From IMG/VR virus record IMGVR_UViG_3300025687_000026, positions 43,061-107,060 of that record: a DNA stretch of 64,000 nt; one strand, given 5' to 3'. Source of the DNA: a virus. Position numbers and translations under genes: made by a program. Positions 1 through 64,000 of this stretch are shown piece by piece (positions within the stretch are counted from its first letter, which is position 1; each line of letters starts with the position of its first letter). The notes under the pieces were generated by a model that saw only the letters and a list, made by a program, of their open reading frames with translations, was not told the DNA's origin and searched no databases.

Positions 1-1
1 C

Positions 2-487
2 ATGGACGCCAACTACGAACGCTTCTTCCTGCTTGTGCACGGGAGCGTAGCGAAGCATGTCGCCATGGGCAGCAAGAACGGTAAGCGCCTGACGCACAGT
101 CGAGTGCAGAGTGAACTCACCGGCACCATCGCTCGCATCATGGCTGACTTTGACTGTCAGGTGTTCTACACGCCCAATGTCAGCGAGGCTGCGCTGTTTG
201 TCGTTAAACTCCATGACAAGTTGCACAAGCCAGCCAGCAGCCACGGAGCGAAAGCCGTGCGTCGAGTATCAACCAATGATGTCAGGAAGGATGTCTTGCT
301 CGCTATCCCCGGCATCGGACCCGACCTTGTCGACCGCCTCCTTGAGAAGTGTGGGAACATTGAGGAGATGATGTTCCCCGAGGCACTGAAGCAAGTCAAG
401 GGGCTCGGTGAGCAGCGACGCAAGATGATTCTTGATGTTCTCACCAGTGAAGACCCGGTGCACATTCAACGCACTGTCCGACGGTAG
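2..487 (+). CDS. XPF/Hef-family nuclease, C-terminal half (5' end cut by window edge)
   Basis: Probable structure-specific DNA nuclease of the archaeal XPF/Hef type, acting on branched DNA in replication or repair. The visible 161 residues begin in the middle of an ERCC4 fold: 'YERFFLLVHG' matches the strand that follows the catalytic motif in this family, and 'VFYTPNVSEAALFVVKLHDKL' matches the end of the nuclease domain. Residues about 92-150 form a tandem helix-hairpin-helix DNA-binding domain, with 'IPGIGPDLVDRLLEKCG' and 'VKGLGEQRRKMIL'. The catalytic ERK-type motif normally lies just upstream and is not in the window, so the ATG at 2 is probably internal and the true start lies to the left. 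It heads a + strand block with a putative helicase and an exonuclease, which fits DNA metabolism. Activity cannot be judged without the missing part. Confidence 0.75.
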   Translation: MDANYERFFLLVHGSVAKHVAMGSKNGKRLTHSRVQSELTGTIARIMADFDCQVFYTPNVSEAALFVVKLHDKLHKPASSHGAKAVRRVSTNDVRKDVLLAIPGIGPDLVDRLLEKCGNIEEMMFPEALKQVKGLGEQRRKMILDVLTSEDPVHIQRTVRR

Positions 488-536
488 GTTATAATGCAGC
501 ATCATATTTGTCAAATGTCTCGGTTGTCTTGCCTTT

Positions 537-577
537 CGTATAGTTTAAGTAGAGGTAGTTGGTGAGGTAGAATTATG
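537..577 (+). promoter_or_regulatory. Promoter/leader of the helicase operon, shared with 48123-48155
   Basis: The 87-nt gap between the nuclease and the ATPase gene holds GTATAGTTTA at 538-547, a TATA-like element, then TTAA-G-TAGAGGTA and GTGAGGTAGAATTATG up to the ATG at 575. From 545 to 577, 28 of 33 positions are identical to the leader of the - strand gene starting at 48125. GTATAGTTTA also recurs on the - strand at 62921-62930, in front of another operon. A TATA box here would put the transcript start only a few bases before the ATG, so the gene may be nearly leaderless; alternatively GTGAGG acts as a ribosome binding site. Both readings are inference. Confidence 0.6.
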
Positions 578-1981
578 CGACGAGCCGTGGATTATCAAGC
601 AGTGAAAAAGTTCGACTTCTTCCGAGGGTATGTAGACCAGTTTGGGGAAGTCAGTATTGACAACGACATCCCAGCCATGCTGTCTTTCTTTTTCATTCAA
701 GGGCAGGTGGCTGCACCCTATGTGCGCATCCCGTGGGGTAACACTCACCTTGACCCCCGTGTTCACTGCTTTTGGATTCAACCCTCAAGGACGGGCAAGT
801 CCATCGCTTGGGAGTTTGTCGGGGATGTCCTGAAAGATTGTGACATCGCCTACGACGCATACACCAGTGGTTCGGACGCCGGGCTCATCGGTGGTGTGAC
901 CACTGAAACAGTCGTCAACGACGAGGGTAAGAAAGAGCAGATTACTGTGCAGACCGACGGCATGCTCGGTGGACGCAAGGCTCTCAACTTTGACGAGGGG
1001 TCCATCATCCTCAACCCCGGTAAGCACAGCCAAGAGACGGTGCTTTACCTGCAGTCCGCCTGTAACCCCATCGGGAGCAACAGCAACATCCTCGTGAAGC
1101 ACCTGAGTGGTCGCCGTATCGAAACGGAGTCGCTGGCCTCGCTGTGGATTACCACCTACCCGCCCAAGGGCGTGAAGGAGTATGTGCTGACCAAGGGTAT
1201 CTTCCAGCGTGTGTTGCTTTACTGGTCCCATTGGGACATGGACCGTCGCCAACAGGTTTCACAGATTCGGATGAACCGGGCTTTCACGCAGGGTGAGGAC
1301 ACCGTTGTTTCTTACAAGGACATCGTCGATTACTTCCGAGGGCTTGAGACTCGCCTCCGCTACCGTGTGCTTGACCTAACGGGGACCACGAAGAATGAGT
1401 GGGACAACTGCACTCGTGAGGAGCAGGAGGACCTCGTTCAGTCCTGCATGCACGAGATGTTCACGGCTGATGAGTCGTTTTACGCAGCGTCCTACGATGT
1501 CGTGGATGACTTCTACAGTCTACTCAAAGACTTGAACTTCGCCATCGCCGATGTCGTCGCATCCTTTGTTCCCGCCATGGAGAACTACTCTGTCATCCTC
1601 GCCACGCACCTCGCCATGATGGATGAGTCGTGGGTCATCACGGGTGAGCACCTTGACATGGCGAAAGACATCCTCTACGACTTGTTCAAGAACCTCATTC
1701 AGTGGCTTGAGGGTGAGGTCGAAGTCGGTGCAAAGAAGGTTGAGAAGGAGCAGCACAAGAAGGACTGGATGGCTGCGTTCAACTCTGTCTCCGCTGTTGA
1801 ACTTGACAAGCGTGGCGACGGCTGGCGTAAGAAGTCAGCAGTCATCCAGCAATACTGCACCAACCTCCACATCACCCGAGCCACTGGTTTCAAGAAGTTC
1901 AACGACTGGGCAGCACACATGTTCAACGCAGCAAAGGATGGGGCGACCGTCTACCTCCGCTTGAAGGAGGCCGAGGCATGA
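575..1981 (+). CDS. P-loop ATPase, putative replicative helicase (DUF3987-like)
   Basis: A 468-residue P-loop NTPase, probably a DNA helicase or helicase-like replication protein. A Walker A motif is visible at about residues 69-76 (QPSRTGKS) and a Walker B-like motif at about 136-141 (ALNFDE). Later, 'LASLWITTYPP' followed by 'KGIFQRVLLYW' resembles the sensor/arginine-finger region of DUF3987-type phage primase-helicases. The last ~80 residues (Lys-rich, then 'KKSAVIQQYC' and 'FKKFNDWAAHM') could be a small winged-helix domain. The gene overlaps the following exonuclease by ATGA and sits after an XPF-like nuclease, which supports a replication or repair role. I cannot separate a helicase from a distant MCM/AAA+ relative by eye. 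It starts at ATG 575 behind GTGAGG, in a leader shared with the LAGLIDADG gene at 48125. Confidence 0.6.
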   Translation: MRRAVDYQAVKKFDFFRGYVDQFGEVSIDNDIPAMLSFFFIQGQVAAPYVRIPWGNTHLDPRVHCFWIQPSRTGKSIAWEFVGDVLKDCDIAYDAYTSGSDAGLIGGVTTETVVNDEGKKEQITVQTDGMLGGRKALNFDEGSIILNPGKHSQETVLYLQSACNPIGSNSNILVKHLSGRRIETESLASLWITTYPPKGVKEYVLTKGIFQRVLLYWSHWDMDRRQQVSQIRMNRAFTQGEDTVVSYKDIVDYFRGLETRLRYRVLDLTGTTKNEWDNCTREEQEDLVQSCMHEMFTADESFYAASYDVVDDFYSLLKDLNFAIADVVASFVPAMENYSVILATHLAMMDESWVITGEHLDMAKDILYDLFKNLIQWLEGEVEVGAKKVEKEQHKKDWMAAFNSVSAVELDKRGDGWRKKSAVIQQYCTNLHITRATGFKKFNDWAAHMFNAAKDGATVYLRLKEAEA

Positions 1982-2586
1982 CTGAAATAATGGCCCTTGA
2001 CATCGAGACGGGTAACTACTCGTATGAGATTGGAGGTTGGGACAAGCACGCCTTGTTCGAGCCTACCGTTGTCGCTACATGGGACGGAGCCAACGGCGAT
2101 GTCTTCAGCAAACAGAGCATTGACATGGCTACCGCCAAGGTGCACGACCTTCACCCACGCACGCTGGGCGACCACCTGCAAAAGCACATTGACGCTGGAG
2201 GCGTCGTGCTCGGTCACAACATCAAGAAGTTCGACCTCCCAGTGCTCAACGCAGCACTGGACTGCTGGACAGCAGGCGACCTGATGAGCAAGTCTGAGAG
2301 TGTCATTGACACCAAACTACTCGTCAGCAAGGCCGCTGGCGGCAAGGACATCGCTACCAGCCTTGAGATGCTGGCCCGTAACACACTGGACATCGGTAAG
2401 AGCATGACAAGTGCCGATGCCCCTGAAGCATGGCGAGCAGGCCGCTACCTTGAGGTGGCTGAATACTGCTTGAAAGACGCTCAATTGACCTACGACCTCT
2501 ACCAACACGGTCGTGAGAATGGAGTGGTGAAAAGCCGCTCGTTGGAGGACGGGTCAATTGTTGAAATTGAGGTGAACTGGGAATGA
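1978..2586 (+). CDS. DEDDy-type 3'-5' exonuclease
   Basis: A 202-residue RNase H-like exonuclease. The four acidic residues of the DEDD family can be placed: D8 and E10 in 'ALDIETG', D86 in 'GHNIKKFD', and D167 in 'YCLKD', where Y163 makes it the DEDDy (YxxxD) subtype. The protein is just the nuclease core with no helicase or polymerase fused, so it may proofread for, or process ends with, a polymerase encoded outside the window. It starts in an ATGA overlap with the upstream ATPase and ends in another ATGA overlap with the chaperonin, so the three are co-translated. The family also includes RNA exonucleases; a DNA role is inferred from the neighbours. Confidence 0.8.
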   Translation: MTEIMALDIETGNYSYEIGGWDKHALFEPTVVATWDGANGDVFSKQSIDMATAKVHDLHPRTLGDHLQKHIDAGGVVLGHNIKKFDLPVLNAALDCWTAGDLMSKSESVIDTKLLVSKAAGGKDIATSLEMLARNTLDIGKSMTSADAPEAWRAGRYLEVAEYCLKDAQLTYDLYQHGRENGVVKSRSLEDGSIVEIEVNWE

Positions 2587-4058
2587 CTGAAAACAAAAAT
2601 CACAACGCACAACGACTGAACATCGAGGCTGTCAAGCGCATCGTCGGCACTGTCCGCACCACGCTTGGTCCGATGGGTATGGACAAAATGATGGTTGACG
2701 GTGGCGGAAATGTCATCGTCACCAACGACGGAGCAACCATTCTCCGTGAATTGGATAGCGCCCACCCTGCGGCGAAGATGATTGTCGAGGTGTCCAAGGT
2801 CCAAGAAACGAACTGCTACGACGGAACCACCAGCAGCGTGGTGCTCGCAGGTCAACTGCTAAGCAACGCCGAGGGTCTATTCGACAAGGGCCTTCACCCC
2901 AATGTCGTCAACAAGGGTTACACCAAGGCTCAGGCGATGGTGCTTGAAGAACTTCCGAAACTCTCAGTTGATGGTGAGCGCTCACTGCAAGCCATCGCAC
3001 GCACAGCCATCACAGGAAAGTCATTGGAAGCATCCGAAGACCGCGTTGCTCAACTCTGCGTCGACACCATCCGTGCTGTCGGCGATGCTTCCGATGTCCG
3101 TGTGCTCGCTGCGCCCGGTGGCTCGCTCAATGACTCCTATCTTTTCGAGGGCGTCGTGGTCAACAAGGACTTCGTTACGGCTGATGGTGACTTCGAGAAC
3201 GCCGTTACGCCCATCCTGCTGGTCAACAGTGGGCTGGAGGAGCAGAAGCAAGACGGGAATGTGCAAGTGCAGGTGGACGCTTCGTCCTACAGCACGCTGA
3301 AGAATGCAGGGCGTGAGGAACTGCTGGAAGCAGCCAAGCATATCGAAGCCTCAGGTGCCCGAGTCGTCTTCGTTCGCGACGGGGTGCACGATACGGTCGT
3401 GCAATATCTACACAAGCGTGGTGTCTTTGTCTGCCGCCGTGTGCCCCCGAGCACCATGAAGCGTCTCTGCAACGAGTTCGGTGTCAACGCTTACCACACG
3501 CCCGAGAGCGACATGGAATTGTGCGAGGCTCTCATCGACCGTCGCCGCTACAACGATGTCGACTACCTCTTCGTCAGCAACAACCTCGCCTCAAGCGAGG
3601 CTACACTGGTGCTGTTTGGCGCAACGCAGTCGACGCTGGACGAGGTTCAGCGTGGCTTTGACGACGCATTGGGCGTCGTGTCCCTCGTGGCCAACGGCGA
3701 CAGCGTCTGCTACGGTGGAGGTGCAACTTACCTCGCACTGGCCTCTTGCTTGAGGAGCCGTGCTGCTGAGGTGGGTGGTCGTGCTCAGATGGCGATTGAA
3801 GCCTACGCTGACGCACTGGAGGCTATCCCCGGCACCATCGCTGAAAACGCTGGTCATGATGCACTGGACACTGTGCTCGCTATGCGCCACGCTGGACTGC
3901 CCTTCGGGCCCAATGTGGAGACTGGCGGTATCATGGACATGGGTGAGTCTCAGGTCTTTGAACCGATGTCGCTCATCCGCAGCGCTATCACGAGCGCTAC
4001 TGAGGTCACGACAGCCATCCTACGCATCGACGACATCATTGGTCGGCGTGGTGAGTAA
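2583..4058 (+). CDS. Group II chaperonin (thermosome subunit)
   Basis: An ATP-dependent protein-folding ring subunit of the archaeal thermosome/CCT type. Family signatures run along the whole protein: 'VRTTLGPMGMDKMM' (24-37), 'TNDGATIL' (47-54), a 'DGTT' at 80-83, 'ASGARVVFVRDGVHD' in the apical domain, 'GGGA', then 'ADALEAIPGTIAENAG' and 'ILRIDDII' near the end. At 491 residues it is about 50 shorter than usual cellular subunits, with a clipped N-terminus and no long C-terminal tail. The usual GDGTT is CYDGTT, so the first Gly is Tyr, and GGGAxE has Tyr in place of Glu. The key Asp residues look kept. It follows the exonuclease by ATGA. It could make homo-oligomers or mix with host subunits to fold virion proteins; which of these is unknown. 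Confidence 0.95.
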   Translation: MTENKNHNAQRLNIEAVKRIVGTVRTTLGPMGMDKMMVDGGGNVIVTNDGATILRELDSAHPAAKMIVEVSKVQETNCYDGTTSSVVLAGQLLSNAEGLFDKGLHPNVVNKGYTKAQAMVLEELPKLSVDGERSLQAIARTAITGKSLEASEDRVAQLCVDTIRAVGDASDVRVLAAPGGSLNDSYLFEGVVVNKDFVTADGDFENAVTPILLVNSGLEEQKQDGNVQVQVDASSYSTLKNAGREELLEAAKHIEASGARVVFVRDGVHDTVVQYLHKRGVFVCRRVPPSTMKRLCNEFGVNAYHTPESDMELCEALIDRRRYNDVDYLFVSNNLASSEATLVLFGATQSTLDEVQRGFDDALGVVSLVANGDSVCYGGGATYLALASCLRSRAAEVGGRAQMAIEAYADALEAIPGTIAENAGHDALDTVLAMRHAGLPFGPNVETGGIMDMGESQVFEPMSLIRSAITSATEVTTAILRIDDIIGRRGE

Positions 4059-4154
4059 GTGGCTACTTGCATCGCATGTCAGCGCTCTTGCCTACAAATA
4101 CATCTTGTAGATGGCGAGTGGTGCCTTGATTGCTGGGAGAGCGAGGAAGAATAA
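4059..4154 (+). CDS. 31-residue zinc-ribbon microprotein
   Basis: This short reading frame begins with GTG directly after the chaperonin stop codon. It encodes 31 residues with two CxxC pairs: Cys4-Ile-Ala-Cys7 and Cys22-Leu-Asp-Cys25, a CxxC-x14-CxxC zinc-ribbon arrangement, and an acidic tail (ESEEE). GGTGA at 4050-4054 is a plausible ribosome binding site. Its TAA stop overlaps the ATG of the next gene (TAATG), as do most junctions in this genome. Four correctly spaced cysteines and exact tiling between two genes argue for a real gene, but the small size and GTG start leave doubt. It could instead be a readthrough extension of the chaperonin, since it is in the same frame. No function can be named. 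Confidence 0.5.
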   Translation: MATCIACQRSCLQIHLVDGEWCLDCWESEEE

Positions 4155-4321
4155 TGGGTCGGCTGCTTGACAAGATGAAAGTCAAGTGCCGTCGCTGCGA
4201 GCACGAGCACATCCCTCGTCGTCTGCAAGCCCGGTTTCTTGACGGTGACAAAGAGCGGGTCAGCCTGTGGTGCTGTAGGGCCTGCGGTCACCTATGGGTT
4301 GACAGTGCCTTCAAGCATTAA
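4154..4321 (+). CDS. Small zinc-ribbon protein (55 aa)
   Basis: A 55-residue basic protein with one predicted zinc ribbon: 'CRRCEHEH' near residue 12 and 'CCRACGHLW' near residue 42, so CxxC and CxxC ligands separated by about 27 residues. The 'CxxCGHxW' end is like ribbons that bind nucleic acid or RNA polymerase. I chose ATG 4154, which overlaps the preceding microprotein stop, over an earlier in-frame ATG at 4130 that would overlap that gene fully. It is the last + strand gene; its stop at 4321 lies 8 bases from the stop of the convergent tail-fibre gene. A role in transcription or replication is only a guess. Confidence 0.7.
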   Translation: MGRLLDKMKVKCRRCEHEHIPRRLQARFLDGDKERVSLWCCRACGHLWVDSAFKH

Positions 4322-4329
4322 CTATCACA

Positions 4330-7300
4330 TCAAGGAATTGGTCCCGGCGTGTAAACCGGATTGTTTGCCCAAGCCGCTATCCTGTCTAACGCTTCGGCTA
4401 CTGTTGTTGGCGGAGGGCCTGCCCAATAAGCAGGGTTTGCCGCATAAACATCCGCCGCCGCATCTGTCGTGTCTGTCGTTGAGTAAGCGGTGTCAGTAAG
4501 GTTGCTTGCGGCAACGAGGTCACCGTTGGAGTCAGCGACAAGAACAGCGTTTGTAGCGTTAGTTTGTCGGATAGTGCCGTCCACATGAAGTTTTTGAGAG
4601 GGTGAAATCGTTCCAATACCGATTCTTCCTGTGGAGGCTTCGTGAGCAATACCATATCCACCGGGGCCACCATCACCCGTTCCGAGGTTTAAGGTTCGGA
4701 AATTGATGTTTTTAGCGTTATAATTGGTGACGACTTGCCCCGTTCCGCCTGTGGTATAACCTTCTAAATACATCATGGTTCTAAGGGTTCCTTCCACATC
4801 GGATTGGATAAACATAGCACCCGATTCCGCACCGCCCGTGGGGTCGTCTAAAACCATTCCAATTCGGCCATAAGGTTCGGGATTTGCACCATCGTTGTTT
4901 CCATACCACCATAGACTTCCGAGATAATCGTTTGTGGTTTGTTTTGCACTTTTAATGATGACATCGGGAGCCGAGTTAGAACCCGGAGTCGGGTCGGTGG
5001 ATTCAATACGGAGGATTTCGTCTAAAGAGTTTTTGGAAATATGAAGGGCAACCTGCGGGGAGGCCGTTCCTAAACCAAGTCTGTTGTTTGCGTTGTCAAA
5101 GTGAAGGTTCGCATTGTCGCTGGCGAAAGCCACACCGTCGCTGAATTGGATAGCACCAGCCGCACCCGATGGCGTTCCAACCGAGCCAAGCGCGGTGTCA
5201 ATTCCAGCAAGGTGACCTTCAACCGTTGATGCGGTAGGAGTGTAGTTTGTTGCACTTGCGGCGGCGGTGATTTCACCATCGTCGTAATCTCCCGATGTAG
5301 CAACAACCGCACCCGTCCTTCCGAACACGGATGATACACTACCAGCAGAAGCAAGTGCGTTGTCAATTCCAACAAGGTGAGCCTCAACATCAGCGGTAGT
5401 GGCGGTGTAGTTGGTCGGAGAGTGTGTGGCGACAGGAACCTCATCGGCATTTTGGTCTGCCGTTGCGCCTGTTTCAATTCCTGTCAGTTTCGTGCGCTCG
5501 GCTGAAGTGATGATGGCTCCGCTTCCAGCGTTGGTCACATCGTTAAGTTCAGTCACGCTGTGCGTTGAGAGGTCGGTCACATCCGTTGGCTTGTTGAGGA
5601 TTTCAGCATCGCCGCTCACGGCATTCCAATCCGCATTGACATTGACTTCTGCGCCCGTAGCGATACCAGCAAGTTTGGTTTGCTCGGCATCCGTAAAGGC
5701 GTTGGTGTCGGCGTTGCTCTCGTAAGCCGTCTTGATTTCACCCGCCGTTTGGTCTGCTGTTGCGCCCACTTCGATACCGTCGAGTTTGGTAGCCTGAGCG
5801 CCTGTCATCAAGCCGGAGTTACCACCGGCTACCACTTCAGTCAGCGTGGCGTTCGTCCCAGTGCTGCTACTCACAGTTTTTGAAGCAGCATCGTAAGCAA
5901 GGTCGGTAGCGGCAGCAGCCGCAGCGCCAGCAGCATCGACAAAGCCAGCGTCGTTGTTGAGTTCGCTGATGTTGTCACCCTCGATAATCACCTTCTTCTC
6001 AGCGTTAGCGTTATTGGTGAACATCGGTCGGTTGGGTGTTTCGTTCTTGACCCAATACAACCCCTTGCCAGCAACCGATGTATGACCAGTGGCCGCTGTG
6101 TCAGCCTTTTCGTCGACGACTAAGCCGGTAGGGTCAATGAGCCCAGTCACGGTCAATTTACCGTTAACGGTGAGTTCGTTGGCTGCTGTGTCGTATGAGA
6201 GCGTTGAGTCACTGGTGAAGCCACCAGCACCATCGGAGAGTTGCACAAGACCGCTGGTCCCGCTTGAGGTGGTAGCCACGGTGCTGCTGAAGAGCACACG
6301 CTTCCAATTGGTGCCGTCGTAAGCGAACATGAGGGCGTTGCCTGCAGTGATGGCTTGGTTGAGCCCCGTGCTGTCAAAAGTGACGGTGCTGCCGCTGGGC
6401 ACTGAGACAAAGACCGTGTGGCCCGGTGGGAAGGTGCCGCTGGGATTGAGCGTGATACCACTGCTTGCTGTTAGAACGAAGACCCGGTTACCGTCAAAGG
6501 TGAAGGTTTGATTCGTGCTTGGACTGGAGACATCAATGTTGGTAGGACCGAGCAAATGAGTGTGTCGGTTGCTGCCGTCTTTGGCGCTATAGTAGAGCAT
6601 CGACTCGCCGTCGCTGTTAAACGATTGCCATACGATGCCGTTGTCGCCAAAAGTAGCGGGTTGACCCGTGTGCACCGTCTGTAGCGCTGTGTGGCTGTTG
6701 ATGCCCGTGGTTGCCGAGATGGTGCCGTCACGCACTGGGGAGAAGTAAAGCGGCGAGGGGCGCACGAAGACGCGCTTGTCGTTGTATTCAGACAGAGATT
6801 CGATGTTCAAGTCACCCGTGGTCGCTCCACCAGCGTTGACAGCACGCACTGTGCCCAGCACGATAGTCTGACGGTTGTCACCAGCCCCGCTACCGGTGGT
6901 GAGATAAGAAGCAGCCGTGCCTGAAATGGAGGGGTAGGCTCCTGCAGCGGTCGTGATGTTGACCGTTTGCGTTATCTTGAGGCCATCAGCCGTAGCAACG
7001 ACTACGAAAAGACACTCTTCGCCGCTATTGAGTGCAACGAAGGAGCCAAGTTTCTCAGCGGTCGTGCTGGTCAGCGTGACCGTGATGTCACTGCCGCCGC
7101 CGATGGCGTAGAGGATGCCGTCAAGAATGACATCGCACGCTTTGACCACGAACTGGTTGGCGCCCGCTCCCGCACTGATAGCGCCGGGAAGGTCGGGTGG
7201 GTCGTTGCGGTCGTTATCGTCGTAAGCCGTATCGTGCGGCAACAAGATACCGTTGCCGTGCACGCCTTCGTAGAGATTTGTCAAGGACGGTGAGAGGATG

Positions 7301-7374
7301 TGACTTCCGTCAGTCAGTCCATCGTTAGCGCCGTCTGTGTGTCCCGAAAGGGGGTTATCTGTAGTCATCGTCAT
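4330..7374 (-). CDS. Tail fibre protein with marine-phage-type repeats
   Basis: A 1,014-residue virion fibre, probably the distal receptor-binding part of the tail. Repeated modules common in marine phage fibres are visible: three copies of a 'TKLxGIxxGA' unit (about residues 520-645), 'SSVFGRTGAVVA' followed by 'SGDYDDGEIT', two copies of 'NYTxTxxxVExHLxGIDxAL' (about 650-730), and 'GDNISELNNDAGF'. Downstream, 'LGLGTASPQVALHISK' and 'IGIGTISPSQKLHVDG' are beta-strand motifs seen near fibre tips. The last ~40 residues are Pro-rich; no S74-type intramolecular chaperone is recognisable. The DNA for residues about 760-940 is more AT-rich than its surroundings (see findings). It is the last gene of the late block and overlaps nothing on its 5' side by more than a base or two. 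Confidence 0.85.
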   Translation of the reverse strand: MTMTTDNPLSGHTDGANDGLTDGSHILSPSLTNLYEGVHGNGILLPHDTAYDDNDRNDPPDLPGAISAGAGANQFVVKACDVILDGILYAIGGGSDITVTLTSTTAEKLGSFVALNSGEECLFVVVATADGLKITQTVNITTAAGAYPSISGTAASYLTTGSGAGDNRQTIVLGTVRAVNAGGATTGDLNIESLSEYNDKRVFVRPSPLYFSPVRDGTISATTGINSHTALQTVHTGQPATFGDNGIVWQSFNSDGESMLYYSAKDGSNRHTHLLGPTNIDVSSPSTNQTFTFDGNRVFVLTASSGITLNPSGTFPPGHTVFVSVPSGSTVTFDSTGLNQAITAGNALMFAYDGTNWKRVLFSSTVATTSSGTSGLVQLSDGAGGFTSDSTLSYDTAANELTVNGKLTVTGLIDPTGLVVDEKADTAATGHTSVAGKGLYWVKNETPNRPMFTNNANAEKKVIIEGDNISELNNDAGFVDAAGAAAAAATDLAYDAASKTVSSSTGTNATLTEVVAGGNSGLMTGAQATKLDGIEVGATADQTAGEIKTAYESNADTNAFTDAEQTKLAGIATGAEVNVNADWNAVSGDAEILNKPTDVTDLSTHSVTELNDVTNAGSGAIITSAERTKLTGIETGATADQNADEVPVATHSPTNYTATTADVEAHLVGIDNALASAGSVSSVFGRTGAVVATSGDYDDGEITAAASATNYTPTASTVEGHLAGIDTALGSVGTPSGAAGAIQFSDGVAFASDNANLHFDNANNRLGLGTASPQVALHISKNSLDEILRIESTDPTPGSNSAPDVIIKSAKQTTNDYLGSLWWYGNNDGANPEPYGRIGMVLDDPTGGAESGAMFIQSDVEGTLRTMMYLEGYTTGGTGQVVTNYNAKNINFRTLNLGTGDGGPGGYGIAHEASTGRIGIGTISPSQKLHVDGTIRQTNATNAVLVADSNGDLVAASNLTDTAYSTTDTTDAAADVYAANPAYWAGPPPTTVAEALDRIAAWANNPVYTPGPIP

Positions 7375-7375
7375 T

Positions 7376-7720
7376 CTATTTCACCTCAATCAACAATTGA
7401 ATGCGTAGTTCGTTTTGCGTCGTCTTAAGCACAGGAAGAATCGTGTGCCGAGCGACTGGCGTGAAAGAGTTTGAACCACGGAACTGGACATAGACTTCTT
7501 TCAAGGAGTCCGTGAACTCTTCCGATGCTGGTATAAAACCTTCAACGAGGATGGTGTTGTCGTCGACGATGCGCACCGTCGGATTGAGCGTGATGGCTGG
7601 ACGACCAGCGGCCCCATCAGAACTCGTAGATGGGGTTCCATCGAAACCTATAATCATCTCGTTGATGTTGCTCGCTATCGTGTCGAGCAGCGCCCGTTTG
7701 ATGTGGTCGCTTACCGGCAT
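7376..7720 (-). CDS. Small virion/tail-tip protein, unknown
   Basis: A 114-residue protein of unknown family. It begins with a helical stretch ('SDHIKRALLDTIASNINEMIIG'), and the rest is predicted beta-rich ('ITLNPTVRIVDDNTILVEGFIP', 'ELRIQLLIEVK'). It lies between a hub-like protein and the tail fibre, and starts in a 1-base overlap with the stop of the upstream gene. Position and beta-rich make-up suggest a fibre adaptor or tail-tip protein, but no motif proves it. The start is ATG at 7720. Confidence 0.65.
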   Translation of the reverse strand: MPVSDHIKRALLDTIASNINEMIIGFDGTPSTSSDGAAGRPAITLNPTVRIVDDNTILVEGFIPASEEFTDSLKEVYVQFRGSNSFTPVARHTILPVLKTTQNELRIQLLIEVK

Positions 7721-9129
7721 TATGCGTCACCTCTGTATGTGATTGGAGTGGACTTGCTACCACCGAGGGTTTCTTCGTCACTACTTCCACCGAGCACGCC
7801 CCTGTTCATGGCTTTACCGATGATAAACCCTGAGAGGCCGTGATTCTGAATTGTAATGATGGGAACCGTGACAATTTCGATGTCACCAAACAACGAGAAG
7901 TTTTGTTCAATGACCTGCTCGACGACTTCAGGCCGACGGCCGGTGTTCTGAGCACCCTCAAGAATGCCTTGCAGCACGCCTTCAATGCCGCTGTCAACGG
8001 TGAGGAAAACAAGGTCAGCGGTGTTCTCCGAAAGGTTGTGACGCACTTCGGTGAGGATGCGGTTGCGTCCTTCATATTCGATGATTTTACCCGGTCGCAA
8101 GTCCCATGAAGCGGTGTGACCTGAACTGGTCTTGTTACCGGCGAGAAGGTTGTTGGCCTTCAACACGCTGCGTGCAACACGACGGGCCGCCTCGTTGTTT
8201 CGCACCGTGAAGTCTTCAATGACCTGCGGGTCCTGTTGCACATCGCCACCACGACCACTCTGTCGCTCAGCATCGCTGACTTCGGCGTAGGCGGTATCGT
8301 TGACCGAGAGGGGTGTGCCTTGCACGATAACACGGTTGCTGGTGTTGTCGACTGGGTTGGTTCCAGCAGGCCCGGTCCTGTTGTTAGCGTCGACGAAACG
8401 ACCGCTTTCACCGAAGTTGAACGGCACATAGAGCAGGCTACCAAAGCGCTCAAAGTAGATGATGCGATTGTCATGACGCCCAAGGAAACGCAACGCCGTG
8501 ACGAGGTTGACTCCGTAGAAGTCGGTAGCGATAAAGCGGGTGCTGTGACGGCGACGGTCACCGCTGGAGTTGCTGGGAGTGAGCGGAAGTGCGATGTTGA
8601 CCGAGGTGAGCGTATCAGCGATGTCACGACCAAGACGCATGGCCATGTCGGTCGTGCGGAAACCGACATCAATTGGCTGCGCTGCGTAACCTGCCGTGCT
8701 GTTGAAGCCCAGTTCACTGAGCGTTTTGCCTTTCATGTTCCGCACTGCAAAAACAGAACCCTTGTTTCCAGTGGAGTGACTACCGAGTGACAGGCGCTCA
8801 GTCTGCTGGTCTATAGAATACAACATCCTCGGACTATTTGAAGCAGCATCGCTACGCATGTAGAAGATGCGATTTTGTGAAGTGTGACCCGGCGTTGATG
8901 TGTGAGTCAAAACGACACTGTCTTGACGCTCGTCGATGGTGTAAGAGTGCGTTGATGCGACAGCGTAGGTTGAGGTCTTGCGTTGCTTGACGGTGACCTT
9001 AGCCTGCGTTGTGCCCTGCATAGCAATTTCACCAAGGTGCACTGCGTTGTCGACGAAGACTGGCTTGCGCACTTGTTTCATCACGACATCGGTGTCACCG
9101 GTCGTGCGTTGCTGTGCGAGGAAGGTCAC
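7720..9129 (-). CDS. Putative baseplate/tail hub protein
   Basis: A 469-residue structural protein. The second half has the outline of a tail-hub (gpD/gp27-like) protein: 'LRFLGRHDNRIIYFERFG', 'NRVIVQGTPLSVND', then 'NEAARRVARSVLKANNLL' followed by 'DLRPGKIIEYEGRNRILTEV', where a helix pairs with a PG-turn beta domain. The N-terminal half has no recognisable motif. The gene starts with GTG, overlapping the stop of the giant gene (GTGA), and runs into the small tail-tip gene. Between a giant virion protein and a fibre gene, a baseplate or hub role is likely, but the family match is by eye and weak. A last hydrophobic segment (IVTVPIITIQNHGLSGFIIG) is probably beta structure, not a membrane span. 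Confidence 0.55.
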   Translation of the reverse strand: MTFLAQQRTTGDTDVVMKQVRKPVFVDNAVHLGEIAMQGTTQAKVTVKQRKTSTYAVASTHSYTIDERQDSVVLTHTSTPGHTSQNRIFYMRSDAASNSPRMLYSIDQQTERLSLGSHSTGNKGSVFAVRNMKGKTLSELGFNSTAGYAAQPIDVGFRTTDMAMRLGRDIADTLTSVNIALPLTPSNSSGDRRRHSTRFIATDFYGVNLVTALRFLGRHDNRIIYFERFGSLLYVPFNFGESGRFVDANNRTGPAGTNPVDNTSNRVIVQGTPLSVNDTAYAEVSDAERQSGRGGDVQQDPQVIEDFTVRNNEAARRVARSVLKANNLLAGNKTSSGHTASWDLRPGKIIEYEGRNRILTEVRHNLSENTADLVFLTVDSGIEGVLQGILEGAQNTGRRPEVVEQVIEQNFSLFGDIEIVTVPIITIQNHGLSGFIIGKAMNRGVLGGSSDEETLGGSKSTPITYRGDA

Positions 9130-12100
9130 GGAGCATCACCACTGTGGTCGGATGTGTTGTAAGTCACATCGGCCTTGTGTCCCTTGCTATGCAGAGACTG
9201 ACTGAAGCGGGGCTTGACTGAGTAGTCCTTACCGCTACCTGTGCGACGAGGAGCGTCGCTGCGATAGTGCTGCAGCGTGTTCTCGCTGATGAGCAAACGA
9301 GTCACTGTGGACTTGAGTGTGCCGGTGTCGAATGTAGGCATCGCCGAACCGGGGAGTTTCGGACCCTTCGACACCGGCACAGTGTCGCTACTGCTTTCCA
9401 TCAAATAAACGGGCTGGTAAGGAGCGTTTCCGTCAGGCACCGTTGCACGCATGTAAGAGCCCGCTGAGGCGTTGGTGGACTCGTAGGTGAAGAGCCCATA
9501 CTTGCCGCCAGCAGTGGCGGTGTAGAAGGTGCTTCCGTATTGAGGTGTGCCGCTGGCGACAGCGCGAACAGGGCGGAAGACTTCGATGTGTTGGTTGTCC
9601 AGCAGACGCACCGGACGCAACATGAATCGCACTGTCGTGTCCGTGAGGTTATGAGGTGTCGTCGTGCTTGTCGTGGTCTGATATGGATTGCTGGTTGTGC
9701 CCGAACCGCTGCGACCCCAACCGGTGTCATCGAATGGGTTGACGAACGAGCGGGACTCAAGGATGTAGGTGCCGCCCATGGGCTTGATGTTACCAGTGTG
9801 GCTAAAACGCATGACCCCGCCTTGAGGTTGAGCAGCGAAGGAGAGGCTCGTTAGGTCATAGTCTTCCAGCGTCTGCGAACCTGACTGCAATCCACCCTGC
9901 AGGACGATACGCTGCCCAACACCACGGTCAGTGTGCAGGCTATGAGCCTCACTGTTGATGGCGACCATGTCGGCATTGATGCCGGTGGAGAAGGACTCAA
10001 GCGTGTCAGCGTCAATACCGATACGGGGCGAGGAGCGAGAGATTGGCTCTTTGTGCACCGAGGTGCCGGTGATGCTCTCGACACGGTCGCTGACTGCAGC
10101 CTCGGGCTTAAGCAAACCGTCCTCAGCAATTTCAAGGCGACCACTGATACCACGCTTGACTTCGTCGGGCTGCAGCACATCATCACGAGGTCGCAGCAAC
10201 CCTTGACCGAAGGTTGGCTCAGCCGTGTGATGCGAGAGAACGACGCCCGAACCTTCGTAGACGGCGCTTAATTCGGTTAGAACATCCTCGTTGAACTGCG
10301 TTGGATAACGCACACCACGCCCACCACCCATGTCGCCGACACGCATGGCGTTGGTTGGGGCAAAGACATCGACAAGGACGAAGGCGTTGTTGTTGTTTGT
10401 GTCATTGAGTCGACCACCAAAGCGTGGAATGACTTCAGTTGGGCTGCTCAACACTTTGCCCGTAAGAGGGTCAACGACACCTTTGAAGTTGACAATCGGC
10501 TTACCTCCGTTCCACAACCGAGCGTAAGGTGAACGACCGTAAGTGCGGTCGTATTCGTATGCGTCGCCTGCGTCCCAAGCAGGACGGATGCCGAAGCCAC
10601 GCACCGGTGCTTTGCGGACATCTTCACCGCGAGTGTTGCCCCACCAGTCGACAAGATAGTAGCCCGCCGCACCTTCAATGGTGCCGATACCAAGACCTTG
10701 GCTATCACCCCACCAGTCACGAGGAGCGTCAGCATTGTTGCGAATGATGCGAACAGGACAGCCAAACGAGCGAGTCATGCGGCGACCGTCGCTGTAGCGC
10801 ACCTGCCATTCAGGTTTGTCGGGCCCGAGCATACCACTAAAGTTGGTCTGCCTTTCCATAACGCCAACATAGGTCGTTGGTAGCGTTTTTGGGGTCAAAC
10901 CAGCACCACCAGCGTAATTCCAATCTTGCGATTCGTATTCGACCAGTGGACCGGGCTTGTAACCGAGGGTCAGGTTGCTGCTACTATAGGAGGATTCAGT
11001 GAAGGCACGCATGCCGTAGTGTCCCCATTGAGGGCGGTTCCACGGTTGACGCAGACCGAATCGGTAGCCGAATGGATAAGAGCGGGTGCTCACAAGACTC
11101 GATGCGATGCCGATGCCGTCGCTCGCAGTATAAGAAGCAGCATCGCCAGTGTCTTCCCAATGCTTACCGCCGCCTGCTTCGTAGAGGGCTGGTAGATTCC
11201 ACGCAGCAGACCAAGCAGCATAGCCGTCAAGACGACTGACGAGTGGTCCGCCACGGCTACCGCTTGGCCAATAGTGACTGAGCATGACAGTGTTGCTGCC
11301 TTGCGCTTGATAACCCGACATAATGTGAATGTTAGCAGCCGTCTCTGCTGTTCCGTCAGCGCCAAAGTAGACCTTGGACCCAACGGCCGGTGTAAAGAGG
11401 ATGTCTGTAGTCAGAACAATGTTCACACCGCTTATTCCACCGCCTGCAATTTTACCCAACACCTTACCTTCGACAAAAATGTAATCGCCTGCTGAAGCCC
11501 CGTCGCTACTGACATCAGCATTCATCGTGATGGTGGAAGGTGAACCGGCCGCTGATTGGAAAGTGCCTGAGAACTGACTGGGTGGCTCGGGCGTCTTGAA
11601 ATCGAGGTGGAACGGACCAAGGCTGGCGGCGTAGTTGACGCCGTGATAATGCACCGTCTCAAAGTGTTCAGGCATGCTGTTGTAGGCCGCTTTGTCTACA
11701 GCCCGGTCATCAGTAGCGTCGCCCCATGTTCGGCTGCTGTCGGAGTAGAAAGTATGGGGTCGACCGAGGTTTGGATGCCATGCGCAAACGAATGCGTCAG
11801 GAGTGTAGAGACTGTTCGTATCTCGTGTCCCACCACGCAACTGGTCGAGATTAAGCGACAAAACACCTTGCGACTTGGTCAATAGCGAAGTCGAAACTTC
11901 ACGACTGTAAGGTCGACTTAAGCGGAGCACGGTGCCCGCACTCGGCAAACTCAAAGCAGTCGTGATGAAACGATAGGGTTGGTTCATTGTTCCGCTACTG
12001 TAAGTCAAGCCTGTGCGTTTGGTGTAAGACAGCGTCTGAGTCACACCGTCATTATCGGTGTAGACCAGTTGTTGACCGTAGTAGGGCACTTCAGGGAACA

Positions 12101-15100
12101 ACGAAGCGTCATCGACCTGAATGTAACCAACGCCCGTGCTCTGCACCGTGGCGACAGGTGAAATGGAGGTGTTAGCCAGCACCTTGGAGTAGATGTCAGG
12201 GCTAATGGAGGGATAGCCACCAAGCGTCAACTGAGCGCCAAGTGCTCCATGAGAGGCACGACAGAACTCGTAGTAGTTGTCAAGACGATAGAGGGCGAGA
12301 TGGCGGAAACCTGTGGCCGTAGCGTCATCGGGGGAGTTTTTGTGCAAAATGCTCCACCATGGGATGTTCAATGTGTAACCGGGTGTGGCGTCAACGAACA
12401 TGCTCGTGTGATAGGGGTGAGAGCGACGAGTGAAAGTGGGCGATTCGCTACCCTGCACACCCAATGCGTTGTAAAGCAGCATCGGTGGGAGATTGCTAAA
12501 CTGACTGCCGTGGTCAGGGTCGTGGTCAAGGATGACCTCGTTGACGAAAATCTCGCAGCCGCGCACATCAGCAAGCGTCGCTTCAGAAAGGATGAGAGTC
12601 GCCGCACCAATCGCCGTCCCTCGCTCGCTGTCATACTTGATGCCGACCACGAGGTGCACTTGTTGACCGGTGAGTTCACGAGCAGTGCCGTCGGGTAAGG
12701 CTGAAGCGTCACTGTTGTTATGATGGAAGCCAGTAAGTTGTTGCTTACGCAGGTTAGGCTGGATGACAATTTGATAGGCACCAACCTCGGCAGGGTCAGG
12801 GAAGTGTCCGTCCTGCGTGTAGTTGGCTCCTGCCTCAAGCACGATGGAGTGGCCACCGGCTTTGTTGATGTCGCCAGCATCGCCCTTGGATGCGAGGACG
12901 CCGTAGCCATCAAAGCGCACCTTTGTTTCAAACATCAGCGTGAAGGCCCCACCATGGATGTCGCTGGGACCGCTCGGCGTAGCGGTCAGACTACCGATGC
13001 GCAGTTGCGGGTTGAGAGGGTGTAGGTAGTCGGTGACGCTGGCCGGTAGGGTTGTCGTGGTTGGGTCCACATTCTCCAGTAGACGGATGAGGTCGGCATC
13101 TTGGAGTGTCGCTCTGCGCTCGGCCTCGTGCTTGCCGTAGAGGCCTTGGTAAGCAGGATGAGCCCAGTGACCGGGTAGCATCGGCATCGTAGCGTTAACG
13201 AAGTGATGTCCCATACGAGGCATCGGCATTGGTGTGAGTTGCGGTTTGCTGTAGCGTGTGTGAGCCAGCAACGCAGTGCCGGTGATGTATTCAGTATGAG
13301 CCATGTCAGGGCTGTTACCGCTCACTTCGGCGTGGTCACGCAAGCGGCGTGCTGCAAAGAAGCGAGTGCTACCAGCAGGGATGTAGTAGGAGGGTGTGAT
13401 GGTGGCGCTTGGATTGGCTGCGATAAACTCGGTGAAGTCAATGTCACCAACCACGCCAGTGAAGGTGTCGCCGCTTATGCCCGTGTAGGACACTACGCAC
13501 GAGTCGCCGCTGCTTGAAAGGCGCAAGAAACGACGGTTGTCGCTAACTTCTTTGGAAGCAAACGCTGCATCAAAAACACGGCTGTTGATGGTGGCTGAAG
13601 CGGTCAACACACCGCTGCTGTAAGAAGACACGGTGAGGCTTTGCGTCTCAACGCCGTTGCTGTGCGTGTAGACGGTTGGGAAGCGGTCCGTGTGGCTGTG
13701 CCCCATCTTTGTGACATGGAAGAAGAGCGTGCGGTCGTGCAATTCGTAAGACGACTGCAGTGGGCGGTTACCGGTAGTTTCAACCCATCCGTTCTTCGTG
13801 CTGTCGGGGAAGGCACTACCTTCAGCGATGTGCTCCCAACCCACTTCGTTCATGGTCGGACCGTAGCGCGGTCCGCTGATGGCGTTGTCAAACAGATGTC
13901 CGAGGTGGCTCGCACCAAGGTCGGGGTGAATCATACCGCCGTCGCCCATTGTCTCGTTTTGATAGGCTTGCAGCCGGTCAAATCCGCTGCGGACAAGGAT
14001 GTTACCGGGGATGGACTCAGGGTCAGGAAGTTGGACCACGAGGTTTGGCGAGGTTGAGGTGTTGGCTACCGAAGGAGCCAAACCGCTGGCGAGGCGCTCA
14101 CCAGCAGCACGGAAGGCACGAATGACCACACCGAGTGGCGAGCCGCCGCTAAGCGTGTGTGTTTGTCCCGTGTCGTCAATGACTTCCATCTCTTCAAACT
14201 GCAGATGCTCGTTGGGAATCTCAAGCACATTCTGTAGTTTGATACGGTGCTTTTCAGCCAGTTGCGGATGCGCCAGTTCCTGCGCTTGCAGGACAGGTAA
14301 CATAGCGCTGTTCGTTGTCTCAAAAGAGAAACGGACATTCCCAAGCAACTTCTCACCCGTAGTGTAGCCTACACCGCCGCTGACACGGTTCACCCAAGGC
14401 ACAGCACCAAGTCCACGAGCGTTGACGGCAGGCATCGAGAGGCTACCACCGTCCATTCGTTTCCACACAACATGCTCAATGTTGAAGTTCTTAGCAGGGG
14501 AGCGAGCATACATCTCGTAAGCGTTGACATCTCCGACCCAAAAGGTGTTTTTTTGCTTCGTCCCACCAAACAGTGTAGAAGGTTGGACAGATGCGGAAGC
14601 ATAGAAGTTAGCAGCAACATTCCGTTGCGCCCCTGCGCTGGCTGAGAAGTGGGAGCCGATGCTCTTGTCAAGGTCAAAAAAGAGGTCGCCGGTTTTCGTA
14701 AAGCAGGGCTCAGCGTTTTCCAAGTCACTCTCAGCAGTAATCGGCGGATGAAGTGAGAACTCTGCGTCAAATGGAGCGCCGTCCAAAGCGTTCGTAACAG
14801 TGTAATCTGAGATAGTTGGACGAGAAGTTGCATTGTGGATGAGTGCCTCGACATTCGGGCCTGCGTGCGCTGGAGCATAGAAGCGGTCTTGACCGTGAAT
14901 GCGGTCGTCCCAGCGCACTGTGCCCGCCTTAGTGACATCAGCAGCGTCGACAAGACGCAGCCAGTCACCAACGCTCTTTTGCCCGTCACGGTCCGTCTTG
15001 GCGACAAGAGCCAATTCTGACTCATGAGAGATAACAAGCATCGCACGGGAGAACACACCTTGCATGTGAGTGAGTTCTTTCTGCATCTCAGGCTCGTTTT

Positions 15101-18100
15101 CCATAATGGGCGGTGTGTTGAAGTCGCTACTGTCGGTAAAGGCGAGGGTGTAGGAACCTGAGTCTGTTCCCATATCGTAGCGGTCTTGCGGCGCATCGGG
15201 GTTGCTATTGGAGGGGAAGGTAGCCAACCCATCTGAACCGTTGTTCGGTGGTGCAGATTCAGGACTGTTCGGCATGGGGGTGATGTTCGGTAGATGGCCG
15301 AGCACGCTGGCGCAGCCCATGCTTCCACCGTAGGGTGAGAAACCAAGCGAAGCGTGCCATGCTCCCAAACCAGCAGCATATTGTCCGCTAAGCCCACCAC
15401 TCAGTGTGTTGAGATAGGAATAGCGCTCACCAGCCCAACCTGCAACACCAACGGGTTTAGTTCGGTCAATAGCGTCAACGAGGCCGTTGAAGTGGACTTG
15501 TCCATAACCGCTCACCCTCGTCGTATTCCTCCATTGGTGGACACCTGCCTTAACCCACACATACAGTTTTAGTCCCGATACACCGGAGCCCAGCGTTGGG
15601 TAGGTCAACGGGTTACCGTCAAGGTAGTTATCCCATGTCGCTACACTCTCAAAAGCACCGTAACCGCTGATTCGATTCTGTCCAAGGAAGAACTTGACTT
15701 TGTAACTACCACCGACATACAGGACGATGCGGCTGTGATAGGGAGCAAAGGCCGGTGAGTTCTCTCCGAGGATAGTTGTAGCAAACGAGTTAGTGGTGCG
15801 AATCCAACCCGTTTCAGGAATGTTGTAACCATCGTCAGGATTGCTACCAATGTCGACGGTGATGAAGGACGAATTGAGAGCGATGCCTCCACCTCCTTGC
15901 GCATAGTCGACAATGTTAGCGCCTTCAAGTTCCCGCCACCCGTAACGGTCTTGCTTCATGGCGTTGCTAAAACTCGGTAAGAAGGTCCCGCCCATGGCTT
16001 TGAGTGCACCGCCGCCGGGATAGGTGTTGATAGCGGCACCGAGTAGAGCGGCTAACTCTTCTCCGTTTTGACAGCGAGTGGCGTCTACAGCGATGTATTC
16101 CATGTCGATGATGTCACGCGTGACTGTTTCAGACACAAAGGCACCCGAAGAGCCGTAAAGAATCTTGGTCGCCAGTGGAGCGGCAACACGGAAAGCACTG
16201 GGATGCAATTCGTTGCCGCTAATGGCGCTCTTTGACACTCGACTGTTGTCATCAGGATGAGGCGGATTGAAAGTAATTTGATTGTCCATCCACGAACCGC
16301 CCGGATGGTAACCGCCATCCATGTGGAAACACCAGTCTGAACTACTCGCCATGGAGAAGCCCATGTAGACCCCGTGACGGTTGGGGTGAGCCATGCGGTA
16401 GTCATGAACATTGGACACCGTGAGGTTAGTCGCTCCTGAAGTGAACACTTCACCATACATACGACCAGCCTCGGGACGCTGGCGCAGAATCTCAACATTG
16501 GGCTTACCCTGAGCAGGTTCCCAGTTGATGGTTTGACGCCAATGGAATCGACCGCGGTTGAGTTGATAGGTGCTGGTCCACGGCATGTAGTGACCGGCGT
16601 CGTTCATGATGTGGTTGGGCATGAATGCCGTGTTGCTACCCGTGTGAGCAGGCACTTTAGACCAAGTGTTACCCACCGTGATAGCCCGTCCGGGCGCAGG
16701 TTCGTAGGTGTTGACGGGCGTCGCCTCCTCTTGCGTAAATGGGAAGGCCTGACCGGGGCCAAAAATGAGGAATGTTGTTTTGTTTTCAACACCATCACGG
16801 TGGTCGTTGTAGCGGGCTGTTGGGTGAGCGAAGCGTAGCACCAAAGGAATGGGCACCTGAATAGCAACGCCTGCCGTGTAGGGGGCGGGATTGGGATGGT
16901 CAGGGTGAACGGTCTGAGTCCCGCCCTTGATGTCAGGACTGAGGAGGCTATCCTGATTGAAGAACGGTGGATTGATGCTTCCACGATGCTGATTCAAAAG
17001 TGCTGTGCCGGGGAAGAAGGCCATGATTGCGTTGCAGTCCACCAATGAGAAGGACGAGAGTGTCTCGTTGGCGTGCTGAATGCCCGCCACACCGGTCGGC
17101 CCGTTTGCATAAGGATGAGTGTATTTTTCGCTGTAGTCGTTAGCGCTACCGTCATTGACATCAATGGTTACACCGCTAAAGCCGCCACCGAAGAACAACG
17201 GAACCCAATGGTCGCTGCTGTCCCGACCCCCACGGAAGAACACTTGCGACCGTGAGTGGAGGCTACCAAGCACACGCACACCGGCAGTCCTGAAGGCTCG
17301 CAGCGCACCGTAGCGCTGAATGGTTGGGTCGGTGGACGGTTTGGCGTCGGGTGGAGTTCCAGTCAATGTTGCTTCATCAATCAAGATGTGGTCAAGTGAA
17401 GTAAAACCGGAAGACGCTGTTCCACCGTTGACAGTAGTTGCGAGAGCGGAAGAGAAGTTTCCAAAATAGACCTCGGATTGACTGCTAAAGGACGCAACTT
17501 TCGCAAGGCTGCTGATGGTGTCTCCTTCGTTACCAGCAGGTCGGAAGAAGTGCCATGGCTTACCGCTACCGGCAGCCAACCCCACTTCAGGGAACTTAGG
17601 TGAGTTGATGTAAGAGTCGTTTGCATCGGTTTCAAGAGTTGGGTTGTTGACCATTGGTAGGATGTGGTCGCCTGAGTAAGCAGTAAAGCGTTGACCGTTG
17701 AGATTTTGTTCCCACACTTCCGTGTCAACAGGTTCGTTGCTTGAGTCGACGAGAACCGGTGAGGCAGTGTTGGCGTTAGAGCCGCGCCCCTTGGTGCTCA
17801 CTTGCACGACAGTGTAGGGAATGTAGCCACACTCTGCTCTTAAGCCAGCATCAATTTGAGCATCGGTGGCTGCCCGGTTGTTGGAACTGGGCAGGGTCAC
17901 ACCATCCTTGGTCATCTTGACAAACTGCACATCCCCGTGCTCAACATGGGCGGCTTGAATCGCCATGTCACGATGTAGCGTGGCGGTGAAAAAGTCAGAG
18001 ATTGGTCGCACTTTACGGGCCGTGTTGTAAGCACGAATGCGAATAGCATCTTCAGCCACGCCCCATTGACCGAGAGTGCGTCCATCAGCAGCGAAAAACT

Positions 18101-21100
18101 CAGTGCAATCAAACGGCACACCCTCCTCAATGTTTGGATTCGGTAGGTTGATGGCCGTCGTGACCACTGCCGCCAACAGTTCGTCGGTGACCAATGTGGT
18201 CCAATTAGCGCAAGACGACACCAATGCACGAATGCTTGTCGTGTTGAGGCCAAAACGCTTAGCACCGACGGTAACGGTCGAAGCCGTAGCGAAAGTGTGT
18301 GAAGTCATGAACTCGGTGCCTTCGACGCCGTAAAAAATGTGGGGGCCTGTGTTATCGTTACGGGTGCGACTCGTGTAGGAAAACATGTGACCCCATGAGC
18401 CAACAGCGGTGGCTGCGTTGAAGGGGTCTGATACCTGAATGACGCCATCTTCAATTGGAAAGCCCATGTAACCCAGCACATCGAAGTGAGGACAGTTGTT
18501 GTAAGGGTCGGTCATCTCCAAGGTCAGCGTCTTGGCTGAACTGTCGTAAGTGGCCTTGCAGTCGTAGGCTGCGTTGACACTCGGAACACCGTTCCACCGG
18601 TTACCTTCCCAACCAATCAGCGTAGCGTTGCTCGGATTTGCACCGAAACGACCAGTAGCGTCACCCAATCCACGCATGTGGCGACCGATGGTCAAGCCGC
18701 CCTGCCCGACATCTCGGTCGTCAATGTAGATGACAATTTCATCCTCAAGCGTGTCAGGCAGTTGCGTTTCATCCAGTGTGAAGTTGTTGTTAATCGCTCG
18801 GTAGACGATGCGAATACCATGACGCCTACCAAGGTGGTCAATGAATTGAAACCCGTAGAGTGGCGAATCACCGATAGCGTCGTGTGAGATTTGAGAAGCA
18901 GGCACATGACCCGTGTAGGTCACCGGGAGAGTGTCGCCCGATGTGTTCTGAATATCACCATATCGCTTATCGAAGCGCTTGTCACCCTTGCGACCAAAGC
19001 CCCACTTCCCGGCATCGGGTGCGAATCCGGGGATTCCGGCAGCAACAAGACCGCCAAAGTTCACACGACCGGTAGCCTGCGAACCTGTGCGGAGCCCTTC
19101 GGTGTAGTTGGTAATGTAGCCTTCAGCCTCCAACGATTCCGTGTTGACGGTGTTGAAGGACTGGCCGGAGCCCGTCACCATCGACATGGCTCGCATAACC
19201 GGGTCCGAGGATTCATCACCACGCTGAGCAAAGTCACCGGTGGACTTGACATCAGCAGATGAAGCATCGGGCAGGGTGTATTGACGCAGCGAAGTAATCG
19301 GTGCAAAGGGTCGCCCGTGCTTGTTTAGAGGCATTGGCGCTGGGTGCATGTTCTCGCCACTGAGTTCATCAGGTTGACACCAAAAAGTCCTGAAGCGACC
19401 ACCGTGACCAATCAAGAACTCAGGTTGGTAAGCCGATTGACCCCGAGCGTTGTCAAGCCACACAGCAAAGTTGCGACCGGTAGCACCGGGCACGGTGCTG
19501 TGAATGACCACGGAGAAACCTTCTCGTCCCTTGGTGTCTTGCACGACACGGCCAAGATGAGCACGGAAGTAACCCATGTGACTGCCTTGGTCTTGCGTGC
19601 TGAACGCCTTGTCTGAGTCCCACCACACGGCAGGGTCGAAAGCAGAGCCCGTCTCACCGTTGGTAAGATTGGTGCGGGCGTTCTTGGCCCCTGCTTGGTT
19701 AATAATTCGCACTACTTCACGAGCAGCAGCCTCAATGTCGGTGACACCGTCACGAGTAGCGACTTCACCGCAGTCAATGGTAAGACGACGGGTGAAGTCC
19801 ATTTCAGTCCAGTGCTTAAGATGCTGCAAACGCTGCTCGTCGTGCGAAGACAGGTCAAGAGCACCTGAGCGAATACCACGCAGAGCAAGGAAGGCAGGGA
19901 CAACACGAGTGCCGTCGGGTGTATCGAACAGGGTAGATGGGTCACGGGTCGTGGCCCCTGCCTTCTCCTCACGATGTAGCGTTAAAGCGACGATAAAGCG
20001 GTCGAGGTTGGAGCGAACCTTGCGAGTGTAAGTGTGTGCCTCATTAGCCCAGTAGGGGATGACTGTAGCGTCGTTGGTTCGAGGCTGAATGCTGTCGCCA
20101 ATCGACCGCTCGCTAAACGGACCGCCGGTGTAATAACCCGTGTGCACCATGTGTCCGTGTGCCTTCCCATACTGCGTGATGCGGTCAAGTGCCGTGAGGT
20201 GGGTTGAAGTGCCCGAAGGAGCGACACTCACGCGGAACCTACCGCTTGTGCCGCCGCTCACGGTGATGACATCGTTGTGCTGATAACCTGTCCCGGCAGA
20301 TGCAATCACCGCTGTAGCAATCGCCCCGCCGCTCACTGTAATGGTGACGGTAAGCCCAGCACCGGTGCCCGTCGTGGTCGTTGCCTTGGTTCCAGCCGTG
20401 TAACCTGAACCGTTTGCACCGCTACTATAGTAAGGAGTGAGAGCAGTGACTTTACCCGTGATAGGTGATTTCATGACGCTCGCAGCATAGTGGTTAGCGA
20501 GGTCATGAGCATAAGCACTCTCCATGAAACGAGAGCGAGTAGTGTTGCGGACGAACTTGTTCTGACTGGGATAACCGGCAGCCGTGTCAATTTGAGTGAT
20601 GTAGCCGTGCTGTCCAGCGCCATTATACTCAATGCCGTATTTACCAAGGTCAATTTGGTCGCTACCGTCAACGATGTTCTGCGCCGTGGTGTGCCGTTGG
20701 AACCCGATTTCAGTTACCTTGGCGCTGGTTTGAACCTGCATGTGAAGGTCTTGGAATGCGACGAACTCACGGTCGTGAGCGACATCGTAGAGAAGGACAC
20801 GAGCGTGGTCATCACCGTTGAGCATGGGGTCGAGATAAGCAACTACTGGCGGATTGCTGATACCCAGTTCAGCGTAGTTGACCTCGATGGTCTTATTGAC
20901 ATGCTGAGCGTAGTTGATGGCCGTTTCACGACAAGTGTTGCCGATGAGGAAGTTTTCAAGCGGTAGACTATCGCGAGCCTCGCCACTGAGAGCACCTTGG
21001 CCGCCGTTGAACTCATTCCACACCAAACCCTCGTTGAAGACTCCACGACTCTTCGCGAAGAGTCCTTCAATAGCGTGCGGATTGTTGTAAGTCATGTTAG

Positions 21101-24100
21101 CCCACACCGTATCACCGTGACGCAAACCACCTTGGGCGTAAGGGAAAAGCCACGAGCGATTGAGAATGGCCTCATCATCGTTCTTCATGACATTGTGACA
21201 ACCCACTCGCAAGTAAGCCGTCAAAGCAGCGTCAGCAGCGATATTCTGCAAGTCAATCAAGACATCGGGCAGCATTGAGCCGTCCAGCGTAATAATTGTG
21301 TCCGTGGTCGGTATGGCTTGAGCCTGACCCTCGTCAATGAGTTGAACTCGACCGAGGTAGAGCACGCTCTCTGTTTTACCCGTAGCGATGACATAACGCT
21401 CAACATAGACCTCATCACCCACCTGCACATCCAACCCGGTCGTGTTGGCTTGCAGTAGACCGTTGTGTGTCGGGTTGGTTACGGTGATGCTAACGGGAGT
21501 TGGAGTAGGCGTGGCTCTGATAATCCAAGGATGTCGACCGGTAGGCGGTCGGTAAGTATCACTAATGTTGAGATTGTCTTCAAGCGCACGACTAAAGCGG
21601 TCGATAGAATAACCGAGGTCAAAACCACGGCGGGTGAGTAGAGCATCTTGGTCAAGAATAAACTCAGGCTGTGTTCGGTCGAGGTAGTTGGGTAGAGCAC
21701 CGCCCTTGTTGAAAATGTCTTCAACAAGGATGGAGTTGCGGAATTGCTCGGGGCTGGTTGGACTACCACTCAATGCAGCGAAAGTCGCCGAGGCGTCACC
21801 CCAGTAGATGAAGCGACGAGTGGTGCCGTCAGGTGAAAATGTCTCAAGGCCGTAGTGGTAATCTCCTGTCTCGTAGACGATGTTACCGTTTGAGTCGAGC
21901 GTAGGTGAGATGTTTGGGAAGAGGTCAGCGTCCTCTTCAGACAAAGAGATGACTGCGAGCCCGGTGAAAGTGCTACCGTTCATGATAGGAGTAACACCAA
22001 GCACCGAGCCCCGTGCACGCCCGCTGAAGACACGAGGAGCGTGAGGGTTTGTAGTCGGCCCTGCTTTGAACTCAACAGCACTGACATACTGACGCAGACC
22101 ATAATCGACATTCCCACCCTGCGTCTTAACGCTGGCCGAGTCATGGTAGTATTCGCTGCGTCGCTCAATGGCGGACGACGGAGAGAGAGGGCTACCTTCA
22201 AGCGGCACCAACGATTCAGATTGGTAGAAACCACCGACGAGAAGCATCATGCCCGGCTCATGCAGTCGCAAGAAGTTTTCAGAGTAGGCCCAAGGTTCAT
22301 CTTCAAACTCCAAATAACCGTCAGCAGCAGGGTCGTTCTCGTAAATAATCCAATCGCCGCTGGGTAAGAAAGCGCGTTGATGGCGTTGCACTTCCTCGAC
22401 ATAGAAGTAGTCAGGCTCAGAGCCGACCACCTTGTTGATGTTAGCAGCGGGGAAGATGTCGGGGTTGCTCACATAGAGTCGGTAGAAACCACTGACGACT
22501 TCTGCTCTGTGTTGAATTGACGCACTGCGGGTATGTTCACTTTGTGAAAGAGCATAGGCATAAGCGGCGTGGGCCGTCCGGTCAGCGGGAGATACCTCAG
22601 GGTAGCGACGCCCGACCGGTGAGGGGTTCCATGTGTGTGCTGTCATGGTTGGGTCGAGATGCAACTTCAGTGAGTTATCAGGACCGGGGAAAATACCTTC
22701 AGCGGCGTTTTCAAAGAACTGTTCGTTGAAGAGTGGGATTTCAACAAGCGCACGAGTGCTGGCGAACTGAGTGCCTAATTGATAATCGTGGGTTACGGTG
22801 TCCATGGATTGGAACATACGGTCGTTGACAGTGGTGCCGTCAGATGCTGCGTTTTCCATGTAGAAGTTACCGTCACCAAGGATAATTTCACCAAGAGAGA
22901 AAGAGCCAGCACTGCCGCTCGCTACAGCACCTGCTTCGGCACTTAGACCGGACGCATCGGCCCATTCGTAGAAGTTAGCGACCTCGGACCCGTCAGGCAA
23001 AACGAAGCGCCCGCTACCTACGGTGGCGTCAGTAAAAAAGAAGCCCACGCCGTTCTTGCTGGTGTATTCGGCGCTTGCACCAGTCTTGAGGTAAAGTCGC
23101 CCCCTTTTGGGGAAGGGATAGGTTCCCCATGCTTTGAGGTCATCTGAACCGTTGTTGAGTGCTCGGACTTCGATAAATTGCACTCGGTCGGCCGCAGTTA
23201 TGTTGCGGTCAACACGAATCGAAGTAGCAAAACATGAGAAGCCTCGTCGAGTGTTATAAGGCAGCCTCGAAAGAGCACTCGGGTCAAAAGACGGATTGGT
23301 GTCGTAGGCACCCTGACCTACACCACCAAGCGTCACGGACACAACAGGAGCGTTTGGGTCAATCTCCTTCACGACATGCGAATCAGGACTACCTGAGCCA
23401 ATCTCGTCGACGCTCCGCTCAACAGCGGCCGAGTTAAGGCCCACACAACGCACCTTGGTGTAACGAGAGCCTCCGTCGTCAGACTCTTCTTCAGCGACGC
23501 TGCGCAAGCGTGCACGAGTCATAAGAAACATAACGGTAGCGTAGTGAGCGTCTTTACCATGACTACTCTCTGTTTTGATGTGCCGCAACTGAGCAGTTCG
23601 ACGACGGTCAGACGGTTGCACGAAGATACGCTGAGCGATGGTCGGCAAAGCGACAGCGTGGTTGTCAACGATGTCAAACATTTCATGCACGGGGCCGCTT
23701 GAAGCAGCGATACCGATGTCAAACTCACCGGCGCTCGGTGACGCAATCTCTTCGCCCGGCGAGCGCACTGGGGGGACGAAGTCTTCCGCCGCATTTGCCT
23801 CAACGATGATGTGATGAAACACGGACTCGTGAGCCGTCTTTGTCGTGTGTGAAGCGGAAATGTTTTGCGGAGGGCGACGAGGTTCATCACGCACTGTCGC
23901 ATAATTTTGCGGTGTGTAACGCTCGTCCAGTTCGTCGTCGCTTTCGTAGCCCTCGCTGTTATCACCCACGAGGGCGTGCGAAAACGAGGCTTGAGCGTAG
24001 CCTCCTTCATGAGCATCAGCGACTTCAAGAATGCCGCCGGGAGCATGAATCGTGGCTGAGCCCAATGCTGCTTCAATAGCGTCGATGACATAGAAGTCCG

Positions 24101-26108
24101 GTCCTGTGCTAAGCAGAAGGTTAGAAGCAGGCACAGTCTTCTCGACCATAAGCATCGGAGCCGTCTTGTTCATACTGACTCCGGTGAAGTCGATAGCGTT
24201 GTAGTGAATCTCGACGAAAGGGGCCATCCCGTAGGACGACAAGTCCACTTCAAGGATGGCGACTCTGCTGGTGGCTGAAGGACGCAAGTGATGCTTTCGC
24301 ATGTTGGCGTCAACTTCACTCACCTTTTGAGGCACCGGCCCTTTGAGCACGAAAGGCATAGGGTCGAAGGTGGTGGACCCAGCACCACCAATCGCAATCA
24401 AGCGGCGTGAGGCACCGGTAAGGCCGTTGTCAACCGCTTCGTGAACGGTGCTGGTGGACACAACATTGACAATACGGGATTGAGCGATGTCACGGTAATA
24501 GTCAACACGACTGTTGATGGGGAATTGCTTCTCAATGCCTTTTGCGCCTTCGTCATAGAGGAGTTCAACGATGTCGGCGTTGCCCACTTGCTGGTCAAGA
24601 ATCTCTTCGTTGGCCCGAGGCATGTTGCGCAAGTAGTGGTGGCCGATGACATGGTTGAGCGTGTGCCGACCTGAGTGACCGATTTGGAAAGACTCGTTGA
24701 GGGTGCTGGGCCAAACAACGGCGAAGGGGTTGTTGGGGTCGTTGCTTGTCGTCGCCATACGACTGGAGAAGACAATGCCGTGCTGCTCCAAGTCACTCTC
24801 GTCAAGCACCATTTGACCCGTGCGGTCAATCAGTTGCGATGCGAGGTGAGGTGGTTGATAAGGACGACCCGTTCCATTGTCAAGGAGAAGGTCTGCAGCA
24901 ACCACCACGAAGTAGTTATCACCAGTTGCAGCGCTGCGAGTGTGTAATACAGGGCGTAGCCCATCTCCGTTGGTGGAACTGCCGAAGTCAAGATGGACGC
25001 TGCTGACGAGTATCGCTCCCGTATCGACATTGATACGGTGGAGTCGAACACGCTCAGGAGGAGACTGATTTGGTTTTTCACTCTCTCGTCGGATAGCCCC
25101 CGGATTGATGAGGAGATTGTAAGGAACATGGGGCACAGCGTGTGTTTGTTTGGTGCCCGGCGTGGTTTTGTAATCGACCACCGCATAGTTGCCGGAGGAG
25201 TAGGGCGACGAAGTGAAGTCAATAATTCCTGCTGTGACTGCGGTTCCCGTCAATTTACTCGCTAATAAAGCAGCATCGCTTGTGCTGATGTTGATAGCCG
25301 AAAGATTGCTGTCTGCTGAGATGGAGTTGATGGTAAAGGTGCCTTCGATGGGGTCAATCGGCTCCTCAAAGCGAAACAACGCCAGCGTATCTTCACCGAC
25401 CAATGCAGCGTTGCGAGTTACCATCTCGTTACTGAATACCGCTGAGATGTGGATGTTTTCAATGACGCCACGAAACTGACCTCCTGAGCCACCAATGTAG
25501 ACATGTTCGTCCGATTCAGGTAATGTGTAGTTGCCGGGAATGGCTTCACGAGCCATAAGTTCGCCGTTGATGTAGAGCACAGCCGCCCCGTTGGTGACAG
25601 CAGCGACGATATGAATGAGTGGTCGCTGATTGATGTTGAGGTTTGTCGCATCGTCCTTGGCGGCGTCGAAGCGGTTGTAGGAGTCCTCAAAGCCACCGTA
25701 GGTTGTGCTGGGGTAGACGGTGCCGTCGTAGCCCGTGGTGAGCGTCGTAGCGGTGCTGAGGATAACCTTGCGCACACCACCCTCACTGATGATGTTGACC
25801 TCAAACACGGCGGGGCCGGGCGTGTCAACGCTGCCGATGCTGAGTTGGAACTGCTTGTCCTTGGACAACACGACGCCGCCACAGTCAGGCGTGACCCACG
25901 CTTCAATAGCAATTTGACCGCCAAGAGCGTCGCTGATAGCGCTGGCTACCCGTGCACCTTGAGAAGAGGTGCTGATGATGTCCGAAGCGCTACGGTCGCC
26001 GTCAGCAGTGTCTCGGCCCAATTTACTGAAGACACCTTGCGGGATGATGACTCCGTCGCTCACGCCATCAAAGAAGAGGGCGTGGTTTGACTGGAGCATA
26101 ATCGGCAT
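9126..26108 (-). CDS. Giant virion protein (5,660 aa) with LamG-like domains
   Basis: One uninterrupted 17-kb reading frame. ATG at 26108 is preceded by GAGGTGATACG, a good ribosome binding site. Residues 1-240 look like a LamG/concanavalin-type beta sandwich ('LFFDGVSDGVIIP', 'IAIEAWVTPDC', 'AAVLYINGELMA', 'VYIGGSGGQFRGVIENIHIS'). A second such domain lies at about 4380-4525 ('FTLMFETKVRFDGYGVLASK', 'HLVVGIKYDS', 'EIFVNEVILD'). Around 1895-1955 there is a Gly/Thr-rich 'YTAGTKATTTTGTGAG ... GTGYQHNDVITVSGG' module, typical of marine phage tail proteins. The rest is Gly/Asn/Ser-rich with many aromatic residues, few Lys, almost no Cys and no long coiled coil. It lies between tail and hub genes, so it is probably a tail-tip or adhesion protein that binds surface glycans; this is inference. 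Confidence 0.85.
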   Translation of the reverse strand: MPIMLQSNHALFFDGVSDGVIIPQGVFSKLGRDTADGDRSASDIISTSSQGARVASAISDALGGQIAIEAWVTPDCGGVVLSKDKQFQLSIGSVDTPGPAVFEVNIISEGGVRKVILSTATTLTTGYDGTVYPSTTYGGFEDSYNRFDAAKDDATNLNINQRPLIHIVAAVTNGAAVLYINGELMAREAIPGNYTLPESDEHVYIGGSGGQFRGVIENIHISAVFSNEMVTRNAALVGEDTLALFRFEEPIDPIEGTFTINSISADSNLSAINISTSDAALLASKLTGTAVTAGIIDFTSSPYSSGNYAVVDYKTTPGTKQTHAVPHVPYNLLINPGAIRRESEKPNQSPPERVRLHRINVDTGAILVSSVHLDFGSSTNGDGLRPVLHTRSAATGDNYFVVVAADLLLDNGTGRPYQPPHLASQLIDRTGQMVLDESDLEQHGIVFSSRMATTSNDPNNPFAVVWPSTLNESFQIGHSGRHTLNHVIGHHYLRNMPRANEEILDQQVGNADIVELLYDEGAKGIEKQFPINSRVDYYRDIAQSRIVNVVSTSTVHEAVDNGLTGASRRLIAIGGAGSTTFDPMPFVLKGPVPQKVSEVDANMRKHHLRPSATSRVAILEVDLSSYGMAPFVEIHYNAIDFTGVSMNKTAPMLMVEKTVPASNLLLSTGPDFYVIDAIEAALGSATIHAPGGILEVADAHEGGYAQASFSHALVGDNSEGYESDDELDERYTPQNYATVRDEPRRPPQNISASHTTKTAHESVFHHIIVEANAAEDFVPPVRSPGEEIASPSAGEFDIGIAASSGPVHEMFDIVDNHAVALPTIAQRIFVQPSDRRRTAQLRHIKTESSHGKDAHYATVMFLMTRARLRSVAEEESDDGGSRYTKVRCVGLNSAAVERSVDEIGSGSPDSHVVKEIDPNAPVVSVTLGGVGQGAYDTNPSFDPSALSRLPYNTRRGFSCFATSIRVDRNITAADRVQFIEVRALNNGSDDLKAWGTYPFPKRGRLYLKTGASAEYTSKNGVGFFFTDATVGSGRFVLPDGSEVANFYEWADASGLSAEAGAVASGSAGSFSLGEIILGDGNFYMENAASDGTTVNDRMFQSMDTVTHDYQLGTQFASTRALVEIPLFNEQFFENAAEGIFPGPDNSLKLHLDPTMTAHTWNPSPVGRRYPEVSPADRTAHAAYAYALSQSEHTRSASIQHRAEVVSGFYRLYVSNPDIFPAANINKVVGSEPDYFYVEEVQRHQRAFLPSGDWIIYENDPAADGYLEFEDEPWAYSENFLRLHEPGMMLLVGGFYQSESLVPLEGSPLSPSSAIERRSEYYHDSASVKTQGGNVDYGLRQYVSAVEFKAGPTTNPHAPRVFSGRARGSVLGVTPIMNGSTFTGLAVISLSEEDADLFPNISPTLDSNGNIVYETGDYHYGLETFSPDGTTRRFIYWGDASATFAALSGSPTSPEQFRNSILVEDIFNKGGALPNYLDRTQPEFILDQDALLTRRGFDLGYSIDRFSRALEDNLNISDTYRPPTGRHPWIIRATPTPTPVSITVTNPTHNGLLQANTTGLDVQVGDEVYVERYVIATGKTESVLYLGRVQLIDEGQAQAIPTTDTIITLDGSMLPDVLIDLQNIAADAALTAYLRVGCHNVMKNDDEAILNRSWLFPYAQGGLRHGDTVWANMTYNNPHAIEGLFAKSRGVFNEGLVWNEFNGGQGALSGEARDSLPLENFLIGNTCRETAINYAQHVNKTIEVNYAELGISNPPVVAYLDPMLNGDDHARVLLYDVAHDREFVAFQDLHMQVQTSAKVTEIGFQRHTTAQNIVDGSDQIDLGKYGIEYNGAGQHGYITQIDTAAGYPSQNKFVRNTTRSRFMESAYAHDLANHYAASVMKSPITGKVTALTPYYSSGANGSGYTAGTKATTTTGTGAGLTVTITVSGGAIATAVIASAGTGYQHNDVITVSGGTSGRFRVSVAPSGTSTHLTALDRITQYGKAHGHMVHTGYYTGGPFSERSIGDSIQPRTNDATVIPYWANEAHTYTRKVRSNLDRFIVALTLHREEKAGATTRDPSTLFDTPDGTRVVPAFLALRGIRSGALDLSSHDEQRLQHLKHWTEMDFTRRLTIDCGEVATRDGVTDIEAAAREVVRIINQAGAKNARTNLTNGETGSAFDPAVWWDSDKAFSTQDQGSHMGYFRAHLGRVVQDTKGREGFSVVIHSTVPGATGRNFAVWLDNARGQSAYQPEFLIGHGGRFRTFWCQPDELSGENMHPAPMPLNKHGRPFAPITSLRQYTLPDASSADVKSTGDFAQRGDESSDPVMRAMSMVTGSGQSFNTVNTESLEAEGYITNYTEGLRTGSQATGRVNFGGLVAAGIPGFAPDAGKWGFGRKGDKRFDKRYGDIQNTSGDTLPVTYTGHVPASQISHDAIGDSPLYGFQFIDHLGRRHGIRIVYRAINNNFTLDETQLPDTLEDEIVIYIDDRDVGQGGLTIGRHMRGLGDATGRFGANPSNATLIGWEGNRWNGVPSVNAAYDCKATYDSSAKTLTLEMTDPYNNCPHFDVLGYMGFPIEDGVIQVSDPFNAATAVGSWGHMFSYTSRTRNDNTGPHIFYGVEGTEFMTSHTFATASTVTVGAKRFGLNTTSIRALVSSCANWTTLVTDELLAAVVTTAINLPNPNIEEGVPFDCTEFFAADGRTLGQWGVAEDAIRIRAYNTARKVRPISDFFTATLHRDMAIQAAHVEHGDVQFVKMTKDGVTLPSSNNRAATDAQIDAGLRAECGYIPYTVVQVSTKGRGSNANTASPVLVDSSNEPVDTEVWEQNLNGQRFTAYSGDHILPMVNNPTLETDANDSYINSPKFPEVGLAAGSGKPWHFFRPAGNEGDTISSLAKVASFSSQSEVYFGNFSSALATTVNGGTASSGFTSLDHILIDEATLTGTPPDAKPSTDPTIQRYGALRAFRTAGVRVLGSLHSRSQVFFRGGRDSSDHWVPLFFGGGFSGVTIDVNDGSANDYSEKYTHPYANGPTGVAGIQHANETLSSFSLVDCNAIMAFFPGTALLNQHRGSINPPFFNQDSLLSPDIKGGTQTVHPDHPNPAPYTAGVAIQVPIPLVLRFAHPTARYNDHRDGVENKTTFLIFGPGQAFPFTQEEATPVNTYEPAPGRAITVGNTWSKVPAHTGSNTAFMPNHIMNDAGHYMPWTSTYQLNRGRFHWRQTINWEPAQGKPNVEILRQRPEAGRMYGEVFTSGATNLTVSNVHDYRMAHPNRHGVYMGFSMASSSDWCFHMDGGYHPGGSWMDNQITFNPPHPDDNSRVSKSAISGNELHPSAFRVAAPLATKILYGSSGAFVSETVTRDIIDMEYIAVDATRCQNGEELAALLGAAINTYPGGGALKAMGGTFLPSFSNAMKQDRYGWRELEGANIVDYAQGGGGIALNSSFITVDIGSNPDDGYNIPETGWIRTTNSFATTILGENSPAFAPYHSRIVLYVGGSYKVKFFLGQNRISGYGAFESVATWDNYLDGNPLTYPTLGSGVSGLKLYVWVKAGVHQWRNTTRVSGYGQVHFNGLVDAIDRTKPVGVAGWAGERYSYLNTLSGGLSGQYAAGLGAWHASLGFSPYGGSMGCASVLGHLPNITPMPNSPESAPPNNGSDGLATFPSNSNPDAPQDRYDMGTDSGSYTLAFTDSSDFNTPPIMENEPEMQKELTHMQGVFSRAMLVISHESELALVAKTDRDGQKSVGDWLRLVDAADVTKAGTVRWDDRIHGQDRFYAPAHAGPNVEALIHNATSRPTISDYTVTNALDGAPFDAEFSLHPPITAESDLENAEPCFTKTGDLFFDLDKSIGSHFSASAGAQRNVAANFYASASVQPSTLFGGTKQKNTFWVGDVNAYEMYARSPAKNFNIEHVVWKRMDGGSLSMPAVNARGLGAVPWVNRVSGGVGYTTGEKLLGNVRFSFETTNSAMLPVLQAQELAHPQLAEKHRIKLQNVLEIPNEHLQFEEMEVIDDTGQTHTLSGGSPLGVVIRAFRAAGERLASGLAPSVANTSTSPNLVVQLPDPESIPGNILVRSGFDRLQAYQNETMGDGGMIHPDLGASHLGHLFDNAISGPRYGPTMNEVGWEHIAEGSAFPDSTKNGWVETTGNRPLQSSYELHDRTLFFHVTKMGHSHTDRFPTVYTHSNGVETQSLTVSSYSSGVLTASATINSRVFDAAFASKEVSDNRRFLRLSSSGDSCVVSYTGISGDTFTGVVGDIDFTEFIAANPSATITPSYYIPAGSTRFFAARRLRDHAEVSGNSPDMAHTEYITGTALLAHTRYSKPQLTPMPMPRMGHHFVNATMPMLPGHWAHPAYQGLYGKHEAERRATLQDADLIRLLENVDPTTTTLPASVTDYLHPLNPQLRIGSLTATPSGPSDIHGGAFTLMFETKVRFDGYGVLASKGDAGDINKAGGHSIVLEAGANYTQDGHFPDPAEVGAYQIVIQPNLRKQQLTGFHHNNSDASALPDGTARELTGQQVHLVVGIKYDSERGTAIGAATLILSEATLADVRGCEIFVNEVILDHDPDHGSQFSNLPPMLLYNALGVQGSESPTFTRRSHPYHTSMFVDATPGYTLNIPWWSILHKNSPDDATATGFRHLALYRLDNYYEFCRASHGALGAQLTLGGYPSISPDIYSKVLANTSISPVATVQSTGVGYIQVDDASLFPEVPYYGQQLVYTDNDGVTQTLSYTKRTGLTYSSGTMNQPYRFITTALSLPSAGTVLRLSRPYSREVSTSLLTKSQGVLSLNLDQLRGGTRDTNSLYTPDAFVCAWHPNLGRPHTFYSDSSRTWGDATDDRAVDKAAYNSMPEHFETVHYHGVNYAASLGPFHLDFKTPEPPSQFSGTFQSAAGSPSTITMNADVSSDGASAGDYIFVEGKVLGKIAGGGISGVNIVLTTDILFTPAVGSKVYFGADGTAETAANIHIMSGYQAQGSNTVMLSHYWPSGSRGGPLVSRLDGYAAWSAAWNLPALYEAGGGKHWEDTGDAASYTASDGIGIASSLVSTRSYPFGYRFGLRQPWNRPQWGHYGMRAFTESSYSSSNLTLGYKPGPLVEYESQDWNYAGGAGLTPKTLPTTYVGVMERQTNFSGMLGPDKPEWQVRYSDGRRMTRSFGCPVRIIRNNADAPRDWWGDSQGLGIGTIEGAAGYYLVDWWGNTRGEDVRKAPVRGFGIRPAWDAGDAYEYDRTYGRSPYARLWNGGKPIVNFKGVVDPLTGKVLSSPTEVIPRFGGRLNDTNNNNAFVLVDVFAPTNAMRVGDMGGGRGVRYPTQFNEDVLTELSAVYEGSGVVLSHHTAEPTFGQGLLRPRDDVLQPDEVKRGISGRLEIAEDGLLKPEAAVSDRVESITGTSVHKEPISRSSPRIGIDADTLESFSTGINADMVAINSEAHSLHTDRGVGQRIVLQGGLQSGSQTLEDYDLTSLSFAAQPQGGVMRFSHTGNIKPMGGTYILESRSFVNPFDDTGWGRSGSGTTSNPYQTTTSTTTPHNLTDTTVRFMLRPVRLLDNQHIEVFRPVRAVASGTPQYGSTFYTATAGGKYGLFTYESTNASAGSYMRATVPDGNAPYQPVYLMESSSDTVPVSKGPKLPGSAMPTFDTGTLKSTVTRLLISENTLQHYRSDAPRRTGSGKDYSVKPRFSQSLHSKGHKADVTYNTSDHSGDAP

Positions 26109-26117
26109 CGTATCACC

Positions 26118-27353
26118 TCAAGCGAGCACATCAATAGGAGCGAAAACCATTTGGAAGGTGTAGACCTGTTCACCTGCTGAGTAGCCGACATCGAACTTCT
26201 GAATAGCGCCTTTGATGCCTGTGAACTTATCGTCCTTCAGAAACTCACCACCGGCGGGCTTGTTGTTGTTTTGCGACATCTTATCATTGACATTGAGGCC
26301 CAGCCCAGTAGGCACGAGGAAGTTGCGAGCAGCGTATTTTTGCCCGTCCGGTGCAGTAATCATCGAGTTGTAAGGGATTTGCAGACCAATGGGGTAGTCG
26401 CCGTCTGTAAAGAGGGAAAAGAGTCCGCCAGCAGCAGCAGAACTGCCTCCGACAATAGCAGCACCTGCTATGAGTCCCACACCACCCGTGGCGATGACTG
26501 CTCCTGCTGCAATCAAGCCACCAGCAACTGCTGCTGAGCCCGTTCGCTGCGTGTTGTGCAGAATACCGTAAAGGTCCTGCACTTTGTCACCTGCTGATTT
26601 CAGCGTAGTCGATGCGTCAAAGCCACCCGTGAACTGTGTGTGGTAAGGAATGAACTCAGCGGAGTTGTTGAAGAGGAGGCTCGTGGACCGGTTCATTGGC
26701 CCGCTGTTTATCTGCCTGATGATGAGGCGAGTGTTGCCCGCAGACGGGACCTTTTTGGAAGCCACTACACTTACCGTGAGATAACTGCTGAGCGCAGGCG
26801 CAGTGCTGATGGCCGTGGACACGGCAGTGGCCAGTTGAGGACCGGTGATGGAAGCCCCCGTGCTGGTGTCATAAACACGAATGTTAGTGCCGCTCACATA
26901 GCCCACTGAGCCCGAGGATGACTCGAATTGAATGATAGCAGCGCTTGTTGCACCTGAGGAGAGTTTGAGGTATAACTGCAGCGTCCCAAGTCCAGTTGCT
27001 AAGTTTTGATAGAAAGCAGGGTTGACTGCAGCGAGTGCTCCGTTGCTGAGGGTGAACTTACTCTCGAATGCAAAGTCAATCTCCGCTTGAGCAGCCGTAG
27101 CGGCTTTGGTCGCTCGGCTGAGGTCATCGTCCACGAACACGCCTTCAATGATAATAGTGGAGTTGACACGGTTGAGGTCGATGCCGTAACGACGACCGCC
27201 AGTAAAGGGAGCAGGCATGCCGCCGACTTTACGCTCTACGCTCAAGGCGATGGACTGAGCGCTGAGTTCCATACCACTACTGTAACCTGCAGCAGCCATG
27301 GCTGTCGGATTATCGAAGTGCAGACGGATGGGCGTGCCGTAGCCATCAGCCAT
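26118..27353 (-). CDS. Tail protein with Gly/Ala hydrophobic segment
   Basis: A 411-residue protein between the tape measure and the giant protein. The N- and C-terminal parts look like a beta-rich tail or baseplate component ('IALSVERKVGG', 'NSTIIIEGVFVDD', and a final 'GEQVYTFQMVFAPIDVLA'). In between, about residues 275-315, a 40-residue Gly/Ala/Ile/Val stretch ('VAGGLIAAGAVIATGG', 'LIAGAAIVGGSSAAAGGLF') is hydrophobic enough to enter a membrane. That would suit a protein delivered to the cell envelope during DNA entry, though it could simply be a buried helical hairpin. The start at 27353 follows GGGAGGGTCTGAGC. No family is recognised with certainty. Confidence 0.6.
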   Translation of the reverse strand: MADGYGTPIRLHFDNPTAMAAAGYSSGMELSAQSIALSVERKVGGMPAPFTGGRRYGIDLNRVNSTIIIEGVFVDDDLSRATKAATAAQAEIDFAFESKFTLSNGALAAVNPAFYQNLATGLGTLQLYLKLSSGATSAAIIQFESSSGSVGYVSGTNIRVYDTSTGASITGPQLATAVSTAISTAPALSSYLTVSVVASKKVPSAGNTRLIIRQINSGPMNRSTSLLFNNSAEFIPYHTQFTGGFDASTTLKSAGDKVQDLYGILHNTQRTGSAAVAGGLIAAGAVIATGGVGLIAGAAIVGGSSAAAGGLFSLFTDGDYPIGLQIPYNSMITAPDGQKYAARNFLVPTGLGLNVNDKMSQNNNKPAGGEFLKDDKFTGIKGAIQKFDVGYSAGEQVYTFQMVFAPIDVLA

Positions 27354-27355
27354 GC

Positions 27356-28690
27356 TCAGACCCTCCCTCGCATCGTCGTGCCGCCCAGTGCGCGGGAGAC
27401 TTCTTGCTGAATCATGTTACCCATCTGACGGGCCATCTCACGCTTGTCCGTGCGGTCAGTGATGCCGCTGGGATTGATGCTGATGTTGAAGGTGTTTCCA
27501 CCTCCACCTCCACCGTCCTTCATCTCTACAGGGATGGAGCGTCCGCCGGACAGGGGCACGACTGCCTCAGTGCCGTGGAGCATGACAGGGTAGCCGCCAG
27601 TAGGTCCGCTGGCTACGCCGCCCTCAGAGAAGCCAAGAAGGCCCGCTGCGCCGTCAACAGCACCGCCGATGAAGCCACCTACACCACTGGCTAACTTTCC
27701 GATACCTTCGACGATGGGTCCCAAAATACCCCAAATCGCATCAAGTGCAGGTGAGATGTAACTGTCGTATGCTGATTGCAGCCCGGTAGCAAAAGCGTCA
27801 AAGCCCGCTTTCGCAAGGTCAATGCCTGCGAGGATGCCGTCCCAAGCCAGTTTGAACGGAGCCAAAATAATGCCGAGAGCGGTCTTGATGGGGCTCATGA
27901 ACCTATCAAACGCTACGCCCATGGCCGCCATGATGACATCCCAGTTGTCTTGAATGAGAGCGAAGGAGTCGAATAGAGGGCTGAATACCGCCATAATTGG
28001 ATTTTTGACATAGGTTTCCCAAGCAACGCTGAGTGCAGTAGCCACTTCACCCCATCGCTCCTTGATGCTGGTAAATGCCGCCAACAACGGGTCAATGAAC
28101 GGCTGGAGAATCTTACCGAGACTGTTGTCCCATGCGGCTTTCAGGTTTTCCATAACGCCGTCCCAATTGCCTTTCGCCAGTTCCATACCGACTTTGAAGA
28201 GGTCGACGAAAGGCTGAATGATAGGCATGATAACCGCGTCCCAAACGGTCTTCAATCCTTCCATGACTCCGTCCCAGTCTCCTTTGACAAGCGCCATGCC
28301 CGCCGTAAAGAGGCCAGTAAAGACGCTGATGAGGGGGTCAACAACAGTGTTCCACACCACCTGTAAGGCCGCCATGAGAACCTCCCATGCTGCTTTAAGA
28401 AGGTCAAAAGCCGTGCCGAAGGTGGCTGAAAAGACAGCCCCTATAGCCTCAAGAGCAGGTTGAGCGAACGCCAGCAACTCATCAAACACAGGAGCGATGT
28501 TTTCGTTCCAAAAATCCTTGATGCCTTGAAACTTCTCTTGAACAAATGTCATAGCGCCGCCGATTGCGCCCATGATGGCTGAGCCTGCTCCTGCTACAAT
28601 TCCTCCAATGCTGCTCAAAATACCAGTTAGGCCTCCAGCGCTCGTAAGAGCACCGTTCAGCGCAACCGTCAAAGCAGCAAATGCAACCAT
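27356..28690 (-). CDS. Tape measure protein (short)
   Basis: A 444-residue tape measure protein that sets tail length. It has a hydrophobic Gly-rich N-terminus, then about eight repeats of a helical 'W-x-x-V-x-x-P-hydrophobic' unit (for example 'WDGVMEGLKTVWDAVIMPII' and 'WDGVMENLKAAWDNSL'), and ends in 'FSEGGVASGPTGGYPVML' with 'GTEAVVPLSGG'. That C-terminal pattern is characteristic of many phage tape measures. At about 0.15 nm per residue it predicts a tail near 65 nm, short for a siphovirus or myovirus. The start is ATG 28690 in a TGATG overlap; a TTG at 28693 is less likely. Both tail chaperones lie directly upstream, the standard order. Confidence 0.9.
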   Translation of the reverse strand: MVAFAALTVALNGALTSAGGLTGILSSIGGIVAGAGSAIMGAIGGAMTFVQEKFQGIKDFWNENIAPVFDELLAFAQPALEAIGAVFSATFGTAFDLLKAAWEVLMAALQVVWNTVVDPLISVFTGLFTAGMALVKGDWDGVMEGLKTVWDAVIMPIIQPFVDLFKVGMELAKGNWDGVMENLKAAWDNSLGKILQPFIDPLLAAFTSIKERWGEVATALSVAWETYVKNPIMAVFSPLFDSFALIQDNWDVIMAAMGVAFDRFMSPIKTALGIILAPFKLAWDGILAGIDLAKAGFDAFATGLQSAYDSYISPALDAIWGILGPIVEGIGKLASGVGGFIGGAVDGAAGLLGFSEGGVASGPTGGYPVMLHGTEAVVPLSGGRSIPVEMKDGGGGGGNTFNISINPSGITDRTDKREMARQMGNMIQQEVSRALGGTTMRGRV

Positions 28691-28968
28691 CAAAAGTCCT
28701 CCGTCTCAAGCCAAGCATAATCAAGAGACACCGTCTCCTGACCTCCGCTTTTTGCCTCTTGTCGCTGCCTCTTCATTTCCTTTTCCTCTTGACTTCTGCC
28801 GACAAGCGCCCAAACGAGAGATTGCTGGAAAGTTTCGGGCGTCATCTCATGCACTTCCTTCAGTGAAATACCGTAGTGCTTCGCCACGATATACCCCCAC
28901 AGTTCCATTTGCATCCCGACATCGTCGGGGGTGGCGACGGTCTTGCGACTGAGGAAAGCCTCAATCAC
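28690..28968 (-). CDS. Putative second tail assembly chaperone
   Basis: A 92-residue protein directly before the tape measure. 'QMELWGYIVAKHYGISLKEVHEMTPETF' is the type of helical sequence seen in second tail chaperones or in proteins encoded between the first chaperone and the tape measure. The remainder is charged and probably disordered. It starts with GTG in a GTGA overlap with the upstream chaperone; no slippery site was identified, so here the two products may be made by translational coupling and not by frameshifting. Assignment rests on position and size. Confidence 0.6.
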   Translation of the reverse strand: MIEAFLSRKTVATPDDVGMQMELWGYIVAKHYGISLKEVHEMTPETFQQSLVWALVGRSQEEKEMKRQRQEAKSGGQETVSLDYAWLETEDF

Positions 28969-29336
28969 TGAGCGTCGCCGCTCGTAAAATCCCCCTGCAA
29001 CATCTGCCCGACCTTTTCCGGGCTCGGCAACACGGAAGCAATTCGCTGACCGATGTCGCCTTTTAGGTTGAGAAGTTCCGCAACCGTGAGTTCAGGGTTG
29101 GTTCGCACAAGCCAGTGCGTGAAAGCATGTTTCCAGTAGGATTCGAGGTCAAGAGACATTTCATTGTTCTTACCTACAACAAGCATCTCCTGAGCAGCAC
29201 GCTGAACATCAAAGAAGGAGATGTCCCTGACCCACACTTCCATGACCACTTCGGGGTCATGAGGGTCTACAGGTATCTCGTGCTTCGTTTCATTCGTCTG
29301 TCTCAGTAGTTGGCTCTTGTTCGGTAATCTCGGCAT
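28965..29336 (-). CDS. Putative tail assembly chaperone
   Basis: A 123-residue acidic protein. 'PEVVMEVWVRDISFFDVQRAAQEML' then 'SYWKHAFTHWLVRTNPELTVAEL' resembles the N-terminal chaperone of tailed phages, which coats the tape measure during tail assembly. It overlaps the preceding SAP-domain gene by 47 bases. I keep the ATG at 29336 because GAGGTGGAG lies a few bases upstream, inside the other gene, and there is no later start before residue 32. It ends in a GTGA overlap with the next small gene. Confidence 0.6.
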   Translation of the reverse strand: MPRLPNKSQLLRQTNETKHEIPVDPHDPEVVMEVWVRDISFFDVQRAAQEMLVVGKNNEMSLDLESYWKHAFTHWLVRTNPELTVAELLNLKGDIGQRIASVLPSPEKVGQMLQGDFTSGDAQ

Positions 29337-29826
29337 TTATCTCCACCTCGGTCGCAGCCGCTTCATCAGCGGGGGCATCCACCTCTTCCTCGGCAGCCGC
29401 TTCTGCGGGGGCCTCCGGCGTCGGTGTGGACTCAGTAATGCCCTCATCGTCTCGCTTGAGACGGAGGGCCAGTTGGGCTTTGGTTCCCGAGACTGGTAGA
29501 CCACGGGAAGCACACTCCTCACGGAGTTCAGTAAGCGTCATAGCATCGTAAGAAAGGTCAGCGGGGAAGTCTTCGCTGTTTGGGATGTCTTCTACTCCAG
29601 CGCTTTCAACTGACTCTTCGACTGACTCTTCAACGACCTCGGCAGGTTCCTCGGAGGGTTTGTCGATGAGAGAGCGCAAAGCCTCCTCAATCAGTTCCCT
29701 TGAACGGTGAGTGCCCATAGGTCGAGCCTCAGCCTCGCTGAGTCCAAGGAGCCCACCGAACCACACAGCGTAGTCTTCGTGGCTTAGGCGTCGATACTTG
29801 CGAACAGATTCGGCTGGTGTAGGCAT
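29290..29826 (-). CDS. SAP-domain protein of the tail region
   Basis: A 178-residue protein with three parts: an N-terminal helical region ('SVRKYRRLSHEDYAVWFGGLL'), a SAP-type motif at about 95-130 ('MTLTELREECASRGLPVSG' then 'TKAQLALRLKR'), and a very acidic Ala/Glu-rich tail. SAP motifs usually bind DNA, yet the gene sits between the tail tube and the tail chaperone, so it may be a virion or assembly protein. The tail of the coding region overlaps the next gene by 47 bases, which may explain its low complexity. The N-terminal 'EDYAVWFGGLLG' could be a tail-tube or capsid contact; unproven. Confidence 0.65.
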   Translation of the reverse strand: MPTPAESVRKYRRLSHEDYAVWFGGLLGLSEAEARPMGTHRSRELIEEALRSLIDKPSEEPAEVVEESVEESVESAGVEDIPNSEDFPADLSYDAMTLTELREECASRGLPVSGTKAQLALRLKRDDEGITESTPTPEAPAEAAAEEEVDAPADEAAATEVEINAEITEQEPTTETDE

Positions 29827-29837
29827 ACTTAGTCACC

Positions 29838-31817
29838 TCAACAATGGAAAAGTGTGTCCGTCGACACAACACGGATGGCTTTCGGCATCACCTTCAAAGG
29901 AGCACGGATAGGTCCCTTGTCCTCAGGAATAGGCAGAGGGGCCTCGGTGATGACATAGTCATCAAGGAGGATGTCGATACGCTCACGAGTAGCGCCGCTA
30001 CCTGCTTTGGTAAAGGAAAGCCGAATCATGTTGTCAGTGCTGGCGCTGAAGTCAACGGCGCGACGCATGTGATGATAGAAGACAGGGTCGTCCACGATAA
30101 TCTCCATGTCCATCGTGTATTCAGTCTTGCCTTCCACGGCGATGGAGGCGTTACGGCTACCAGCGTGCGGGACTTGGTCCGTGATGCTATCGGCGATGGG
30201 GGAGCCGTTGATGGTGTAGAACTGCTGCACGCCCGTATTGCCGTTGAGCGTGAAGGAAACAACTTGCCCGATGCGAACACCAGCAAGGTCAATGGTGCCG
30301 TTGTAGAACATGTAGGGTTTCTGCGTGCCCTTGGCGATGCCGCTGGTCTTGCGATTGGCGTCGCTGTTTGCTGTGTCTTCAAACATGCGATGTGGATTGA
30401 AGCGGTCCCCCGGTGTGCTTTCAAGGCGACCGGTGTCGGTGTAACAGAGAGCGGAGTCAAAGTTGACACTCAGGCGCAGAGCAGCGTCGGTGTCTGCAGT
30501 CAACGAAAAGTCCTTGACTTTGCAGCCACGGAAGACTCGACTCAGTTGCTTGGTGTCGCTGGGGCCGCCGTCAACCACATCGTCGGTGTTACCGTCGCTG
30601 TCACGGCGGCGAATGCTGACTTCCATAGCAAAGGAAGGCACGCTGCTGCGAGAGTAAAGGAGGCGAGTGATTGGGTTCTGAATGTTTCCGCTGGACTCAC
30701 GGTTGGGGCTACCCGTAGCGTTGTCTGCAGCGGGACGGACAAAGCGCAGGACAGTGTTATCAGCGTGAGGGTAAAGTAGAGCATCGTCGAGGAAGATGCG
30801 CGTGCTCGTGATGGCCACGATACGCCGAATCTCAGTTGTCTCGGTCTTGTCAAAGTAGGTGACCTCAGGGTTGGCCACAGCACCAAACTCGGTGCCGTCA
30901 GCACTGTCAGCCTCGTTGTAGGTGATGACATCAGCACGGGTTTCATCAACGACGATAACATAGTCGCCTGCCGCTACAGCAGAAGTCCCAGCGGTGAAAG
31001 TCGGCACTCCGGTGCCGTCGAAGGGGATGACAGTAGCGCCAACTTCAGTTTTGCCATTCAATTGGTAATCGTTGCTGACCAACAACGAATTGAGGCCTGT
31101 GATGTTGCTCACATCCACCGCTTCCATACCGAGACAGTAGTAGAGCCAGCGGGGGTTGTGCATGTTGACCTCAAAAGAGCCGCCTTCGTTGAGGAATCGT
31201 CCCGGCACTTGCACGGCCACATCACGGCCGAGGCCGACGACATGGTAGCGCTTGAGGTCCACCTTTGTTTCCGGTAGCGTCACCGTAGCGGCGAGGCCCA
31301 CGAATTGGTCAGTTAGAACGGATTCGCTGGAGCCCGAAGCACTGTCGCCGTCAGCAGCCATGCTGACATCGACGGAGGGCACAGTAAAGCCGTGAATGAA
31401 CATGATGTCGCCCGATTTGGAGTCCTTGTCCCCAGCAGAATGGTCGGTGGTCAGCGCAGGTGTGATGGTCAGTTCAGTGACATCGCTCGATGTCACAGTA
31501 TGCTGAACAACAGTGAAGGAGCGGCCGCTGATGGTTGCATCGTCATCGGTGCTGAAATTGGGGCTGCTGCTGGCGATGCGGAAGGACACCTTCGCTCCGA
31601 CGAGCATCCCGACGGGGTATTTCAGTTGGCCAGCGTTGACGACTTGCGAGGCTGCTCCGCTGTCAAAAGTAATGACGCTGGTGTCCGCCTTGAGGTCCCT
31701 CCCACCGGTCTTCGCACGGAACAAAAAGGACCCTGCGAAGCCATGGTCAAGTTGAAGTCCTGTCTCGTGACCGAATGAAATCTCGGTCAAGTCCCCTTTA
31801 TACACTGTCGACGGCAT
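29838..31817 (-). CDS. Putative major tail (tube) protein
   Basis: A 659-residue virion protein, predicted almost all beta. It sits directly after a tail-terminator-like gene and before the chaperones and tape measure, the normal place for the tail tube protein. It is much larger than common tube proteins (150-300 residues), so extra surface domains are likely. Segments such as 'TTEIRRIVAITSTRIFLDD' and 'CKVKDFSLTADTDAALRLSV' are typical tube-like strands. I chose ATG 31817 (MPSTVYKGD) because GAGGTGAGCCGG precedes it; the frame stays open 13 codons further upstream into the previous gene, without a better signal. A tail sheath was not identified. Confidence 0.6.
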   Translation of the reverse strand: MPSTVYKGDLTEISFGHETGLQLDHGFAGSFLFRAKTGGRDLKADTSVITFDSGAASQVVNAGQLKYPVGMLVGAKVSFRIASSSPNFSTDDDATISGRSFTVVQHTVTSSDVTELTITPALTTDHSAGDKDSKSGDIMFIHGFTVPSVDVSMAADGDSASGSSESVLTDQFVGLAATVTLPETKVDLKRYHVVGLGRDVAVQVPGRFLNEGGSFEVNMHNPRWLYYCLGMEAVDVSNITGLNSLLVSNDYQLNGKTEVGATVIPFDGTGVPTFTAGTSAVAAGDYVIVVDETRADVITYNEADSADGTEFGAVANPEVTYFDKTETTEIRRIVAITSTRIFLDDALLYPHADNTVLRFVRPAADNATGSPNRESSGNIQNPITRLLYSRSSVPSFAMEVSIRRRDSDGNTDDVVDGGPSDTKQLSRVFRGCKVKDFSLTADTDAALRLSVNFDSALCYTDTGRLESTPGDRFNPHRMFEDTANSDANRKTSGIAKGTQKPYMFYNGTIDLAGVRIGQVVSFTLNGNTGVQQFYTINGSPIADSITDQVPHAGSRNASIAVEGKTEYTMDMEIIVDDPVFYHHMRRAVDFSASTDNMIRLSFTKAGSGATRERIDILLDDYVITEAPLPIPEDKGPIRAPLKVMPKAIRVVSTDTLFHC

Positions 31818-31827
31818 CCGGCTCACC

Positions 31828-32277
31828 TCATGGCACGAGTTCCGCAAAGATAACAACTTCGATTTGGAAGGTCATGCGGAATAGGTTCTTGGTCCGGTCA
31901 GAAAGGTCCGTCCGGGTCTTGAAAACAAGGCGGTCAAAGGCAACACCATCACCCTTGCGCTTGGTGTGAATGAGGCGACGCACCTCGTTTTCCATCGCTT
32001 GCATATGCTTGCGAGACTTGGTGGTGCGAATGTCCACGGTAATGTTGATGCGGGTGGTGACAAAATCGTAGAGAATCTCAGGCGCTTCTTCGTTGTGCGC
32101 CGTCTCGTAACAGAGAACATAGTCCGTCTTTTTCATGTCGATGCGCTTCCCACGCTCAGGACCGACAGTGGCGATGTCGGCGATGACGGGCTTGATGTTG
32201 TTGGTGTTGCCCCGGTTCCAGTCGCCGAGAACAGCGATAACTGAATCCAATCCTTCTGCCCATGTTGCGACCATCAT
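31828..32277 (-). CDS. Putative tail terminator/completion protein
   Basis: A 149-residue protein. The middle 'ILYDFVTTRINITVDIRTTKSRKHM' and the end 'LSDRTKNLFRMTFQIEVVIFAEL' resemble the strand-helix-strand core of tail completion proteins that cap the tail tube. It is followed by the tail tube and preceded by head-tail connector genes, which fits. The ATG at 32277 overlaps the upstream stop as ATGA, with GGGAGGTGA just before; the second ATG at 32274 is equally possible. Confidence 0.55.
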   Translation of the reverse strand: MMVATWAEGLDSVIAVLGDWNRGNTNNIKPVIADIATVGPERGKRIDMKKTDYVLCYETAHNEEAPEILYDFVTTRINITVDIRTTKSRKHMQAMENEVRRLIHTKRKGDGVAFDRLVFKTRTDLSDRTKNLFRMTFQIEVVIFAELVP

Positions 32278-32627
32278 TTCACCTCCCGTTTGTAGGCTGC
32301 GACATCCGGCACGAGTTTTCCACCACTGAGTCGCAACTTGTAGGTCACAAGGGCAGGGGACTCGGACAGCATCCGCTTGTCTACCCTATCCAGTGCTGCT
32401 TTAAGAGTGCTGGGGTCAGGGGCGCTCCCTTTTTGCTCGTATTCACCCGCTTCGTTGCGAGTGATGCCGTCCATCCCCAATTCCTGCTGTTCAACGACAC
32501 GACGGTAAGCCTCCGGCGTCTGTGTCACGACTTGACGCAACGCTTCTTGCTGAGCAGGGTCCAGCATCTCCTCGGTGAGATGTATCATGAGAAACTCATC
32601 GGCTTCGTCTTTCACCATTGTTATCAC
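32274..32627 (-). CDS. Head-tail joining region protein, unknown
   Basis: A 117-residue mostly helical protein in the connector region. It has an acidic N-terminus with 'LDPAQQEALRQVVTQTPEAYRRVVEQQELG' and ends 'SGGKLVPDVAAYKREVK'. No family is recognised. It starts in a GTGA overlap with the upstream connector (GTG 32627; an ATG at 32618 is an alternative) and ends in ATGA with the tail-terminator-like gene, so it is translated within the same coupled string. Position suggests a neck protein. Confidence 0.55.
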   Translation of the reverse strand: MITMVKDEADEFLMIHLTEEMLDPAQQEALRQVVTQTPEAYRRVVEQQELGMDGITRNEAGEYEQKGSAPDPSTLKAALDRVDKRMLSESPALVTYKLRLSGGKLVPDVAAYKREVK

Positions 32628-34213
32628 TCGAAGAGAACAATCTCCTGATAGCGTGGGAGAATCTTGTCAATCTCAGCCTGCAGGAGTTGCACCTTGGCGG
32701 TGATGTCAATGTTGCTGGTGCCTTCAGGCAACAGCACGGTGCGGTCGTCAGACATCAACAGGTCAATGACCACCATCTTCGTAGCAACCTCCTCGATGGC
32801 CTTTTCGAGATAGCGTTCCCCATAGATGTAAGACACCTTAACGGCGTTCCACTCAAAGAACGGATAGGAGTTGTTGAAGTAAATGATGCCCATTTCAAAG
32901 TCCATCCACCAATCCTTGAGCCGAGCGTTATCACCACTGGAACTACCGCCTTGTAGGTCGACTTGTAACTGATGCTGCGTGATGGTGCCGCTCATGGATG
33001 CAAGGTCACCGCTTGCGCTAACAACAGCGCAACCGGAAAAAGTAACCCCATCGGGGTCAAGACTGTCATATCGAAAGGCTATTGTCCCATTTGAAGCAAC
33101 ACCGCTTGGCGCAAACCCAGCAGTTGAATCAACAACAACGCTTGACCCACTTGAACTTACGAAGGTCGCCGTGTTGACTTGAGTTTGTGAGATGGAGAGG
33201 TTGTCGTCGGTGCTGGCGATAGTGCAAGTCTCACCTGCTTTGACAGGGCGCATACTGGTGATTTTCACCACACCGCTACCGTAGTCGCTGTTGGCTGTGG
33301 CCAAGAACTCGTTATGAACTGCGACATTGGATGAAGAACCTTCCAACTTGAAGGTGGGTGTGAACTCCACAGCCGCCTTACCCACCCTGTCCTCTTTGTT
33401 GATGAGGTCAGCGAGATTTTGAGCCGTAGTAACATGGTCAAAATCATCTCGCCATTGGTTTGTCGCTGTTCCAATATCAAGACGAGCGGCTGAAGCGTTA
33501 CCCGGACATAGGAAAAGAGCGCTATCGGCGTTGCCGTTGTAGTTTTTCGGGATGCCGATACGAGCCTCAGCAGCACCAATCTCACGATAGTCGTCGCCTT
33601 GCCATAGTTCGAGGCGTAGAATCTGCTGGATATTACGGAACAATAGCGGAGTCGTCCCAACATAGTCGGTGTAGTAACGACGCCGGTAAGGCTTGTAGGT
33701 GTCGAAGTTGATGTATTCAGCGCTCACGAGATAAGGTCGCCAAGCGTTGTGCGTGATGTTGTCAATCTTATCCTGCACTTCACGAATACGAGCCTCAACG
33801 ATGGCCTTGGTCGCTCCACGCTGGCGTCCAACCTTAGCGTTGGTGAATGAAGAGAGGTTCTGCACATAGGTGTTGTCATCAGCCTCGAAGTCACTGGCTG
33901 TAAAATCAGCAGTGCTGAACACCAACTTCACGCCACTACTACCACCGTTGGTGATGTCAATGATTTCTTTTTCAACACCGAGAGGGTTTGCATCACTGTA
34001 GATGAGGATGGTATCGCCAACCTCAGTGCCGCAACGGCGGTAGTCTTCGCCAGTGATGAATACACCGTCGCTCACAGAGTCAGCAGAGGTAGCCACAGGC
34101 TCTTGAGGTCCAATCCCGAGGTAGTCGGCGACTTTCTGCGGTGTCGTGTAGACCGTGGCTGTGGGGTCAAGAGGACGAGTTTCAGCCTCACCGGGGTTGA
34201 AGACCATCGGCAT
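32624..34213 (-). CDS. Putative head-tail connector with a large insert
   Basis: A 529-residue virion protein. 'KAIVEARIREVQDKIDNITHNAWRP' and the C-terminal helices 'KAIEEVATKMVVIDLLMSDD' with 'VQLLQAEIDKILPRYQEI' resemble a head-tail adaptor of the HK97 gp6 type, in which helices form a ring under the portal. The N-terminus starts with a connector-like 'VYTTPQKVADYLGI'. Between the two helical parts is a long beta-rich section, so a surface domain seems to be inserted. It follows the capsid and small zinc-ribbon gene. The ATG at 34213 overlaps the upstream TAA (TAATG). Confidence 0.55.
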   Translation of the reverse strand: MPMVFNPGEAETRPLDPTATVYTTPQKVADYLGIGPQEPVATSADSVSDGVFITGEDYRRCGTEVGDTILIYSDANPLGVEKEIIDITNGGSSGVKLVFSTADFTASDFEADDNTYVQNLSSFTNAKVGRQRGATKAIVEARIREVQDKIDNITHNAWRPYLVSAEYINFDTYKPYRRRYYTDYVGTTPLLFRNIQQILRLELWQGDDYREIGAAEARIGIPKNYNGNADSALFLCPGNASAARLDIGTATNQWRDDFDHVTTAQNLADLINKEDRVGKAAVEFTPTFKLEGSSSNVAVHNEFLATANSDYGSGVVKITSMRPVKAGETCTIASTDDNLSISQTQVNTATFVSSSGSSVVVDSTAGFAPSGVASNGTIAFRYDSLDPDGVTFSGCAVVSASGDLASMSGTITQHQLQVDLQGGSSSGDNARLKDWWMDFEMGIIYFNNSYPFFEWNAVKVSYIYGERYLEKAIEEVATKMVVIDLLMSDDRTVLLPEGTSNIDITAKVQLLQAEIDKILPRYQEIVLFE

Positions 34214-34512
34214 TACTCTCGGGCCTCCTCACTTCTGCTCACAAGGTTGTATTCCATCGGGCGTTGACATGCACCGCATGTCTCACGCCATAGAAAGTGA
34301 AGCATGCCGCAGTGCTTGCAGCGAGTGCCTGAACCGATGTTCATGACATCAGCGGCCTCGCTATTGCGATTACGCTGCTTCTTGACAATGCCCTTCAGTG
34401 GGTTTTCAGGGTCAACGAATGCTGACTGGTCGATGGTGACATCGGAGCGAACGCCTTGCTTCTGAAAACGACTGATGTCGTCAAAGTCGATTTTCGACAA
34501 GTCGAAGCCCAT
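34213..34512 (-). CDS. Zinc-ribbon virion-region protein (99 aa)
   Basis: A 99-residue protein whose C-terminal third has a zinc ribbon: 'CKHCGMLHFLWRETCGACQRPM', i.e. CxxC-x10-CxxC at about residues 65-82. The N-terminal part is acidic and helical ('GFDLSKIDFDDISRFQKQG'), and may bind a capsid protein. It lies between the decoration-like genes and the connector. The CxxC-x10-CxxC spacing is the same as the first knuckle of the portal protein in this window, which may or may not be meaningful. No enzyme motif. Confidence 0.7.
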   Translation of the reverse strand: MGFDLSKIDFDDISRFQKQGVRSDVTIDQSAFVDPENPLKGIVKKQRNRNSEAADVMNIGSGTRCKHCGMLHFLWRETCGACQRPMEYNLVSRSEEARE

Positions 34513-34527
34513 TCATCTCCCTCACGC

Positions 34528-34701
34528 TCATTGAGTAGTCACGAACAAGTAAATGTTACCGAGGATGGTGTGCGGGTCAACAGCCACAGGCGTGTTAGCA
34601 CCGATGGCTGCGACGGCGGCTGCCTCAATGGCTGCACGGTCCGTGGCGTTGTTGAAGTCTTTCGGAGCGTAAGGCCCGAGAATGGTGACTGTTTTCGCCA
34701 T
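34528..34701 (-). CDS. 57-residue protein of the capsid region
   Basis: A short gene filling the gap between the zinc-ribbon gene and the next capsid-region gene. ATG 34701 is preceded by GGCGGTGATTGA, and TGA ends at 34528. The 57-residue product is Ala-rich with an N-terminal strand ('AKTVTILGPYAP'), an Ala-rich helix, and 'NTPVAVDPHTILGNIYLFV'. It has no recognised family. Good spacing, a ribosome binding site and protein-like composition support it; it may be a minor capsid or decoration protein. Confidence 0.7.
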   Translation of the reverse strand: MAKTVTILGPYAPKDFNNATDRAAIEAAAVAAIGANTPVAVDPHTILGNIYLFVTTQ

Positions 34702-34713
34702 TCAATCACCGCC

Positions 34714-34968
34714 TCAGGAGCGGCGACCAACTGCGAAGAACTGACCATTTGCCGTAGCACCAGCACCGGTGAGTGTAACTCCCGTGCCTGCTGCGTTGAT
34801 ATGGTAGGGGTCAGCGGCACCGGGGGCCGCAGTAGGGGTCAAAACGACAGCATCAATGCTTGCGAGAAGACCACTGAGGTCAATGCTCGTGTCACCTAAT
34901 TCGTAGGTTCCAGTCACAATCATTCGGTCGCCCATGTAGGTTGGTCGGGGGTCAATCGTTACAGCCAT
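34714..34968 (-). CDS. Small capsid-region beta protein, possible decoration protein
   Basis: An 84-residue protein rich in Ala, Gly and Thr, probably all beta ('RMIVTGTYELGDTSIDLSGL', 'TGVTLTGAGATANGQFFAV'). The start ATG at 34968 has the AAGGAGATGA + A/T-rich spacer signal, the same as the major capsid gene, which suggests high expression. Small beta proteins encoded just downstream of the capsid gene are often decoration or stabilising proteins. That role is inferred from position, size and the strong ribosome binding site. Confidence 0.65.
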   Translation of the reverse strand: MAVTIDPRPTYMGDRMIVTGTYELGDTSIDLSGLLASIDAVVLTPTAAPGAADPYHINAAGTGVTLTGAGATANGQFFAVGRRS

Positions 34969-34970
34969 GT

Positions 34971-35366
34971 TTATTCATCTCCTTGTGATTCTTCAGCGAT
35001 TTCAGCCGCTATCTCTTCAGTCTCTTCGACACCGTCGGGACTCATAACAGTTGCGACGATTTCGAGAAGTTGAGATTTGGTAGCGTAGCCTGAAGGCTTG
35101 AGGTTGTAGGATTCCAGCCACTTGCCGATGTCCTTCTTGCTCCATCCAGCGTCAGGGATGCCGTCTCCGCCTTGGTCGACGGTGCGTTCCTCAGCCTCAG
35201 CCTTGGTCCAGCCTTCGATGCGGAAGTTGTCCGAGTCAAGGCGTGGGTGAAAGCGGTCCAACCAAGCCGAGGTTACCTCAACAGGTTGGTTTTGTTCCCA
35301 GTCACGCATGGTTGGGTCGATTGCACGACGGACATGCGAGCGTCCAATGTAGGTTACTACGGGCAC
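34971..35366 (-). CDS. Capsid-region protein with SAP/LEM-like helix pair
   Basis: A 131-residue protein. The N-terminus ('VVTYIGRSHVRRAIDPTMRDW' and 'QPVEVTSAWLDRFHPRLDSDNF') is similar to small head proteins encoded after capsid genes. The middle 'WSKKDIGKWLESYNLKPSGY' followed by 'ATKSQLLEIVATVM' is a SAP/HeH-like helix-turn-helix that may bind DNA; a Glu-rich tail follows. It is a second candidate DNA-contacting protein in the structural block, besides the SAP protein at 29290-29826. The function is unknown. Confidence 0.6.
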   Translation of the reverse strand: MPVVTYIGRSHVRRAIDPTMRDWEQNQPVEVTSAWLDRFHPRLDSDNFRIEGWTKAEAEERTVDQGGDGIPDAGWSKKDIGKWLESYNLKPSGYATKSQLLEIVATVMSPDGVEETEEIAAEIAEESQGDE

Positions 35367-35377
35367 TGAGGTTCACC

Positions 35378-35755
35378 TCAGTTGTAGAGAACTATCAGAC
35401 TGTGGGCTGCCGCTACACCGGTAATGGTGATGGTGAGGCTCGACACTTCGACTTTGAGTGCGCCTGCCGAGCCGCCAGCCTGAGAGGCCGTAGCGAGGAG
35501 GATGCTGTTCACGCCGCCTGCGAGGATGATGGTGCCTGCACCAGTCGTGGTGATGAGAGCCATCTTGGGAGCCGGGTCGTAGCCGTTCGCACCGTCCGAG
35601 TTGGAGGCGTTGAAGGTGCCGGGTCCACCGCCGGGGTAGGACACATCAGCGGCACCGTCGAGCCATTCGGTCGTATCATGCGAGTTTGCACGAAGTTCCC
35701 ATGCACCGACAAGGGTCGGCGTTGCTGTTCCAGTTAGAGTCAATTCTTCTGCCAT
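35378..35755 (-). CDS. Putative capsid decoration protein
   Basis: A 125-residue Ala/Gly/Thr-rich beta protein ('LTLTGTATPTLVGAWELRAN', 'AGTIILAGGVNSILLATA', 'LKVEVSSLTITITGV'), encoded immediately after the major capsid protein. ATG 35755 is preceded by CAAGGAGATGA and an A-run, the capsid-type ribosome binding site. The composition and place suit a decoration or stabilisation protein on the outside of the head. No sequence family is recognised. Confidence 0.65.
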   Translation of the reverse strand: MAEELTLTGTATPTLVGAWELRANSHDTTEWLDGAADVSYPGGGPGTFNASNSDGANGYDPAPKMALITTTGAGTIILAGGVNSILLATASQAGGSAGALKVEVSSLTITITGVAAAHSLIVLYN

Positions 35756-35786
35756 GTTTTTTCATCTCCTTGTTTTCTTGTTGTCC

Positions 35787-36959
35787 TCACTGCAGGTCAC
35801 GGATGCTACCCTGAGCACGGAAGAAGGTGGTCCACACCTCGCCCATGGTTCGGTAGAGGCCTTCTTGACCGAGGCGGTTGATGGCGAATGGGTCGCCAGT
35901 CTCGATGCCGGACTCGAAGTATTGCGTTGGGATTGCAGTAGAGAAGTAGAGGTAGTCCGTGTCGAGGAAATACATCCGGCTGATGCCGTCCTTCTCAACA
36001 TCCTTTGAGGGGATGATGGGGACGCCGTTGTAGGTAGCCACGATGAAACCAGCCTCGATACCGGGAACACCCTTCACACCGTTGTAGGTGGGGGTGACTC
36101 GCTTTTCTTCCATGAACCGCTGTTGGGCTTGGAGGAGTTGCTGGAGTCGCATGAGGGTGTCGTAGCCCGTCAAGATGACCTTGGGGTTACCACCGAGTTC
36201 CCACATGCGCTGGAAGGTGTCATCCAGTTGGTCGAGGGACATGGTGCGTCGGTTGGCGGCGTCTTGGTCAGAGCCACAGTTGACGACAGCGTTGGACCAA
36301 GCGTTGGCGCTGCGGTCGATGCTGTAGATGTCAAGGTCATCGGTCCCACAGTGGTCAGCAGCAGCGGAACCCGTCTCCATGGAGGTCAGGCCGCCGGAAG
36401 CGCCACCGTCGTTACCGGTGATGCGGTCAATGGACTCGAAGTTGTTGCCTGCGAGAGTGTCAGCGTCCGTGAGGAGCATCTTGTTGACCATCTCAGCGTG
36501 GTGCTTGCCCATCTCTTCCTTAAGGACGGCTCGCATGTCACCCATGCCGTCGTCCTTGTCGGACAAAAAGACAGCGACTTCGCTCACATCGAAGGAGTGT
36601 GCTATGGTCTTGGGTTTTGCAGCGATGTGCTGGAAGGTTGGCTTGATGGTTTCAGGCAAGGTGCCGTTCTCAGCGATACCACCAGTGAGGACGCCGCCGT
36701 TGGGCTTGTCCGTGATGACTCGCCATCCACTGCGCTCCCATGGGCGCTTGGGGAGGATTGAGAAGGCGTTGAACTCTTGGTTCAACTGGGACCACACTTT
36801 GCGTCCGTAGATGGCTTGGTAGGTTCCAGCCGTCGTGGACAGCATAGGGCTGTCGGCCTTGAGAAGTTCAGAGCCACTGTAAGAGTAGCCCATTGCGTTG
36901 CCTGCGCCATAGTAGTAGCGCTCCATGTCGGTTACTGTGCGAACATAATTTCGTGCCAT
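35787..36959 (-). CDS. Major capsid protein (HK97 fold)
   Basis: A 390-residue major capsid protein. It follows protease and scaffold and is followed by decoration and connector genes, the canonical order. Typical features are an N-arm, then 'RKVWSQLNQEFNAFSILPKRPW', a long helix at 'DMRAVLKEEMGKHHAEMVNKML' (the spine-helix region), and late A-domain strands 'NGVPIIPSKDVEK' and 'SRMYFLDTDYLYFSTAI'. The ribosome binding site AAAGGAGATGAAAAC is the strongest type in the window. The first ~40 residues contain 'GSELLKADSP', a weak version of the LLK motif discussed in the findings; they may be removed by the prohead protease. I saw no recognisable extra domain. Confidence 0.9.
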   Translation of the reverse strand: MARNYVRTVTDMERYYYGAGNAMGYSYSGSELLKADSPMLSTTAGTYQAIYGRKVWSQLNQEFNAFSILPKRPWERSGWRVITDKPNGGVLTGGIAENGTLPETIKPTFQHIAAKPKTIAHSFDVSEVAVFLSDKDDGMGDMRAVLKEEMGKHHAEMVNKMLLTDADTLAGNNFESIDRITGNDGGASGGLTSMETGSAAADHCGTDDLDIYSIDRSANAWSNAVVNCGSDQDAANRRTMSLDQLDDTFQRMWELGGNPKVILTGYDTLMRLQQLLQAQQRFMEEKRVTPTYNGVKGVPGIEAGFIVATYNGVPIIPSKDVEKDGISRMYFLDTDYLYFSTAIPTQYFESGIETGDPFAINRLGQEGLYRTMGEVWTTFFRAQGSIRDLQ

Positions 36960-36998
36960 GTTTTCATCTCCTTTTGTTTTTTTTCAGTTGTCGAGTGT

Positions 36999-37817
36999 TC
37001 ACTCGCTGCGGAACAAGCCTCCAGCCAGTTGGTGAACTTCTTCCCATGACATGTTGGCCATGTCAGCAGTCGAGGGGACCTCGATAGCGGGGGAAGCGGA
37101 CTTTGCGATGGTCGTGGATTGCACGGAGCCGATGTTGTCGATGCGGTCGTTGAGAGCAGCCAGCGACTTCATGATTTCATCGAGAGGACCACGGGCGTCG
37201 AAGGCCTGAGCCTGAGCCTTGGTAATCTCCTCAGTGCGCTCAGCCTTGTAGCGGGACTCGAAGTTGCCTTCCATGGCCTTGCGGAGTTCCTCTTCTTGCT
37301 TGGCGGCCTTGAAGACCTCGTAAGCGTGCTCAAGAGAGACAGGGTCAACGGAGGTAACGAAGTCAGCCTTGGTAACAGCGCCGCCACGGGAGAGGCCTGC
37401 ACGGGACAGAGCGTTGGTGGAAGGGGAGCCGCCTTCTTGAGCACGACCCTTCACTTGAGCAGCGAAGCGGGTGTCGTAGTCAGACAGTTCCTCAGGGGTA
37501 GAACCAAGGTTGGCCTTGGCGATACCGTCGAAGTGGGCACGGGCACCGTCAGTGTCCACACCAGCGGATTTGAGGGTGTTTTCCATCCAGTCGAGGTATT
37601 CGGCCGTGATGACATCAGAGAACTCGGACTTTTCTTTGTCGTCCTTGTCTTTCATCTCGGTCTTTTCTTCTTTGGAAGGAGCATCAGCACCCTCTTCTTT
37701 CTTTTTCTTCTGAGCAGCGGCCAAGCCCGGTGGGAGTTCGCCTTTTTCCATAGAGTCAAGGCGACCTTCGAGTCGCTCCAACACGCTGTTCATTTGTTCC
37801 ATAACATCGTCGGTCAT
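36999..37817 (-). CDS. Nested scaffold protein from an internal start
   Basis: Inside the protease gene, ATG at 37817 starts a 272-residue product that is just the scaffold domain (MTDDVMEQMNSVLERLEG). It is preceded by TAAGGAGATGAAAAAG, nearly the same signal as the major capsid gene has, at the same spacing (9 versus 8 bases). The protease core ends about 10 residues before. Nested scaffold genes are known in lambda (C/Nu3) and other phages, where free scaffold is needed in excess. The signal is seen in the sequence; the expression is inferred. Confidence 0.6.
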   Translation of the reverse strand: MTDDVMEQMNSVLERLEGRLDSMEKGELPPGLAAAQKKKKEEGADAPSKEEKTEMKDKDDKEKSEFSDVITAEYLDWMENTLKSAGVDTDGARAHFDGIAKANLGSTPEELSDYDTRFAAQVKGRAQEGGSPSTNALSRAGLSRGGAVTKADFVTSVDPVSLEHAYEVFKAAKQEEELRKAMEGNFESRYKAERTEEITKAQAQAFDARGPLDEIMKSLAALNDRIDNIGSVQSTTIAKSASPAIEVPSTADMANMSWEEVHQLAGGLFRSE

Positions 37818-38393
37818 CTTTTTCATCTCCTTATTGTTGTCTTCTTTTAGGATTTTGAATGTTGCTTCAGGGTTGATTCCTTTTTCACAGATGGTGATTT
37901 CGTGCAGTTCGAGTTTGCTGATTTCTTGGTAGTTGCCGTGGCTGCTATCGTGTTTCCGAACTCGCTTGAATGCTTGTCCTCCGATGCTGAATCCCGCTAA
38001 GTTACCCTTCCTGACTTCGGCCGCCACTTCTCGTGCCTTTTCGATGTCATTTCTGAGTTGAACTACGACGAACATTCCGGCGTCATCAACTTCGCTCTTC
38101 CAAAACCTCCCTTCACTGTCTGTGTATTGTGGAATGACTTCTCCTACCTGAATGTTAGAGTGCGCCAGTTGCACATTCCTGAACTTCGGGTCGGCCATGA
38201 ACTTCTTGAAAGCGTCTTTCAAGGCCGAACGAGTAATCAAATCCCCCTGCTTGTCGACGAGTTCGACACTGGCGTAGCCTGCAACGACGAGGTCGTTGCT
38301 CCCTTTGAGGAGGGAGAGGCTGTCCGGTCGAGTTCTGAGCAACACACTAACCACCCCTCTGTTTGCTCTCCTACATAAATAAAGCGGCATCAT
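36999..38393 (-). CDS. Prohead protease fused to scaffold
   Basis: A 464-residue protein. Residues about 30-185 are an HK97/U35-type serine protease: 'YASVELVDKQGDLITRSAL' is the family's N-terminal strand, His78 lies in 'QLAHSNIQVGEV', and Ser136 in 'GNLAGFSIGGQA'. It cuts the scaffold and the capsid N-arm during maturation. Residues 193-464 are a helical, highly charged scaffold with a Lys/Glu-rich stretch and a C-terminal capsid-binding tail ('MSWEEVHQLAGGLF'). An internal ribosome binding site precedes M193, so free scaffold is probably also made. The ATG at 38393 overlaps the upstream stop as ATGA. Confidence 0.85.
   Translation of the reverse strand: MMPLYLCRRANRGVVSVLLRTRPDSLSLLKGSNDLVVAGYASVELVDKQGDLITRSALKDAFKKFMADPKFRNVQLAHSNIQVGEVIPQYTDSEGRFWKSEVDDAGMFVVVQLRNDIEKAREVAAEVRKGNLAGFSIGGQAFKRVRKHDSSHGNYQEISKLELHEITICEKGINPEATFKILKEDNNKEMKKMTDDVMEQMNSVLERLEGRLDSMEKGELPPGLAAAQKKKKEEGADAPSKEEKTEMKDKDDKEKSEFSDVITAEYLDWMENTLKSAGVDTDGARAHFDGIAKANLGSTPEELSDYDTRFAAQVKGRAQEGGSPSTNALSRAGLSRGGAVTKADFVTSVDPVSLEHAYEVFKAAKQEEELRKAMEGNFESRYKAERTEEITKAQAQAFDARGPLDEIMKSLAALNDRIDNIGSVQSTTIAKSASPAIEVPSTADMANMSWEEVHQLAGGLFRSE
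37815..37833 (-). promoter_or_regulatory. Internal capsid-type ribosome binding site
   Basis: TAAGGAGATGAAAAAG-ATG inside the protease reading frame. The same AAGGAGATGA core with an A-rich spacer precedes the genes starting at 36959 (capsid), 35755 and 34968 (decoration-like), with GGAG-to-ATG distances of 8-10 bases, while other genes mostly use GGAGGTGA. The alternative ATG at 37826 overlaps the core and is less suitable. Confidence 0.65.
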
Positions 38394-41300
38394 TCATTTT
38401 CCGATTCTGCTTCATAAGCGAATGACTGCGCTCCATTTTTCTCTTTCAGTCTCTTGCTACGGGCGCTCGGGTATTCCGGCTCCGGGTCCTCCGTAGGACG
38501 GTCCAACATGTCCCAGTCAGGAATGGATTGTTCAGATGTGAGGCTTGTAGGGCCACGAGGCGATTCGATACCGGACCCAACATCAATCCCCATACCACGG
38601 GCACCGGGACCACCGGTCATCTTTTCCTTCTCAAGACGGTCAACGATGTCAGCGATGCGTAGTAGGGTCTTGGCCATAACTTCAACTTTCTTCGGCTTGA
38701 GCACTGTTTCTGCATCGTCAGCCTCAATAACGCCTGCTGATTCTTCCTCAGCCTGCTCTCGTTCTTTGGGCTCAGCCATGCTTCTGCCCTCTTCCATCTT
38801 CTCGGGTTTAACGCCCTTCATCATCAGTGAAGCAGCGGGCGACCATAGAGGTCGAACGCTTTCAGCCAGCAACAACGGGTATTCACTACCTTGAAGTTCA
38901 CCAATTGTTGACTTTGGTGAGTGTGCCCAAGTCCCATGGGTGCCCGTTTCCATTTTGTAGACAACAGTGTCGACTTCAGGGAAGGTCAGGATGAGACGGT
39001 CTTCTTCAATGTCTACCGAAAAGTGAACGGGGATAACAGGATGGGACTTGGTCAATAGCGAAAGCGTCTCCAATGAAACAGGAGCGTCATCGCTTTCACC
39101 AGTCACCTTGGAAGCCGTAACATCGTAGATGGTCTTATCGCCACGCTTTTTGGACTTAACACCCGACACTGAGACACTGACAACATCACCTTCGTTGAAT
39201 GGCTTTGGACTGGTGACTGTGCCGACATCGAGGTAGGATTCACCTTCGTATTCTACACCACGGTTACCCAATCCTTCGGCATCCAATGGTCCTGCTCCCA
39301 AGCGGTAGGTGTAGGGACCCTTACCTCGAACATCGAGAATTATCAGGCTGACTTTCTTGTCAGGACGGAGCAAGAACCACTTCGGATGACGACGCTCACC
39401 ACGCATGTAAGTTGAAGTAGCGTCACGCAACAGTATGCGCCCGTCTTCTTTGCTAAGGCTCTCGACCACTGAAGGTAGACCTTCGTCATCGGTCAAGCGT
39501 AGATTATGAGGGCCGGGAACGATGATGTGCTCGTGACTGTCAAACTGTCCTCGCAGGACCTTTAGTCGCTCACGGACATTCATGTCAGCGATGTTGGAAT
39601 CATCGTATTCGATAATGTCCACGATGTGGATTTCATCACCATGGCGCACAGCGTCCAACATCCAGTTCTTTTCACTCATGGCCTTGAACTGTGTTTTGTC
39701 TTCCGAAGACAGCGGAACATCACCTTCGGTGTCGTAGGCTGTAATGTGACCACCCTTGCGGCGAACAATGAAACGCTCGCCTTCAGGCAACATTGACACA
39801 GCCCACTCACCACTAAAACCACGGAGGGCCTCGAAGTCTTTGAGAGAGAAGATACGGTGCATCGGGAGAATCGGCATCGGCTTCTTACCATCGTTCTTGA
39901 TGAGAACATCCGGGTCCATCAAAGCCACGAGAGACTTAGCGACATCCACAGGGATGTCAGACTCCGCTCGACCTCCTTGTTCAATGGAAGGGGTGATGGC
40001 GTTGGGCACGCTCATCACTTGACCGGGCCCAGCAAGTGCTTGATTGACTATCTCTTCACCATGAATCTCGTTGAGCAAAGGTCGCTGAACTGAATGAAGG
40101 AACTGCTGGTTCGGCATGTTTGTTCCACCAACGAACTTCTTACCATCCCATTCCACACCCACCGTCGGTTGCTGTCGATAACCGTGTTCCATACCGCCAC
40201 TGACATAGTAGTCCCCGATGTTGGCCCCCTTAAGAGAGGTAGCGGGGTGAATAGGGCGACCATGTTGACGATTCAGCACTGTCTGTCGAGTCGTGTCGGT
40301 GTCAATTTGAGGTTTGATAAGAAGGTCCTTGTCAATGACAGCAGGGTTCACTGTCACTACATCGTGAATCAGTGACTTCACACTCTCTTTAAGCGCACTA
40401 TTCCGTGGGTCTTTGACAGGGCCCATAGGATGGCGAGTCAGACCATACTTGGCTGCTTCTTCCTCATAACCACGACTGAACAAGCGAGGGATGACGCCGA
40501 GTTTTCCACCGTAAGCAGTCTTTACCCAATCGCTCAATCCTTTCGTGCTCTTCCCCTTCGAGTCCTCAGCCATTCGACCCGTGGCTGCTTTTTGACGCTC
40601 AGCCTCACGGTAGCGTTGAACAACAGGCTCATTGTCATAGACTCGGTCAAACTCCTCAATGTGGTTAATGTGCTTGTCATGCGACAGCGAGATGTCCTGA
40701 CCACGAGGGTGAAATTGCATTCCGGTGCTGAGCAAAGTCCCGTGAGTCATCGCCCGAAGTCCACCGTCTTCAGGTGCAGAGTCACGCACCTGTTCAGCGA
40801 GTCTCTTGTGCTGTTCATGTAGTGGGTCTTCCTCATCAAAGTGGAAGCCAAGCGCCTGCATCACATCTTCAGTGCTCATGTCACGGGTAATGTCAACGCC
40901 ATGTTGCATGACACTGGTGAGCATGTTACGATGAGGAACAATGGTTTCACCGGTTACTTTTGAAGCAACAGCGCTGGCAGATTCACGCTCTTCCTCATCC
41001 AAACCCGGTCCATAGGTAGTCAAACCATGTGTATCATGCGGCACTCGCATCAGCATGCGGTTAGCGTCGTAGAACAGACGAGAGGTGTTTGCGAGAAACT
41101 TCAGTTTATTCGTAGGGTCAAAGGCCGTAGGGTCTGCCTTCTCCATGATTGGTTTGAGCCGCTTCGCCATCTCGGTGATGGCTTGTAGGTCAGCACCCAT
41201 CTTCTCATCAAACTGCTGATGCGCATACTTGTAGGCCCTTCCTGTCTTTTCTCGCATCCCCTCAACTTCTTCGAGGTGACGGAGATTGGACTTTGCTTCA

Positions 41301-43813
41301 GCCAGTCGTTCCATCAAGTCTTCAGGCACCTCCTCTTCGGCACCTGCGAACGACTCAACCAAGTCTTCGAGTTGCGAAACTTCCTCCATGGCTATCTCGA
41401 CTTGCTCTTGGTATTCCTGACTGGCCCGCATCGGGGTTTCAATCACGCTCCGTCCAGTCAAACCATGGAAGTTGGAAAAGACCTGCGGGTTGGTGGGGTC
41501 GTGAGAGCGAGCCTGCTCAAACTTTGGTTGCGACAGTTGGTCGTGACGCAACATGATGAAATCAGCAGGGTCGTGAGGCGGGTGCAATCGACCGAGGCGA
41601 GTTGTGATGTTATGTGTGAGACGGGCATTGTGACGATGTCGAGTTTCACTCCCAACTTCACCAGCGGACATGATAGGGTTGTGAGAAGAGGTTGGATGTT
41701 CTTCCAACCTGTGGGTAGGCCTCTCACTTCCAATCAAACTTTTACGCTCATCAGGTGTGAGAGGTCCGAGTATGTTTGCTGTTTCAGGGTCAAGAGTGGA
41801 GTGGCCGACATACGGTGTGTTTTTCGTATTGCGAGAGCGGTAGCGAATCCCCATCCCGAATCCGTATTTTTGGTGAGTGGAAGCATCCCATAGCGATTGA
41901 GCCCCAGCGTGAGTGTCGCCTTTCATCCCATGGCCACGCACAGGTGGGACATATCGAGCAAACATACCGCTGTTTTTGCGACTGGGAGTAATGATACCGT
42001 CTTGACTGATATGACCAATCAGGCTTTCACCGCTTTTGTCTTTCGGCATCCAATCATGGAGCATCTCAAGATGAGCAAGAGGGTCACGACCACCACCGCC
42101 ACGGATGTAAGGCAGGTGAAAAATTGCACCGTTGCCGACCGTCCCATGAGGCGTGCGCACCCACAGGTCAGCCTCATCCTCAGGAATGGCCTCGTCACGA
42201 GGGCCGTTGAAACCCAAGTAAGAGTGGGAATCTACATTCCGCACACCCTTGTGTTTGAATAATTCATTGAACGCTTCTGCTTTACCCTGCTCAAGTTTCT
42301 TTAAGTCTTCAAGGGAAAGCGGGCTCTCGTCTTCGGAAAAGTGACCCTTACCAGTGAACTCAAAGGAGCCATCCTTGTTTTGTTTGTAACCGAGCAAGTG
42401 TTTCAATGCGGCTTCATTGACGCCTTGCTTTTCTGACTGTTCAGCGTTGCGCATCGAATCGAGTGGAGTGCTACTCGCCAAGTGACCCTTTAACTGGCTA
42501 AAACTCTTCAAGGCACTAAGATGTGTGAGCGGTTCACCCCCATCGTCGTGCTTCTCATTGAGTGCACTGAGAATGGCTTGCGCCATTGTCCCGTGTTCAT
42601 CATGGGGTGTTTCGTTGAGAGCCGTATGGAGGATTTCGTAAGCGTGGTCTTTCATGTCACGAATGTCGTCTTCTCCTTCCATGTGTTTGCGTTGATTCTG
42701 TGAAGTGTGGAGTTGACCGCGCATTTTGTGAAAGAACTCAGGTGTAAAGCGATGAGCGATGTTGCGTTTTATGCGCCCTGTCGAAACCTTGCGACCGTCG
42801 CTAAGAGTAATTTTTTGCACATCGTCACTGCTCCTAAGAGAGCCCTTCTCCTGCAAGTGCTTGACGACGGCGTTTCGGTCCGCTGGCTTAAGCCATTCAA
42901 GGCCAAGGTTGTAACCACCCCATCCAAGGGAAGTGCGTAGACCGTTCATGTCAGGCTCTTTGTTCATCCAACCCTGAATGGCGTCGTCCATGTGCGCTTG
43001 AGCGATGGCGAAGTCATGTTCCTCGGGGTCGGGGTATTGCTCAATGAGTGCCTTTACCGTGCCGGGATTCTCCTGCTTCCAGTCTTCAAGATTATGCAAG
43101 TAGAGGTCGTGGAGATGACTGTCATGTAAAGGACCGGCAAAGGGATGTGTCACCTCTCCGCTGTAGGGGTCTTTGTGTCCCACTATGTTCATGTTACCTT
43201 TCTTGCGATGATGTTCTTCTTGCAGCGATTCTTGTTGCTTTAACTGTTGAGCCAAGGATGGGCGGCCGGGAGCGGGAGGGAGGTATAAGTCACGCAGTGT
43301 TTCGATGTAGGCAGGCAAGCCGTTCACGACATTTTTCTGAAGCAAGGGGTGATGTTCCTCTTGGAAAGGATGGTCGTTAGGGTAAAGCGCATGGGACTGA
43401 AAATCAGCCTTAGGCCACAGCGAAACAAAATCGTGAACGCTGGCCTCATTGAAACGCCCAGTCCAATGATGAGCAGGAATGGTATCAGCAAGGCGACCTG
43501 CACTGTAGTAGGAGACGCGTCCTTGGCGCTCACGACCTCGCTCAACCATGCCTTCGCGCTCAGCACGACGCTGTTCCCGACGAGCCTCTCGCCCTCTATT
43601 AACAGACAACCTATCGAGTTCTTCCTTCGCTACGATGTCACAGATGAAATCATCAGCCCCCTTCATCACCTCGTAGCCGTGACGCTCAAGGTTTTCACTG
43701 GCGAAAACGAAGTTGGCGACTGCGTTCTCGTAGTCGAGTTCATCGAGAATGGACTTCAACAGGTCTGAGCGTGCTCGGAGATACCAGTCAGTAGCATCTT
43801 CTCGCACATTCAC
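38390..43813 (-). CDS. Large virion-region protein with degenerate DNA-ligase-like domain
   Basis: About 1,807 residues, His/Glu/Met-rich and mostly of unknown fold. Residues about 1315-1585 follow the outline of an ATP-dependent DNA ligase: 'LPEGERFIVRRKGGHITAYD' at motif I, but with Leu in place of the nucleophilic Lys of KxDGER; 'EIHIVDIIEYDDSNI' then 'VRERLKVLRG' (cf. FDxL...eRR..L); 'EDGRILLRD' (motif IV); 'YMRGERRHPKWFLLRPDKK' (motif V); and an OB-like 'YLDVGTVTSPKPFNEGDVVSVSV'. So the fold may be a dead ligase used for binding DNA or nucleotide. The frame is open to 43963, but that part overlaps the Cys-rich gene; I take GTG 43813, after GGTGGT, as the start. It lies between portal and protease, so it is likely a head or ejected protein. 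Confidence 0.6.
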   Translation of the reverse strand: MNVREDATDWYLRARSDLLKSILDELDYENAVANFVFASENLERHGYEVMKGADDFICDIVAKEELDRLSVNRGREARREQRRAEREGMVERGRERQGRVSYYSAGRLADTIPAHHWTGRFNEASVHDFVSLWPKADFQSHALYPNDHPFQEEHHPLLQKNVVNGLPAYIETLRDLYLPPAPGRPSLAQQLKQQESLQEEHHRKKGNMNIVGHKDPYSGEVTHPFAGPLHDSHLHDLYLHNLEDWKQENPGTVKALIEQYPDPEEHDFAIAQAHMDDAIQGWMNKEPDMNGLRTSLGWGGYNLGLEWLKPADRNAVVKHLQEKGSLRSSDDVQKITLSDGRKVSTGRIKRNIAHRFTPEFFHKMRGQLHTSQNQRKHMEGEDDIRDMKDHAYEILHTALNETPHDEHGTMAQAILSALNEKHDDGGEPLTHLSALKSFSQLKGHLASSTPLDSMRNAEQSEKQGVNEAALKHLLGYKQNKDGSFEFTGKGHFSEDESPLSLEDLKKLEQGKAEAFNELFKHKGVRNVDSHSYLGFNGPRDEAIPEDEADLWVRTPHGTVGNGAIFHLPYIRGGGGRDPLAHLEMLHDWMPKDKSGESLIGHISQDGIITPSRKNSGMFARYVPPVRGHGMKGDTHAGAQSLWDASTHQKYGFGMGIRYRSRNTKNTPYVGHSTLDPETANILGPLTPDERKSLIGSERPTHRLEEHPTSSHNPIMSAGEVGSETRHRHNARLTHNITTRLGRLHPPHDPADFIMLRHDQLSQPKFEQARSHDPTNPQVFSNFHGLTGRSVIETPMRASQEYQEQVEIAMEEVSQLEDLVESFAGAEEEVPEDLMERLAEAKSNLRHLEEVEGMREKTGRAYKYAHQQFDEKMGADLQAITEMAKRLKPIMEKADPTAFDPTNKLKFLANTSRLFYDANRMLMRVPHDTHGLTTYGPGLDEEERESASAVASKVTGETIVPHRNMLTSVMQHGVDITRDMSTEDVMQALGFHFDEEDPLHEQHKRLAEQVRDSAPEDGGLRAMTHGTLLSTGMQFHPRGQDISLSHDKHINHIEEFDRVYDNEPVVQRYREAERQKAATGRMAEDSKGKSTKGLSDWVKTAYGGKLGVIPRLFSRGYEEEAAKYGLTRHPMGPVKDPRNSALKESVKSLIHDVVTVNPAVIDKDLLIKPQIDTDTTRQTVLNRQHGRPIHPATSLKGANIGDYYVSGGMEHGYRQQPTVGVEWDGKKFVGGTNMPNQQFLHSVQRPLLNEIHGEEIVNQALAGPGQVMSVPNAITPSIEQGGRAESDIPVDVAKSLVALMDPDVLIKNDGKKPMPILPMHRIFSLKDFEALRGFSGEWAVSMLPEGERFIVRRKGGHITAYDTEGDVPLSSEDKTQFKAMSEKNWMLDAVRHGDEIHIVDIIEYDDSNIADMNVRERLKVLRGQFDSHEHIIVPGPHNLRLTDDEGLPSVVESLSKEDGRILLRDATSTYMRGERRHPKWFLLRPDKKVSLIILDVRGKGPYTYRLGAGPLDAEGLGNRGVEYEGESYLDVGTVTSPKPFNEGDVVSVSVSGVKSKKRGDKTIYDVTASKVTGESDDAPVSLETLSLLTKSHPVIPVHFSVDIEEDRLILTFPEVDTVVYKMETGTHGTWAHSPKSTIGELQGSEYPLLLAESVRPLWSPAASLMMKGVKPEKMEEGRSMAEPKEREQAEEESAGVIEADDAETVLKPKKVEVMAKTLLRIADIVDRLEKEKMTGGPGARGMGIDVGSGIESPRGPTSLTSEQSIPDWDMLDRPTEDPEPEYPSARSKRLKEKNGAQSFAYEAESENE

Positions 43814-43820
43814 ACCACCG

Positions 43821-44459
43821 TCAATAGCGGCTACGCATGTATTCTGACGGATGGTAGTCGTCCCTCTCTCCTTCGCCCATTTCAGTCGTGCCTTCAAGAC
43901 CGGGGCAATCATCACCGAAGCCGAAGCGGCAACCAGTGAACTGGTTACCACCGCACTGTTCACACATGGCTTTTACGAGTTCATCTTTGGCTTTGGCCAA
44001 GGCTTCCTCGGCTTTAGAGAGCGTGCCGTTCTCGACTTGGCGAGGAACGCTGTCGTGATGAGGATTCATCTGTTGACCCAGTGACTCGAAGTTCACGGAT
44101 TCAGAAGTTGCACCTTTGTTGGTAACATCCGTGCCGGTGTATTCATGCTGGTTGGTATTGTAGTAGGCGTTGCGAGTTTGACCACCGCTTTCAGCAGCAA
44201 ACATAATGTTCTGAGGTTCAGAGTTGAAGGTGGTGTTGTAACCGGGCTGGGCCTTGCTAACATTAGAGCAACCTGCTTTCATGCAAGAGCCGCCTGCTTT
44301 CATCTTAGAGCCACACTTAGGACAGTCCTTACACTCACAAGGCTCTTTGCCGCAGTCACACTTGGCCTTTTCCAACTCGTCTGCTTTCTCAAGAAGGCGT
44401 TGGGCTTTGTTCAGGAGGTCTTGGGCTTCACGGCTGCTGGGGGAGGGAATAGGCTTCAT
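43821..44459 (-). CDS. Cys-rich putative zinc protein of the capsid module
   Basis: A 212-residue protein. After a helical coiled region ('AQDLLNKAQRLLEKADELEKA') comes a dense cysteine cluster at about 33-66 ('CDCGKEPCECKDCPKCGSKM' then 'CMKAGC'), and near the C-terminus 'CEQCGGNQFTGCRFGFGDDC'. These can bind two or more zinc ions. The middle is Asn/Gln/Thr-rich. It begins in an ATGA overlap with the upstream coiled-coil gene and ends 7 bases before the large ligase-like gene. No known function; a minor head or scaffold-associated protein is a reasonable guess. Confidence 0.65.
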   Translation of the reverse strand: MKPIPSPSSREAQDLLNKAQRLLEKADELEKAKCDCGKEPCECKDCPKCGSKMKAGGSCMKAGCSNVSKAQPGYNTTFNSEPQNIMFAAESGGQTRNAYYNTNQHEYTGTDVTNKGATSESVNFESLGQQMNPHHDSVPRQVENGTLSKAEEALAKAKDELVKAMCEQCGGNQFTGCRFGFGDDCPGLEGTTEMGEGERDDYHPSEYMRSRY

Positions 44460-44785
44460 GCGGTCACCTCAGTGTTTTTGGCCTGCTCGGCCATCTCATG
44501 GATTTCATCCCATGTCATTTGATGAATCTGAGAGTTAGAGAACTCGTTGTGGCCCTTGATGATAGCGTCATCGTTGGCTCGGAAAGCATCAACTTCGACA
44601 CCTTCAGTCAACGGAGTAGCGGAAGAGACAAAGCCAGCCTTGCGGAGAAGAGCGGATGGGTCACGAATGGCCTTGCGAAGAAGAGCGTTTTCGTGCTTTA
44701 GAGACTGAAGGTCGCTGTCCATGCTCTCCATTTTAGAGATGAGCGTCGTCATAAGTCGCTCAGTAGCCGAAGTTTCTTCGCTCAT
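44456..44785 (-). CDS. Coiled-coil protein with scaffold-like C-terminal tail
   Basis: A 109-residue protein: an N-terminal coiled coil ('LMTTLISKMESMDSDLQSLK' and 'HENALLRKAI'), a linker, and a C-terminal 'QMTWDEIHEMAEQA'. That tail matches the tail of the scaffold domain in this window ('NMSWEEVHQLAGGL'), so the protein may bind the same capsid site and act as an auxiliary scaffold or head-assembly factor. ATG 44785 follows GAGGTGAATAG. Its stop overlaps the Cys-rich gene start as ATGA. Confidence 0.65.
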   Translation of the reverse strand: MSEETSATERLMTTLISKMESMDSDLQSLKHENALLRKAIRDPSALLRKAGFVSSATPLTEGVEVDAFRANDDAIIKGHNEFSNSQIHQMTWDEIHEMAEQAKNTEVTA

Positions 44786-44794
44786 CTATTCACC

Positions 44795-45148
44795 TCAAGA
44801 ATCGGGGACGAAGCGACCGAAGGTTCCACGGTGAACGCTCATGTTGCGGTGAGTGCGGGCTGCGATGACGGTGCCGGGGAGAACGGCGTCACGCTGGGTG
44901 ACATCGAACTTCTGACCCGTCTCATTCATTTTTTGCAGCATGGGGTTGACCGTGCCGAAGTCAACGGTTTCACGCTCACTCTTCACGATGGCGCTGTGGA
45001 TGTCCTCAGACAAGTAGCCTGCGAACTTGATGACTTCGTTAATGTGACCTTGGGCCTCGTTAGCGTTTCCTTCTTCCAGTGCCTTAGCGAAAGCCTCGCT
45101 GTGCACAGCCATTTTGCGGGCCATTGGGTGCATCTTCAGTAGGTCCAT
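44795..45148 (-). CDS. Small helical head-region protein, unknown
   Basis: A 117-residue protein, predicted mainly helical, beginning 'MDLLKMHPMARKMAVHSEAFAK' and ending in a basic 'ARTHRNMSVHRGTFGRFVPDS'. It lies between portal and the coiled-coil gene. No family is recognised. The start at 45148 is preceded by AGAGGGGAAAAG. Position suggests a portal-associated or head protein. Confidence 0.6.
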   Translation of the reverse strand: MDLLKMHPMARKMAVHSEAFAKALEEGNANEAQGHINEVIKFAGYLSEDIHSAIVKSERETVDFGTVNPMLQKMNETGQKFDVTQRDAVLPGTVIAARTHRNMSVHRGTFGRFVPDS

Positions 45149-45192
45149 CTTTTCCCCTCTCGTCCTTCGTAGTGATGCCGCATTAAAAGAGG

Positions 45193-46899
45193 TTACTGAC
45201 CCCGAGGCATGCGGGAGTTCAACATCGCATCGCTGTTTTGTTGCTGAATGCCGGGAGGCATTCCACGCTGCTGAACGCTTGACAGCGGCGAACCTGAGCC
45301 TGCTGACGAGCGTGCCTGCGGGCTTGCTGGAGAGCGTGGTGTGCGAATACCCATACCCTCACCGCCGGGTTGCGACGGGGGCATTGGAGGCATACCTTGA
45401 GCACCGGCAACTTGAGGAGGTGCACCTTGCATGGGCATTTGACCGGGCATCTGTTGACCCGCCGCAGCCTGTTCCTCACCTCCGGGCTGCTTACGGTAGA
45501 CGAAACGGATGTCTCGGTCACCTTCTTCAAGCAACTCGGGCTTATAGCCCAGCATCGCCATCCGCTGAGCAAGGTTGACTTCCATCTCGTCACGGCGTAG
45601 GCGAGTGATTTCATCCTCTTCCTCGTTGGGGTAGAGCGTCAGTTTCCAATCGGTGACATCCATCTCTTTGAGCATGCGAGGAAACAGGTTTTCGGTGTAG
45701 ACCTTTTGTCCAAACTCAACAGCACGGTTGGTCACAAGAATCTGCAAACCCTCGTTGTTCAACCCACCGGACTTCCCGTTGTCAATCATGAAAATGCTCG
45801 ACACGCCGTAGAAGGCAGCGATACGGTTACGAATCTCGTCACGCACGGCGATGTATTGCATCTCTTCCAGCGTGTCCATGAACTTGACCCAGTTGACTCC
45901 ACCGCGACCGGAGGATGACTCAATACCGACCTTAGGCACATAGTGGGGGTCACGCTCCATTTTCTCGTCAACGGACTTCCAAAACGACTTCATTGACTCA
46001 AGGTTGTCCGTAGTCACGGAGATGATACCCTTAGGTGTGCGCCGCTTTTGGTAAGCCGTGTAGATGTAGTTGTCCATGGCTGTGAGGCTCATGGCTTGAC
46101 GCCACATGGTGTTGACAGGAGCGCGACCGTAGAGTTTGCTTGGGTTGTATTTGCTCAGATGAATGACTTCACCTTTCGTAAAATACTGGTTCTTACCGCT
46201 TCCCGCCATGTTGACATAATGAGCATCAACGAGGCGAGAGCCGCAAGTTTGACACTTGGGTTCTTGACCGGGATAGGCGACTTGGTCGCGGTGAAGGCGG
46301 CAAATCTTGTAACGCCCGCCACGGACACCGCGCTTGTCGGCGATGATACGCATGAAAACAGGGTCACCTCGAACGATTTCCTTGACGCGGTAAAAGGCAA
46401 TTTCACCCGAGTCAGGGTCGACATAGTATTCCTTGATGAGAAGAAGGAAGGCATCGTCGACGATGTTAAGGTCGTTCTCAATCTCACCGAGCACTTGCAT
46501 GAAGGTCTGCTCCATAGCGTTCTCCTGTTCAAGCAGCCACTTCGGGTAGATGACTTGCTCAGGGTCGGGGGAACGAACCTCTCCACCACAGGTTTTGCAC
46601 ATCTCGATGTCGTGGTGAAACTCCTCTTCGCACTCAACGCACTTCTTACGAAACTTCTTCTCCCAGTGATAACCACGACGGAAAATCTCCTGTCGCAATT
46701 TTGACTGCACCGTTCGCAGAATGAGGTTCTCTTGACTCACAGCGTAGAGGGCTGGGAGAGTGATACCTTGCGCCAACACAGGCTCTTGAATGCCCGTTGT
46801 GTAGAGAGGCATCTGCGGTTGAGGCGTCGTTCGACGGCGGAACGGGTTCGCCAACGCTGAAAGGAATCGGCTAACTGGTCCTTGCTCTTCTTCCGCCAT
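45193..46899 (-). CDS. Portal protein with inserted zinc knuckles
   Basis: A 568-residue portal, the dodecameric DNA channel of the head. 'TKGEVIHLSKYNPSKLYGRAP' with 'LTAMDNYIYTAYQ' and 'FYGVSSIFMIDN' is the conserved wing/stem region. Two zinc-knuckle-like inserts are seen: Cys87, 90, 101, 104 (CxxC-x10-CxxC), and Cys200, His203, Cys216, Cys219 (CxxH-x12-CxxC). The C-terminal ~110 residues are Gln/Pro/Met/Gly-rich and probably disordered. The ATG at 46899 overlaps the upstream stop as TGATG (a GTG codon lies directly before it). TerL lies about 4.3 kb upstream, with cargo-like genes in between. The zinc ligands are not a general portal feature, as far as I know. Confidence 0.88.
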   Translation of the reverse strand: MAEEEQGPVSRFLSALANPFRRRTTPQPQMPLYTTGIQEPVLAQGITLPALYAVSQENLILRTVQSKLRQEIFRRGYHWEKKFRKKCVECEEEFHHDIEMCKTCGGEVRSPDPEQVIYPKWLLEQENAMEQTFMQVLGEIENDLNIVDDAFLLLIKEYYVDPDSGEIAFYRVKEIVRGDPVFMRIIADKRGVRGGRYKICRLHRDQVAYPGQEPKCQTCGSRLVDAHYVNMAGSGKNQYFTKGEVIHLSKYNPSKLYGRAPVNTMWRQAMSLTAMDNYIYTAYQKRRTPKGIISVTTDNLESMKSFWKSVDEKMERDPHYVPKVGIESSSGRGGVNWVKFMDTLEEMQYIAVRDEIRNRIAAFYGVSSIFMIDNGKSGGLNNEGLQILVTNRAVEFGQKVYTENLFPRMLKEMDVTDWKLTLYPNEEEDEITRLRRDEMEVNLAQRMAMLGYKPELLEEGDRDIRFVYRKQPGGEEQAAAGQQMPGQMPMQGAPPQVAGAQGMPPMPPSQPGGEGMGIRTPRSPASPQARSSAGSGSPLSSVQQRGMPPGIQQQNSDAMLNSRMPRGQ

Positions 46900-48125
46900 C
46901 ACAGACCCTCCGCATACTTGCCGATGGTATCGGCGTCAACGCCCCACGAATTAAGCAGTTCGGACGACTTCTTGGCGTCATCTTCCCAATTTTTGAAACG
47001 AACCAAGCGTTTCAGTTCTTCCTTTCTCACGGGGTCTGCCTCGTCAATGAAGGCGAGGACGGCCTTTGCCTGCGTGCCCTTCATTTTGAGATGAGGCAAG
47101 ACCCCGTTCAGAAACTTACGGAGGTCTGCCTTGGAATAGAATTGCAGTCGATGTTGACTACGAGTGGAGTTCTTGTGAACCTTGTTGTCCAGTTGCAGGA
47201 CGCCGCAGTCCATCGTTTTGTAGAGGTCTTCACAGTGAACACGACCCCTCTCCCCTGTCGCAATCATTCCAGCACGAGGCTCCCCACGCTCGGTAATGGT
47301 GATGTAACCGTCTGCGTCAAGGAACCCAGCACCGTAAGCCCACACATCCTTCAAGACAAGACCTTCGTTGGTGACACGGACATACGAGCCACGCTCCGCT
47401 CCTTTGATGATGTCGAACTCTTCACCATACATGTTGAGAAGCGTGGTGAACTTGCGGGTTGTGAATGACTTGCGGATTAGCCCCGCTTCATTCATGTCTT
47501 CTTGCAGGTCGCTGACTTGCATTGGCCCTTTCTTCAGTTGTTCGGCTACGAACTCAAGGTAGGACACTTCGGCCTTGGTGAGTTTGTCAGACTGGAACAA
47601 AGCCGTGCGCCACATTTTTCGTGCGTCGCTGCGGTCACGCATAGCCGACGCCCACGCTTGTTGCTCTTCCTCACCCCACACATCCTCATGCTCATCGAGC
47701 ATCTTCATCGTAGCCTCAGCCTTCTCCCAAAGGCTACAGGCTTTTTGAAGCGACACTGCTCGGGATTCGCCAAATTGACGCAGGTGCTTAAGGGACCTGT
47801 CAGACAGTCCGAGTCCTTTGATGCAGTGCTCCATGCCGTCAGCCCACGAGAGGTTGCGAATGGTAAGTTCGGTTTCCAACGCCTTGATGGTTCGGATGTC
47901 ATCAATAAAAGCGTCAATATCACCACTCGTGTCTTTGTTGTGACGACGAGCCTTGCGTAGTCGCTTTACCAACTGGTCCGCAGTGCAATTCATCTTCGCC
48001 TCAAACCACCCGTCGCCGTTAGGAGCGAAACGGTAGGTCTTACGAATAGCCTCGACAACTTCCTCTTGATAGGGGACTTCAGCCTTGATGACAAAATCAT
48101 CCTCGATAAGTGCCGACCCCCACAT
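46899..48125 (-). CDS. LAGLIDADG-domain protein with winged helix
   Basis: A 408-residue protein. Residues about 260-360 contain a LAGLIDADG motif ('YGAGFLDADGYITI', Asp270/Asp272), then 'HRLQFYSKADLRKFLNGVLPHL' and 'KAVLAFIDEA', the usual order of this homing-endonuclease fold (one motif visible, so a dimer or half-enzyme). Residues about 185-255 look like a winged helix ('AEVSYLEFVAEQLKKGPMQV' to 'GSYVRVTNEGL'). The N-terminal 180 residues are helical. It is a free-standing gene, not inside an intron or intein, and has its own leader, matching the helicase gene's. It may be a mobile endonuclease or one adopted as a regulator or packaging nuclease. Confidence 0.7.
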   Translation of the reverse strand: MWGSALIEDDFVIKAEVPYQEEVVEAIRKTYRFAPNGDGWFEAKMNCTADQLVKRLRKARRHNKDTSGDIDAFIDDIRTIKALETELTIRNLSWADGMEHCIKGLGLSDRSLKHLRQFGESRAVSLQKACSLWEKAEATMKMLDEHEDVWGEEEQQAWASAMRDRSDARKMWRTALFQSDKLTKAEVSYLEFVAEQLKKGPMQVSDLQEDMNEAGLIRKSFTTRKFTTLLNMYGEEFDIIKGAERGSYVRVTNEGLVLKDVWAYGAGFLDADGYITITERGEPRAGMIATGERGRVHCEDLYKTMDCGVLQLDNKVHKNSTRSQHRLQFYSKADLRKFLNGVLPHLKMKGTQAKAVLAFIDEADPVRKEELKRLVRFKNWEDDAKKSSELLNSWGVDADTIGKYAEGL

Positions 48126-48155
48126 AATTCTACCTCACGAGATACCTCTATTTAA
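48123..48155 (-). promoter_or_regulatory. Leader of the LAGLIDADG gene, copy of the helicase leader
   Basis: On the - strand: TTAA-A-TAGAGGTA-N4-GTGAGGTAGAATTATG, ending at the ATG at 48125. It equals 28 of 33 positions of the + strand 545-577 leader, with only position 5 and a 4-base block different. It overlaps the TAG stop of the preceding gene (48148-48150). TTAAATA is TATA-like and GTGAGG is SD-like. Confidence 0.6.
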
Positions 48156-49056
48156 CGCCCACCATCTTCACGACGGTCGGCTTACCGCCAACACCTTGCT
48201 TCTTGGCTCGCTTGGCCTCGGGACTGACTGGTCGCTTGAGTAGTCGCCAAGAGAGGTCCATTGGTTCACCTGTCTGTATGGTGTTAAACCACAATTGTTT
48301 CGCTTTTGCCCTATCTTCAGCGGGAACATTAGGGTGTTGGCTCACACGATACAATGCTTGATTGAAAGGAGTTGTTCTTTCTAAATCATAAGGTTCTCGT
48401 CGCCTTTCTGATTTACCTTCTTCTGCCAATCTTTGTGAATACACTTCTTCACCCAAAAATGCAGGGAACTCCGCATGGACGATATTGCTATGACCTACTT
48501 CGGGTAATGTTGCTGTGTGCATATCTTCATGTATTACATCACGGATGAAGTTTTCGGGTTCGTTATGCCTACCATGTTTGGTCGGCATGAGTCTTACTGA
48601 TGAATCTAAAACTTCATTCGTTTCGGGGTCATACACAGTTCTGCCAATTTGAGGATGGTCTTCATCCGGTGATGCGATACGAGTCTTGAGCAACCGCATA
48701 GCGATGTCCATTGGTTCGCCCGTCACGATGCGGTCATCGGTGATGTCGTATTGGTAGTCGGCCTTGACAATCGTCGGTTTACCGCCGACACCCTGCTTCT
48801 TGGCTCGCTTACGCTTAGTCGCCGCACGCTTTTGCCCTTCGCTCATGGAGCCACTGGTCTTTGGTGTCTTGTCGCTGACCTTGACGGATGGGCGACACTT
48901 CGGGTAGCCCTTGCTTGAAGTGTTGGCTTTGGAACGACCGCATGGCGGATGCTTGCCGTCTTTGTCCTTGCGTGAAACATCCACCCACTTTTCCTTGAAC
49001 CAACGGTTCAAATCCTTGATGACAAGGACATCGTGACAAGTGCAGCGGTCGGTCAC
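48148..49056 (-). CDS. DUF5872-like basic protein with HExxH metallopeptidase-like insert
   Basis: A 302-residue mosaic. Residues 16-57 match a basic virus module ('NRWFKEKWVDVSRK', 'HPPCGRS', 'GYPKC'; DUF5872-like from memory). Then come A1 'KRAKKQGVGGKPTIVK' (about 83-98) and B1 'TGEPMDIAMRLLK' (112-124), an insert 125-261, B2 'TGEPMDLSWRLLK' (262-274) and A2 'KRAKKQGVGGKPTVVK' (282-297). The insert has His-Glu-Asp-Met-His at 176-180 in 'DVIHEDMHTATLPEVGHS', an HExxH zinc metallopeptidase signature, and its DNA is AT-rich (about 37-47% GC in sampled lines). It looks like a cargo domain placed between repeated tags. It starts with GTG (GTGA overlap). Peptidase activity is unproven. Confidence 0.65.
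   Translation of the reverse strand: MTDRCTCHDVLVIKDLNRWFKEKWVDVSRKDKDGKHPPCGRSKANTSSKGYPKCRPSVKVSDKTPKTSGSMSEGQKRAATKRKRAKKQGVGGKPTIVKADYQYDITDDRIVTGEPMDIAMRLLKTRIASPDEDHPQIGRTVYDPETNEVLDSSVRLMPTKHGRHNEPENFIRDVIHEDMHTATLPEVGHSNIVHAEFPAFLGEEVYSQRLAEEGKSERRREPYDLERTTPFNQALYRVSQHPNVPAEDRAKAKQLWFNTIQTGEPMDLSWRLLKRPVSPEAKRAKKQGVGGKPTVVKMVGVK
48176..48272 (-). repeat. Repeat unit, downstream copy (B2+A2)
   Basis: The stretch coding for the LLK motif and the GVGGKP motif at the C-terminus of the preceding gene. The 48176-48217 part is nearly identical to 48773-48814 (about 36 of 42 bases by eye), and 48233-48272 matches 48686-48725 less closely. The copies flank the AT-rich metallopeptidase-like insert. 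Confidence 0.6.
48686..48814 (-). repeat. Repeat unit, upstream copy (A1+B1)
   Basis: The partner of 48176-48272 within the same gene. In coding order the parts read A1-B1-insert-B2-A2, both direct in protein orientation, so the flanks are mirrored in order but not inverted in sequence. This looks like duplication of two adjacent motifs around an acquired domain. Confidence 0.6.
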
Positions 49057-49655
49057 GCAGTCACCCCTACCATTTGAGTGTTAGATGCGCCCATCATAGA
49101 AGAAGGGTCCATTGTCGCCTGACGCACTGATATTGGGGTGTTCATATAATTTTCAAGTCTCGCACCGAGACGACCCATTTTACCAGTAGGGCGAGAGTCT
49201 TCCTGTCCTCCTCTGATACGACTTTCTACAGGCTCAAATGCAAAGGCTTCAGGCATTTGACGCATCCTTCCCTGAAGTGTGCGTAGCGTATTCATCAACA
49301 AAGGACGGTCTGTAGGTCCACCGCGACCCGCTGCCATGTAACGCTCAGGTAAAGCATAACCATCGGGAGTTTTGAACTGACCCGTAAAAGACTCAGCCTC
49401 TTGAGCGGTCATAGGAAAGGGTAGACTACCGTCTTGATACGAACGAGGGTCGGTGACCACTTCTGAAGTAGGCTGAGTGAATTGACCAGTAAGATAAGGA
49501 GTCATCATATCTCCAAGAGTAGAATTGGGGTTATTTTGAAGGAATTGTGAAATTGCATCGTAGTTCATCTCAGTAGGGAGGTGCTGATACCCGATTACAC
49601 TACGAGCGCTCACATCCCCTTTCAATAAAAGCCACGCAAAATCAAACGGGTTCAC
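49053..49655 (-). CDS. Cargo-like protein with N-terminal LLK motif, unknown
   Basis: A 200-residue protein with no known family. It begins with 'NPFDFAWLLLKGD', the best match to the short motif shared with neighbouring genes. The rest is Met/Gln/Thr/Pro-rich, with 'EMNYDAISQFLQNNPNSTL' and 'RPLLMNTLRTLQGRMRQMP' and no Cys. Its coding DNA is AT-rich (a sampled line at 49501 is about 37% GC) compared with flanks near 50-58%, which suggests recent transfer. It starts with GTG in a GTGA overlap with the 53-residue gene and ends in GTGA with the DUF5872-like gene. Confidence 0.65.
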   Translation of the reverse strand: MNPFDFAWLLLKGDVSARSVIGYQHLPTEMNYDAISQFLQNNPNSTLGDMMTPYLTGQFTQPTSEVVTDPRSYQDGSLPFPMTAQEAESFTGQFKTPDGYALPERYMAAGRGGPTDRPLLMNTLRTLQGRMRQMPEAFAFEPVESRIRGGQEDSRPTGKMGRLGARLENYMNTPISVRQATMDPSSMMGASNTQMVGVTA

Positions 49656-49813
49656 TTCTTCTTCCCCCTGAACTTACCCTTGCAGTATTGCACGGCCCAT
49701 CCGTTGGCGTAGGCTGACGGGTAGACCTTGAACTTCCTCTTGGCCGCTGCCTTGCCTTCAGGACACAACTTCTTGCGAAGGTCGTCAAAAGCAATGTCAA
49801 AGGCTGAGGACAT
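49652..49813 (-). CDS. 53-residue basic protein (DUF5872-type module)
   Basis: A small basic protein: 'MSSAFDIAFDDLRKKLCPEG', then 'KAAAKRKFKVYPSAYANGWA' and 'VQYCKGKFRGKKK'. The 'CPxGKAAAKRKFKVYPSAYANGWAxxYCKG' arrangement is a well-known module in many virus and phage proteins (two Cys, aromatic core, Lys-rich), usually fused to larger proteins but here free-standing. ATG 49813; the stop overlaps the next start as GTGA. 'FDIAFDDL' near the N-terminus is a weak version of the LLK motif. The function is unknown; a nucleic acid or capsid contact is a guess. Confidence 0.85.
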   Translation of the reverse strand: MSSAFDIAFDDLRKKLCPEGKAAAKRKFKVYPSAYANGWAVQYCKGKFRGKKK

Positions 49814-49819
49814 GCGATT

Positions 49820-51241
49820 TCACCACTTTACTTTATCAGCCCAGTATGCAGCACTCAATTTTCCACGGTTGATGTTTTTGGCGTGACGGGCCTTGAACGA
49901 CTCACGACGCTTGCGGTATGAGGAAGACTCGCCCTGTTTCTTAGGAGAGCCTGAAACACCTTGCTGACCGAAGCGAATAGTTTTGACCTTCCCACCTTCC
50001 CGAGCCACGACAACATGGCTCTTTTTCGGATGCTTGGGCGTTCGCTTGGGTTTGTTGAATCCACTCACACCGGCACGAGCGAGACGAGGGTCACGCTTTT
50101 GCGCTTTCAAAACCACCCATGCGAGGTCAGCCGGTGAAGGATAAGCCCGCTGCACCATGTCTTGGTCAGCAAAGAACTGAGTCGGGTCTTCCTCTCGTAG
50201 TGCTGCAAGTTGCGCTTCTCCCTCAGCACCCATAGAGTCAGCACGATTCTTCTGTCGCTGTATTTGCGACATAAGTCGCATGAACTCACGACGCTGGGCG
50301 GGGTCGTAGAAGTTTGGATTCAGACGCATGTCTTGATAATCAGCACCGGCTTTACCCTCACCATAAAGGAAGCGAGCAAAGGCTTCTTGGTCTTCCTCTT
50401 CAGGGTCGAGGGCTTGAGCAGCCTGCATACCGAGACGACTGATGGTTGACTCAGCAAGGGCTGGACCTCGCTCCATTTGTGAAGCAACATCGCTGAAACG
50501 ACGAGCCTGTCCCTTCTCACCGGCTTCACGCAAGCGTTGTGCTTCTTCCATGAGTTCAGCCGGAGTGGCTTTTGATATGAAGGCGGGAGTAAGGGAGGTT
50601 CCCATTCGTTCTTGAGCGAGGGTGGGTGGTGGTAATCCTGCAGGGTTGCTTTCAGTAGGATGAATCAATCCCTGCTCTTTCATCTCTTTCAGTTTCTGCC
50701 GTGTTCTTTCACGAAAAGCCTCTACATCTGCAGGACTTGAGGAAGCAGGAGGTTCTACATGAAAACCAGCGTAGGGGTCGGTTGCGTCAAAACTGGCTCG
50801 CTTCATACTGTCGAAGATGTTGGCGTAGAGGTCTTCTTCTTCTGTTTGAGGCTTCTTTCTGTCCTCTTCTTCTTGTAGACGCTGCATCAACGGCTTGCCG
50901 CTCTCAAAAGCCTCAGCCTCTTCTTTACTTCCTCGTCGCCCACTGTGACCGATTGAAACATCATCAGCGAGTTTTGGGGCTTCTTCTTCAGGTTCAGCGT
51001 TGGGGTCGTCGAGGTCACCTTGTTGGTAACGAACTTGATTCCTAACTTGTCGCCCAGCGCCCATGCGAGCGTTTGCATTTGACAAAACTTTTCCGCGTCT
51101 TGAGAGTTCGCTGCTAAGTTGGTCCATCTTTTCTTGCTTGTCCGGGTCAGCAGCGTTTGCAGGATTCTTGTCTGAGGGTTTCCCTACAGAGATAACGAGG
51201 ACCATGCCCTTGCCTTTCTTTCCAACTTTTTCTTCCTTCAT
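49820..51241 (-). CDS. Long disordered protein with LLK motif and basic C-terminal module
   Basis: About 473 residues. The first ~360 are Glu/Gln/Pro/Ala-rich and probably extended with helical stretches. At about 369-379 lies 'SPADLAWVVLK', followed by a basic tail with 'KTIRFGQQGVSGSPKKQG' and 'SFKARHAKN' to 'KLSAAYWADKVKW', a module recurring in phage head proteins. I took ATG 51241, which overlaps the TerL stop as ATGA; an earlier in-frame ATG at 51253 would give a 16-base overlap. It lies directly after TerL, so it may be a head or packaging-associated virion protein. No enzyme motif is visible. Confidence 0.7.
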   Translation of the reverse strand: MKEEKVGKKGKGMVLVISVGKPSDKNPANAADPDKQEKMDQLSSELSRRGKVLSNANARMGAGRQVRNQVRYQQGDLDDPNAEPEEEAPKLADDVSIGHSGRRGSKEEAEAFESGKPLMQRLQEEEDRKKPQTEEEDLYANIFDSMKRASFDATDPYAGFHVEPPASSSPADVEAFRERTRQKLKEMKEQGLIHPTESNPAGLPPPTLAQERMGTSLTPAFISKATPAELMEEAQRLREAGEKGQARRFSDVASQMERGPALAESTISRLGMQAAQALDPEEEDQEAFARFLYGEGKAGADYQDMRLNPNFYDPAQRREFMRLMSQIQRQKNRADSMGAEGEAQLAALREEDPTQFFADQDMVQRAYPSPADLAWVVLKAQKRDPRLARAGVSGFNKPKRTPKHPKKSHVVVAREGGKVKTIRFGQQGVSGSPKKQGESSSYRKRRESFKARHAKNINRGKLSAAYWADKVKW

Positions 51242-52722
51242 GGTATCATCCATCCATCATTTTTTCTTGGTTCGCCCGTGAGCCAATCATCGAATCCGGG
51301 CATGTAATCATCAAGCATCACTACGCTTCCTCGGAACTCTTTGGTCGCCCAGTTGGCGAGAGCGAGGGACATGGCGAGGTCATCATGCACACCTACGCTT
51401 TCGAGTCGTCCATTCTTCTGCATACCGAAGCGGGTCAATTCCTCTTCGAGTTTGTGCGTAAAACGACGAGAGCGGTCGTCACCGTAAGGCGTCTTAATTT
51501 GACCCTGTTCAAACGCCATCAAGAGTGACATAAACAAACTCTCCTTGCGGGTGCGAGTCGTCATGAAAGTGCGGATTGGAATATCTTGGCGAATATCCTG
51601 CAGTTCCATAGCGAACATACGCTGGAAGTTGTTACCTTCGAGTTCGATGAGGTCGGGCTGAAACTTGTTGTTGAGAAGGATGATGGCTCGCTTCTGTGCT
51701 GCTGACCCCATACCTTGCTCGTGCACACTGCCCACGATTTGCTTGACATCTTCGTCAGGTAGCGTGCGTAAAACTGTTATGGCTGTGTAGTCAGCGTTCT
51801 TGTCCGATGCGATGGCCGTGTCCCAACCAATGAAATGATGACCGAGCACACCGACTCGCTCACCGTTCTCATCATACTCAGCGTCAGCGACATCGAGAAG
51901 TTTGAGTTCATGGTCACGGGCCTTTTCAAGCAGCGTCATTGGGAACATACTGGCGACATCGTGAATTGGTTCACAGAGATACTCACGAGTGAACTGAATA
52001 GCAGGCATCGACATGCGCCGCTGGTCGAGTGCTTCAAGGTTCCAACGCTCAGGCCACAGAGCCACACCTTCCCTGTTGATAGCAGGGTAGGTTTCAACGA
52101 CAAATGTCTCCGTCTTCTCAAGTTGAGCATACAGGTCGTTGTAACTGAACGGTGTGCCCACCATCATCAAGCGACCCGTGTGGTGGAGAACAGGAAGCAA
52201 AACACCGTAAAACCAGTCTGCAGCACGCTGCAGTTCAGACCCAGTGGTTCCCCACAGAATGTCGTCACACAACACAACATCCGGGTGGAAACCACGAGTT
52301 CCACCACCGACTGACTTGGCCATGATACGGCTACCGTTGGTGAACTCGAAGTAGGTCTTACGCCATGGCTTACCCGAGGGAATCAAATCCTTCAAACACG
52401 GTGAGTTCTGAATGTTCTGTCGGATGAAACGCATGTGCTCAAGCGTCTGCTCCAACGAGTGAGAGAAAATCATGATGTGCGTGCCGGGATTGAAAGCAGC
52501 AATCCACAGGGCGTAGGACATGAAGAACACGGACTTACCGTGGTCACGAGATGCCTTCACGCAGTAGTAGCGGTTGTCAGCCAATCCCTTGTCCCACATG
52601 CCGTGGTGGTTAGCATAGTCGAACTCAAGCACCGTCTCAAAGAAGTATTTGAACGACCGAGCGGACATTTTCTTGTCCATCTCGATGACAAGTTCTTGCA
52701 TCTCAGCAGACTTGTCGCTCAT
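51238..52722 (-). CDS. terL: Terminase large subunit
   Basis: A 494-residue DNA-packaging motor. The ATPase domain has Walker A at 57-64 ('ASRDHGKS'), Walker B at 149-154 ('VVLCDD') and a coupling-type 'MMVGTPF' at 186-192. The C-terminal RNase H-like nuclease shows 'GWDTAIASDKNADYTA' (Asp301), 'LIELEGNNF' and 'GVHDDLAMSLALANW' as metal-binding sites. The length is normal for the family. ATG 52722 overlaps the stop of the upstream gene. A TerS candidate is six genes upstream (58144-58857), an unusual distance; portal and capsid follow further downstream in the usual order. Confidence 0.95.
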   Translation of the reverse strand: MSDKSAEMQELVIEMDKKMSARSFKYFFETVLEFDYANHHGMWDKGLADNRYYCVKASRDHGKSVFFMSYALWIAAFNPGTHIMIFSHSLEQTLEHMRFIRQNIQNSPCLKDLIPSGKPWRKTYFEFTNGSRIMAKSVGGGTRGFHPDVVLCDDILWGTTGSELQRAADWFYGVLLPVLHHTGRLMMVGTPFSYNDLYAQLEKTETFVVETYPAINREGVALWPERWNLEALDQRRMSMPAIQFTREYLCEPIHDVASMFPMTLLEKARDHELKLLDVADAEYDENGERVGVLGHHFIGWDTAIASDKNADYTAITVLRTLPDEDVKQIVGSVHEQGMGSAAQKRAIILLNNKFQPDLIELEGNNFQRMFAMELQDIRQDIPIRTFMTTRTRKESLFMSLLMAFEQGQIKTPYGDDRSRRFTHKLEEELTRFGMQKNGRLESVGVHDDLAMSLALANWATKEFRGSVVMLDDYMPGFDDWLTGEPRKNDGWMIP

Positions 52723-53990
52723 TCCTCAACCCCCATTGTCGACATGTTTTGCTTCTTCCCACTGAACTTTTCAGCAAGAGCGGCACCTGCTTCAGCAGCG
52801 TCTTTACCAGTCGTTGGCTCAGCAATTCCATCTGACGGGTCAGCAGCAGTTGATTGAGGAAACGCAGCAGCCATACCTTCCGCCGTCTTGGGGGGTATGG
52901 GGAGTTTGCTTTGCTCCGTCGATGAAGCGGTGGTTGGCGATGCCGTGACAGGTGCACCGGGTAGTTGTGTTTGATTTGGGTCATTGGGCGCTCGTGATGC
53001 TGGGTTAAATTGAGGCACGGGCTCGAAAACATCGGTGTTGTAAGCGCCTCCTCGCATGTCAAACGGTTGCCTCGCTGTGGTTGGGTTGAGGAGTCGTTCA
53101 ACACCAATCAAACGCTGCTCTGCCCCTCGTAGCGTGCCGGGCAGGTTGTATTGAAGAGCCCTTTGCAGTCGGGCTCGCTCAGCCTCAAGACCGGCTCGGT
53201 ATTCGGCGTAAGGAGGGGGAGTAGGACCTGACGGGACAGGTGCAGGTGTGGGTTGAGCCACGGTGGGCTGAGCGACGGCTACACGATTTGCACGACGGTT
53301 TTCCAAAGCCTGACGCCCTCGCTCCAAACCTTGCTGGGCTCTGCGTTGAACACCAACTGAACCAGCGCCAAGGCGTGCTCCCGCTGCACCAGCAGCGCTT
53401 TCAAGATGAGGGCGAGCAGCACTGGTGGTTGTCATCCCCCGAATAGCAGCCGAGCCAAGACCCTGTTCAAGACCTGCACCTGACGCCCCGGCCTGCTCAA
53501 GCGCAGTGACAGCCGAGAGGCCACCGAGTGCTCCGGCAAGACCAGCACCAAGCCTTCGCCCAAAGACGCCGACCTTACCTGCCCGTTGACCAGCAGTGCG
53601 AGCGTCACCTATCTGCTGTTCAGTCATCGGTCCTTGTCGTCCTCTCCTACCCCCTTCAACAACGCCAGCGAAGCCCTGATGTCCGTAGCGCTCTTGATGA
53701 CTACGAAACTCACCGGCTTTGACCTTGCGCTTCATTTCAGCAAGTTCCCGCCGCTGCTGAGCGGCGAGGTCAGGGTCTTCAAACTCAGAAGGCGAAGCAG
53801 CACCTTCCAAGTTAGGAGCGGTGAGTGCCGCATCTCGCCTTGCGACATAGACTTCTTCGGGCGTTCGCTGCGTCTGCGCTTCCAGCGGCAACCCTTTCGG
53901 AGCAGGGCCGCCAATTAGTTGCTGCTGAGTCAAGTTTCCCGCAGGGTCAGCGTAGAGTTCAAACGATTTCAGCACGAGGACTTTACTCAT
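52719..53990 (-). CDS. Ala/Gly/Pro-rich low-complexity virion-region protein
   Basis: A 423-residue protein. A short N-terminal motif ('MSKVLVLKSFELYADPAG') is followed by charged helical sequence, an Ala/Gly-rich part at about 145-215 ('FGRRLGAGLAGALGGLSAV'), and a Pro/Ala/Thr-rich C-terminal half. It is probably disordered or weakly membrane-associated. It starts at ATG 53990 in a TGATG overlap. The N-terminal 'VLKSFEL' is a weak version of the shared LLK motif. No known family. Confidence 0.6.
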   Translation of the reverse strand: MSKVLVLKSFELYADPAGNLTQQQLIGGPAPKGLPLEAQTQRTPEEVYVARRDAALTAPNLEGAASPSEFEDPDLAAQQRRELAEMKRKVKAGEFRSHQERYGHQGFAGVVEGGRRGRQGPMTEQQIGDARTAGQRAGKVGVFGRRLGAGLAGALGGLSAVTALEQAGASGAGLEQGLGSAAIRGMTTTSAARPHLESAAGAAGARLGAGSVGVQRRAQQGLERGRQALENRRANRVAVAQPTVAQPTPAPVPSGPTPPPYAEYRAGLEAERARLQRALQYNLPGTLRGAEQRLIGVERLLNPTTARQPFDMRGGAYNTDVFEPVPQFNPASRAPNDPNQTQLPGAPVTASPTTASSTEQSKLPIPPKTAEGMAAAFPQSTAADPSDGIAEPTTGKDAAEAGAALAEKFSGKKQNMSTMGVEE

Positions 53991-56329
53991 CAAATCCCCC
54001 CTACACTGATTTTGACAACCTTGACCACATCCGATGAGATGTTGAGGCGCTTGGCTATGCGCTCCCAGTCACCCATTTGATGGGCGATGGAGCGAATATC
54101 GACAGGTGTGAGATTGAGGTGCTTAGCAAGATGGCGGACACCGTGCTCATCAGCGATGTTAACTGGACGAGTCAAAGCGTGCTTCATGACGCGGTCACTC
54201 TTCATGGCGTCATCGCGCTGCATCTGCTCCATGGCCTTCATCAACCGGTCCGCTTCAGGCAACATGTTGTCCTGACTTTTCATGTATTCTGTAAGAAGAC
54301 GCTGCCGTGGGTCACCAAAAGTCTGCTGGAATTGTCGCTCTTGCTCAGTGAGTTCACCTGTGCCGGGCTTTGGACCAATGCCGCTCAATTCCATGAATTG
54401 ACGCAAGGTCGCTGGGTCAGCCTGACCCACACCCATACGGGCAGCCTGCTGTTCAGGCGACAATTGCCCAATTGGGATGCCCCCGGTGCGGCGAACGGCC
54501 ACAGGTGCAGGTGCTGCCACAGGTGCAGGTGCTGCCTCAGGTGCAGGTGCTGGTGCTGGCGCAGCCATCGGAGGCGTAGCGGCAGGCGGAGCCACCACTC
54601 CTTCAGTCACAGGACGACGAGGTGCAGGTTCAGGACGAGGTGCGGCTGTAGGTGCTACCGATGCTGCTCCCATGGACAAGTCAGTAAAGAGTGGGACATG
54701 CTCAGGGACGGACGGGATAAGTTCCTCAGGGTAACCCATCACCGTTCGCCCAGCAAGACCGGTCGTCGGTAGTTCATCGGGAACAGCACGACGCTCTTCA
54801 TGCCCAAACGCACGAGCCATCATGTCGGCGATACCTTCGATAGCCTGACGGCGAGCGTTGACTTGCTCTTCCTTAATACCCTCGTGACTCACGCCCAAGG
54901 CTTGAAGCGTCTGAGCATCCGGCTGGTAATCTCTCAACTGAGGAAGGGATTCATTGTGATGAGCCAACATGGCCTTGACATACATCTGAGCCATGTTCTT
55001 GTGTGTGCTCCCGTTCTTCGTCGGATGCTTTGTGCCCGACATGAACTCAGGCTCAAGTGGAATGTGCTCACCTTGAAGAGCATGCTCCATCAAATTATCA
55101 AACTGAGTTCGCTTGCCTTCTTCGTCAGGGTCGCCACCGAACGCATCCAACAAGTGACTGAAAATACGAGCACCTGAACTGGGACGCTTCTGACCACCTG
55201 ACTTAAGTCGACCGAATAAGGCCGTGAGGGCCGAAGTTGAGCCCAATTCATTCAGGAGATTTTTCAGCATCTCTTCATTGGACAAGACCGTCTTAAGAGG
55301 CTGCATCGTGTAGTTGGTCCCGCCAGCAGTTTGAGCCGTGTTGATAGGCACCTGCACATCAGGGATAATATCGGGATTTTCAGCAGCCCGCTTCAAAGCC
55401 TCCTTGATATGACCACGAGCACTGCGCATGGTTTCAGACGGTGGCGTTTTTTGCGAAGCCAACTTGTAGTGCATCAAATCAGGCATGTGGTGCGCAACCG
55501 ACCACGACTGCACTGAGTCAAATGCGGGATTAAAGTTGACACCGCCGGGAGCGTTGGTGATGTGTGAATCAGGAAGTTGTCCACCCTGACCAATGACATC
55601 TCCACCGCGACCTTTCAAACGCCGACCGGCTGGATGAAGGTCGTCGATTGAGATGTGGCCTCGTGTCGTCCACTCCATGTTAGCAATGTCGTCGAGTCCG
55701 TATTCTCGGACAATGGCCGCCAGTTGTTTCCAGTAAGGAATCGAATAGGATTCAACAAAGTGACCGACCTTTTCGTTTCGGTTCGGTCGATTGGTAAAAG
55801 TCGTAACAAAATGTCCATCAACGCTACGGTTAGGACGACGGGTCGGTTCCATGTTTGCGTTGTAAGGAGTGGCCTTGAGTTTTCGCCACTCCATGGAGTC
55901 AACATCAGGTAGATGGTGCGCTCCGCTTCGGTCCTTATGCGTGTCATTGTATTCGTTAATGGCTCGCTGTAGGAGTTCCTTAGCCAAGCGTGGGTCGTAA
56001 CCGGCTCGCTCAAGTGCCTCACCGAGATGATGCCATACACCGTCGTGCCCGTGGTGATGGTCGAAGCCGTCAGTGTGATAGGTCATCTCCCCGTGTTTGC
56101 CTCGTTGAAACTCACCCTCAAGCAATTCACCCATGCCCGCATGACCGGAAGGGTGAGGTCGAGAGTTACCGTAGTGAGCAAAAAGTGGGACATCCGGCCC
56201 TTCGGGGTCCGGGTTAATCGCTTCGGGAGGGGGGTTCGTCAAAAGATGCGGCACACCGTTGAAAAAAGCGTAGTTACCGTGCCCTTTCAGCAGAATGTCC
56301 GCTGACTTCAACACGAACACGGGCCTCAT
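53990..56329 (-). CDS. His-rich large virion-region protein
   Basis: A 779-residue protein of unknown function. It begins 'MRPVFVLKSADILLKGHGN'. Residues up to ~360 are His/Gly-rich ('GFDHHHGHDGVWHHLGEAL', 'WSVAHHMPDLMHYKL') and look folded; a helical part follows ('LSNEEMLKNLLNELGS', 'LTALFGRLKSGG'), then a Pro/Ala linker at about 555-615, and a C-terminal helical region with 'HGVRHLAKHLNLTPVDIRSI'. In style it resembles the large protein at 38390-43813 (His-rich, many 'HP' and 'HD' pairs), so both may be internal head or ejected proteins. The ATG at 56329 overlaps the upstream stop (ATGA). Confidence 0.6.
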   Translation of the reverse strand: MRPVFVLKSADILLKGHGNYAFFNGVPHLLTNPPPEAINPDPEGPDVPLFAHYGNSRPHPSGHAGMGELLEGEFQRGKHGEMTYHTDGFDHHHGHDGVWHHLGEALERAGYDPRLAKELLQRAINEYNDTHKDRSGAHHLPDVDSMEWRKLKATPYNANMEPTRRPNRSVDGHFVTTFTNRPNRNEKVGHFVESYSIPYWKQLAAIVREYGLDDIANMEWTTRGHISIDDLHPAGRRLKGRGGDVIGQGGQLPDSHITNAPGGVNFNPAFDSVQSWSVAHHMPDLMHYKLASQKTPPSETMRSARGHIKEALKRAAENPDIIPDVQVPINTAQTAGGTNYTMQPLKTVLSNEEMLKNLLNELGSTSALTALFGRLKSGGQKRPSSGARIFSHLLDAFGGDPDEEGKRTQFDNLMEHALQGEHIPLEPEFMSGTKHPTKNGSTHKNMAQMYVKAMLAHHNESLPQLRDYQPDAQTLQALGVSHEGIKEEQVNARRQAIEGIADMMARAFGHEERRAVPDELPTTGLAGRTVMGYPEELIPSVPEHVPLFTDLSMGAASVAPTAAPRPEPAPRRPVTEGVVAPPAATPPMAAPAPAPAPEAAPAPVAAPAPVAVRRTGGIPIGQLSPEQQAARMGVGQADPATLRQFMELSGIGPKPGTGELTEQERQFQQTFGDPRQRLLTEYMKSQDNMLPEADRLMKAMEQMQRDDAMKSDRVMKHALTRPVNIADEHGVRHLAKHLNLTPVDIRSIAHQMGDWERIAKRLNISSDVVKVVKISVGGI

Positions 56330-57750
56330 GCTCGGTTACCCCCTCGTCCGACGAGTTGTCCAATGGGGTCAAGTCCCCATGTTCGAGGGTCGTTTTCGTC
56401 TTCCGTCCCTCCTTCACCACGAGTGGTTTGCTTTGGATTGTTACCGGGGTATTTTGGTAGCGTTGACGCCGCACCAGCGGTGTCAGGCGCACCCATGTTT
56501 TTCTTTTTGTCATCCTTGTCTTTCATGCGACGCATGAGTTGTCGCATTTCACGGAGAGCAGTGCGGGCTTCAGCAAGAAGGTAGTGATTTGTGCCCGCTT
56601 TCAGGAGGTCACCTTCAGGCACAGGGTCTTCGCTCATGGTCACCATACCCGGCATACTTGGTCGGTTTAAGTGAGGCATGCGCATCTTAGGCGGCTGAAT
56701 TGGGGGAGCACGAACAGGATGAAGACGAGGTCGAGGGGCGCTGGGCATCCGAACCTGCCCAAAGGGCAGTGCCGCTCCGCTTTGAGGAGCAATTTGACCA
56801 CGAATGCTCTGCTGCTCTTGGTAGCCTCGCCACTGTCCGTAGGCCTGAGGGTCCTTGGACATTGGCTGCTTACTGGCGATACCGCGGTGAGACATCTCAA
56901 CTGACAAGTGAGGTTGCATCAACCCCGTCTTGCGACCCATGGGGAGGTTGCGAGACAACAATTTAGCCCGAGCCGAGGTGCCTGAGCGACCGGTGTAGCC
57001 GCCACGAGGACGCTTGAACTTACCAGTGGAGGGCCGCCACTTGGCTCGCTCTTCAGTCTTACGACGCTTCTCTTGCTTACGCTTGGACTTCAACAATTCA
57101 GACCAAGCGTAGACCATCGGCTCACTGGCGTTCTTCTGTTGGAACTGGGGGTCAAACTCAGGGTCAGGAATGGAATCATCGAGTTCGGGTGGTAAAGGCA
57201 TACGAGCAGTCAACTCAGCCTCTTCTTCAGCGATTTTGTAAGCATCCTCCAAATTATCAGCATAACCCAAAGCCATGGCTTCCATAGCAAGTTCATACAA
57301 CTCATCCGAACGGTCGAACTTGAGAATATCAGACCAAGCGTAAGCCATCGACTCACTCATCTGAATCATTTCACCACCGGCAGCACCGGGGCCCTTAGCC
57401 TGAGCAGCGAGGCTGGTCAAGAATCCACCGGCACCAGCAGGTTGCGTTGGTTCAGTGGGTGACTCACGAGGTTTGAACAAAGACTCTTCTTCTTCCATTC
57501 CCTCTTCGGGTTTGTCACCAAGACCCATGTGATGACGACGCACCTTGATGTGTCGAATCTGACGGTCCTCCTTTTCTTCCCGCTCCTGCTTTTTCTGCTT
57601 GCGGTCCATCCGTGCTTCTTTGTCACGAGCATCTTCCAAGCCAGTAGGGGTTTCCTCGTCTTCGTGGTTTGCACGGAACATGTGCGAAGACTCGGAGCGT
57701 GGAGCGTAGATGCGGGTGTCCGAGCCACGACCCATCATGCCCTCAGTCAT
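56326..57750 (-). CDS. Charged low-complexity protein with two YAWS-LLK motifs
   Basis: A 474-residue protein, mostly charged and low-complexity. Two copies of a motif are seen: 'SMAYAWSDILK' at 134-144 and 'PMVYAWSELLK' at 211-221, each preceding or following a helical stretch ('LYELAMEAMALGYADNLEDA'). The middle is Arg/Lys-rich ('KFKRPRGGYTGRSGTSARAK'); the C-terminus is Pro/Gly-rich. I took ATG 57750 because GGAGGTGA lies 8 bases before it; the frame is open to a GTG at 57759. It overlaps the upstream gene by 8 bases. No enzyme signature; a scaffold-like or capsid-internal role is possible. Confidence 0.6.
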   Translation of the reverse strand: MTEGMMGRGSDTRIYAPRSESSHMFRANHEDEETPTGLEDARDKEARMDRKQKKQEREEKEDRQIRHIKVRRHHMGLGDKPEEGMEEEESLFKPRESPTEPTQPAGAGGFLTSLAAQAKGPGAAGGEMIQMSESMAYAWSDILKFDRSDELYELAMEAMALGYADNLEDAYKIAEEEAELTARMPLPPELDDSIPDPEFDPQFQQKNASEPMVYAWSELLKSKRKQEKRRKTEERAKWRPSTGKFKRPRGGYTGRSGTSARAKLLSRNLPMGRKTGLMQPHLSVEMSHRGIASKQPMSKDPQAYGQWRGYQEQQSIRGQIAPQSGAALPFGQVRMPSAPRPRLHPVRAPPIQPPKMRMPHLNRPSMPGMVTMSEDPVPEGDLLKAGTNHYLLAEARTALREMRQLMRRMKDKDDKKKNMGAPDTAGAASTLPKYPGNNPKQTTRGEGGTEDENDPRTWGLDPIGQLVGRGGNRA

Positions 57751-58144
57751 CCATGTCACCTCCAGTTAGTGAATCGAAGGCGTCGAAGAGCACTTCGCTG
57801 AGGTCAGTATAGACGCCTTTAACGACCGGGTTGACTGGGAAGGCCCGGACCATGTTGTTCGTCATGTGTTCGTGTTCTTGAAGCAAACGGGCTGTAAGTT
57901 CACGCACCGGGATTACAACTGAAGGGTCATCGTTGTTGAGCAAAGTGTGGAAACTCTCCTTCAGCATTTCAAACAAAAAGGGTGCTGTCACCACGATTTG
58001 ACCGTAGTGCTCAAAACGCTCGGCCATTCGCTGAGCATAGTCGACAACGCTCATGATGTCTTCATCGTTGAGATGAGGTCGAGCGATAACGAGGCGGTAG
58101 CCGGGATGAGCCACCTGCAACAAGTCGGGAACAGGGACTTCCAT
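57743..58144 (-). CDS. Small acidic helical protein near TerS, unknown
   Basis: A 133-residue protein with 'EVPVPDLLQVAHPGYRLVIA', a helical region ('MSVVDYAQRMAERFEHYG', 'FLFEMLKESFHTLL') and a C-terminal acidic stretch. It starts at ATG 58144 in a TGATG overlap with the TerS-like gene. No family is recognised; the position next to TerS suggests a packaging or early-assembly role, which is speculative. Confidence 0.6.
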   Translation of the reverse strand: MEVPVPDLLQVAHPGYRLVIARPHLNDEDIMSVVDYAQRMAERFEHYGQIVVTAPFLFEMLKESFHTLLNNDDPSVVIPVRELTARLLQEHEHMTNNMVRAFPVNPVVKGVYTDLSEVLFDAFDSLTGGDMDD

Positions 58145-58857
58145 CAAACGAACTCCTCCTCGACATGCCCAATGAGTTTCTCACGAATACGAGCCCACGA
58201 CTCGGGGCTTTCTTTGCCCAGTTCAACCTTGAGGATGTTGATGGTGTTGTGAATCTCGCCGTTTTCTGAAGTCGGGCCCCAGTTTTCTTGCATTTTCACG
58301 AGGTCCTTGATGGACTCCCTGACTTCCTTGTGCAGCATCACAGCGTCACGAACGAAGCCGTCTTCATGCACGCTGCCTTCGTTAAGCAGTTCAGACAATT
58401 TGTGATTAAGCAATTCAACATTCGAGCGCAGTGTATCAACCTCTTGACCGACAACCATGGCCACCTCAGCCACGGCTGCGCGTTGCACCAGCGGTTGAAA
58501 GTGATGCTTCATGTGGTGGTAGACGCTTTCTTCACGGATGCCCAACTCTTCTGCGATGGCGTCCGATTCAGAGCCGTCAGCAAAGTAACGCTGCTCAAAC
58601 TCAGAGCGTCGTGGGTCGGCGCACACCTTGCACTGGGGATTAGACGCCATGTGGAACTGACCCATGTGGTTGCGGTAATGGCGGTCGCTGGTGTTAAAGC
58701 GCCAACCCATGTCCTCATCGAGTTGCTTGGCTGCTATTTCACCCAGCAACATGCCCTGTTCAAGTTCTTCACGAGACGGATGTTGACAAAAAGGGCAGGA
58801 CCGCTTTGTGACACGCTCCGCACCCCCCATGCGTCCTTCTAAAGCAGCATCGGACAT
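58144..58857 (-). CDS. Putative terminase small subunit (zinc/HTH repeats)
   Basis: A 237-residue protein with two tandem units, each a CxxC, then a helix-turn-helix and a His pair: 'CPFCQHPSREELEQGMLLGE' to 'SDRHYRNHMGQFH' (residues 21-69), and 'CKVCADPRRSEFEQRYFADG' to 'IAEELGIREESVYHHMKHH' (76-119). The pattern 'C-x2-C-x2-P-x-R-x3-E ... RHxxxH' is used by small terminases and related DNA-binding proteins. The C-terminal half is helical ('ELLNHKLSELLNEG', 'KEVRESIKDLVKMQ') and could form the oligomer. I prefer ATG 58857 (MSDAALEG) over a longer frame to 58923, which would overlap the opposite-strand gene. TerL is six genes downstream. Confidence 0.55.
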   Translation of the reverse strand: MSDAALEGRMGGAERVTKRSCPFCQHPSREELEQGMLLGEIAAKQLDEDMGWRFNTSDRHYRNHMGQFHMASNPQCKVCADPRRSEFEQRYFADGSESDAIAEELGIREESVYHHMKHHFQPLVQRAAVAEVAMVVGQEVDTLRSNVELLNHKLSELLNEGSVHEDGFVRDAVMLHKEVRESIKDLVKMQENWGPTSENGEIHNTINILKVELGKESPESWARIREKLIGHVEEEFV

Positions 58858-58890
58858 AACCCTTTTCTCAAGAAACGCTCTCCCCGTTGC

Positions 58891-59160
58891 ATGTTCAGGA
58901 AGGTGCCTCGGGTCCCGAAACAAGTCACTGAACTAAAGAATGCAGGCAAAGACATCATAAAACGCCGCCGAGTTAGCAAAGAAGAGTTCATCCGCCGTTT
59001 AGAAGTCTGCATGGATTGCGAGTATCTGCTCAAAGCGGTGAATGTCTGCCGTCAGTGTGGGTGCTTTACCAAAGTGAAGGCTGCGTTACCTTCAGGTGAC
59101 TGCCCACTCGGGCGCTGGTCATTGAGTGAGTCGAGTGTAGATGCGCCCAAGAATGAGTGA
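58891..59160 (+). CDS. Cys-rich zinc protein on the opposite strand
   Basis: An 89-residue + strand gene inside the - strand block. The C-terminal half has 'CMDCEYLLKAVNVCRQCGCF' followed by 'KVKAALPSGDCPLGRW', an arrangement of CxxC, CxxCxC and a late CP that is typical of small zinc proteins in many tailed viruses. The N-terminal half is basic ('ELKNAGKDIIKRRRVSKEEF'). The start at 58891 lies only 33 bases from the divergent TerS-like start, with no clear ribosome binding site, so it may be leaderless. Its 3' end overlaps the - strand two-TM gene by 42 bases. A DNA-binding role is likely but unproven. Confidence 0.75.
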   Translation: MFRKVPRVPKQVTELKNAGKDIIKRRRVSKEEFIRRLEVCMDCEYLLKAVNVCRQCGCFTKVKAALPSGDCPLGRWSLSESSVDAPKNE

Positions 59161-59376
59161 GGACACCATGATACCAATGAGGTAGGCGCTGACTGCGTCA
59201 GCGCTCAGCGTGTTGCCCTTGAGCATGAGAATCAAACCAAAAATCAGAATCATGCTGATGAACTGCACCATAATCATGTCTGTGATAACGCTGCGTGAAG
59301 GAGCGAAAACCTGCATACTACTTTGTGAAAACGAAGTAATGGCTTGCTGCGAATAGTTCGGTGGGTTTCTCTGCAT
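59119..59376 (-). CDS. Small two-TM membrane protein
   Basis: An 85-residue protein with two predicted membrane segments, about residues 34-53 ('MIMVQFISMILIFGLILMLK') and 63-80 ('VSAYLIGIMVSSLILGRI'), joined by a short polar loop. The N-terminus is polar and Gln/Ser-rich. The size and topology fit a holin-like protein or a small membrane-remodelling protein; the sequence alone cannot decide. Its stop region overlaps the convergent Cys-rich gene by 42 bases. Confidence 0.65.
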   Translation of the reverse strand: MQRNPPNYSQQAITSFSQSSMQVFAPSRSVITDMIMVQFISMILIFGLILMLKGNTLSADAVSAYLIGIMVSSLILGRIYTRLTQ

Positions 59377-59385
59377 GTTTATCCC

Positions 59386-60057
59386 TCACTGTTTAGGTAG
59401 TCCCATGAAGGACCGTGCGACGCTTCCAATGCCTCCGCCCACTCGTTCCATCATGCCCTCGTCAGCCAATGCTGCTTGAAGAGCACCGCCCATCATGGAC
59501 TGTTGACTCATGGTGAGAATCTGTTGACGCTGCATCTCAGCCTGCTGAATTGTCTGCTGGCTGTTGTTCACGATTTGATTGAGAACCATAGCGACATTCT
59601 CAGCACTGAGCGTTTTGAGTGAGTCGGGCAACGAAGCGATATTGAGTTTCATCGTTCCTTCATCATCATCAATGACGAAAGTAGCGTCCTTCAGGATGTT
59701 GAGCAACGAAAGTGAGGTAGCCGTAGCCACGAGGTCAATGACTGCAGCAAGACCGCCAGTAGCAATAAAGCGATGGATAGGGTTCTGCGATTGAAGCAGA
59801 GCGTTGAGAATCTCCATTTCACTGGGAGGAGCAATCGGTTGTTGAGCATATTGTTGCATTTGACCATACTGCTGTTGCATTCCCATACCACCGACCATGC
59901 CGGACATGAAGGTGTTCTGCTGAGGTTGCATGGTGTTCACACCAAGGCCTATACCACCCTGCTGCATGGCGTTCATCCCACTCATTGGGGCTCCAGTGGC
60001 CGAAAGATTCAATCCACTGCTGGGTTGGGGCTGGCTGAAGTTAAACATCTGACTCAC
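59386..60057 (-). CDS. Met/Gln-rich N-terminus protein with hydrophobic middle
   Basis: A 223-residue protein. The first 75 residues are Met/Gln/Gly/Asn-rich low complexity ('GMGMQQQYGQMQQYAQQ'). From about 80 comes helical sequence with a hydrophobic part ('LAAVIDLVATATSLSLLNIL') and 'MVLNQIVNNSQQTIQQAEMQ', a possible coiled coil. The C-terminus is Gly-rich. It starts in a GTGA overlap with the upstream gene. No family is recognised; together with the nearby TM proteins and GTPase it may belong to a membrane-linked group. Confidence 0.6.
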   Translation of the reverse strand: MSQMFNFSQPQPSSGLNLSATGAPMSGMNAMQQGGIGLGVNTMQPQQNTFMSGMVGGMGMQQQYGQMQQYAQQPIAPPSEMEILNALLQSQNPIHRFIATGGLAAVIDLVATATSLSLLNILKDATFVIDDDEGTMKLNIASLPDSLKTLSAENVAMVLNQIVNNSQQTIQQAEMQRQQILTMSQQSMMGGALQAALADEGMMERVGGGIGSVARSFMGLPKQ

Positions 60058-60995
60058 ACCTGCCCAGCGACTCCTTCGCCATCAAGGTTCTGTTGAGGCA
60101 TCAACATGGCCTGTTGTTGTGCAAGCAAGGCTTGGAACTCCGCTGTAGGCATGTTCATCTGCTGCATTTCATGCTGGAAAATGCGCAGGTCGAAGACAAT
60201 CATCGTGACATCGTTGATGCCTGTCTCGGGGTTTTTGTAATGAAGGATGCTGATGCCCTTTGTTTTGCCTTGGTCACGCTCAAGTTCAGCAAAGAAGGGT
60301 TCATACTTTTGCAGCATCGCAGGTTGCGGGTCCTTTTGCCTCACTGAAGACACAGGCACGGTCACGATAGACACGCCTCGCTTAACTTTGTCACGCAAAC
60401 GGTTCGGGTTCATCTCGCTCTGCTTGTCCTCTTCGGACTCCCACTTGGTCAGAAGATGGAAAAGATGGAGGTGCTCAGGACAGTAAGTCCCTCGCATCTT
60501 TTTACCGCTGGTGACGCGGTCACGAGCGATAAACGCCTCGGGCTGACCGGTAACGGGGTTCGACCAATACATCTCCCACAGACTACGACCGCTATCTTCG
60601 TCGCAAATGCGCATGTAGAGGTTGTCATGCTGAATCAACGCAGCACAGTTACAACCATCAATGACGCAGGTCCCAGTGTCCTTGTCGTAACGGAACTTGT
60701 TACCAAGCCAGCGCAGCGGTGAAATACGACTCCGTTTAGCGGGACGCAGTAATTTGTAAGCCTGCTTAATGTCACGACGGCGAGCCTTGCGAGGGTCGGG
60801 GTGAGTGCTGGGATAGAAGTTGACCTTCGGCACCTCGATGTTTTGAGCAGCAGCAATTCGCTGCATGCCTTGTTGAGCAGCCATCATTTCAGCAAGTGCG
60901 GCTTGAGTCAATTGCTCGTTGCCCTGTGCAGCCAACATCGCAAGATGCGCTTCGTTGGTTTGATACAAAGATGGATTATTCGGTCGCAGCATCAT
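60054..60995 (-). CDS. Virion-region protein with Cys/His cluster, unknown
   Basis: A 313-residue protein. The N-terminus is Gln/Ala/Met-rich ('AALAEMMAAQQGMQRIAAA'), then basic ('DPRKARRRDIKQAYKLLR'). A possible metal site is 'GTCVIDGCNCAALIQHDN' with a later 'RICDEDSG' and 'YCPEHLHLFH'. The C-terminus is Gln/Met-rich again. I chose ATG 60995 (GGAGGGTG lies 9 bases upstream); a longer open frame to 61067 runs into the AbrB-like gene and is probably not coding. It overlaps that gene's stop by 20 bases. No known function. Confidence 0.6.
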   Translation of the reverse strand: MMLRPNNPSLYQTNEAHLAMLAAQGNEQLTQAALAEMMAAQQGMQRIAAAQNIEVPKVNFYPSTHPDPRKARRRDIKQAYKLLRPAKRSRISPLRWLGNKFRYDKDTGTCVIDGCNCAALIQHDNLYMRICDEDSGRSLWEMYWSNPVTGQPEAFIARDRVTSGKKMRGTYCPEHLHLFHLLTKWESEEDKQSEMNPNRLRDKVKRGVSIVTVPVSSVRQKDPQPAMLQKYEPFFAELERDQGKTKGISILHYKNPETGINDVTMIVFDLRIFQHEMQQMNMPTAEFQALLAQQQAMLMPQQNLDGEGVAGQV

Positions 60996-61182
60996 GAGAA
61001 GCACCCTCCACAGGAGCCATGACAACGACCATCTTCCCGTCCTGCACATGGAAGCGCCAATCCACATCGTCTCCGGCTGATAGGTTGAAGTGATTGATAA
61101 TCCACATGGGAACAGTGGTCCGCAGGCTACCGGTCTTAGACGACGCAGCGTGCAGCGTGGTCGTGGTCACATTCCTGCCCAT
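60976..61182 (-). CDS. AbrB/SpoVT-type regulator-like protein
   Basis: A 68-residue protein with the swapped-hairpin AbrB outline: 'SLRTTVPMWIINHFNLSAGD' followed by 'DVDWRFHVQDGKMVVVMAP' (residues about 19-57). Archaeal proteins of this type bind DNA as dimers and act as regulators or chromatin-like proteins; some are antitoxins. It lies between the GTPase and the Cys/His gene in the same direction, so it could regulate the viral late genes or a host promoter. It is shorter than two-domain versions; no fused domain is visible. Confidence 0.75.
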   Translation of the reverse strand: MGRNVTTTTLHAASSKTGSLRTTVPMWIINHFNLSAGDDVDWRFHVQDGKMVVVMAPVEGASHDAATE

Positions 61183-61228
61183 GCTTTCACCAAGTGTGCT
61201 TCAAATAAAAGGGTTCCCCACAGGTCAA

Positions 61229-61954
61229 TCATGAGGTCAACAGGTCAACCATCGTTTTTTCAACATTCCAACCGATGCGCGTCGCCATGAAAGAGCGCTT
61301 TGACGGTATGCCTGCTTTTTGCAGACGAATGAGGTCATCACGAAAGGGGTCGAAGACTTTGTGTTCACCGATACGACCGTCGTGCCATAACTTGGACGCT
61401 GTCTCATCGAAGAAGCGGTCAGCCTTATTGGCCACCAACATGACAACCCGAGGAGCGTAGCGGCGTCCTTTAAGTCGAGAGCGTAGCGAACGATAGCGGT
61501 AATCACGGGTGATAAGACGGTCGACAAGAAAACGGAAGCCTGCAATCTGTTGCAGACCCTCATCGCCTCCTTTGAAGGCCCGCTCGTCAAACATGTAGAC
61601 CACAGCCTCCACTCCACGCGTAACCATATCCTCAATCCACAGGTTCCAAAACCGCTCTTGCCCACCGACATCGGCCGAATAAACGACTCGCTTCTGCCCG
61701 TCCCAGCCGATGCGTTTGCGTGTCGGCGTGGGCATGCTGTAAGCCCCGATGATTTTGAACATTTTTTCGTGCGTGGTCCGCTCCTCGTCAGGAATGGCTT
61801 CCATCTCACCGGGCGTGGTCATGAATCGGTCAAGGGTTGTTTTTCCGACTTTGGGGGCTCCGTAGATGCCGACTCGTCGTGGTCGCCACGAATTGTAGAG
61901 GGACTGTCCCCACACGGCAGCGCCAACCAGTGCCGTCCCTGCAGGTTCAACCAT
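61229..61954 (-). CDS. Arf/Ras-like small GTPase
   Basis: A 241-residue small GTPase. G1/P-loop GAPKVGKT at 32-39 (Lys38, Thr39), G3 DVGGQ at 95-99 with 'RFWNLW' after it, G4 NKAD at 176-179, and a G5-like 'SFMATRIGWN' at 221-230. DxGGQ followed by an LW is typical of the Arf/Sar branch and not of translation factors. A 25-residue N-terminal extension with a weakly hydrophobic stretch ('GTALVGAAVWGQSLY') could touch a membrane or a partner. It starts at ATG 61954 behind GAGGTGAGTCG. The next genes upstream encode one-TM and two-TM proteins. A GTP-driven membrane or assembly role is inferred; no substrate can be named. Confidence 0.85.
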   Translation of the reverse strand: MVEPAGTALVGAAVWGQSLYNSWRPRRVGIYGAPKVGKTTLDRFMTTPGEMEAIPDEERTTHEKMFKIIGAYSMPTPTRKRIGWDGQKRVVYSADVGGQERFWNLWIEDMVTRGVEAVVYMFDERAFKGGDEGLQQIAGFRFLVDRLITRDYRYRSLRSRLKGRRYAPRVVMLVANKADRFFDETASKLWHDGRIGEHKVFDPFRDDLIRLQKAGIPSKRSFMATRIGWNVEKTMVDLLTS

Positions 61955-61964
61955 CGACTCACCT

Positions 61965-62228
61965 CTACCACCACTTCAACCAGTTGGTGAAGTCTTTGAG
62001 TTTTTCAACTGTCCAATCAATCGTTGATTCATAGACGCTGAACTCGGTGTTATGAAACTCGATGCCGCTTACGACGAGAGCGGTTAGAAAAGATGCGATG
62101 AGCGCTTTGACCCATCCCAATGTTCGTTCATATGCCGTATCAACCGTGTTAGCAAGATGAATCGCTCGAAGGGTTTCTTCAGTTGCATTGTCCGACACCG
62201 TCTTGAAAATACGACCCATGCACTTCAC
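61965..62228 (-). CDS. Small single-TM protein
   Basis: An 87-residue protein. An amphipathic N-terminal helix ('ATEETLRAIHLANTVDTAYE') is followed by a membrane segment ('WVKALIASFLTALVVSGIEF', about residues 39-58) and a Trp/Lys-rich C-terminus ('WTVEKLKDFTNWLKWW'). It starts with GTG in a GTGA overlap with the upstream gene, and ends 10 bases before the GTPase start. A role with the GTPase at the host membrane is attractive but unproven. Confidence 0.7.
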   Translation of the reverse strand: MKCMGRIFKTVSDNATEETLRAIHLANTVDTAYERTLGWVKALIASFLTALVVSGIEFHNTEFSVYESTIDWTVEKLKDFTNWLKWW

Positions 62229-62794
62229 TCACCCTTCTTGGCGAATGTGCCGTCCTTTTTTCGAGGAACATCTGACTTTACCTCTTCTTCGACGCCGAGG
62301 CTAAGTGGAGCGGGGGCTTGAGCGGCATGAGTGGGAATGCGCATGTTGTCAGCACGCTGCTGGTCGTAGGTTCCAACCAGTGAAGGTGAGCCACCTTGGA
62401 CGCCCCAACTCGGAGGCATTTGACCGGGATTGGCTTCCATCCACCGCAACTCCTTTTCGAGTTGGGCTTCCTGCATTCGCAGTTCCATTTCAGCACGGCG
62501 CTGGTCGAAGGAATACTGCATGGTGCGATACTTGCTGTTGCGTTCTCGGTCAATCTGTGACATACGAGCACGCTCTCGCATGCCTTGCTCAAAAAAGACC
62601 TTGAACATGTAGTAAGCGATGCCTTGGATGAAGAACGCCCCCATGGCGTAGGTAAATCCATTCAACATCGGTGTTTCGTTCTTTAGCCATATGTCAGCAT
62701 CAAAGAGTCCGATGCCGACTCCAACCAGCGTTGACTGTGCGAGAATCAAGCCAAGAAGGCGGATTTCTGCTTCGTGCTGCGTGTCATCATCCAT
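62225..62794 (-). CDS. Two-TM coiled-coil membrane protein
   Basis: A protein of about 189 residues with two membrane segments ('LLGLILAQSTLVGVGIGLF' and 'YAMGAFFIQGIAYYMFKVFF'), then a charged coiled coil ('ERARMSQIDRERNSK', 'RRAEMELRMQEAQLEKELRW'), and a Pro/Ala-rich tail ending in 'RKKDGTFAKKGE'. It is the first gene after the AT-rich promoter region. I chose ATG 62794; a GTG at 62815 gives a 7-residue longer form. It looks like a membrane anchor whose coiled coil faces the cytoplasm; together with the next gene and the GTPase it forms a compact group. Confidence 0.7.
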   Translation of the reverse strand: MDDDTQHEAEIRLLGLILAQSTLVGVGIGLFDADIWLKNETPMLNGFTYAMGAFFIQGIAYYMFKVFFEQGMRERARMSQIDRERNSKYRTMQYSFDQRRAEMELRMQEAQLEKELRWMEANPGQMPPSWGVQGGSPSLVGTYDQQRADNMRIPTHAAQAPAPLSLGVEEEVKSDVPRKKDGTFAKKGE

Positions 62795-62815
62795 AGCGAC
62801 CACTGGTGAGGGCAC

Positions 62816-62972
62816 TGAGCAGGTAGAGATAAACCTTCCTCGGCTGGTTGTCGCTGGTTGTTCAGGTTGTCTTGAAAAAAGTCCTTACAACATATTATAC
62901 TACTACTATTGTAAATAATATAAACTATACAACATGGACAACCTTCCTCTTTATGCGTATGCGTATAGGGGC
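62816..62972 (-). promoter_or_regulatory. AT-rich promoter region of the membrane/GTPase operon
   Basis: A 157-base gene-free gap. 62888-62931 is very AT-rich; on the - strand it reads GTATAGTTTA (62930-62921) followed by TATTATTTAC, TATA-like sequence of archaeal type. GTATAGTTTA is identical to 538-547 before the helicase gene. The transcript start would lie about 80 bases before the two-TM gene, giving a long 5' leader, unlike the helicase gene. It also contains an inverted repeat near the end of the adjoining gene. Confidence 0.6.
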
Positions 62973-62982
62973 TCAGAGGAAG
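62943..62982. repeat. Inverted repeat at the end of the HNH-like gene
   Basis: CTTCCTCT at 62943-62950 and AGAGGAAG at 62975-62982, a perfect 8-bp stem with a 24-base loop that contains two TGCGTA copies (62954-62965). It spans the stop codon at 62973. It could be a terminator stem or an operator; no U-tract follows directly on the - strand. Confidence 0.4.
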
Positions 62983-64000
62983 AGGTCGCCACCGCCAAAC
63001 ATCGGGCGGGTCAGGTCATCCTTATCGTCTTCGTCTTCACCGTGGCGCTCTTCGAGCATGCCGACCATGGCCGTAGCGATTTTCTTGTCTTGCTCATCCA
63101 TTGGACCCTGCATCAAGTTGCGTAGGAGTTCAAGGTCCTCTTTCATTGATTTCACCACACGCAGTGTGCCCTTTTCCCTGAAGTGGCGAGCCCGATTGGA
63201 ATGCTCAGGCTCAAGGGTCAAGCGATGGCCTTGTGTGTGACTGACATCCATGTGATTGTGACTTCCCATGATTCCACGGCGTCGTCGCTCTTGGTTCAAT
63301 TCTTCACGATACTTGACTTGGTCAGGACGCTTGTTGTAAGCAGCGTCGTATTCCCGCTTGTGACGCATGGCCTCAGGTGATTTGCGCTCTTTAACAAGCA
63401 CTTCCGAGCGAAGGAAGCCGCCGGACGCCATGCGAGACGCAAGCCCCCCTTGAGATTTATTATAGCGTTCCCAAAAGGCTTCATGGGGATTTTCGACATC
63501 CCATTCAGGAAACTCCTCAGCCATTCGAGCAAGAGCGATGTTGTCGGGATGTTCAGGGTGCGATTTAGCCCCTTGTGACATCAAGAAAAACTGCTTTTCA
63601 CGAGGTAGAGCAGCGGTGTTTTTTGCAGCATCAAAGTAATGCTGCAGGTAGCGATGATATTGGTCATACGCTTCATCAGGGTAAAGATGGTGTTTGTCCG
63701 ACCGAAACATGCCGCTGTAGTATTCAGTTTCATATTCACCACTGGCCGGGTCAGTCCAGTAAGATGGAACATGCTGCCCATCTTTGTTGGAGATAAAGTC
63801 AACGATGGCTCGTTGCTTGTCATGCAGTTCGTCGTAAGGAATGAGGGGATAACCCATGTCAAACGCTGCATCTATAAACTCATCTGATTTTCCAAAGAGG
63901 TCGAACGGATTCGTCATGGATTGCCGGTTGTAGACTTGCTCCATGAAAGGTTGAGTAACGGCGACTGCGTTCTCAAGCGGTTGACCAAAGATACGCTTGT
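62973..64000 (-). CDS. HNH-derivative virion-region protein (5' end cut by window edge)
   Basis: At least 340 residues; the frame stays open to the window edge ('KRIFGQPLENAVAVTQPF' before the ATG at 63944), so the real start is beyond 64000. Near the C-terminus, 'RHKREYDAAYNKRPDQVKYR' then 'RRRRGIMGSHNHMDVSHTQG' and 'EHSNRARHFR' resembles the basic HNH-type module of phage proteins (EYxxxY..., DVxH..., NRxR), with the later catalytic His unclear, so it may be degenerate. Upstream parts are Asp/Tyr/His-rich ('YYSGMFRSDKHHLYPDEAYD', 'YLQHYFDAAKNT'). It ends at the inverted repeat and promoter gap. Likely a head or DNA-contacting protein; uncertain. Confidence 0.55.
   Translation of the reverse strand, partial: KRIFGQPLENAVAVTQPFMEQVYNRQSMTNPFDLFGKSDEFIDAAFDMGYPLIPYDELHDKQRAIVDFISNKDGQHVPSYWTDPASGEYETEYYSGMFRSDKHHLYPDEAYDQYHRYLQHYFDAAKNTAALPREKQFFLMSQGAKSHPEHPDNIALARMAEEFPEWDVENPHEAFWERYNKSQGGLASRMASGGFLRSEVLVKERKSPEAMRHKREYDAAYNKRPDQVKYREELNQERRRRGIMGSHNHMDVSHTQGHRLTLEPEHSNRARHFREKGTLRVVKSMKEDLELLRNLMQGPMDEQDKKIATAMVGMLEERHGEDEDDKDDLTRPMFGGGDLFL

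Follow-up and report, generated by a model that had tools for sequence, protein, structure and literature searches.

A predicted Ras-superfamily GTPase encoded beside membrane-protein genes in two groups of magrovirus-like archaeal tailed viruses

The small GTPase ArvA (OapA) of Haloferax volcanii is needed for vesicle formation, and its Zn-ribbon operon partner ArvC has been proposed to act as a GAP (PMC10927574). The likeness between ArvA and the viral GTPase described here lies in a small archaeal GTPase whose G(I/V)YG..xGKTTL P-loop follows an N-terminal helix and whose operon also encodes a small Cys/His (Zn-ribbon) protein. ArvA is, however, a cellular protein with an Era-like DxPG G3 motif and OapB (DUF2073) as its partner, whereas G3 of the viral proteins is DxGG or DxAG throughout (200 sequences), and no OapB gene (PF09846, DUF2073) was found beside the viral GTPase in a Pfam scan of its neighbors. 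The profile match to ArvA (P 90%) covers the P-loop half alone, and ArvA falls in a separate tree clade (100/98).

Among other membrane GTPases, the Arf/Sar/Arl family (PF00025) shares with many viral members a DxGGQ-type G3 and with the family a W-bearing aromatic switch II, and among the cellular proteins compared by profile, an Asgard Arf-family-like protein matches it best. The viral family differs in having no Gly2, in not keeping the Gln, in listed scores below the Pfam cut-off and, in the group analyzed most closely, in a longer G1-G3 spacing. SRP receptor beta (PF09439), an Arf-like membrane GTPase, gives weak matches in 23 of 55 viral members, but these score under the cut-off and its partner genes are unrelated. 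Ras/Rab-like GTPases are sporadic among nucleocytoplasmic large DNA viruses; they have in common with the present protein a virus-encoded Ras-superfamily fold and provide its best viral structure matches, yet the gene studied here belongs to the universal core of its archaeal tailed virus groups, and identity is 9-18% in most of those matches.

The gene was recognized in a stretch of 64,000 nucleotides (the window) of an IMG/VR virus record. Relatives gathered in five scans comprise 222 loci of the group to which the window belongs (the window group; 120 distinct at 97%) and 82 loci of a second, sister group. GTPases of the two groups share about 30% identity and match one another in profile-profile comparison at P 99.9% and E 3e-35.

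The GTPase, its predicted fold and its family

The gene and the parts of its product are as follows:

61229..61954, minus strand: Ras-superfamily GTPase gene, 241 aa, ATG start, open frame
Product: hydrophobic N-terminal helix, aa 4-23; G1, 32-39; candidate G2, T60; G3, 95-98; G4, 176-179; G5, 223-226

The original prediction had placed G1, G3, G4 and a G5-like segment in the right order and spacing, and both the ORF translation and the homologs bear this out: GAPKVGKT (32-39), DVGGQ (95-99), NKAD (176-179) and the G5-like MATR (223-226) are ordered and spaced as in a G domain, and the signature GxxxxGK[ST], DxxG, NKxD is ordered and invariant across 200 viral sequences (120 from the window group and 80 from the sister group). 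Gaps aside, K38, T39, T47, R59, T60, D95, G98, D123, N176, K177 and D179 are invariant in these homologs, T60 being the candidate G2 Thr, and W103, W106 and D109 are likewise invariant in the viral GTPase; such invariance excludes a chance origin of the motifs. The G5 segment is MATR/K among window-group members and VSAK among those of the sister group. The Arf-style DxGGQ form, also claimed at the outset, did not hold across the family: residue 99 after DxGG is Q in 75, E in 33, D in 11 and H in one of the 120 window-group sequences, and E in 63 and Q in 17 of the 80 from the sister group. A hydrophobic N-terminal helix (residues 4-23) with a basic end, which had gone unmentioned, is conserved in the viral GTPase. 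The N-termini begin MVEP/MSVM, and Gly2, which carries the myristoyl group in Arf/Arl, is absent. The hydrophobic moment of the helix gave p 0.42 in the window group (no significant amphipathicity), where an Arf-like amphipathic N-helix was thus rejected, and p 0.07 in the sister group, a hint.

Structure prediction agreed that a G domain fold is present. AlphaFold2, run with 55 diverse relatives, returned a confident Ras-superfamily domain (pLDDT 85.3, pTM 0.84) whose beta-alpha order is the alternating order of the small GTPase G domain, and Foldseek matched this model to Rab/Ras/Rho GTPases, with Rab1 best (E 3.3e-9, TM (target) 0.62) and Rac, Rap and Ras also returned at E about 1e-8. When a first, weaker model was compared with BFVD, all matches to E 0.001 were annotated to large eukaryotic viruses and none to a prokaryotic virus; PHROGs gave no match to the viral GTPase. 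A tRNA-modification, Era-like or AAA/ABC ATPase identity is ruled out by the DxGG G3, the NKxD G4 and the Rab/Ras/Rho fold matches, and RecA matches in a PDB profile search, which fall in concatenated proteins, cover the P-loop alone. On its motifs and modeled fold, ORF 61229-61954 encodes a real Ras-superfamily G protein, for which GTP binding and hydrolysis are predicted.

Placement within the superfamily proved less simple. The window GTPase is not among the Pfam matches to Arf (PF00025), for which the gathering threshold is 22.3 bits; family members with listed bits score 14.9-19.2, and one member matches at E 3.8e-5 with its bits unlisted. In Pfam the viral GTPases match Roc, MMR_HSR1, SRPRB, Arf and Ras by turns, and no member with a listed score passes the curated threshold of any of them; for SRPRB the best E is 1e-4 and the scores listed reach at most 22.2 of 25 bits. 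Compared by profile with Asgard small GTPases, the family is nearest to a chromosomal Arf-family-like protein (L581:1312-1950, minus strand, on Asgard chromosome G110; P 97.9%), in which a DCPG G3 is followed by LWPYWKKAMQD; next come Arf-like and Roc-like sets (P 96-97%), ArvA and Rab/Ras (69%). In an IQ-TREE analysis with an Asgard-only cellular reference, the viral GTPases form a single clade (100/99) on a long stem, which joins the rest at 85/36 and joins no cellular family. The original prediction of an Arf/Ras-like protein thus stands as to a Ras-superfamily small GTPase in a tailed archaeal virus, as motifs and fold indicate, and is not supported as to Arf membership, given the sub-threshold listed scores, the absent Gly2, the variable Gln and a tree that joins the viral clade to no cellular family. 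As no listed score passes a curated threshold, Gly2 is lacking and the clade is unplaced, we file the protein separately and call it a new viral family within the extended Ras-like GTPases, not an Arf.

The viruses and the universality of the gene

Magrovirales are defined as archaeal tailed viruses of 90-110 kb that encode a PolB replisome of their own and transcribe their replication and virion clusters in opposite directions (PMC12999244), and are listed by ICTV as tailed viruses of Poseidoniales archaea. The source record, of 107,060 bases (the window being bases 43061-107060), agrees with this genome plan in size, PolB replisome and opposed clusters. It carries a B-family DNA polymerase and ORFs resembling, by eye, clamp loader, clamp and RadA, while terminase, portal, protease and capsid genes form a late cluster on the opposite strand from the replication genes. 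Two genes served as markers of the late cluster:

51238..52722, minus strand: large terminase subunit (phrog_38, E 5e-61), about 9 kb downstream of the GTPase; late-operon marker
35787..36959, minus strand: major capsid protein (phrog_24667, E 5e-59); second marker

The record is Magrovirales-like, as judged from gene content, size and layout and not from direct comparison with the exemplars OR863078, PP497039 and ON649702. In the second group PolB matches lie in two separate pieces, GC is about 35% and large records measure 82-103 kb; ICTV gives for Aoguangviridae a PolB split into NTD and CTD, GC of 31.5% and 92 kb. By its split PolB, low G+C and size, this sister group is Aoguangviridae-like.

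Several other properties of the record were observed. Its two ends (bases 1-702 and window 63299-64000) share 97.4% identity over a 702-base overlap; a complete genome of about 106 kb, either circularly permuted or terminally redundant, is therefore probable. A TCP-1/cpn60-family chaperonin (window 2583-4058, plus strand; PF00118, E 2e-122) had no match when compared with phage records and with 13 records of the sister group. Window 9126-26108 (minus strand) is a single ORF of 5660 aa inside the late cluster. A recurring peptide was noted at record bases 3900-8900 (L160, beyond the window), at window 49646 (minus strand) and at window 56326-57759 (minus strand): seven ORFs start with a near-identical M(S/R)xAF(D/E)xAWxxLK, an additional ORF has PFDFAWLLLKG close to its start, and similar peptides, YAWSELLK/YAWSDILK, occur twice within the 56326-57759 protein. 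The peptide resembles a targeting tag common to these proteins, which may direct them to the inside of the capsid. A weak Death domain match (E 3e-4, 21.2 of 22.6 bits) at aa 662-710 of window 53990-56329 (minus strand) is probably due to chance. Record 4660-5505 (minus strand; L160) is an ORF resembling, by eye, an HMG-CoA lyase-type enzyme (VYEVGPRDGLQ), a type of gene that ICTV lists for Aoguangviridae.

Universality was assessed in records recruited through other genes (terminase, major capsid protein), which avoids circularity. The GTPase was present in 29 of 45 recruited window-group records, the other 16 all ending before the expected site, and in 42 of 49 from the second group, where the remaining seven end before the site as judged from capsid positions. 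It was therefore found in all 71 records with the expected site on the contig (29 window-like and 42 Aoguangviridae-like), and its loss in the 16 and seven others was rejected because those contigs stop short. Against a 92%-identical relative (one pair), dN/dS was 0.032 for the GTPase, 0.037 for the terminase and 0.08-0.09 for the TM neighbors; in this pair the GTPase sequence appears as constrained as that of the terminase, under strong purifying selection. GTPase matches were also met in MAGs labeled 'Maricaulis' and 'Asgard'. Two of them, one label each, sit on contigs of only 8-9 kb, and a further two from the 'Maricaulis' MAG on contigs bearing virus genes; all four were read as misbinned virus. 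From this gene distribution the GTPase is a core gene of two groups of magrovirus-like archaeal tailed viruses and not a stray host gene.

The surrounding module and its possible function

The GTPase gene lies on the same strand as the following genes, of which those from TM2 to g59386 make up the conserved module (loci counted in the window group):

62225..62815, minus strand: TM2, 196 aa, a TM hairpin at the N-terminus followed by a long, charged, helical tail; 4-nt overlap with TM1
61965..62228, minus strand: TM1, 87 aa, one strong TM segment (aa 40-58); its end is separated from the GTPase start by 10 nt
60976..61182, minus strand: small ORF, AbrB-type by eye, between GTPase and Cys/His gene; 61 of 120 loci
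60054..61067, minus strand: Cys/His-rich soluble protein with a GTYCxxH motif (C..GTYCxxH); 120 of 120 loci
59386..60057, minus strand: g59386, Q/M-rich protein with one hydrophobic segment, the next module gene; 120 of 120 loci
59119..59376, minus strand: two-TM protein, 85 aa; 101 of 120 loci, missing from a well-covered subclade
58144..58923, minus strand: Cys-rich HTH-like protein with weak HTH matches; 120 of 120 loci

From its position and motif, the last of these is possibly, as a guess, the small terminase. The one-TM and two-TM coiled-coil neighbors described in the original prediction are indeed there, with a charged helical tail and a TM2 hairpin in which one segment exceeds threshold and a second, weaker one was recognized by eye. 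They also co-occur with the GTPase: TM1 is present on the same strand in 118 of 120 window-group loci and TM2 in 117, the two and three gaps all falling at contig edges. The module order, TM2, TM1, GTPase, the AbrB-like ORF in half, Cys/His protein and g59386, is repeated in the second group as TM2, TM1, GTPase, Cys/His and g59386, TM1 being found there in 69 loci. The module lies upstream of the terminase in the window group and directly behind the capsid gene in the second; since its order is kept though its location differs, it behaves as a unit. The Cys/His-rich gene, which follows the GTPase immediately or almost so in both groups, and g59386 match between groups by profile (E 1e-5 and 2e-5, respectively), and the Cys/His-rich protein is a candidate partner or regulator of the GTPase. 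Between-group profile matches of TM1 and TM2 reach only E 0.14 and 0.53, so that homology across the groups is unsupported for these two and their agreement is one of position and topology alone.

Because the GTPase stands beside the same membrane genes in every relative covering the site, it is probably a core part of virion building or release in these viruses. The N-terminal helix with its basic end, the TM genes that stay beside the GTPase and the late-operon setting point to a switch directed at the membrane, and a membrane-directed role in assembly or egress may reasonably be inferred. More specifically, we tentatively propose a late, membrane-recruited GTP switch that would cooperate with both TM proteins in assembly or egress, a reading that we judge to fall just short of probable. 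GTP binding would drive a switch in residues 46-60 and 95-110, with the invariant W103, W106 and D109, that would recruit the GTPase to the host membrane through its hydrophobic helix or through TM1/TM2; the GTP form may then organize the TM2 hairpin, the TM2 cytosolic coil and TM1 late in infection, leading to particle assembly at the membrane or to membrane remodeling and opening for egress. Since Glu or Asp can stand in for the catalytic Gln, hydrolysis would probably be slow or assisted in trans, and the adjacent Cys/His protein would be the first candidate helper. A membrane switch with a putative Cys/His GAP recalls ArvA and its partner ArvC, as an analogy and not as homology. The fold and motifs, the presence in 71 of 71 records, the TerL-like dN/dS, the TM1/TM2 adjacency and the movement of the module as a unit speak for the membrane switch; the helix moment and the between-group TM1/TM2 profiles speak against it, and head or tail assembly with no membrane step at all would account for the late-operon position just as well.

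That last point leads to a GTP-dependent virion assembly factor, active in head assembly or head-tail joining, with no membrane role and with TM genes adjacent for other reasons. Such a factor would suit a gene lying among head genes in both groups and conserved like TerL; it is nevertheless unlikely, as no tailed-virus assembly GTPase of the Ras superfamily was found in PHROGs or BFVD and the persistence of TM2 and TM1 beside the GTPase after relocation of the module would go unexplained. A switch for host takeover, imitating or inhibiting a small GTPase of the host (one of ArvA-type vesiculation or of cell polarity, for instance), is improbable: the nearest cellular matches are small GTPases, including ArvA and the Arf-like Asgard protein, and vesiculation is under the control of archaeal GTPases (PMC10927574), but takeover genes are usually early and variable, and this one is universal, in the late cluster and among the most conserved. 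Quite improbable is a targeting or insertion factor resembling SRP receptor beta that places viral TM proteins in the membrane, for although the adjacent TM genes and the SRPRB matches point that way, the scores stay under the cut-off and no SR-alpha-like partner was seen. The exchange of Gln99 for Glu, Asp or His in many members might suggest a P-loop protein without GTP hydrolysis, retained as a structural scaffold; the P-loop Lys/Thr, T60, D95 and NKxD, invariant in 200 sequences, imply (as a prediction) nucleotide and Mg binding and make this very improbable.

A more ambitious form of the membrane switch is possible though rather doubtful, namely a dedicated GTP-switched machine of GTPase, TM hairpin protein, one-TM protein and Cys/His regulator that would remodel or open the host membrane for virion assembly or release. 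If true, it would be a release system distinct from both holin/endolysin lysis and ESCRT-type budding.

Significance for archaeal viruses and small GTPases

Little is known of how archaeal tailed viruses exit from cells. In the literature searched, no Ras-superfamily GTPase recognized as a core gene of any prokaryotic virus was found, nor any paper dealing with both magroviruses and a GTPase, although earlier annotation in key magrovirus papers or their supplements is possible. Here, a marine archaeal tailed virus encodes a molecular switch that belongs, like human Ras and Arf, to the small-GTPase superfamily. Debates on membrane traffic and on how eukaryotes arose turn on this superfamily, which the new family extends by a viral branch of deep divergence. 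The GTPase occurs in every tested member of this ocean virus group, and given this universality a single protein could open late Poseidoniales infection to experiment.
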